From a virus: 28,913 bases of DNA. Position 1 is the stretch's first letter. Each line of letters starts with the position of its first letter. The notes under the pieces are model-generated. The model saw only the letters and a program-made list of their open reading frames with translations, was not told where the DNA came from and searched no databases. Both the position numbers and the translations under genes were made by a program. Where the stretch lies: positions 1 through 28,913 of the IMG/VR virus record IMGVR_UViG_3300020474_001254, one strand, 5' to 3'. Positions 1 to 28,913 of this stretch are shown here, in pieces.

Positions 1-162
1 AAAGAAGTGCCATACAAAGGACCAGCAAAGGATATTGTATTAGATGTATTGGGTGGACTTAGAAGTGCCTGTGCATATATTGGAGCAACTAAACTAAAAG
101 ATATGAACAAGTGTGCTGAGTTTAATTTGGTAAACAGAACTCATTTTGATCAAACTATTTAA
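1..162 (+). CDS. IMP dehydrogenase / GMP reductase family protein, C-terminal end (5' partial)
   Basis: The frame is open from base 1 and ends at TAA 160-162, giving the last 53 residues of a protein that begins outside the window. The piece VPYKGPAKDIVLDVLGGLRS followed by AYIGATKLKDM matches the conserved C-terminal part of the (beta/alpha)8 barrel of GuaB/GuaC enzymes (family pattern VPYKG...GGLRSgm.Y.Ga..l.e). These enzymes either oxidise IMP to XMP or reduce GMP to IMP. The catalytic Cys loop lies upstream, outside the window, so the two activities cannot be separated. In a phage it would alter host purine pools, which fits the other nucleotide genes here. The family call is strong; the exact activity is unknown. 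Confidence 0.8.
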   Translation, partial: KEVPYKGPAKDIVLDVLGGLRSACAYIGATKLKDMNKCAEFNLVNRTHFDQTI

Positions 163-174
163 GTAGGAGAAGGT

Positions 175-390
175 ATGTATATAGTCATATGTATAAACTG
201 CAATAATCCTGATTTGGATTTAACAAGATTTCATCATTTAGATTGGGAAAATATTGTGTATGGACTTTTCAACAGCAAGCAAGAGGCTGATGATTGGTCG
301 TGGAAGTTTTGTCAAAAAGGTTACACCAATAAAGTTGTAAAAATAAACGACAAAGATTTTTCTAACGGTACTAAGCCTTGGGAGCAATAG
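175..390 (+). CDS. Small hypothetical protein (71 aa)
   Basis: I do not recognise this protein. The start ATG follows an AGGAGA ribosome site (about 166-171), only 12 bases after the stop of the GuaB/GMPR-like gene, so the two are probably co-transcribed. The protein is soluble-looking, rich in aromatic residues and Asn/Lys/Asp, with Cys at 7, 10 and 47. The segment GLFNSKQEADDWSWKF resembles the short beta-strand plus helix often seen in small phage proteins (pattern G.F.s..eA..W), but this gives no function. It is followed after 6 bases by the sulfotransferase gene. Confidence 0.6.
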   Translation: MYIVICINCNNPDLDLTRFHHLDWENIVYGLFNSKQEADDWSWKFCQKGYTNKVVKINDKDFSNGTKPWEQ

Positions 391-396
391 ATTTTT

Positions 397-1233
397 ATGT
401 TGGAAAAATGTGTAATCAATTTATTTCTCATTGGACCATCGAAAGTTGGCAGTACAACCATATGGGAAAACTTAATTCGTCATCCTGAAATAGACCCAGC
501 TAGAAAATTAAATGTTCCAATAAAAGAACCTTGTTTTTTTTCTAACTCAGAATACAACAAGTATCAAAAAAAAACTAACAGCTTTTATGAAAATAGCAAA
601 GCTGCTTACAGAATCGATGCTAGCACATTATATTTTATGACCTTTAATGCTGCTCCAAGGATAGCCAAGCATTGCGGAAATGATACCAAGTATGTGTGCG
701 TTCTGAGAGACCCTGTAGAAAGATTTGTTTCTGCGTATAGACATAACAGGGCTTTATATGTAATAAGAAATAATGAAATTTTACTAAGAGAATATGTGAA
801 AAATTGCTCTTGGAGATCACAATTTGAAAACCAACTTGGTGACACATTTGAAGGATTTAAAGTACCGTTCGACAATTTGAAGTTTCACCTATTCAGACGA
901 GATCAGATAGCTCAGTCCGTCAGGGTAGGAAATTATTATAAAGGAGTCAAGCGATTGGTTGACAACTTTGGAAGAGATAATATACTCTTCGTCAGATATC
1001 AAGATTTTAAGCAAGACAACAAAAAAGTTTATGATAATATATTACAATTTTTAGGGCTGGATGATTTTGATTTTGAATTAGATTGGAAATCAAACTCTGC
1101 GTCGGAATGGTCTAAATATTATGATGGATTGTCTGAATTGAATCAACAAATGTTAAATGAATTACATGAATTTTATGAACCCGGAATCGCGGAGCTTGAA
1201 GAATTCCTAAGCATGGATATGGAATGGAATTAA
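397..1233 (+). CDS. Sulfotransferase (PAPS-dependent family)
   Basis: This 278-aa protein has the two signature elements of PAPS-dependent sulfotransferases. An N-terminal phosphate-binding loop lies at residues 11-20 (LIGPSKVGST, continuing TIWENL). The 3'-phosphate-binding element lies at 104-116 (RDPVERFVSAYRH). The KEPCFFS stretch near 43-49 is the usual third conserved patch of bacterial and heparan-type sulfotransferases. Such enzymes move a sulfuryl group from PAPS to a hydroxyl or amine, usually of a glycan. The acceptor is unknown. Three glycosyltransferases nearby suggest a sugar acceptor, perhaps on the virion or host surface. No strong ribosome site is visible; GGGAG at 380-384 inside the previous gene is the best candidate. 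Confidence 0.82.
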   Translation: MLEKCVINLFLIGPSKVGSTTIWENLIRHPEIDPARKLNVPIKEPCFFSNSEYNKYQKKTNSFYENSKAAYRIDASTLYFMTFNAAPRIAKHCGNDTKYVCVLRDPVERFVSAYRHNRALYVIRNNEILLREYVKNCSWRSQFENQLGDTFEGFKVPFDNLKFHLFRRDQIAQSVRVGNYYKGVKRLVDNFGRDNILFVRYQDFKQDNKKVYDNILQFLGLDDFDFELDWKSNSASEWSKYYDGLSELNQQMLNELHEFYEPGIAELEEFLSMDMEWN

Positions 1234-1237
1234 AATC

Positions 1238-1390
1238 ATGGCATTACCTGCGATTATAATTTCGACGATGTGTTATATAGCAACGTGTGCTAGCTGTATA
1301 ATTGGTAAAGATTATCCACACGCATTGATGTGGTTTGCTTACGCTCTAGCTAATTTAGGATTATTGTGGTATGAATTACTCAAAGTATAA
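1238..1390 (+). CDS. Small hydrophobic membrane protein (50 aa)
   Basis: This short frame fills the gap between the sulfotransferase and the next glycosyltransferase. It starts 4 bases after the sulfotransferase stop and overlaps the next gene by 20 bases. The protein begins MALPAIIISTMCYIATCASC and ends with LANLGLLWYELLKV. It has two hydrophobic segments (about 2-23 and 29-48) separated by a short polar turn GKDYPH, so a two-pass membrane hairpin is likely. Small proteins of this type (hydrophobic start, polar turn, then FA.YALAN.G) recur in aquatic phage genomes to my knowledge, with no known role. I see no good ribosome site, so translation may be coupled to the upstream gene. Confidence 0.6.
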   Translation: MALPAIIISTMCYIATCASCIIGKDYPHALMWFAYALANLGLLWYELLKV

Positions 1391-2360
1391 AGAGGTTTTT
1401 GAAATACCAGAGATAAACGTATTGTTCAGTTCGACAGCAATGATAAAAGATGAAAAAAATATACATCTGATTCCTAGAAATAAAAGTTTGTTAAGCGATA
1501 CAATAGGGTACATTAACAACAAAGCCAATCCTTATACATTATTTTTATGGCAATATCGCACATTAGATGATCTGTCTTGGGAGCAACTCAAACCTCAAAT
1601 TAATCGAATATTAGGAGAGGTTACTGATCTCAATATAGTTATATGCTGTAATGATATTAAAACATTAAATAATATGCCAAAAGAATATGGTAGTAGATTC
1701 TCTGGAATATTATGTAATCACAATGCCACCGTAAGTAGAAAAATTTTTAATATACAGTCTTGTGATAAAATGTGGGATTCTGTATATACAGCCAGAATGT
1801 GTGAATTTAAAAGACATCATCTTTCGTACAATTTGAGTAACATTCTATATTTAACTTCAGGAAATAAAAAGGGTCAGTCGAATCCATATACTAAAAAGGG
1901 TCATATGTTATTGATGGCTAATCAGAATAATAATTTTACTTTATATCATAAATCGGTCCCTAAAAAGCAAGTTAACTATTTATTAAACAGATCGCGGGTG
2001 GGGTTGTGTCTCTCCAGCAAAGAAGGAGCAATGTATAGTAGTATAGAATATTTATTATGTGGATTACCGATAGTCTCTACCAAATCTACAGGTGGTCGAG
2101 ATGTATTTTTTACAAATGAAAACTGCATAATAGCAGAAGATACTCCTGAAAGTGTAGCGGAGTGTGTACAAAAATGGCTACTTAATTATCCCACCTTAGA
2201 GCAAAGACAAAGGATAAGACAGGACGCTGTATCTACACAAAAACAACATACAAAAATACTAAAAAATAAATTAAAAGAAATATCTTCAGTCGATATTGAT
2301 ATTGATAAATTATACAAAGAAAAATTTGTTCATAAATGGAGTTACTGGGGAAAATATTGA
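1371..2360 (+). CDS. Glycosyltransferase, GT4-like (GT-B fold)
   Basis: This 329-aa protein has a C-terminal half typical of GT-B glycosyltransferases. The key motif is E218 GAMYSSI E226 followed by YLLCGLPIV: the EX7E motif that binds the nucleotide-sugar donor, then the invariant 'G.PIV.T..GG..' strand and loop. The N-terminal half (1-130) is poorly conserved, as usual for the acceptor-binding domain. It starts inside the 50-aa membrane protein gene and ends in a TGATG overlap with the dCMP deaminase, so it is translated as part of one mRNA. Donor and acceptor sugars cannot be read from sequence. With the sulfotransferase it may decorate a phage structure or host surface glycan. Confidence 0.72.
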   Translation: MNYSKYKEVFEIPEINVLFSSTAMIKDEKNIHLIPRNKSLLSDTIGYINNKANPYTLFLWQYRTLDDLSWEQLKPQINRILGEVTDLNIVICCNDIKTLNNMPKEYGSRFSGILCNHNATVSRKIFNIQSCDKMWDSVYTARMCEFKRHHLSYNLSNILYLTSGNKKGQSNPYTKKGHMLLMANQNNNFTLYHKSVPKKQVNYLLNRSRVGLCLSSKEGAMYSSIEYLLCGLPIVSTKSTGGRDVFFTNENCIIAEDTPESVAECVQKWLLNYPTLEQRQRIRQDAVSTQKQHTKILKNKLKEISSVDIDIDKLYKEKFVHKWSYWGKY

Positions 2361-2782
2361 TGGCAGACAAGTGGGACGAACGATATATTAATTTGGCTAA
2401 ACACATAGCAGATTGGTCTAAAGACCCCTCTACGAAAGTTGGGGCTGTTATTGTTGACGATAAACGTAGAATAGTGTCCTTGGGTTTTAACGGATTTCCT
2501 CAAAAAATTTCAGATAATGATAGGTTAAATGATAGAGATAAGAAGTATAATGTTATAGTTCATGCGGAAGCTAACGCTATTCTGTTTGCCAACAAAGACT
2601 TATCAGGATGTACTATATATACTTACCCATTCCAGCCGTGTTCTAGTTGTTCAGGATTAATTATACAGTCGGGCATAAAAAGAGTAGTTACAATTAAAGC
2701 TGATAATGATAGATGGAAAAAAGATTTTTGTACAGCAAAACAAATATTAATAGAGGCAGGGGTTACAATAGATTATGTCTGA
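2360..2782 (+). CDS. Deoxycytidylate (dCMP) deaminase
   Basis: This 140-aa protein has the zinc site of the cytidine/deoxycytidylate deaminase family: H68-A-E70 (catalytic Glu70) and P93-C94-x-x-C97. TKVGAVIVDD, and NGFP just before the HAE motif, are also typical of dCMP deaminases. It converts dCMP to dUMP, the substrate for thymidylate synthesis. I chose ATG 2360 over the in-frame ATG 2336 because it has a GGGGA site 8 bases upstream, forms a TGATG overlap with the preceding stop, and gives the expected family N-terminus. It works with the ribonucleotide reductase and dUTPase further right. HAE and PCxxC alone do not exclude a related deaminase, but length and context favour dCMP. Confidence 0.88.
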   Translation: MADKWDERYINLAKHIADWSKDPSTKVGAVIVDDKRRIVSLGFNGFPQKISDNDRLNDRDKKYNVIVHAEANAILFANKDLSGCTIYTYPFQPCSSCSGLIIQSGIKRVVTIKADNDRWKKDFCTAKQILIEAGVTIDYV

Positions 2783-2978
2783 TGAGCCTAGCAGAAAATG
2801 GGATGTAGAAGATTTAGTTTACGAATGTATAGCTACTCACAATGAAGCAATATTAATAGAATTAATAAGTCGCTTCGAGGAAGAGTATGTGGATTTAGCC
2901 AGATTGGGGACTATGGGTTCTTATGATTATTCTTGGACTCACGAAGACGTACTAAATTTTATGACATACGATACATAG
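2775..2978 (+). CDS. Small acidic hypothetical protein (67 aa)
   Basis: I do not recognise this protein. It overlaps the end of the dCMP deaminase gene by 8 bases, and its start is preceded by an AGGGG stretch (about 2758-2762) at a long distance. The sequence is acidic and helical-looking (DVEDLVYECIATHNEAILIE), with Trp and Tyr clusters toward the end. There is no membrane segment and no metal-binding motif. It is the last gene before the promoter at about 2999, so it probably closes the first transcription unit. Confidence 0.6.
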   Translation: MSDEPSRKWDVEDLVYECIATHNEAILIELISRFEEEYVDLARLGTMGSYDYSWTHEDVLNFMTYDT

Positions 2979-2988
2979 TTTTTTTAAC

Positions 2989-3004
2989 GAGACTTAGGTA
3001 TAAT
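2989..3004 (+). promoter_or_regulatory. Promoter -10 element with conserved upstream box (copy 1)
   Basis: GAGACTTAGGTATAAT ends in a perfect TATAAT at 2999-3004. The same box, differing at two of 16 positions, recurs at 3957-3972 before another small gene. No good -35 is seen here (AGTTTT at the matching place), so the box next to the -10 may replace it. The leader to the next ATG is very short and contains AGGAGAAC. Confidence 0.6.
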
Positions 3005-3021
3005 AAGAAAAGGAGAACTAC

Positions 3022-3183
3022 ATGCATAGCACGAGAGAGATGGCTGAAGCCCATTTAAAAACGGTACAAAATACCATAAATGATCTTGAGCAACAGTCTT
3101 TAAATCTGCAAGAAGAATTGAAAAGATTAAAAGAGTATTTGTCTCAAGGTATTGAGACTTTGACGAAGGAAAGTAGTAATTAA
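3022..3183 (+). CDS. Small coiled-coil protein (53 aa)
   Basis: This short gene lies just downstream of the promoter at 2999 and has a strong AAGGAGA site (about 3010-3016). It encodes a highly charged helical protein starting MHSTREMAEAHLKTVQNT. Leu, Ile and Val at heptad-like spacing (L12, V15, I19, L22, L27, L33, L36, L40) predict one coiled coil over about residues 10-48. Proteins of this size and shape are usually oligomerising accessory proteins. No specific function can be assigned. It is the first gene of the unit that ends with SSB. Confidence 0.65.
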   Translation: MHSTREMAEAHLKTVQNTINDLEQQSLNLQEELKRLKEYLSQGIETLTKESSN

Positions 3184-3210
3184 CTAATTAGCAATGTATA
3201 GGAGATTAAT

Positions 3211-3531
3211 ATGCAATTGAATGAGTTTTTGAATAAGTTGGATAGTTTGTCGTATGCTTATCGTTGGGACGTAGACAACCATAATAAAGTGGTAGCTACT
3301 ATTCGCAGTGGTCCATACAGGGGATACACTCTTAACCCAGTTACTGCATTGGCGCATAAGTCTGGACTTGGAGTATATGCAAATACCAGAGACGGCACTG
3401 AATATGCTGCAAGTCTCATTGGCTTGTCCAGAAAAGAAGCCCGTAGAATTTACAGCGCAACTCTGGGTACTTATAATCGTGGTAATACTCAGGTGGTGCG
3501 TGGGAAAATTAGATCGGCATTGGAGGTATAA
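3211..3531 (+). CDS. Hypothetical protein (106 aa)
   Basis: I do not recognise this protein. It has a good ribosome site (TAGGAGA, about 3199-3205). The sequence has a mixed alpha/beta look: an N-terminal helix MQLNEFLNKLD, a strand-rich middle (KVVATIRSGPYRGYTLNP) and a basic C-terminal half with GLSRKEARRIYSA. The basic half could contact nucleic acid, and the gene is followed after 2 bases by SSB, so a role in DNA metabolism is possible. That is inference from position only. Confidence 0.6.
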   Translation: MQLNEFLNKLDSLSYAYRWDVDNHNKVVATIRSGPYRGYTLNPVTALAHKSGLGVYANTRDGTEYAASLIGLSRKEARRIYSATLGTYNRGNTQVVRGKIRSALEV

Positions 3532-3533
3532 GC

Positions 3534-3869
3534 ATGAATATGAATCACTGTAATCTGGCAGGGAGACTTACTAATGATTGTGATTTTAGCGTCACACAAA
3601 AAGGTAGCTCCATGACCAAATTTAGGATGGCGGTAAATGACAGAAGAAATGAGGACACTCTTTTCATGAATGTGTTATGCTTTGGTAAGATGGCAGAAGC
3701 ACTCAAAGATCATTTACTAAAGGGCAGACTTGTTGGTGTACAAGGTAAGATCAAGATAGATGACTATAAAGATAAAGAAGGAAGAAACAAAACTTCTGTT
3801 TGCATCATGGCAGACGAAATTGCTCTCGGTCCTTCTAAAGCGTCTACGCAGGTAGAAAATGATAGTTAA
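3534..3869 (+). CDS. ssb: Single-stranded DNA-binding protein, bacterial SSB type (OB fold)
   Basis: This 111-aa protein shows the SSB OB-fold pattern: NLAGRLTNDCDF at the start, then MTKFRMAVNDR, then FMNVLCFGKMAEALKDHLLK, then GRLVGVQGKIKIDDYKDKEG. It would coat single-stranded DNA during phage replication. It is shorter than host SSB (about 170-180 aa) and ends ASTQVENDS, without the DDDIPF-type acidic tip by which host SSB recruits partners. An excellent GGAGGT site lies 6 bases upstream of ATG 3534; the in-frame ATG at 3540 is less well placed. It is the last gene before the terminator at 3886. Confidence 0.88.
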   Translation: MNMNHCNLAGRLTNDCDFSVTQKGSSMTKFRMAVNDRRNEDTLFMNVLCFGKMAEALKDHLLKGRLVGVQGKIKIDDYKDKEGRNKTSVCIMADEIALGPSKASTQVENDS

Positions 3870-3885
3870 CACCTAACAAGTTAAT

Positions 3886-3933
3886 AAATAGCCCAGTAGG
3901 TTGCTTTCTGTGATCTATTGGGCTATTTTTTTT
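3886..3933 (+). terminator. Intrinsic terminator after ssb
   Basis: AATAGCCCAGTAG (3887-3899) pairs with CTATTGGGCTATT (3915-3927), with one G-T wobble. The loop is about 15 bases and a run of Ts follows directly. This is a standard Rho-independent terminator 20 bases after the SSB stop, and a new promoter begins right behind it. Confidence 0.85.
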
Positions 3934-3944
3934 AATGTATCCCA

Positions 3945-3972
3945 TTGACTTGTGACGATACTAAGGTATAAT
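3945..3972 (+). promoter_or_regulatory. Sigma-70-like promoter (copy 2 of the GAxACTxAGGTATAAT box)
   Basis: TTGACT (3945-3950) and TATAAT (3967-3972) are separated by 16 bases, close to the bacterial housekeeping consensus. The sequence GATACTAAGGTATAAT repeats the box at 2989-3004. The spacing from the -10 to the AGGAGAAC ribosome site is also alike in both copies. This should drive the unit beginning at 3993. Confidence 0.75.
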
Positions 3973-3992
3973 CTCATCACAGGAGAACAAAC

Positions 3993-4343
3993 ATGAATGA
4001 ACAAATACCTTATTTCTTTGGTCAGATAGTTGCTTTTGCAGCAGTGGGCTTATTTGCTTATAACTTTATACAAGGCAGAAAACTTTACAATCCAGAAGAT
4101 GACGCAGATTTATTTACAATAGGCTACATCCAGCATCCAAATCAAGTAGCAGTAAACGCCAAGGTAACAGTTAAAGAGGACAATTTCCAAGACAAACAGC
4201 TGTATAAAGACTGCCGCGACTCATTAGTAGCTCTTGGTATTAAAAAATCTCAAGCTAAAAAAATAACTAAAGACTTCTTCAGAAATAAGGAGCCAGAAGA
4301 TTTGCAATCATTTTTAAAAGTTGCTTTGTCTTCACAACATTAA
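3993..4343 (+). CDS. Membrane-anchored protein with a RuvA-C/UBA-like helical end (116 aa)
   Basis: The start has an AGGAGA site and is the first gene behind the promoter at 3945-3972. Residues 8-26 (FGQIVAFAAVGLFAYNF) form a membrane segment, so the rest is probably cytoplasmic. The C-terminal part (about 68-112) has DSLVALGIKKSQAKK, which resembles the helical C-terminal domain of RuvA and similar UBA-like three-helix domains (pattern ..AL.aLGy...eA.k.). That domain normally mediates protein contacts, for example with a helicase motor. Function is unknown; the domain similarity is read by eye and modest. Confidence 0.6.
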   Translation: MNEQIPYFFGQIVAFAAVGLFAYNFIQGRKLYNPEDDADLFTIGYIQHPNQVAVNAKVTVKEDNFQDKQLYKDCRDSLVALGIKKSQAKKITKDFFRNKEPEDLQSFLKVALSSQH

Positions 4344-4345
4344 CT

Positions 4346-4876
4346 ATGAAAAACAATCTTAAAAATATGAGGACATACCTCGTTGGGGCTATGGATAGGG
4401 TAGACGACGGAGGGGTTGGTTGGAGAAAAGCAATTACTCCCATGCTTCTGGAAATGGATGTGCAAGTTCTTAACCCCTGTGAAAAACCTATAGAGTCTTC
4501 TAAAGAAACTCCTGATACCAGAGCTATTATAGATTATTATAAAAAAACCGGACAGTTCGATAAGATCAGGAATGAATACGGACACATAAGAAATGCAGAT
4601 TTAAGATGTGTAGACATCTCAGACTTTGTAATTGCCAACATTAATATGAACGTACATATGTGTGGATCATATGAAGAGATAGCCACTGCCAACAGGCAAA
4701 AAAAACCAGTTTTAGTATGGTGCGAACAAGGTAAAATGTTAGCACCCAACTGGCTATTCTTTATGTTGCCTCACGAACACATATTCAGTTCAATGGACGG
4801 TTTGTTAGCTTATCTGTATGACGTTTCGATAAGCAAAGACAGATCTAAACTAAAGAGATGGTTTTTCTTGGAGTAA
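4346..4876 (+). CDS. Nucleoside 2-deoxyribosyltransferase-like protein
   Basis: This 176-aa protein has the N-terminal strand and loop RTYLVGAMDRVDDGGVGWR and the later pattern DISDFVIANIN then MCGSYEEIATANRQKKPVLV. These match the nucleoside 2-deoxyribosyltransferase superfamily (YLaGp.., D..D..iAni, G..EE...A...kkPv). The catalytic Glu should be Glu110 or Glu111. Family members move deoxyribose between bases or hydrolyse the N-glycosidic bond of deoxynucleotides, so a role in nucleotide salvage or in removing particular dNMPs is likely. Neither ATG 4346 nor the in-frame ATG 4367 has a clear ribosome site; the later one fits the usual family start better. It lies 2 bases after the preceding gene. 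Confidence 0.68.
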   Translation: MKNNLKNMRTYLVGAMDRVDDGGVGWRKAITPMLLEMDVQVLNPCEKPIESSKETPDTRAIIDYYKKTGQFDKIRNEYGHIRNADLRCVDISDFVIANINMNVHMCGSYEEIATANRQKKPVLVWCEQGKMLAPNWLFFMLPHEHIFSSMDGLLAYLYDVSISKDRSKLKRWFFLE

Positions 4877-4878
4877 AA

Positions 4879-5793
4879 ATGAATACAAATTTTCCAGACA
4901 ATTTATTTAAGTTTAGTCGAACTACGAATCAATCTATGTACAGTTATATATGCCGTGCTGGATACGAATTGTGCAGAGACAAAAAAATTCTATGGTGTGG
5001 AATAGCAAGAAATGTTGAACAAAATCTAGATATGAATTTGCAAAGATACATAAGAACATGTAAACCTTTTAGTAAATATCATATGTTTATTTATGAAAAT
5101 GACTCAACAGATAATACTTTATCTATTATGGACAAGTATAAGGACGTTGTAACATATAAATCTGAATCTAGAGAGGATCAAGATTATGTAGAGAAAATGA
5201 ATACTGAGGCAGACCCTTTTCATTTTAATAGATGTTCAGTACTATCAGAGTGCAGAAATAAGTATATGGATTATATAGAAAATAATAATTTGAGAGATGA
5301 GTATGATTATATATGTATAGTAGATTTAGACACTAAGGGTGGATGGTCATACCAAGGTTTTTATAACAGTATTTACTTCTTAGAAAACATTGACAATGCA
5401 GCGTCAATGACATCTTACGGCGTGGTTTCTTCTGCTTTTCAAGATAAGTTCTTAGAAGAGGTTGATTTTGATGATTGGTTGTTTTACGATTCTTTTGCGT
5501 ATAGAGATTTGGGAATTGATCCTAAAATGTCCAAAGGACACACGCAACTTTTCAATAGTCTAAAATTCAAAATTGGTCAAGACCCTATTGAGGTATACAG
5601 TAATTTTAATGGGCTGGGAATATACAAAAGCAAATATTTTAAACACAAATATAAAACAAATATGTGGGGCGAAACTATGGTAGATTCAGAGCATATACAT
5701 GTTCATAAATCTATAAGAGAAGATGGTGGAAAAGTATTTTTAAATCCCAGCATGACGTTATCTTATTCTTATCACAAGGAGTGTGTATCATGA
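4879..5793 (+). CDS. Glycosyltransferase, GT-A fold (GT2-like)
   Basis: This 304-aa protein shows a GT-A nucleotide-sugar transferase pattern. An early strand KILWCGIARN is followed by the donor-binding turn YENDSTDNT (about 72-80) and a metal-binding DxD-type motif VDLD (148-151). The ENDSTDNT block is close to that in eukaryotic-type and bacterial mannosyl- or glucosyltransferases, but I cannot name the sugar. I chose ATG 4879 rather than 4858 because TTGGAG lies 5 bases upstream and because 4858 overlaps the previous gene by 19 bases. The end overlaps the next glycosyltransferase start (ATGA). It is probably soluble; no membrane segment is seen. Confidence 0.72.
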   Translation: MNTNFPDNLFKFSRTTNQSMYSYICRAGYELCRDKKILWCGIARNVEQNLDMNLQRYIRTCKPFSKYHMFIYENDSTDNTLSIMDKYKDVVTYKSESREDQDYVEKMNTEADPFHFNRCSVLSECRNKYMDYIENNNLRDEYDYICIVDLDTKGGWSYQGFYNSIYFLENIDNAASMTSYGVVSSAFQDKFLEEVDFDDWLFYDSFAYRDLGIDPKMSKGHTQLFNSLKFKIGQDPIEVYSNFNGLGIYKSKYFKHKYKTNMWGETMVDSEHIHVHKSIREDGGKVFLNPSMTLSYSYHKECVS

Positions 5794-6869
5794 TCAACAT
5801 AATTTCACCAATTAATTCATTAGGGTATGGAATCGCTGGTCTTAATATCACCAAGCATTTAACAAAGACTACTGATGTGTCTCTATGGCCTATAGGAAAT
5901 CCAGAATGCAGAAATGAAGAAGATATCAGAATACTTTCAAATTGCATACACAATGCTTCTAAACCCGTTTTCGATGCGCCATGTGTTAGAATCTGGCATC
6001 AAAACGACATGTCTATGTTTGTGGGAAATGGAGAAAGAATAGGTTTTCCATTTTTTGAATTAAATAAATTCAATGATGTAGAGAAGCATCACTTAAATTC
6101 TTTAGATAGACTTTTCGTTTCATCTTGTTGGGCCAAAGATGTTGCAGAACAAAATCTTTCTATTAATGCGGATAAAATTAGCGTAGTTAATTTAGGGGTT
6201 GATCCATCAATATTTAGCTCATCGTCTCACCCAAACCTAGAAGGTCGCAAAACAGTATTCTTCAATTGTGGAAAATGGGAAATTAGAAAAGGTCATGATA
6301 TATTAGTAAACTTATTTAATAACGCTTTTGAAAAAGATGATGATGTAGAGTTGTGGATGATGACAAGAAATCCATTTTTGTCTGAGCAAGAAGATAGTGC
6401 TTGGAGGAAGTTGTACTCTAATTCTAAATTAGGCGACAAGATTAAGTTTATTGATCGTGTCGCTACCCACGAAGAGGTGTATAATATTATGGCTAAAGCA
6501 GACTGTGGAGTGTTTCCATCCAAAGCAGAGGGGTGGAATTTAGAATTGCTAGAAATGTTAGCGTGTGGAAAATCTGTTATAACAACAAATTATTCAGCTC
6601 ACACTGAGTTTTGTACAAATGAAAACTCATATTTAACAGATATCAAAAAGGAAGAAATAGCTTTTGATGGCAAATGGTTCAATGGCAAATTGGGAGATTG
6701 GGCAAAGATAGATCAAGACAACCAAGACGAGATGATTGCCCACATGAGAGAAGTGCATAAGCTAAAGAGCAATGGAGAGCTAAAGATCAACAATAAAGGA
6801 ATTGAAACAGCCAAAAAACTCACTTGGGATAACTCTGCCTCTCAAATCAAAAAGATATTAAATGTTTAA
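5790..6869 (+). CDS. Glycosyltransferase family 4 (GT-B fold)
   Basis: This 359-aa protein is a clear GT4-type enzyme. The N-terminal Rossmann half begins MINIISPINSLGYGIAGLNI. The donor half has GKWEIRKG (161-168), then VFPSKAE227GWNLELLE235MLACG, which carries the EX7E motif, then KSVITTNYSAHTEF. The architecture and length match bacterial retaining glycosyltransferases. ATG 5790 is preferred to GTG 5781: AAGGAG lies 8 bases upstream, and the ATG overlaps the TGA of the preceding gene, typical of translational coupling. It is the third glycosyltransferase in the first 7 kb, so these enzymes may act in sequence. The substrate is unknown. Confidence 0.85.
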   Translation: MINIISPINSLGYGIAGLNITKHLTKTTDVSLWPIGNPECRNEEDIRILSNCIHNASKPVFDAPCVRIWHQNDMSMFVGNGERIGFPFFELNKFNDVEKHHLNSLDRLFVSSCWAKDVAEQNLSINADKISVVNLGVDPSIFSSSSHPNLEGRKTVFFNCGKWEIRKGHDILVNLFNNAFEKDDDVELWMMTRNPFLSEQEDSAWRKLYSNSKLGDKIKFIDRVATHEEVYNIMAKADCGVFPSKAEGWNLELLEMLACGKSVITTNYSAHTEFCTNENSYLTDIKKEEIAFDGKWFNGKLGDWAKIDQDNQDEMIAHMREVHKLKSNGELKINNKGIETAKKLTWDNSASQIKKILNV

Positions 6870-7215
6870 TTTTTTTAAAAAAAATAAAGACAACGAAGAA
6901 GAACTCAATAGTGTTGAAGAATACGAAGAAACAACTGCTATAACTTATTATCTTGACCAAGAAGGAAAAGTAATAGTAGATGTTTCAATGCCAGAGTATG
7001 ATATAGATTCTGTAACAAAATTGGCTAAAATAGTTGAGACGCTGAGTAATCAAAAATGTTTTATACAGACAGTAGAAATGATTCGCAAAGGTCTAATGGA
7101 AACAGAGCATGAAGATTTGCTTGTACACTTCCTGATAGGCTTGGGCATACCTGAAGGAAATTTAAAGACAGCAAAGAATGGGCCTTGTATTCAACCTTCC
7201 GATCTATTAAAATAA
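6862..7215 (+). CDS. Hypothetical acidic protein (117 aa)
   Basis: I do not recognise this protein. It overlaps the glycosyltransferase gene by 8 bases. It starts MFNFFKKNKDNEEELNSVEE, a basic/aromatic tip followed by an acidic region, with a predicted strand pair (ITYYLDQEGKVIVDVSM) and a helical C-terminal half (about 50-90). There is no membrane segment. The first codons run through T7 and A8 tracts, which can cause slippage but show no frame change here. It sits before another unknown gene and the sigma-like factor. Confidence 0.6.
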   Translation: MFNFFKKNKDNEEELNSVEEYEETTAITYYLDQEGKVIVDVSMPEYDIDSVTKLAKIVETLSNQKCFIQTVEMIRKGLMETEHEDLLVHFLIGLGIPEGNLKTAKNGPCIQPSDLLK

Positions 7216-7226
7216 AGGAATACTGA

Positions 7227-7634
7227 ATGTCTAAAGAAAAACCAAGGATTGGATGGCAAAAATATGAAGACTTGTTGGAACAACAAATGTCTTCTCCTCT
7301 TATGGATTTGCTGACCAGTAAATTTGCCGAAAGTTCTGACCAAGAAAGTGACGATGATACTTATGAGGACGAGCCAACAGAATCTACAATAGTTGAAAGT
7401 GTATTGCCAGTGTCTCAACAGTTATTAGAAGACATGGCGATGTTAACTAACTTTGATTGCTGGATGGGTCATACAAATTTTGATATCACTAAAGATATTA
7501 AAGAGGTACTTAATGAAGTTAGGGGAATTGAGTTGATGAGAGTATGCAGTCGATACAGATTTTTTATCGGAGTTGGTAAAATGTTTGACTTTAAAGCAGT
7601 CAGGAAAGATATTGAGGAAGCTATTATACCGTAA
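7227..7634 (+). CDS. Hypothetical protein with acidic middle (135 aa)
   Basis: I do not recognise this protein. An AAGGAA site precedes the ATG. It has a helical N-terminus (KYEDLLEQQMSSPLMDLL), a strongly acidic, probably disordered middle (about 36-55, rich in Asp, Glu and Ser) and a more globular C-terminal half starting near LPVSQQLLEDMAML, containing FDCWMGHTNFDI. The acidic region could mimic nucleic acid or mediate binding. It lies 9 bases upstream of the sigma-like gene, so joint expression is likely; no function can be given. Confidence 0.6.
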   Translation: MSKEKPRIGWQKYEDLLEQQMSSPLMDLLTSKFAESSDQESDDDTYEDEPTESTIVESVLPVSQQLLEDMAMLTNFDCWMGHTNFDITKDIKEVLNEVRGIELMRVCSRYRFFIGVGKMFDFKAVRKDIEEAIIP

Positions 7635-7643
7635 GGAGGTGTC

Positions 7644-8123
7644 ATGAATAGCAAGGATTTGAATACTAAAATTGAAGAAGCGTTGAATGACAAAAATATA
7701 ACTAATATCATGAGAAAGGCTTCAGGCCGATTTTCTAAACAGTTAGATTCTGATGATATATATACTTGCGAAATAAATGCTTTATGGAAATCTATGTTAA
7801 ATTTTAAACCAGAGAAAAATACCAAATTTACTACTTACTTGTATAATGGAGTATTTATTGAGTGTTTAAAGCAAATTAAATTTTTGAATAAATCTTCTAA
7901 ATCGAGTTATTCTTTACATAATAATATTGCTGATGAACGAGATCAATACTTGATAGTAGATTTGCTAGATGAGCTACAGAGCGATTATGAAAAAGAGTTA
8001 ATTCTTGATAGGATGAGTAGAATGACTATTAAGGAAATGGCTCAAAAGCACAATGTTAGCCGTGAAACCATACGTAAACGAATAAAAAAGATTACAAATG
8101 GGTTTAAAAAGAAGTTCGTTTAG
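7644..8123 (+). CDS. Sigma-70-like RNA polymerase sigma factor (small, late-type candidate)
   Basis: This 159-aa protein resembles a minimal sigma factor. Residues about 22-80 match region 2: LDSDDIYTCEINALWKSMLN, then KFTTYLYNGVFIECL, like the D..D..Q.g...LW.a...f.p..g.kF.tyl pattern. Residues 126-150 match region 4, a helix-turn-helix with MTIKEMAQKHNVSRETIRKR. It would direct host RNA polymerase to phage promoters, as T4 gp55 does for late genes; which promoters is unknown. The ribosome site AAGGAGGT is the strongest in the area. Just downstream begins the virion gene block, which supports a late role. Region 3 and the 1.1 domain are absent, as in small ECF or phage sigma factors. Confidence 0.72.
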   Translation: MNSKDLNTKIEEALNDKNITNIMRKASGRFSKQLDSDDIYTCEINALWKSMLNFKPEKNTKFTTYLYNGVFIECLKQIKFLNKSSKSSYSLHNNIADERDQYLIVDLLDELQSDYEKELILDRMSRMTIKEMAQKHNVSRETIRKRIKKITNGFKKKFV

Positions 8124-8200
8124 TGTATAAAACAGTAGGAATAGGATCATAAAAGGACTTGGAAAATATAACAATTTTCTATTAAAATAAGGAGAATATT

Positions 8201-8839
8201 ATGTCATCCACTACAGCCACAGGTTCTGGCTCTACTGTAAATGACGGCGGTACAGTTGTAAATGCTGGTACTGTTGATTCTAACAGCAAAATCACTAAAG
8301 TTCTTAGCGTCAGCGAAGTAAATCAGGGCGTTAGAGCATATGGTAGTGTTGTTAGAGAAAAATCTAGTGCAGGCGGTGAAAAAGCAGGAGTCACAACCAG
8401 TAAAGGTTCTGGCACTTTTGCATTCTCACCATCAGCTGCTGCTGGTGAAAGAAATTTCTTAATCAGAGGTGCTGGCACTGAAGATGGAAATAATGAAATT
8501 AATAATAGTGCAAGTACTATTCTTGTAATCCCCGGCTCTGAATATGATAGCATTGGCATGAGATCAGTAACTAAGATCCATGCAATTGTCAATTCAACCA
8601 AGATTGGTAATTACGCAGATCGTTCATACGACGTTCTTGCTGCTCCATCCAACAGTGCTTTGGTCGCAGGCCGAACACTTGGTACTGGTGCTGGTACTTC
8701 GTCTAGCTATGCAACGGCTACAGGTTCTGGTGATGTTGATAAAGCATCGGCCCCACCAAGAAACATTCCCGGCGAACTCGCCTACATGTTTGGTTCTGTT
8801 GAGCCTAAGCAAGACGATTACAAATCGCGTGAAGTATAA
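8201..8839 (+). CDS. Probable abundant virion/structural protein (212 aa)
   Basis: I do not recognise a family. The protein is rich in Gly, Ser, Thr, Ala and Val with few Cys, Trp or His. It starts SSTTATGSGSTVNDGGTVVN, has a globular-looking middle and ends with NIPGELAYMFGSVEPKQDDY. Composition and strand-rich appearance suit a virion protein exported to the particle surface. AAGGAG lies upstream, and the downstream GC-rich hairpin suggests a well-expressed, stable mRNA. It has its own 77-base upstream gap after the sigma-like gene, so a promoter may lie there. There is no signal peptide. A decoration, fibre or tail protein are all possible. Confidence 0.6.
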   Translation: MSSTTATGSGSTVNDGGTVVNAGTVDSNSKITKVLSVSEVNQGVRAYGSVVREKSSAGGEKAGVTTSKGSGTFAFSPSAAAGERNFLIRGAGTEDGNNEINNSASTILVIPGSEYDSIGMRSVTKIHAIVNSTKIGNYADRSYDVLAAPSNSALVAGRTLGTGAGTSSSYATATGSGDVDKASAPPRNIPGELAYMFGSVEPKQDDYKSREV

Positions 8840-8860
8840 TTTATTATTAGCCAATCAGAT

Positions 8861-8883
8861 CATCCCCCCGAACAGGGGGGATG
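8861..8883 (+). terminator. GC-rich stem-loop after the structural gene
   Basis: CATCCCCCC (8861-8869) and GGGGGGATG (8875-8883) form a perfect 9-bp stem with a 5-base loop. The tail (TATCTTTCTTTC) is T-rich but broken by A and C, so it may be a leaky terminator or an mRNA 3'-end protecting hairpin rather than a full stop. It stands out in this AT-rich region. Confidence 0.7.
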
Positions 8884-8913
8884 TATCTTTCTTTCAACTT
8901 GGAGTAAAGCAAC

Positions 8914-9510
8914 GTGATAGATATGTACCATCCAGAATTATTAGCAATTATAGTCAGCGCAGTTGGAGGTCTTGGAACACTAATAGCGATAATGTGGAAA
9001 AAATTTTTAAAACCTATTGTAAAGTTATGTCAAAATCAAGATTTTTTTAAAGAGTCAGTAGAAGAAATAAGAAAAGAATTGCAAACAAATGGTGGAAGTA
9101 GCCTTAAAGATGCTATTATAGATATGAAGGATACTGTCCATAGGATAGACAGAAGACAGAAAATAATCGAACAAAGGACAAAAGCTGCTTTACATTATAG
9201 CAATGAAGCTTTGTTTGAAACAGACATAGCTGGCAGATTGGTATGGAGTAATGCACATTTTTGTAAATATGTAAAAGATAATCCAAATGATGTGTCAGGT
9301 TTTGATTGGTTGGCTATGATAAAAGAAGAGGATAGAGATGAATTACTAAAAGAATTTTTATCGTGCATAAAGATGAACAGAAAGTTTAGTAAATTAACTG
9401 AGACACAAGATGGAAAAGAAATAAGGATGTTAGGTTATCCCTATAAGATAACTGATGCAGAGCATGGTGGCTTTTTAGTTAGTATTATACCTAAAGAAGA
9501 AGAGGCTTAA
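8914..9510 (+). CDS. Membrane-anchored PAS-domain protein (198 aa)
   Basis: The protein has one N-terminal membrane segment (about 8-28, LLAIIVSAVGGLGTLIAIMW). A helical, probably coiled-coil stalk follows (about 40-95). The C-terminal domain (about 96-193) reads like a PAS fold: NEALFETDIAGRLVWSNAHF, then FDWLAMIKEEDRDELLKEFL, then DGKEIRMLGYPYKITDAEHG. PAS domains bind small ligands or mediate protein contacts in signalling. No kinase, cyclase or other output domain is attached. GTG 8914 is the likely start, 9 bases after GGAG; the ATG at 8923 would be 18 bases away. It sits 1 base before a small membrane protein gene, so they may act together, for instance in lysis timing. The PAS call is by eye. 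Confidence 0.7.
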   Translation: MIDMYHPELLAIIVSAVGGLGTLIAIMWKKFLKPIVKLCQNQDFFKESVEEIRKELQTNGGSSLKDAIIDMKDTVHRIDRRQKIIEQRTKAALHYSNEALFETDIAGRLVWSNAHFCKYVKDNPNDVSGFDWLAMIKEEDRDELLKEFLSCIKMNRKFSKLTETQDGKEIRMLGYPYKITDAEHGGFLVSIIPKEEEA

Positions 9511-9511
9511 A

Positions 9512-9733
9512 ATGGCAGACGAAAAGAAATCCGCAGCATTTACTTTAAATGTAACAGATGCTATAGAAATTACTAAAAACACTGCACTTGTTGCGTTAGC
9601 TGCTGGCTTGACGTATTTTGGTGAAAATATGGCAGACTTAGATTTGGGTAACATGGGCGTTATGCTAGTTCCAATCGCCGCAGTTGTTATTAACACTATG
9701 GTTAAGTGGGCTAAAAATAACGTACCGGAGTAA
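9512..9733 (+). CDS. Small membrane protein, holin candidate (73 aa)
   Basis: This short protein starts one base after the PAS-protein gene, with GAGG upstream. It has a charged N-terminus, one hydrophobic helix around 22-37 (NTALVALAAGLTYFGE) and a second around 48-65 (MGVMLVPIAAVVINTMVK), then a basic end KWAKNNVPE. The size, two membrane spans and a charged C-terminus match small phage holins, and a peptidase gene follows immediately. The holin role is inference. It could also be an accessory subunit of the PAS protein. Confidence 0.6.
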   Translation: MADEKKSAAFTLNVTDAIEITKNTALVALAAGLTYFGENMADLDLGNMGVMLVPIAAVVINTMVKWAKNNVPE

Positions 9734-9739
9734 TTCAAA

Positions 9740-10663
9740 ATGTTTAGAAATCCGCGAGATTTACTACAAGCCTATACAGATGGGCTTGTTGGGTCATGGT
9801 GCGACCCTGAAGACACCGATAAATTGCTAGGAGAGCTGCCACACCCACTGTTTGGTTTGGCGGCTTCTGACTTGTACAGTACGGGCGAAGGCAAAGTTGC
9901 TTTGTTATATAAGTCTGTGCAAAAATTTGACCCTACCTTTGGAGCGCATGAGAGACAAACTACAGGAGACTGTGTTTCACACGCAACTCGTAACGCTGTA
10001 GACATTACTCGTTCTCATGAAATTATTGGTGGAGGTCAAGCTGAAAGTTTTGAAGCTCGGGGTGCGACAGAAGCTATCTATGGTTCTCGCGGTCATGGTG
10101 GACAAGGAATGTCATGCTCTGTCGCTGCCCGTTTCGTTCACCAGAACGGTGGAATACTATTAAGAAAAGATTACGGTTTTATAGACTTATCTACCTATAA
10201 TAGTAGGACAGGTACTAATTGGGGGAGATCGGGTGTTCCTAAAGAAGTAAAAGCTGAAGGCAAAAAACATCAAGTTAAAACTCTGAGTCTTGTCAAATCT
10301 GTAGATGAGGCCAGAGATGCTATTGCCAACGGGTATGCTTTAAGTGTCTGTAGTAATTATGGATTTTCCTCAAAACGAGATAAAAATGGCATAGCTCGAA
10401 AAAGTGGTTCATGGAATCACGCGATGTCATGGATTTCCGTGGACGATTCTAGAGAAATATATGATGAAACTTTATTTTTAATACAAAATAGTTGGGGAGC
10501 ATTCAACGGGGGTCCAAAAAGATTTGAACAACCAGACGGAAGTTTTTGGGTTAGAGAGCGTGATGCTGCTGGAATGTTAAATCAAAATGGTGCTTGGGCG
10601 TTTAGCGATGTTGATGGTTTTCCACCCAGAAAAGTTGATTGGACTATAGACGAGGTATTCTAA
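9740..10663 (+). CDS. Papain-like cysteine peptidase (family C1)
   Basis: This 307-aa protein carries the papain-type catalytic residues in order: Cys78 in TTGDCVSHA (with Gln73 near the oxyanion-hole position), His227 in SWNHAMSWISVDD and Asn250 in LIQNSWGAFN. The NSWG motif is a C1 hallmark. Papain-like peptidases cleave proteins, so a role in virion maturation, host-surface digestion or lysis is possible. There is no signal peptide or visible propeptide. It follows the small membrane protein by 6 bases and ends in a TAATG overlap with the first giant fibre gene, so it belongs to the same operon. A cell-wall target has not been shown and is not assumed. Confidence 0.82.
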   Translation: MFRNPRDLLQAYTDGLVGSWCDPEDTDKLLGELPHPLFGLAASDLYSTGEGKVALLYKSVQKFDPTFGAHERQTTGDCVSHATRNAVDITRSHEIIGGGQAESFEARGATEAIYGSRGHGGQGMSCSVAARFVHQNGGILLRKDYGFIDLSTYNSRTGTNWGRSGVPKEVKAEGKKHQVKTLSLVKSVDEARDAIANGYALSVCSNYGFSSKRDKNGIARKSGSWNHAMSWISVDDSREIYDETLFLIQNSWGAFNGGPKRFEQPDGSFWVRERDAAGMLNQNGAWAFSDVDGFPPRKVDWTIDEVF

Positions 10664-13600
10664 TGACATGTAGGAATTCCTATGGGACTATTAAGTTCAT
10701 GCGAGGGAGATATGCAGATTTCTTTAATGAAAATCCGGTTCTTAAGCTGGGTCAATTGGCTTACACTATAGACAAAGATTCTAATCCCGCAAGCTCAAGT
10801 TTCGGAAAACATGTTCTTAAAATAGGTGACGGCTCGACACCTTGGAAAGATCTTCCATTCGCAACCCCTAACGAGCCATGTGTCTTGAATCCAACCACAA
10901 CTCCACCCCCTGTAACAACAAGCACAACGACAACAACAGCTGCTCCAGCGTCATCTGTTTGGCAACTAACTATAGTAACCACTCAAGCTAACCAAAACTT
11001 TTCTGTTATGCTTGGCAAGTTTTTTCCCAGTAGCGTAACAACGCCAGATCTTCAAATTGATTGGGGAGATGGAACTATTGCTCAGTATACGACCGAGGGT
11101 ATCCATCAACACACATACGCAAATGTTGGCACATATTACTTAAAACTAAGTGGAACATTTACTTCTACTGACGCTAGAGAAAGCATTAGGTTTGGCAATG
11201 GTTTTTCAGAAGCTGGATTGGTAGTAGCAACAAGCAAGATACCAGAAATACTACACGCTGATGGTTCTACTGGTTTACAGAGCGTAAGAAGAACTTTTGA
11301 AGATTGCATAAATCTTACAAGTGTTCCAGCAGATCTGTTTGAACGTTATCAGGCTATAGACAGAGGCGGTAAATCTATTGATTTCTCGTTATGTTTTTAT
11401 AAATCTGGCCTAACTTCAATACCACCAACTCTTTTCTCAGGTATTACTAAAAATATTGATTTGTTTGGGACTTTTGGTAATTGCCCATTAACTTCTCTTC
11501 CAGTTAATTTGTTTAATGACAAAGTTGTAGCACTTGTAGCAACGTTTCAAGGCTCCAGCATAACAAGCATACCTCAAGGATTTTTTGATCAATGTACTAA
11601 TCTGACAACTTTAGATTTAACTTTTGATGGATGTTCAAATTTAACGACTATTCCCGTTGATTTATTCAAACTCTCAACAAAAATAAGAAATTTTAGCAAA
11701 ACTTTTAGAAAATGTCATGCTCTCACTTCCATACCAGCAAATTTATTCCCAACGACTTTAAACGAAATAGGTTGGGGTCAATCCATTGGTTTTGATGAAT
11801 TATTTGATGGCATTGAAACAACGCCCGGAGACAGATCAACACAAACAAATATACTAAGTACAGCAGATTATTCTAGGTTGTTGGGCGAAATGAAAGCCTT
11901 AGCAGTCGCTAACACGTTGCAGGGTATGCACCTATACGTAGCGAATACGCAATACACATTAGCAGCAAAAGCTGATCGGGACATATTAACCGGGACTTGG
12001 GGATGGACTATATTAGATGGAGGTTTAGAGCCATCAACGATCACTGGATGCACTAATACACCAGATTTCACGGCATTGACAACGAATGAATTTATAAGTG
12101 ATATAGATTATGGTCCTAACAGCAGTAATACAACTTCTACTACTGGTGGTCTGCAAGGTGTAGCTATTTCAGCAAAAGGAAATAGGGTGGTATGTGGAGC
12201 AACGGGAAGTCCCGATGGATGTGGAACAGCACAAGTTTATTCTTACAGATCAGATGTTAGTGGTAATAATATTGAATATAGAGAGTTGGGAGATAGCATT
12301 AAGGCAGCGATCACTGATTGGGAATCATTAGGAGCCAAAAATGTAGCCATATCATCAGATGGTAGCACGTTGGCTATAGATTTTCCCGACGAGCCAAGAG
12401 TCGGCTGGGCTGGCGGTGGAGAAAATGGAAGTGTACGTATTTACAGGTTAGATGAATCCCAAGGTGCTTTTCAAGAAAGTTGGGTTCTGAGCGCTATAAT
12501 TACGGGTCAAGGATTTGTTCCAAATTTACGTTTTGGTGCGGGAGGCATTTCTCTCTCTGCCAACGGAGATAGGATAGCAATAGCTAGTGAGTTTGGAGAG
12601 CAAGTTAAAGTTTTCCAAAGACGACCCGCAGGAGACTACATACAACTTGGAACCAACATTGGTACTATGTTAAGCACTGACCCAAATGATCATGAATACA
12701 ACAGAATCGGCAGACGTTCGCTATCTGAAGATGGAAACACACTTCACTACATTCACGCTCAAGGATGTTCGCAGAGAGTTTCGCAAGTGTTCAAATTCGA
12801 CGGAACTGATTGGAACATATTCAACTCTATAACCTCTCAACAGACAGACCATCTAGTGATGTCTAGAAATGGCACTCGGATAGCTTATTCTATGGTTGCA
12901 AGAGACGCAAATTGTCTCCCTCCTTCAGATGCAAACGTTCTGCGAGTCAGGGACATGGCACCCAACAGTACTAGTGCCGGAAGTATTGATGTTGACGGTG
13001 GTTCTATTACTTTAAATGATCATGATAATAACTATATACTTAAATTCGCAATGTCTGAAGATGGAAAAACCATAGCTGTAATTCAAGTAAGAAAAAATAC
13101 AGACCCAGAATGGTCAGGACCAAACGATGTTGGCAGTAAAGTAACTGTATATCGAGCGTCTACGGATAGCTTCGGAGGCATTAGTACTTCATGGGTCCAA
13201 ATTGGATGCCCAATAAAAAACTCTTTTATATGGGAAGACATAGACATTAGTGAAGATGGTAATTTAATTGCTTTGGTAGACAAATCATCTAACTCTAATA
13301 AGGGTAGAGTAATGGTATATGGTTACGATGATTCTACCCCAGATACACTTCCTGAACAAGAGATTTCCTTTACGTGGAAAATAGCAGGAAATTCCCAATA
13401 CTTCAAAAATGATGGCACTATCAGAAGACAATCTTTATCTCCATATGGAAATATAGGCGACGGCATTCTTATAGACGCTGAAGGAAAAAATATATTAACT
13501 AGATCCTACGATTACACAACAGCCTCTCCAAAACCACAACCAATTTTCTGGATAAGTAGAGAAGGTCAAAAATCAGATTTCTCTTTCACTGACACGTTTG

Positions 13601-15273
13601 ATGATTTCTACGCAATGCATCCTCCTTGGAATGACGGTATATATTCTGACGCAATTTTTGATCAATACAAACAGAATGGCAGTTTTCCCCTCGATTTTAC
13701 AACAACCCTTCCCGGTCAAAGTTATAATGCAGATCAAGCTGACAACTGGAGTCTGATGCCTAGTTACCTAACTGATCTAGACTCACAGATGTCCTTTGTG
13801 GGTACTGGTGTCAGCAAGATAGCCATTTTTCCAGAAGGGACTTATGAAGGAGCCAGAGTTCCTTACTATAGAGAAGCAAATTATACTGGAGGCATTGTTG
13901 AAAAACCTAATTATGATACTAATTATATTCATCACTTTATAAAAGGTAGTATGTTCGGTGTTCGCGCTAATTCATTCAGCGATGCTTATAACACAGATGG
14001 TAACAGGCTATGGCTAGTAACTGGAGTGAGTGCGGCGATGGTAAAAGAACAAAATCACACTAGTTGTTTTGTGCTAAAAAGACTGAAGAAACTCTATTGG
14101 CCTCCGTATGATACTATGAGTCCGAGAAACGGTTACGTTACAACGTGGAGTATTACAGAGCATAGGTGGGACCATAATAATCCTAACGAAGTTAATTACC
14201 CAACAGGCACAAATCAAGTTGGGCATCTGTCGGGATCAATAACAGTCACACCTGATCCAGATGAGAAAGAAGACTACGAAGACCTCACTTACAACACGGG
14301 GTCTTATGGTTTATATGACCAAGACTCTTACGTTGGCGGCATGTTACAAATAGAACCAATCTCATCTGCCTGTTTCTTTGTGAGATGGCTAGACAATAAT
14401 AATTCAACAGGCAAACAAATCCCAGTACTAAAAAAATATTGCCGAGGCGTAGCGGGTTCAGGTCCGACACCTTGGAGTTTTGTTGGAAATACTAATATAC
14501 CCATAAGAGGCGGTTATGATCCAGTAACTTCTCCAGATGGTGCAGACAACATTAAGTTTAAGATAGCAAATTATGGGAAAACTGTGCTAACCGTAGAAAA
14601 TATAAGAGGAATGAGAGGGACTAGTATTTCTCTATATGAATGTCCAGCAGTCACCTCAAACCAATACGTATTAATGCCTCAGATCAACACACTTCTCAGG
14701 GTTACAGCCAATAAAGATTTTGGAGATAACGTTGGTGGCGGTAATATAGTATCCAACTGGACAATACAGGCTCTTGATATAAGTCCAATGGGCGATGTAA
14801 TAGCCGTAACCGTTACTGATAGCTCTTGGGCAGATGATCTCGTAACCCAAAGAGAAACTCACCCTTTCGTAAGAAAAGTCAAAGTGTATGTATTTAAACA
14901 AACTACAATAGATGATAACAGTAGTTGGACTCTAAAAACTACACTTACTAGAAAGTTTGCAGGCTCGCGCTCTGTCACCGCCCCCGTGGTAAACCCGACA
15001 GACCCCAACCCCCTGTGGGAGACGCAACAAAACGGTCAAGTTGAAAGTCAGGGAACAATTGTTAAAAATTGGTACGAGGCGTTTGGAACCTCATTATCAC
15101 TTAGTAATGGTGGCAGGTACTTAGCTGTAGGAGATCACAAGGCTTTCGCAAACGCCCCTAGCTCTTCCTCTAATCCTAGATTAAGTTGGCAAAAAGCCTC
15201 AGACCTTAAGCCGTATACAGGTGAGATAACAGTGTATGATTTAACTAAGGTTTTAGATTTACCACCAGAGTAA
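10663..15273 (+). CDS. Giant tail-fibre-like protein: Mtd_N-type N-terminus, PKD-like, LRR and beta-propeller-like modules (1536 aa)
   Basis: ATG 10663 overlaps the peptidase stop (TAATG) with GAGG 7 bases upstream; the TTG at 10639 is not needed. Residues 1-65 resemble the N-terminal domain of phage major tropism determinant proteins (R..YADFFNENPVL...G...YT...LKIGDGSTPWKDLP), also present in three proteins further right. A Thr/Pro linker follows (78-96), then a PKD-like strand (DWGDGTI, about 133-166). Six leucine-rich-type repeats (about 211-365) follow the pattern F..C..LTSIP..LF. Seven or so beta-propeller-type repeats follow (about 496-890, pattern ISxDGxxxAI.. then VxVY). The rest to 1360 is unrecognised, and 1400-1530 again shows propeller-type blades. 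This is probably a distal adhesin or receptor-binding fibre; the target is unknown. Confidence 0.78.
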   Translation: MTCRNSYGTIKFMRGRYADFFNENPVLKLGQLAYTIDKDSNPASSSFGKHVLKIGDGSTPWKDLPFATPNEPCVLNPTTTPPPVTTSTTTTTAAPASSVWQLTIVTTQANQNFSVMLGKFFPSSVTTPDLQIDWGDGTIAQYTTEGIHQHTYANVGTYYLKLSGTFTSTDARESIRFGNGFSEAGLVVATSKIPEILHADGSTGLQSVRRTFEDCINLTSVPADLFERYQAIDRGGKSIDFSLCFYKSGLTSIPPTLFSGITKNIDLFGTFGNCPLTSLPVNLFNDKVVALVATFQGSSITSIPQGFFDQCTNLTTLDLTFDGCSNLTTIPVDLFKLSTKIRNFSKTFRKCHALTSIPANLFPTTLNEIGWGQSIGFDELFDGIETTPGDRSTQTNILSTADYSRLLGEMKALAVANTLQGMHLYVANTQYTLAAKADRDILTGTWGWTILDGGLEPSTITGCTNTPDFTALTTNEFISDIDYGPNSSNTTSTTGGLQGVAISAKGNRVVCGATGSPDGCGTAQVYSYRSDVSGNNIEYRELGDSIKAAITDWESLGAKNVAISSDGSTLAIDFPDEPRVGWAGGGENGSVRIYRLDESQGAFQESWVLSAIITGQGFVPNLRFGAGGISLSANGDRIAIASEFGEQVKVFQRRPAGDYIQLGTNIGTMLSTDPNDHEYNRIGRRSLSEDGNTLHYIHAQGCSQRVSQVFKFDGTDWNIFNSITSQQTDHLVMSRNGTRIAYSMVARDANCLPPSDANVLRVRDMAPNSTSAGSIDVDGGSITLNDHDNNYILKFAMSEDGKTIAVIQVRKNTDPEWSGPNDVGSKVTVYRASTDSFGGISTSWVQIGCPIKNSFIWEDIDISEDGNLIALVDKSSNSNKGRVMVYGYDDSTPDTLPEQEISFTWKIAGNSQYFKNDGTIRRQSLSPYGNIGDGILIDAEGKNILTRSYDYTTASPKPQPIFWISREGQKSDFSFTDTFDDFYAMHPPWNDGIYSDAIFDQYKQNGSFPLDFTTTLPGQSYNADQADNWSLMPSYLTDLDSQMSFVGTGVSKIAIFPEGTYEGARVPYYREANYTGGIVEKPNYDTNYIHHFIKGSMFGVRANSFSDAYNTDGNRLWLVTGVSAAMVKEQNHTSCFVLKRLKKLYWPPYDTMSPRNGYVTTWSITEHRWDHNNPNEVNYPTGTNQVGHLSGSITVTPDPDEKEDYEDLTYNTGSYGLYDQDSYVGGMLQIEPISSACFFVRWLDNNNSTGKQIPVLKKYCRGVAGSGPTPWSFVGNTNIPIRGGYDPVTSPDGADNIKFKIANYGKTVLTVENIRGMRGTSISLYECPAVTSNQYVLMPQINTLLRVTANKDFGDNVGGGNIVSNWTIQALDISPMGDVIAVTVTDSSWADDLVTQRETHPFVRKVKVYVFKQTTIDDNSSWTLKTTLTRKFAGSRSVTAPVVNPTDPNPLWETQQNGQVESQGTIVKNWYEAFGTSLSLSNGGRYLAVGDHKAFANAPSSSSNPRLSWQKASDLKPYTGEITVYDLTKVLDLPPE

Positions 15274-15278
15274 TAATT

Positions 15279-16187
15279 ATGACTTGTAATTTTGAACACA
15301 TACAAATTAAAAGAGGGACTTATGCTGGCTTTGAGACAGCTAATCCTATTTTAAAGGATGGAGAACCATCTTACACAATACTAGATACTACTCCTATAAT
15401 TAAAATTGGAGATGGCGTAACAAACTGGAAGGATCTTCCGTGCTTTGTTGTTGATGGTACTAATTGCGATGTAACAACAACTACAACTCGCAATCCAGAA
15501 GAACCACCGCCTCCAAATTCAGACGAATGCGATCCCATGATGTGCGTTGCATTTATAGATGAATCTGATTCTACGTCAGTTCAGCAAAACGGAGATTTTT
15601 TCAATAAAATGCTTGAAATTTTCCCCAATAGACTTTGTTTTGTTTTCTGTGCGTCATTTGATGCTAACCGTCCAATGTCCTCAACTAAATATTGGGACCA
15701 TATGAGCCAGCCTTTTAAATCTGGCAAGACTCAGAGATATTTTGACACATACCACAATCTATTAGGCACTGACAGACAACAATATAGAATCACCCCAAAA
15801 GATAGAAGTAACAGTCAAAATGATTGGCGGGAAAGTGGAGGCGCATGGTATGACATAAACACCATGATTGACAATGCAGACCCATCTATAAGAGAAATTT
15901 TTAACCAGTGTACTCAGATGGCAATATTTATAGATGGCTCAGGATCAACCATTCTGCAAGACTTCACAAAGGCTAGAGACCAACTGATAACAGACGCAGC
16001 GACAGAAAGACAGATTAAAAATGTAGCCGCTATATCTAACCACAGAGAGAATGCTGCATGTCCATTTTGTCAACCAGAGTGCTGTGGAGTTATTCAAACA
16101 GAAGAATTACTAGATAAATATAATCAACTAAAATTAGAATGTTCAAGTTCAACAGGTTCAACATATCCAGAATGCGAATTAGAATAA
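15279..16187 (+). CDS. Fibre-type protein with Mtd_N-like N-terminus and a vWA/MIDAS-like domain (302 aa)
   Basis: Residues 1-55 are the same N-terminal domain as in the neighbouring giant protein (YAGFETANPILKDGEPSYTI, then IKIGDGVTNWKDLP). A Thr/Pro linker covers about 66-80. The rest looks like a von Willebrand factor A domain: MCVAFIDESDSTS carries D94-x-S96-x-S98, the MIDAS motif at the end of strand 1. MAIFIDGSGSTILQDFT (204-220) has the strand-4 'IDG' and a second DxSxS (209-213). The C-terminus has a Cys cluster (CPFCQPECC, 261-269). vWA domains bind ligands through a metal ion, so it may act as a receptor- or partner-binding adhesin. It sits 5 bases after the first giant gene and 10 before the second. 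Confidence 0.72.
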   Translation: MTCNFEHIQIKRGTYAGFETANPILKDGEPSYTILDTTPIIKIGDGVTNWKDLPCFVVDGTNCDVTTTTTRNPEEPPPPNSDECDPMMCVAFIDESDSTSVQQNGDFFNKMLEIFPNRLCFVFCASFDANRPMSSTKYWDHMSQPFKSGKTQRYFDTYHNLLGTDRQQYRITPKDRSNSQNDWRESGGAWYDINTMIDNADPSIREIFNQCTQMAIFIDGSGSTILQDFTKARDQLITDAATERQIKNVAAISNHRENAACPFCQPECCGVIQTEELLDKYNQLKLECSSSTGSTYPECELE

Positions 16188-16197
16188 GGGTATAGAC

Positions 16198-19100
16198 ATG
16201 TCAGCAAGTTGGGAACACGTAAAAGTTAGAACAACAGATTACTTTTCAATGAAAAGAATCAATCCCGTTTTGAAAGACGGGGAAATAGTATATACTAGAG
16301 ATGTTGCAAATAACTTGAATTATATAAAAATTGGAGATGGCTCAACAAATTGGATGGATTTGCCCTGCCTTCACATTAGTAGCGGAACCACTCCAGCACC
16401 AACAACTACTACTTTACCACCAACTTGTTTTACTAATACTATTTCTGAATATACAAAAGGAATTCCTGCTGATTTAAGTACTCTAGGCAATGTTTTTAGT
16501 AGCGGAACGGTAGATATTATTGGTTCTTCTTTTGATCGTAAATTTTCTTTTGAAGAACACGATACATCCAAATCAGTATTTAAAACGCCATACCAGCCTT
16601 TTGTGAGGATAGGCGATTTAATATCAAGTTTTACAAACATCAAAAGAATAAGCATGTCTGATGATGGTAATAGAGTTGCGATTGGAGATGCTAACGGAGG
16701 AACTAGCAATGCAGGAGAAGTAAAAGTATTTGAATGGAATGCTTCATCTTGGACGACGATTGCTACATATAACGGAACATCTAGTGGCGATAAGTTATGT
16801 GACTGTAAGCTTTCAAAAGATGGTAAGTACTTAATTATGGGTACTGATAGGAGATGTGTTGGAGATGGATACATTCAAGTAAAAAGCTTATCAGGCAGCA
16901 CTCAGAATAGAGATACAACTATAACCTTTGATATTGTTTCTTCAGACGCTTCTTTTGACAGCAAGGTTGGACCATGTGCCATAAATTGGGATGGTACTAT
17001 TTTAGCTGTAGGAGCAATAGGTGATGACGCAGTAATGCCAAACACTCCAAGGGGTATTGTAAAAATATACAAATGGGATGGTTCAAGCTGGAGTAACACT
17101 CACACAATGACCCAAAGCAACATGCAAGATGGATTCACTAATTCGTCAGATGTAAATGATTGTTTTGGAAAAGAAATAGAATTATCCTACGATGGTAGGT
17201 TCGTTATAATACTAGCTCCTAACATTTTAATGGTGAACAATGACGGAACATTTAATAGACAATCAGCCTTACATGTAGTAGAAATTATTGGAACTCAAGG
17301 TCAAATAGTGACCGATCATGGCTCTATTGATAGTATTTCGGGTTTAGGTAGCTCCTCCTACTTGGGACTAAGACATCAAATAGAGGGAAATTCAATTTGT
17401 GTTAATTGGGGAAATGATGTCCTCGACGCGGGGGTAGAAAATAATGCCGGTAATATAGTTCATCCCAAAATGAGAGTTGGTTGGTCTCAGACCGGACCTA
17501 CACCATCGGACTCTGGACATTTTATGCTATTCCATCAGATACGGAGGCCATCAGACTTAAATAAAAGAGAACTTGCTCGTCCTTGGCCTACTATTTCTGG
17601 TGACTCAAATTTTGGATCATCATGCGCAATAGGATATAGTGGTTCGTATGTTGCTGTAGGTTCTAAGGGGCAGAATGGTTTTGCTCAAATATATAGAAAT
17701 AGCGGACATTTGAATCATATTCTTCCCCATCGTCCGTGGCTTGATGTTACTGGAAAAGTAATTAATTCAGTCAGTTCGTCTGTAGATTTTGGAAAGTCCA
17801 TAGCAGTAGATAGCGGGGTTACAAAGATCGCCATTGCTTCTCAATCTGATGCATTAGTGATGGGTTCTGGAGATCCACCCTCACCATACTATTCCTATTA
17901 TCGTGTTGCGTCTAATAAAATAGAACAGGATGCAGATTACACATTAGCTTTCGATCCATTCCAAAGCTCTGGAACAATTTCTGTTTTTGCAAGTGGTAGT
18001 CAAACCCTACCACCTAAAACTTTAATAGAAAGTTTTCACACTAGTGGAACAAACCAAGCGTTTGATTCTAGCACTAAGACATTTGGCTCGGGAGCTTTGC
18101 ATACAGCAATCACCAAGCCTAGTGGATATACAATATTAGCATTTAAGATAGAAGAAAGAAGTTCTAGCCCTACTAATTACATTCCAACTTCTCACCTAGA
18201 GCTATCTTCTGATCTAGCTGTTCTAAAATCAAATTATAGTAAAACAATACCACTCATACAAGAAGATCATACTTTTGCTTTTGGCATGACTCCAAACGGT
18301 CAATTTAGAAAAACAAAAATAACATCTTCTTTTGAGCCAGATGCTATGCCTATGTTCTCTTTAGGTAATAACATAACATTTCCATATCTTTCAGGAGAAT
18401 TGTCTGCTTATTTAGTAGATGCTACAGCAGGCTCAGGTCAAATACTATTGCATCAAAATAATACTAGTAACTATATACTCTCCGATAGGTTTTTAATTAA
18501 TAACATATTTACAACCCTAAATCATCTTAAAGTACAGATTAGTAGGTTTAATAAAAATTATACAATGTATGTGGACGATAAGAGAGTCAAATTTAATGAT
18601 AGCACATTGTCTTCATTGTCTATAGATGGATCTGGAGTAGATCAAAACATAATTGTTGGCGGGGTCGCTTACAGTGGGAATCATTTCTTTAAAGGGACTA
18701 TGGAAGGTTTTAAGTTCGATAGAAGTTGTGAACCATCTGTACTAACTAATTTAGGAACTGGCAGCACAGTTGCAAGCAATGTTGCTAGCCGCAGTTTAAA
18801 GGTAGAAGGAAATCTTGACTATAGGCCGTGGCTAAGAAATAATATCAAAGATAAAAATTCAGTTGGATTTGTTAGATACAGTATGTCATATCCAAACAAA
18901 TATATACAACCTAATGTTGGTTTTGAAATAAATCATCAAAACTTTGTAACTCCTCATATGGTTTCTGGGACAGCTGGACTTGGAGATGATCATAATCATC
19001 TTATAACAAAAGAATATGGGCTTTATCAAACATACAACGGCTCTGACATAGGCACGGGTGGGACAGGTTTTAGTACGGGTGAAGATACATGTATAATGGT

Positions 19101-20781
19101 TCCAGATCATTTTCTTGGTTGGGACCCAGTTACTGGACAGCCTATATTTGGCCCAAGTCTTCAATGCATAAACGATTCAGCATTTAAAAATAATCAATTT
19201 TACCCCGGATCTGGACTGCATAAAGACGAGGGCATTAATGTAATAAAATTTAGAATGGCTATGGAAACTTCCAATCAAAGAAAAGTAAAAAAAATAGAAT
19301 TAAACGTTTGGGATGATGCGTATCAAATTATTCCAGAAAATTCTGGATTACCACTTGAAGCTAGTGGTATGCTTTCTTTGACTACTGACGATCCATTAAG
19401 CACTTGGACCCATTCTTCTAATAACGAAATATTTTACTGTAATAGTGGTATTAAAACTTCTGGAGTTCAGTTTACAGCAAATGGCCCTGTGTTTGTATCC
19501 ACCTACGGTAGTCCCTCACTTTATGCCGATGAAGCACAAGCAGTGATTGAAAGAGATGACCTTCCTTGGATAAGCGGAGTAAATATTTGGTCCTCTCAAT
19601 TCGCTATGTTCAATGGTGACAGACTTGTGTTCAAAGAACCAACAGTGATGGGCGGTGCAACTGAGCAAAGAATCACTGTTGGTGAAAGCCCAATGCATGG
19701 AACAAGATTATTTTTATTAAATAAGTTTACAGGAAAGACAGACCCAGCGGAAGATGAAAACGATCCAGACGCTGAGTATACTTTTCAGTTAGTAAACGGA
19801 GAAGGGGACACCGACAATGACAGGTTTGCATTTAAATTTCATACGATAGGAACTGACACTTACGTAGACAAAAGTATGAATGTTCCAAGGTTAGACCTAA
19901 TAAACCAAGCAGGGCTAACTAATGGACAAGTTCTTAGTGTTAGAGTGAGAGTACATGCTCCTCACAATTCTACTCTAGTTTTAGCAGAAAATGCAATAAA
20001 ATTCAGAGTTATAGATACAAGTATTGGTCCTAACAAAAACTTGCCTTTGCCTACGTTTCCTACATACGATAATATACCACCCTCTTCCGTGATATCTTCA
20101 GATGATAATTTTGCTCATGCTGTAGGCTATCCGATGTTTATAACTACCGGACAGTATAACTATGCTGGATATGCCCTACAAGCTTTTGTCTGTAAGCCAG
20201 CACCAATCACTAGGTCGTGGACACATCCCAATAGTTTGTTAATAATAGAAAAAAGAGCTAACTCGGGAGAGCCTTGGAGTCTTGCTGGCATAAAACAGCA
20301 GCACGAAACAAGCATGTACGCATATTTAGATTTTCCACAAAATTATCATATCGAGGGCGTTTCAACAAATAGTTTTAGCGACATATGCAGAAGTGAACTA
20401 TATAGAGCTGCTAACGGGTCAATAAATACAGATCCTACATGTACGGAGCTTCAATATAGAATGTATTGGTGCGATGGAGTTCCTTCTGGTTGGGCAACTC
20501 CAATGAAAAAAGCTTTCATAGAAGGCGAGGCCGCCGGGAGTAGTTTTTCATCTCGCCCAACAAATAAAGGTTTAGGAACTGCAAGGTATATGCCTTCTGG
20601 AATAGCCTTTAAACCAGTTGGACCGCTAGGTTCAGGTAGTCCAATATACACGCCAATAACTGAGCTTGCACCTCCGTGGCAAGGCTCATGCCCCAAACAA
20701 GATTCAGAATTACGGGAGCCTCATAAATATCGAGGTAGACCTAAGTTAGAAGACAGAGTACTATTTGTGAGCTTTGATTAA
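16198..20781 (+). CDS. Giant tail-fibre-like protein: Mtd_N-type N-terminus, beta-propeller-like and LamG-like modules (1527 aa)
   Basis: The N-terminal domain (about 1-58) again has YFSMKRINPVLKDGEIVYT, then YIKIGDGSTNWMDLP, then a Thr/Pro linker (63-75). Propeller-type repeats lie at about 145-600: ISMSDDGNRVAIG, LSKDGKYLIMG, INWDGTILAVG, LSYDGRFVIIL, each followed by a V.V/IY strand. A jelly-roll region (about 685-845) reads like a LamG/concanavalin domain: LNHLKVQISRFNKNYTMYVD, then a final GTMEGFKF. The part after 850 is strand-rich and unrecognised. The domain set differs from the first giant protein (no LRR) although length and organisation are alike. It probably binds host surface glycan or protein. 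It is not split or frameshifted. Confidence 0.76.
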   Translation: MSASWEHVKVRTTDYFSMKRINPVLKDGEIVYTRDVANNLNYIKIGDGSTNWMDLPCLHISSGTTPAPTTTTLPPTCFTNTISEYTKGIPADLSTLGNVFSSGTVDIIGSSFDRKFSFEEHDTSKSVFKTPYQPFVRIGDLISSFTNIKRISMSDDGNRVAIGDANGGTSNAGEVKVFEWNASSWTTIATYNGTSSGDKLCDCKLSKDGKYLIMGTDRRCVGDGYIQVKSLSGSTQNRDTTITFDIVSSDASFDSKVGPCAINWDGTILAVGAIGDDAVMPNTPRGIVKIYKWDGSSWSNTHTMTQSNMQDGFTNSSDVNDCFGKEIELSYDGRFVIILAPNILMVNNDGTFNRQSALHVVEIIGTQGQIVTDHGSIDSISGLGSSSYLGLRHQIEGNSICVNWGNDVLDAGVENNAGNIVHPKMRVGWSQTGPTPSDSGHFMLFHQIRRPSDLNKRELARPWPTISGDSNFGSSCAIGYSGSYVAVGSKGQNGFAQIYRNSGHLNHILPHRPWLDVTGKVINSVSSSVDFGKSIAVDSGVTKIAIASQSDALVMGSGDPPSPYYSYYRVASNKIEQDADYTLAFDPFQSSGTISVFASGSQTLPPKTLIESFHTSGTNQAFDSSTKTFGSGALHTAITKPSGYTILAFKIEERSSSPTNYIPTSHLELSSDLAVLKSNYSKTIPLIQEDHTFAFGMTPNGQFRKTKITSSFEPDAMPMFSLGNNITFPYLSGELSAYLVDATAGSGQILLHQNNTSNYILSDRFLINNIFTTLNHLKVQISRFNKNYTMYVDDKRVKFNDSTLSSLSIDGSGVDQNIIVGGVAYSGNHFFKGTMEGFKFDRSCEPSVLTNLGTGSTVASNVASRSLKVEGNLDYRPWLRNNIKDKNSVGFVRYSMSYPNKYIQPNVGFEINHQNFVTPHMVSGTAGLGDDHNHLITKEYGLYQTYNGSDIGTGGTGFSTGEDTCIMVPDHFLGWDPVTGQPIFGPSLQCINDSAFKNNQFYPGSGLHKDEGINVIKFRMAMETSNQRKVKKIELNVWDDAYQIIPENSGLPLEASGMLSLTTDDPLSTWTHSSNNEIFYCNSGIKTSGVQFTANGPVFVSTYGSPSLYADEAQAVIERDDLPWISGVNIWSSQFAMFNGDRLVFKEPTVMGGATEQRITVGESPMHGTRLFLLNKFTGKTDPAEDENDPDAEYTFQLVNGEGDTDNDRFAFKFHTIGTDTYVDKSMNVPRLDLINQAGLTNGQVLSVRVRVHAPHNSTLVLAENAIKFRVIDTSIGPNKNLPLPTFPTYDNIPPSSVISSDDNFAHAVGYPMFITTGQYNYAGYALQAFVCKPAPITRSWTHPNSLLIIEKRANSGEPWSLAGIKQQHETSMYAYLDFPQNYHIEGVSTNSFSDICRSELYRAANGSINTDPTCTELQYRMYWCDGVPSGWATPMKKAFIEGEAAGSSFSSRPTNKGLGTARYMPSGIAFKPVGPLGSGSPIYTPITELAPPWQGSCPKQDSELREPHKYRGRPKLEDRVLFVSFD

Positions 20782-20793
20782 AAGAGGAATATA

Positions 20794-22146
20794 ATGAACA
20801 AACAGTTTCTAGATTTAATTAATAAATATGATCTTACTGGAATAGGATTTTCACGCAAAGTTACAAATGATATTCAATCAAAAAATCCTTGCGTTACTTT
20901 TAGTGTCAAATCTAAAAAACCAACAACAGAATTAAATGAACAAGAAATTATACCGACATCTATTGAAATCAATGGTATAGAGTACATAACAGATGTTATT
21001 GAACAACAGCAAATAGAATTAGTTGCGTGTGGCAGCAATAACGATAATTATCAAAATTTCTTTCCCATAGAAATGGATTGGCAAAGGACATCTCATAGAC
21101 CTCTTGTTGGAGGTTTATCCATAGCTAATTTCTGGGACTCGTTCATGTATACCGGAACTATGGGACAGCTCTGTATTGACGAAAGAGATGGCTCTGTTGT
21201 AGGACTAACAAATGCCCACGTTAGCAATGCTACTCAAATGATTGTTACAGATCCTTTAGATAATACTATGACACAACCTAAGTTCTATACAACGTATAAC
21301 AAAGACATAGTACAACCCTCTCCCTCTGATGCTCAAAGGTATTATGATAATGTACCAAAAAGACAAGAATATTTGTCACAAAGCGGAATAGGTGTTGTGA
21401 AAAGATACTGGCCCGTAATTAGTAGTGGTAACACAATAGACGCTGCCTTAATATCAATCAAAAACGATAACACTTTAGTAGACAACACAGACGCAAACAG
21501 TAGATCAAGAGCTTTTAGTATTAAGCATATTGGTGAAACCTTGATACCGTGGGCCACACCCGCTCAAATGGCACAGCTAGAAACTGACTTTATGGCAGGA
21601 TCTAGTATATATGTAACAAAATCTGGAAGGTCTACTGGAATTACAGGGTCTGGATATCAGGCTGGAAGTTGTCCTGTAACAATACAAAGTATTAATTATG
21701 CTTTTCCTTTACCTTTAAATAATCTGTATGAAAGAATAGTGGCTTATGAAGATACTTTTAGATTTAGATATACAGATACTGCCACCTACGCACACGCACC
21801 TCTAGATGGTGGAGATTCTGGCTCAGTCCTTGTAACTGATTATTTTGACTCTACTAATGGTGGAAGTGGAACGGTTATTGGATTAAATTTTGCTGGCAAT
21901 GGATACAATCTTGATGCAATCTCTTGCAAAATAACCAATGTTGCCAGCATATTAAACGTTAGGGGTGCTACTCTGACAGACACATCAAGCTCGCTGAAAT
22001 TTGGAAATCCACAAAATTGGAACTATATAGCAGCAGAACATTCAGACAAGATTTTCCAAAGTACCAACGTAGACCTAGCTACATCAGGTTATATTATGGT
22101 AAGCGGAAAGAAATATTGGCAAATTGGAAATATTCCAAAGCCCTAG
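20794..22146 (+). CDS. Chymotrypsin-fold serine protease, NAL1-like (450 aa)
   Basis: This protein has a complete catalytic triad. His142 is in GLTNAHV, Asp216 in TIDAALISI and Ser342 in LDGGDSGSVLV. The region RPLVGGLSIANFWDSFMYTG before the His and the VGLTNAHV strand match the NAL1-type trypsin-like proteases found in bacteria and plants (pattern RP..GG.Si......aGT.G....d..G....L.N.HV). The family cleaves proteins; its physiological substrate in phages is unknown. There is no signal peptide or Mtd_N domain. It follows the second giant gene by 12 bases with AGAGGAA as ribosome site. It may be virion-borne, clearing host surface proteins or processing the fibres, which is inference. Confidence 0.8.
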   Translation: MNKQFLDLINKYDLTGIGFSRKVTNDIQSKNPCVTFSVKSKKPTTELNEQEIIPTSIEINGIEYITDVIEQQQIELVACGSNNDNYQNFFPIEMDWQRTSHRPLVGGLSIANFWDSFMYTGTMGQLCIDERDGSVVGLTNAHVSNATQMIVTDPLDNTMTQPKFYTTYNKDIVQPSPSDAQRYYDNVPKRQEYLSQSGIGVVKRYWPVISSGNTIDAALISIKNDNTLVDNTDANSRSRAFSIKHIGETLIPWATPAQMAQLETDFMAGSSIYVTKSGRSTGITGSGYQAGSCPVTIQSINYAFPLPLNNLYERIVAYEDTFRFRYTDTATYAHAPLDGGDSGSVLVTDYFDSTNGGSGTVIGLNFAGNGYNLDAISCKITNVASILNVRGATLTDTSSSLKFGNPQNWNYIAAEHSDKIFQSTNVDLATSGYIMVSGKKYWQIGNIPKP

Positions 22147-22193
22147 AAAGTGTATAGTATTACGTAGCAAAACCTTTATTTTGGAGAATAATA

Positions 22194-22478
22194 ATGTCAG
22201 ACTTCTCAAGAACACGCATACAGCTGAGAAGAGATACCGCTTCTCAATTTAGCTCAACTAACCCGCAGCTGGGAGAGGGAGAACCCTCTTACGATAAAAC
22301 AAAAAAAACACTTAGAGTTGGTGATGGAACTACTAACTGGAGTTCATTGCCAAACTCTGTTATTTCTGATACAACTGGACTGACTGCAAGTGGCGTACAT
22401 AATATTGTCATTATGACTACAGCTAACTATAATGCTTTGGGTTCAAAAGATCCTAATACTATTTATTATGTGGTGTAA
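22194..22478 (+). CDS. Short protein consisting mainly of the Mtd_N-like domain (94 aa)
   Basis: The start has a TTTGGAGA site. Residues 1-54 repeat the shared N-terminal domain: RIQLRRDTASQFSSTNPQLG, then GEPSYD, then LRVGDGTTNWSSLP. The rest (about 55-94) ends with YNALGSKDPNTIYYVV, a short strand pattern (Y.aL...Dp.TlYyv) often at the C-terminus of phage fibre-associated proteins. It lacks the Thr linker and large modules of its paralogues, so it could be a capping or stabilising protein for the same docking site, or a remnant of a larger gene. The reading frame is intact and begins 47 bases after the protease stop. Confidence 0.75.
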   Translation: MSDFSRTRIQLRRDTASQFSSTNPQLGEGEPSYDKTKKTLRVGDGTTNWSSLPNSVISDTTGLTASGVHNIVIMTTANYNALGSKDPNTIYYVV

Positions 22479-22481
22479 ATT

Positions 22482-22649
22482 ATGATGTCAATATTTGCTT
22501 ACGGAACTTTGCCCGTTACAGACGTTAAAAGTGGCGATACAAAAATCACTAGGATATACCACGGAGAAACTGTGTTATATGAAAACTTTGGTTCTGAGCC
22601 ACCCCAAGAAAACAAAAAAGAAGATAACGAAGAACAAACAGATAACTAA
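22482..22649 (+). CDS. Small hypothetical tail-associated protein (55 aa)
   Basis: This short frame follows the previous stop by 3 bases. It reads MMSIFAYGTLPVTDVKSGDT, then KITRIYHGETVLYE, then a charged tail rich in Glu, Lys, Asn and Gln. The V.KIY.G...vye strand resembles the C-terminal motif of phage fibre-associated proteins, so a virion role is plausible but weakly supported. Two ATGs (22482, 22485) are possible and neither has a good ribosome site; translational coupling from the previous gene is likely. Confidence 0.5.
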   Translation: MMSIFAYGTLPVTDVKSGDTKITRIYHGETVLYENFGSEPPQENKKEDNEEQTDN

Positions 22650-22666
22650 TAAACAGGAGAAATAAA

Positions 22667-22909
22667 ATGGGAGTAGTATCCACAACAGATGTAGTAACAA
22701 ATCCTAATACTACAATAGAAGCAATCACCAACGCGAGCGTAGTTTGTAGTTGTTTACCAACTGGAACGTCTCACACAATTGATACCAACACGGACAGCAA
22801 CTTCGTGAACTTTGACACAAGCCTGACATATGCAGAGCTTCAAACACTCTACACGCTCAGATTTGATGACATAGCATATTATAATGCGGTCGATGGAGGT
22901 GGCGCATGA
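22667..22909 (+). CDS. Hypothetical protein (80 aa)
   Basis: I do not recognise this protein. CAGGAGA lies upstream of the ATG. The sequence is Thr-, Asn- and Asp-rich and strand-prone in the first 50 residues (MGVVSTTDVVTNPNTTIEAI), with Cys28 and Cys30 and an acidic C-terminal half. It has no membrane segment. Its stop overlaps the next gene start (ATGA), so the two are co-translated. Composition and position suggest a minor virion protein. Confidence 0.5.
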   Translation: MGVVSTTDVVTNPNTTIEAITNASVVCSCLPTGTSHTIDTNTDSNFVNFDTSLTYAELQTLYTLRFDDIAYYNAVDGGGA

Positions 22910-23304
22910 TTAGACGCTTGAACTTCGCTTTCGTAGCTTTAGTAGTGACTTGTGTATCTTTAATGTTTATTCTCAACGGCCCAGAGGGTCGTCCTTGGTC
23001 CAATGGTTTTAACAACCATTTTGGGTGCAACACTGAAGACATCACGGACATGTACGCAGACTATATAGAAGTTTGGAAACAAAGTATCAAGCAATCATTC
23101 GTTGCGGCAGAGAAAGAAGTCCTTGATGTAAAACCAGACGACATAGTGGGACCACACCCAGACCCAGACAAGTGTATATGCGGAGGATCTGGAGTAATCA
23201 CGCAGGGTGATGGACACAAAACCGCCTGCCCATATCATGGTAAAAAAGACAATACTATGGATAAAGTTTTAGTGGAACATGGTTTAATTTTCGTACCTCT
23301 ATAA
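22906..23304 (+). CDS. Membrane-anchored protein with a CxC..GDGH..C..H motif (132 aa)
   Basis: The N-terminus is a membrane segment or uncleaved signal (about 6-24, NFAFVALVVTCVSLMFIL), followed by an exposed region and a mostly helical stretch (about 43-75). The end carries C90-I-C92-GGSGVI, then GDGHKTAC108PYH111. The two Cys, a Cys and a His with a GDGH turn look like a small metal-binding knuckle, probably zinc; this short CxCxGxG...GDGH..CPYH motif occurs in other aquatic phage proteins as I recall it. Role unknown. A strong GGAGGTGG site and the ATGA overlap point to good expression. It opens a run of four small membrane-type genes. Confidence 0.6.
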   Translation: MIRRLNFAFVALVVTCVSLMFILNGPEGRPWSNGFNNHFGCNTEDITDMYADYIEVWKQSIKQSFVAAEKEVLDVKPDDIVGPHPDPDKCICGGSGVITQGDGHKTACPYHGKKDNTMDKVLVEHGLIFVPL

Positions 23305-23317
23305 AGGTGGAGAGATA

Positions 23318-23596
23318 ATGGATATAGATATTTTATTAAGATTTAGTGCTGTAGCTTTAGCAGCAGTGCTATTACTGTCAACGGTAGATTTTTCTTTTTT
23401 CTTTAAAAAGATTACATCATTATTTAAGTGGCCTTTTGCCCCCAAGAAACCTGCCATTGAAGCAAAAGAAGAAGTAGAGTTTTTAGAAGTTATTGATTTG
23501 TGGTATAAACTCAAACACAGTTGCGAAGTGTATGGACTCAAAGAAGCAACAGAAAAAATGGATGAGGTTTTCCCACTTCTTAACGTAGAGAAATAA
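23318..23596 (+). CDS. Small membrane protein (92 aa)
   Basis: I do not recognise this protein. After a short acidic tip there is a membrane segment (about 5-30, ILLRFSAVALAAVLLLSTVD) and an aromatic stretch FSFFFKK. A soluble, charged helical part follows (about 45-90), including EFLEVIDLWYKLKH. AGGTGGAGA precedes the start. With its neighbours it forms a set of short membrane proteins; a role in lysis, membrane takeover or exclusion cannot be told apart. Confidence 0.55.
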   Translation: MDIDILLRFSAVALAAVLLLSTVDFSFFFKKITSLFKWPFAPKKPAIEAKEEVEFLEVIDLWYKLKHSCEVYGLKEATEKMDEVFPLLNVEK

Positions 23597-23597
23597 T

Positions 23598-24065
23598 ATG
23601 AATGCAACAAAGAAAAGAATAATAGCAATATTGTTAATGATCTTTGCTATGTTTGGTTCTGAAATCGATATATCAAATATTTTCCCTAATCCAGAACCTC
23701 CCGCAGCTAAGATATTGAATATAGAAGAGCCTAGCGAAGACACTGTACAGCGTGTTAAAGTGTTTTCAGATCTTATTACAGACCCTGACGACAGAGCAAA
23801 GATAGCAATATTTAATTATGAATTTGCGCAAAGAGTTCTTAATTACGACGCTACATCTCAACAGATAAATGATTTGTATACTCTGGCTGGTAGAACTTTT
23901 TTTCAAGATCAATTAGTAGATAAATATGATGGATTGGCAGAAGAAATAATTAAGATATTAGAAGAAGTGTCGGGAGACAAAAATCACAATTTAACAGAAA
24001 GAGAAAAATTTAACCTTAACAAATATTTCATGGCAGTAGCTTGGGTCTTGATTCATAAGAGGTAA
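23598..24065 (+). CDS. Hypothetical exported or membrane-tethered helical protein (155 aa)
   Basis: I do not recognise this protein. The basic start MNATKKRIIAILLMIFAMFG looks like a signal peptide or signal anchor; a Pro-rich spacer (NPEPPAAK) follows and then a helical domain to residue 155, with acidic segments. No lipobox Cys is present near residue 20. The arrangement (signal, Pro-rich spacer, helical domain) would place the body outside the membrane or in the periplasm. GAGA about 10 bases upstream is a weak ribosome site, and the gene follows its neighbour by only 1 base. Confidence 0.52.
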   Translation: MNATKKRIIAILLMIFAMFGSEIDISNIFPNPEPPAAKILNIEEPSEDTVQRVKVFSDLITDPDDRAKIAIFNYEFAQRVLNYDATSQQINDLYTLAGRTFFQDQLVDKYDGLAEEIIKILEEVSGDKNHNLTEREKFNLNKYFMAVAWVLIHKR

Positions 24066-24069
24066 TCCT

Positions 24070-24696
24070 ATGTCACCAAAAGATGTAAAAGAAATTTTAG
24101 ACAAAATTTTTTCAGAAGAAGGTTTTGAGATAAAAGGTTTTAAAATAAAATCTAAAACTCCGCTAGTAGCCAACATACACCACGATGGTGGCAGAATTGA
24201 TATTAAGTTTGGTAGTAATCTGCCTAAAGCAGAGATAACTAGAATCATTACAGTATACGCATACATAGAACAAGTTGTTCTTGGTGAAACTGGCGCGTCT
24301 ATCAAGCTCAGAAGTTTTCCCGACATCACTCTTAACTATGAAAATTTCTCTGAAATTGATCCATCTTTTGTTTTTAATTTTTCAAGTTTAGAAGAAACAA
24401 TCGACAAAAAATATTCTGAATCTTCCCATAAACAAATTGCTAAAAAGTGCTTGCAATATGCTGAAGAATGGGCTACAATATGTCATCAGTCGGGCGTTAC
24501 TTTTGAAAATGCCGATTATGCGGATAGGTATGTCATGTATAATCAGTGTTATGATTTTGTAAAAGAAAATATTGAAAAAGATGTGGAGAAAAGATATGGA
24601 TCAGTTATCCTCACTTGGCTTTTTGCATATGTTATCTTGCCCATGATCATCAAGTGGATAGTTAATAAGGTCTTAGAAAGACTTTTTAACGACTAA
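24070..24696 (+). CDS. Hypothetical protein with C-terminal membrane anchor (208 aa)
   Basis: I do not recognise this protein. An AGAGGT site precedes the ATG. The first 175 residues look soluble and mixed alpha/beta, starting MSPKDVKEILDKIF. The C-terminus ends with a hydrophobic stretch (about 178-200, VILTWLFAYVILPMIIKWIV) followed by a basic/hydrophobic tail, so it would be tail-anchored with its body in the cytoplasm. It is the last of the small membrane-type genes before nrdA. A role at the membrane is likely but unspecified. Confidence 0.55.
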   Translation: MSPKDVKEILDKIFSEEGFEIKGFKIKSKTPLVANIHHDGGRIDIKFGSNLPKAEITRIITVYAYIEQVVLGETGASIKLRSFPDITLNYENFSEIDPSFVFNFSSLEETIDKKYSESSHKQIAKKCLQYAEEWATICHQSGVTFENADYADRYVMYNQCYDFVKENIEKDVEKRYGSVILTWLFAYVILPMIIKWIVNKVLERLFND

Positions 24697-24735
24697 ATTA
24701 TACTTAAAAATACACAATCTGTGGGGATAATATAA

Positions 24736-26964
24736 ATGTATGTAAAAAAAAGAAGCGGCGAGACAGAACAATATACTGTTGAAAAAATTCATAAAGTTGT
24801 TGATTGGGCTATCAAAGACTTGAATAACGTTTCTTTATCTGAAATCGAAATGAACGCTAACCTATCCCTGCAAGATGGTATGACTACAGAAGAAATACAT
24901 AAAATTTTAATTAAGTCAGCAAACGATCTTGTATCAGAAAAAGCACCTAATTATCAATATGTAGCATCTAGGCTTTTAAATATGTCCCTACGAAAAGACT
25001 TGTGGGACAAGTATGACAAACCTCCAACATTATATCATCACATACAAAACAATGTAGAAGAACAAGTCTACGACGAAGCTATGTGGCTAAAATGGACTAG
25101 TAAAGAATTGAAAGACATTGAATCTGTAATTGATCACGATAGAGATTACTTATTCACATACGCTGGTCTTCAACAACTTATCGACAAATACTTGGTTAAA
25201 AACAGGGTGAGTGGTCAAATATATGAAACGCCTCAGTTTGCGTATATATCTATTTGTCTAGCGTTATTTGACACTGTGGAAGAAGTAAAAGAAGCTTATG
25301 AATGTTTTTCTACTCACAAAATAAATTTGCCAACACCCATCATGGCTGGCGTAAGAACAAAGATCAAACAATTTGCTAGTTGCGTTTTAGTAGATGTGGA
25401 TGATGACCTTTCATCTATTTTTTCTAGTGTTCACGCCGTTGGAAGATACACAGCTAGAAGAGCTGGCATTGGTTTGAACATTGGCAGAGTTAGGCCAATT
25501 AATTCTAGCATTCGTGGCGGTGAGGTAATTCATACAGGCATCATCCCCTATTTAAAAATATTTGAATCATCTGTAAAAGCCACAAGTCAAAACGGAATAC
25601 GTGGAGGATCTGCTACTGTACACGTTCCTTTTTGGCATCACGAAATTGAAGACATAGTTGTTTTAAAGAATAACGCAGGGACAGATGATAACCGAGTTCG
25701 CAAGTTAGACTATTCGGTTCAGTTCTGTGAGCTTTTCTATAAGAGATTGATCAATGGGGAAGATATTACACTATTTAGCCCAGCAGAAGTTCCAGACTTG
25801 TATGAGAACTTTGGCAATAATAAAGTATTTAATGAGCTATACGAAAAGTATGAAAAGGCTTGGAGTCTTAAATTCAGAAAAAAAATTCCAGCACGTAAAC
25901 TTGCAGAGGTTTTTACGAAAGAAAGATTAGAAACTGGTCGTGTCTATGTGATGAATATAGACAACGCTAATGAGCATGGATCTTGGGATACTCCCGTGTA
26001 CATGTCTAATCTGTGTCAAGAAATAATCCATCCAACTAAGCCCATAAGTTCAATAGACGATACTTCAGGAGAAATTGGTATATGTATTTTATCAGCATTA
26101 AATTTGATTGAATTACATAATGACAATGATATCCAAAAGGCTTGCAGGATGGCTGTTAGAACATTAGAGTCTGTCATAGATTATCAGGATTATCCTGTGC
26201 TAGCTGGAGAAAATTTTACAAAGAACAGAAGATCTTTAGGTATTGGTATAACAAATCTTGCTGGATACTTAGCAAAAAATAAACTAAAATACGACGATCC
26301 GAAGACTCTTAGCACCTTGCACAATCTCATGGAAAAGATACAATGGAATTTAATAAATGAGTCGTGCGTATTAGCTGAACAATACGGGTCGTGCAAAAAG
26401 TTTAACGAGACTAAATATGCTAAGGGCTTGTTGCCAATAGATTGGTATAAAAAAACAGTTGATGATCTTGTAAAACCAAAATACACAATGGATTGGGAAG
26501 GGCTAAGACAGAGAGTAAAAGAACATGGCATGAGGCACTCTACACTTACAGCCATTATGCCCTGTGAGTCCTCTAGCGTCATTCAGAACAGCACTAATGG
26601 AATAGAACCCGTAAGGAACCTATTATCATACAAAAAGGCTAAGAACGGCGTATTGAAGCAGCTAGTACCATACTATTCATCAAGAAAGAATTTTTATACA
26701 AAAGCGTGGGATATGAAAGATAATCAGGCTATGTTGAATGTTTGTGCAATTTTGCAAAAGTTTGTAGACATGAGCATCAGTGTTAACTTATATTATAACT
26801 ATGCTCATTATGAAAATGGCAATATACCATTAAGTGTGTTAATAAAAGACCAATTATACGGTTTTAAATATGGTGTCAAAAATTTTTATTACTGTAACAC
26901 ACCTGATGGCGACGGCGAAACAGAACAAGAAACAGGGTGTGAATCAGGTTCATGTGCAATTTAA
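24736..26964 (+). CDS. nrdA: Ribonucleoside-diphosphate reductase class Ia, alpha subunit
   Basis: This 742-aa protein has the full class Ia alpha layout. An N-terminal ATP-cone lies at about 1-90. The catalytic cysteines are C216 (QFASCVLV) and C450 (GEIGICILSA), and N425-L-C427-Q-E429 carries the radical-site Cys and Glu. PCESSSVIQNSTNGIEP is the substrate-phosphate loop. Tyr718/719 lie on the radical path, and the C-terminal pair C735/C740 (CESGSC) re-reduces the active site. It converts ribonucleoside diphosphates to deoxyribonucleotides with the NrdB partner just downstream. GGGGA lies before the ATG. No intron, intein or homing endonuclease interrupts it. Confidence 0.97.
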   Translation: MYVKKRSGETEQYTVEKIHKVVDWAIKDLNNVSLSEIEMNANLSLQDGMTTEEIHKILIKSANDLVSEKAPNYQYVASRLLNMSLRKDLWDKYDKPPTLYHHIQNNVEEQVYDEAMWLKWTSKELKDIESVIDHDRDYLFTYAGLQQLIDKYLVKNRVSGQIYETPQFAYISICLALFDTVEEVKEAYECFSTHKINLPTPIMAGVRTKIKQFASCVLVDVDDDLSSIFSSVHAVGRYTARRAGIGLNIGRVRPINSSIRGGEVIHTGIIPYLKIFESSVKATSQNGIRGGSATVHVPFWHHEIEDIVVLKNNAGTDDNRVRKLDYSVQFCELFYKRLINGEDITLFSPAEVPDLYENFGNNKVFNELYEKYEKAWSLKFRKKIPARKLAEVFTKERLETGRVYVMNIDNANEHGSWDTPVYMSNLCQEIIHPTKPISSIDDTSGEIGICILSALNLIELHNDNDIQKACRMAVRTLESVIDYQDYPVLAGENFTKNRRSLGIGITNLAGYLAKNKLKYDDPKTLSTLHNLMEKIQWNLINESCVLAEQYGSCKKFNETKYAKGLLPIDWYKKTVDDLVKPKYTMDWEGLRQRVKEHGMRHSTLTAIMPCESSSVIQNSTNGIEPVRNLLSYKKAKNGVLKQLVPYYSSRKNFYTKAWDMKDNQAMLNVCAILQKFVDMSISVNLYYNYAHYENGNIPLSVLIKDQLYGFKYGVKNFYYCNTPDGDGETEQETGCESGSCAI

Positions 26965-26973
26965 GAGGCAAAA

Positions 26974-28053
26974 ATGCAAACTATATTAAATAAAAAAAAC
27001 GTAGACTATCTACAGCAACCACTATTTTTAGGAGAAGACTTATCTTTGCAAAGATACGATAAGTTTAAGTATCCTGTATTTTTCGATTTATACAAAAAAC
27101 AAATGGAATTCTTTTGGAGGCCAGAAGAAATAGAATTAAAAAAAGATAGAAATGATTTTAAAAATGATGACATTATGACTCCGAATGAAAAATTTATTTT
27201 TACTTCTAATCTTAAATATCAAACAATGATGGATAGTGTTATTTGTCGTGGGGTTCCAACTCTTCAGGAATATGTTTCTAATCCAGAATTAGAAGCCTGC
27301 ATGAATGTGTGGCAATTCTTTGAACAAATACATAGCTACAGTTATACGTATATTATTAAAAACGTCTACAGTGATCCTAGCGAAGTCCTAGATAGCTGTC
27401 TAACAGATAAAGAAATTTTAAAAAGAGCAAATGTAGCTATTAAAGAATACAACTCTCTGCGTGATATAAGTGGATCGGGTAAGAAACGTGACCTTAAAAA
27501 GCAGATATATTTGACTCTAATTAGTGTAAATATACTTGAGGCAGTTAGGTTTTATGTTTCATTCATTTGTGCATTTGCCTTCGCGGAGAATAAAAAAATG
27601 ATTGGCAACGCAGACATAATCAAATTGATTAAAAGAGATGAAGCTTTGCATTTAGCCAACACTCAAGAAATACTTAAAATACTCAAGAACAATCCCAAAG
27701 AAGGATTTACTAAGATTGCAGAAGAGTGCGAAGAAGAAGCGTGTATAATGTTTGAATCTGCTGCTTCAGAAGAAAAAGCTTGGGCTTCTTACCTATTTAA
27801 AGATGGCTCCATTATTGGCTTAAATGAAACTGTAATGTCTCAATATGTAGATTGGTTGTGCGCCTCTCGCAGAAGAAATATTGGACTACCTTATGACAAA
27901 GGCTGCAAGAACCCAATACAGGGATGGACTGAACCTTGGCTTAATAGCGAGTCCGTACAGGTCGCCCCACAAGAGCATGAAATTACTTCATACAAAATAG
28001 GTGCTAGTACAAATGATTTAGAAGATACAGACTTTGGAGGTTTTGAATTATGA
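26974..28053 (+). CDS. nrdB: Ribonucleoside-diphosphate reductase class Ia, beta subunit
   Basis: This 359-aa protein has the complete di-iron and tyrosyl-radical site: Asp87 (YQTMMDSV), Glu117 and His120 (FFEQIH), Tyr124 as the radical Tyr, Glu205 (FAFAE) and Glu223/His226 (RDEALH). It makes the stable Tyr radical that starts catalysis in NrdA. The C-terminal tail ends in TDFGGFEL; the tail is what docks NrdB into NrdA. AGAGG lies before the ATG, 9 bases after nrdA. The end overlaps the dUTPase start by 4 bases. The radical Tyr and iron ligands are intact, so this is a normal class Ia beta rather than a Mn- or Phe-type variant. Confidence 0.96.
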   Translation: MQTILNKKNVDYLQQPLFLGEDLSLQRYDKFKYPVFFDLYKKQMEFFWRPEEIELKKDRNDFKNDDIMTPNEKFIFTSNLKYQTMMDSVICRGVPTLQEYVSNPELEACMNVWQFFEQIHSYSYTYIIKNVYSDPSEVLDSCLTDKEILKRANVAIKEYNSLRDISGSGKKRDLKKQIYLTLISVNILEAVRFYVSFICAFAFAENKKMIGNADIIKLIKRDEALHLANTQEILKILKNNPKEGFTKIAEECEEEACIMFESAASEEKAWASYLFKDGSIIGLNETVMSQYVDWLCASRRRNIGLPYDKGCKNPIQGWTEPWLNSESVQVAPQEHEITSYKIGASTNDLEDTDFGGFEL

Positions 28054-28478
28054 TGGGTTTTGTGTCATACAAATTGCTAACTGAAACTTCACAAGTTCCA
28101 TATAAAGCTCACAGAACGGATGCGGGTTTTGACTTGTTTGCTGATCAAGACTGTTGGATATTTTCTAAAGAACGAAAAACAATAAAGACAGGTATATCGT
28201 TCGATATGCCTAGTAATATGGCTGGATTAATTTGGCCCAGATCTGGGCTATCTGTTAAGAAGGGCATAGATGTGCTAGCTGGAGTTGTAGACTCTGGCTA
28301 CAGAGGAGAGATCATGGTTTGTTTATACAACACTTCTGATGAAGATGTAGAAATAAATTGTGGGGATAGAATCGCACAGATTATATTCCAAGAGGTTCCT
28401 GCTATCTCTTTACTTTTAAGAGAAGAACTAGAAACCTCACAACGAGGGAGTGATGGATTTGGCAGCACAGGCACATAA
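28050..28478 (+). CDS. dut: dUTP diphosphatase (dUTPase)
   Basis: This 142-aa protein has all five trimeric dUTPase motifs in order: DAGFDL (24-29), PRSGLS (63-68), GVVDSGYRGEI with the catalytic Asp81, GDRIAQIIF (105-113) and the C-terminal RGSDGFGSTG (132-141). It hydrolyses dUTP to dUMP and pyrophosphate, keeping uracil out of phage DNA and feeding thymidylate synthesis. GGAGG lies 9 bases before ATG 28050, inside the nrdB tail; ATG 28053 is a possible alternative. The 3' end overlaps the PhoH-like gene by 26 bases. Confidence 0.95.
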   Translation: MMGFVSYKLLTETSQVPYKAHRTDAGFDLFADQDCWIFSKERKTIKTGISFDMPSNMAGLIWPRSGLSVKKGIDVLAGVVDSGYRGEIMVCLYNTSDEDVEINCGDRIAQIIFQEVPAISLLLREELETSQRGSDGFGSTGT

Positions 28479-28913
28479 TAATAGAAAAAAGCGTCAAGAA
28501 AAAAAAGCATGTAAACCAAATGTACTGGAGGCCAAGACTGAGAACCAAAAAAATTATATACGAGCCATCATAGAAAATGATGTTGTATTTTGTACTGGAC
28601 CATCTGGCAGTGGTAAATCTTTTATTGCTGCTGGCATAGCGTCTCAAAAGTTATTAAAAGATGAAATCGATACTATCATTGTTACAAGACCTTTGGTGTG
28701 TACTGGTAGAGATCTTGGATCTTTACCGGGAGAACTAAACGATAAAATAAAACCATACTTACAACCTATGGAAGAAAACTTACGTTACTTTTTAGGTAGA
28801 GATAAATTTGGTATGTATTTTAATCAGCGTAGAATAAGATTTGAACCTTTAGAAACTATGAGAGGTTCTACTTTTCATGACGCATACATGATACTTGATG
28901 AGGCTCAAAATTG
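28453..28913 (+). CDS. phoH: PhoH-like ATPase, 3' truncated by the window edge
   Basis: The frame is open to the end of the window and has Walker A GPSGSGKS (residues 49-56) and a Walker B-type MILDEAQN (146-153). Between them are VTRPLV, GSLPGEL and KPYLQPM, the standard PhoH family spacing. The first 25 residues are very basic. Host PhoH is a phosphate-starvation-linked ATPase; the function of phage PhoH is not established. A GGGAG stretch abuts the ATG, and GTG 28450 is another possible start. It overlaps the dUTPase tail by 26 bases. The C-terminal third lies outside the window. Confidence 0.9.
   Translation, partial: MDLAAQAHNNRKKRQEKKACKPNVLEAKTENQKNYIRAIIENDVVFCTGPSGSGKSFIAAGIASQKLLKDEIDTIIVTRPLVCTGRDLGSLPGELNDKIKPYLQPMEENLRYFLGRDKFGMYFNQRRIRFEPLETMRGSTFHDAYMILDEAQN

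Follow-up and report, generated by a model that had tools for sequence, protein, structure and literature searches.

We found that a fibre cluster of a T4-like phage encodes a serine protease of the NAL1 type and that, among the viral relatives of this protease, the gene directly upstream usually ends in a short C-terminal tag. Judged from the sequences of the loci compared, tag and protease are statistically paired across the family. We propose that the protease would be an enzymatic partner docked through this tag on the C-terminal tip of the upstream fibre, and that it would cut a host surface protein at adsorption. We consider this reading somewhat favoured, at a probability of roughly 0.55.

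A serine protease gene in a fibre cluster

The window, that is, the whole stretch of DNA that was analysed, is a 28.9-kb viral record (IMGVR_UViG_3300020474_001254, 28,913 nt). Its source is a T4-like phage, of which it is a fragment. The nearest relatives of the ribonucleotide reductase genes (24736-28053) are in T4-like phages of Synechococcus and Pelagibacter (~54% identity), and no tRNA genes were found in the record. The features that concern us are as follows.

16198..20781, + strand: giant fibre-like protein, 1527 aa, proposed protease partner (Mtd_N-like start, TTTT linker)
20752..20778, + strand: fibre C-terminal tag DRVLFVSFD, a degenerate form of the family tag (PSSM score)
20794..22146, + strand: NAL1-type serine protease P0001, 450 aa (PHROG 20754, triad, profile, fold)
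20794..21003, + strand: N-terminal domain of the protease, residues ~1-70, NAL1_N-like (HMMER alignment to NAL1; weak Pfam matches in homologues)
21217..21219, + strand: His142 codon (TNAHV)
21439..21441, + strand: Asp216 codon (NTIDAAL)
21817..21819, + strand: Ser342 codon (GGDSGS)
21964..22143, + strand: virus-specific C-terminal extension, residues ~391-450, with KKYWQIG, proposed tag dock
22194..22478, + strand: P0005, a 94-aa Mtd_N-type small tail protein, conserved downstream neighbour (PHROG tail-fibre N-terminal matches)

The protease ORF is complete, begins with ATG and is preceded by a Shine-Dalgarno-like AGAGGA. The initial annotation had described an intact His142-Asp216-Ser342 triad in a NAL1-type protease that lies between a giant fibre gene and an Mtd_N gene, and each part of this description held up. 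The three residues are at those positions, and in 47 viral homologues neither H142 nor S342 varies and D216 is conserved to at least 90%. The triad is accompanied by the motifs GTLG...H and GDSGS. PHROG 20754, annotated as 'protease', matches P0001 (E 2.3e-17) and 47 of 47 viral homologues. The 1527-aa fibre gene ends 12 bases before the protease ORF, and the 94-aa Mtd_N-type gene follows it. As judged by sequence and by the structural model described below, the gene product has a NAL1-type fold and an unbroken triad; from these we infer that it is an active serine endopeptidase.

The giant fibre has an Mtd_N-like N-terminus, a Thr-rich (TTTT) linker and a weak match to laminin-G; a search for its relatives detected none. 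The order fibre, protease, 94-aa Mtd_N-type protein and Thr-linker fibre recurs in two related contigs (L052 and L020). In the clade of the window the protease is an accessory gene, absent from 13 loci that we inspected.

The surrounding region is a hypervariable fibre cassette (~10600-22900), bounded by a papain-like gene and by the block of ribonucleotide reductase genes. The same interval is found in L010-L012, L023, L024, L027, L031, L039, L051 and L068, with a gene content that varies by phage. The papain-like gene (9740-10663, + strand) encodes a 307-aa protein with the motifs GDCVSHA, NHAMSW and QNSWG and had no Pfam or PDB matches. Because copies that are 66-69% identical are present in many protease-less relatives, we regard it as one of the core genes, next to the fibre cluster. 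The cassette also encodes a 1544-aa fibre-like protein (10639-15273, + strand) with an Mtd_N-like start, a Thr linker and a weak match to BspA-type leucine-rich repeats, and an Mtd_N-type protein (15279-16187, + strand) in which DESDST and IDGSGST may mark a von Willebrand A domain (integrin alpha-M, only at E 0.37). Upstream of the fibre cluster are two PHROG 2170 glycosyltransferase-like genes (1371-2360 and 5781-6869, + strand).

Relationship to NAL1 and to cellular proteases

NAL1 (NARROW LEAF 1) is a trypsin-like serine protease of rice and a regulator of plant development. P0001 alone gave no match in Pfam, NCBIfam or the PDB (phmmer). Since P0001 alone had no Pfam or NCBIfam match, the assignment to NAL1 is based on the family profile and on the fold. 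A profile of 47 members searched against the PDB had rice NAL1 as its first match (E 3e-8). The AF2 model of P0001 (pLDDT 82, pTM 0.88) was compared with the PDB by Foldseek, and the 34 best matches were all NAL1 (E 1.2e-15 to 1.6e-10, TM 0.5-0.7). The next fold matches after NAL1 were Streptomyces protease B and alpha-lytic protease.

The family and rice NAL1 (PDB 7y77, 8hau, 8pmg and others) share a chymotrypsin-type domain, with the motifs GTLG...TNxHV and GDSGS, and probably an N-terminal domain. They differ in that identity is ~15% and that the viral proteins add a C-terminal extension with YWQxG. The N-terminal region of the family was aligned to NAL1 by HMMER profile search; the Pfam family NAL1_N (PF25608) matched 12 of the 47 homologues weakly (best E 2.8e-4), P0001 itself being unmatched. 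The Nal1 C-terminal domain (PF25819) was matched in 1 of 47 members (E 0.061). Crystal entries of NAL1 have chain numbers in multiples of three; a trimeric fibre tip would match this, although the point is only suggestive.

Bacteria and archaea have NAL1-like proteases that are full-length homologues, including the N-domain (E down to 2e-32). These end before the viral extension, and their upstream genes are without the tag. When cellular genomes were scanned with the alignment of the viral subfamily, no homologue came up, whereas a motif pattern (GTLGC...NNHV) did find them; the cellular sample, having been picked by this pattern, is partial. In a tree, a single branch set all 47 viral sequences apart; its support was 100/100 and its length 1.5 changes per column. 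Given this long branch, and with a partial cellular sample, the viral copy is probably not a recent host gene.

Distribution among viruses

Searching from the neighbouring genes, we reached 80 related contigs; the protease was present in just two of them, L052 and L020. Iterated searches added L084-L087, then 75 loci, 79 loci (out of 211 relatives) and 46 loci; in total we examined 99 distinct proteases. With more than 200 relatives, the family is common among the contigs of uncultured viruses. In contrast, P0001 had no tblastn match among 50,697 deposited phage records, even at E 10, and neither had three canonical relatives searched against the same records. Within the reach of tblastn, the family appears to be absent from these deposited phages.

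Elsewhere, too, the neighbours of the protease are tail-fibre, tail and virion families. In several of the proteases a Thr/Pro linker joins on additional fibre-like C-terminal domains, and in L087 the fused domains are the same as those of a neighbouring fibre. L087 (1379-14538) has six tandem NAL1-like genes beside a tail-sheath-like gene. Two of the six have Thr/Pro linkers and fibre-type C-terminal domains, one is without the triad and one has a degenerate second domain.

A different viral NAL1-like form has Cys in place of Ser (GCSGS) and was seen in L278 (6752-7783), L280 (7926-8957), L279 and L281. These proteins do not have the YWQxG extension, and there was no tagged gene within 60 bases upstream.

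The gene upstream of the protease usually ends in a tag

The gene directly upstream of the protease is usually a Thr/Pro-linker fibre, and the upstream genes of different loci are often otherwise unrelated. At their C-terminal ends they share a tag with the consensus N-T-[IVL]-[FYW]-x-x-[IFY], within ~5-12 residues of the C-terminus (for example ANTIFVHIPN, NTVFMGFDIL and NTIYTHFEAL). In the discovery set, the tag was present in 28 of 43 upstream genes. Of the remaining genes of these loci 14 of 489 matched, and of the genes of relatives without the protease 8 of 996.

Because the tag was first seen post hoc, we fixed the pattern and retested it on new loci. Among newly fetched proteases, 29 of 36 upstream genes had the fixed pattern, compared to 8 of 460 others; for the strict form of the tag the counts were 24 of 36 and 0 of 460. 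When upstream genes were grouped by homology outside the tag, 39 of 47 groups were tagged in at least one member. For the homology groups of the new loci only, 9 of 14 were tagged (Fisher p 1.5e-11). The tag was found in none of 32 genes upstream of cellular homologues, and a minority of the viral upstream genes are without it.

In tandem arrays, a protease that precedes another protease is usually tagged itself, as in L087 and L181; L205 is an exception. The gap between the tagged gene and the start of the protease varied from -40 to +23 bases, indicating that the signal is in the protein. An origin of the tag at the level of DNA (a ribosome binding site or an overlap) is unlikely with spacing this variable.

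In the window itself, the fibre ends in DRVLFVSFD, which has no NT and is a weak match to the tag. By PSSM it was second of the 31 ORFs in the window, and 5 of 1004 control ORFs scored as high. With a form this degenerate, we regard the pairing as moderate in this phage, although it is strong across the family. The end of P0005, DPNTIYYVV (ending at 22478), resembles the tag and outscores that of the fibre; we take it to be a different, common tail motif.

A virus-specific extension and a predicted dock

We found that the viral proteases have a C-terminal module that their cellular homologues do not have. The cellular proteins stop near residue 390 of P0001, whereas the viral ones run ~55 residues further, to YWQxG. 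This motif was present in 81 of ~101 viral sequences and in 0 of 82 cellular ORFs. The PHROG 20754 profile, with 324 positions, also stops near residue 390 and so does not include the extension. Catalytically altered copies keep the motif: the paralogue in L087 without His, Asp and Ser retains YWQTG, and the degenerate second domain in the same locus retains WQMG. We looked for YWQxG on the non-protease proteins of these loci and found none, so its status as a general dock is unsupported.

One locus offered a natural way to model tag and protease together. In L195, the stop codon of the fibre and the start of the protease are in one frame, 6 codons apart. The read-through fusion, with the stop read as Gln, was used as the input for AF2 with 53 aligned rows. 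In the predicted structure the tag residues YTIWVH formed a beta-strand (block pLDDT 75), flanked by disordered linkers (pLDDT 36-45). A strand called by DSSP needs a partner, so the model puts the tag against the protease. A candidate partner is the long strand over YWQVG in the C-terminal part. In this fusion the tag is tethered near the N-terminus of the protease, which is a point against reading this as docking. Docking of the tag on the protease is supported by one AF2 prediction.

Taken together, the fibre tag, the virus-specific C-terminal module and the predicted beta-strand favour a protease that is physically mounted on the fibre. In the mechanism that we propose, the extreme C-terminus of the fibre would act as a short beta-strand tag to which the protease binds, probably by way of its YWQxG module or a nearby surface. 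The protease would then sit at the fibre tip, much as the adhesin gp38 sits on gp37 in T2-type phages. At adsorption the mounted enzyme would cut a protein of the host surface, and this might expose a receptor or loosen attachment. It seems an even bet that the arrangement is general, that is, that many uncultured phages mount, and even daisy-chain, serine proteases at the tips of otherwise unrelated fibres by means of a C-terminal beta-strand tag and a virus-specific dock.

Alternative functions

The initial annotation had offered two roles, cleavage of host surface proteins at entry and processing of the giant fibres. The main rival is that the tag is a substrate and that the protease trims or processes the upstream fibre during assembly. 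The strict pairing of genes would fit an enzyme and its substrate equally well as a dock, and substrates and inhibitors also bind proteases as beta-strands. However, cleavage at a site this close to the C-terminus would take off almost nothing. In addition, active tandem proteases are themselves tagged, triad-dead copies retain the YWQxG module, and several proteases are fused to fibre-like domains. We think a role in maturation unlikely.

It is less probable still that the protein is an assembly factor that acts as a chaperone on the C-terminus of the fibre and then leaves, its protease fold being incidental or used in quality control. The gp38 protein of phage T4 has a chaperone role (PMC12892980), the protease gene is directly 3' of the fibre gene, as in gp37/gp38, and some copies are catalytically dead. 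Yet the triad is kept in nearly all copies, indicating that catalysis is selected, and the fusions to linkers and extra domains suggest a part of the virion.

The six tandem copies in L087, among them the triad-less gene and the degenerate second domain, could also be explained if the NAL1 fold served mainly for binding at the fibre tip, with proteolysis as a secondary function. With His, Asp and Ser near-invariant across deeply diverged copies, we give little credence to this notion. The least credible alternative is an intracellular protease that acts on host or defence proteins and is merely located among fibre genes: no signal peptide is visible by eye in the N-terminus and the region is a hypervariable cassette, but its repeated occurrence next to tagged fibres, across many unrelated loci, and the fusions with linker domains argue against it.

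Implications and comparison with known systems

To our knowledge, the enzymes that phage virions carry for entry mostly act on sugars or on the cell wall. If a serine protease on the fibre is as widespread as we propose, then layers of protein on the host surface would commonly serve as a barrier or as a receptor. The tag, which is short, would also provide a testable rule for which fibre bears which enzyme, and would allow such systems to be recognized from sequence alone in unannotated phages.

A similar known arrangement is that of gp38 in T2-type phages (S16 and PP01), in which gp38 contacts gp37 through its N-terminus at the tip of the fibre (PMC12892980). Like the protease, which is directly downstream of a fibre in the window, L052, L020 and most other loci, this gp38 is encoded directly 3' of the fibre gene. 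Unlike the protease, gp38 is a polyglycine-II sandwich adhesin and not an enzyme, and the two are unrelated in sequence. Membership in the gp38 family is ruled out by the NAL1-type fold and the lack of a polyglycine-II sandwich. Tailspikes with an intramolecular-chaperone autoprotease have a self-cleaving C-terminal domain in the same chain; this is also ruled out, since our protease is a separate gene with a chymotrypsin/NAL1-type catalytic domain.

In the literature searched, with subscription journals mostly outside the search, we found no description of a NAL1-type fibre protease of a phage, in agreement with the initial annotation, which knew of none characterised. A virion-associated peptidase that acts on a host surface polypeptide is known from the Bacillus phage PhiNIT1, a poly-gamma-glutamate hydrolase (PMC5380687). 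Its substrate is capsular poly-gamma-glutamate, and the passage on the enzyme describes no pairing with a fibre tag (PMC5380687). The type of enzyme is known, whereas its proposed use on fibres and its pairing with a tag appear to be new.
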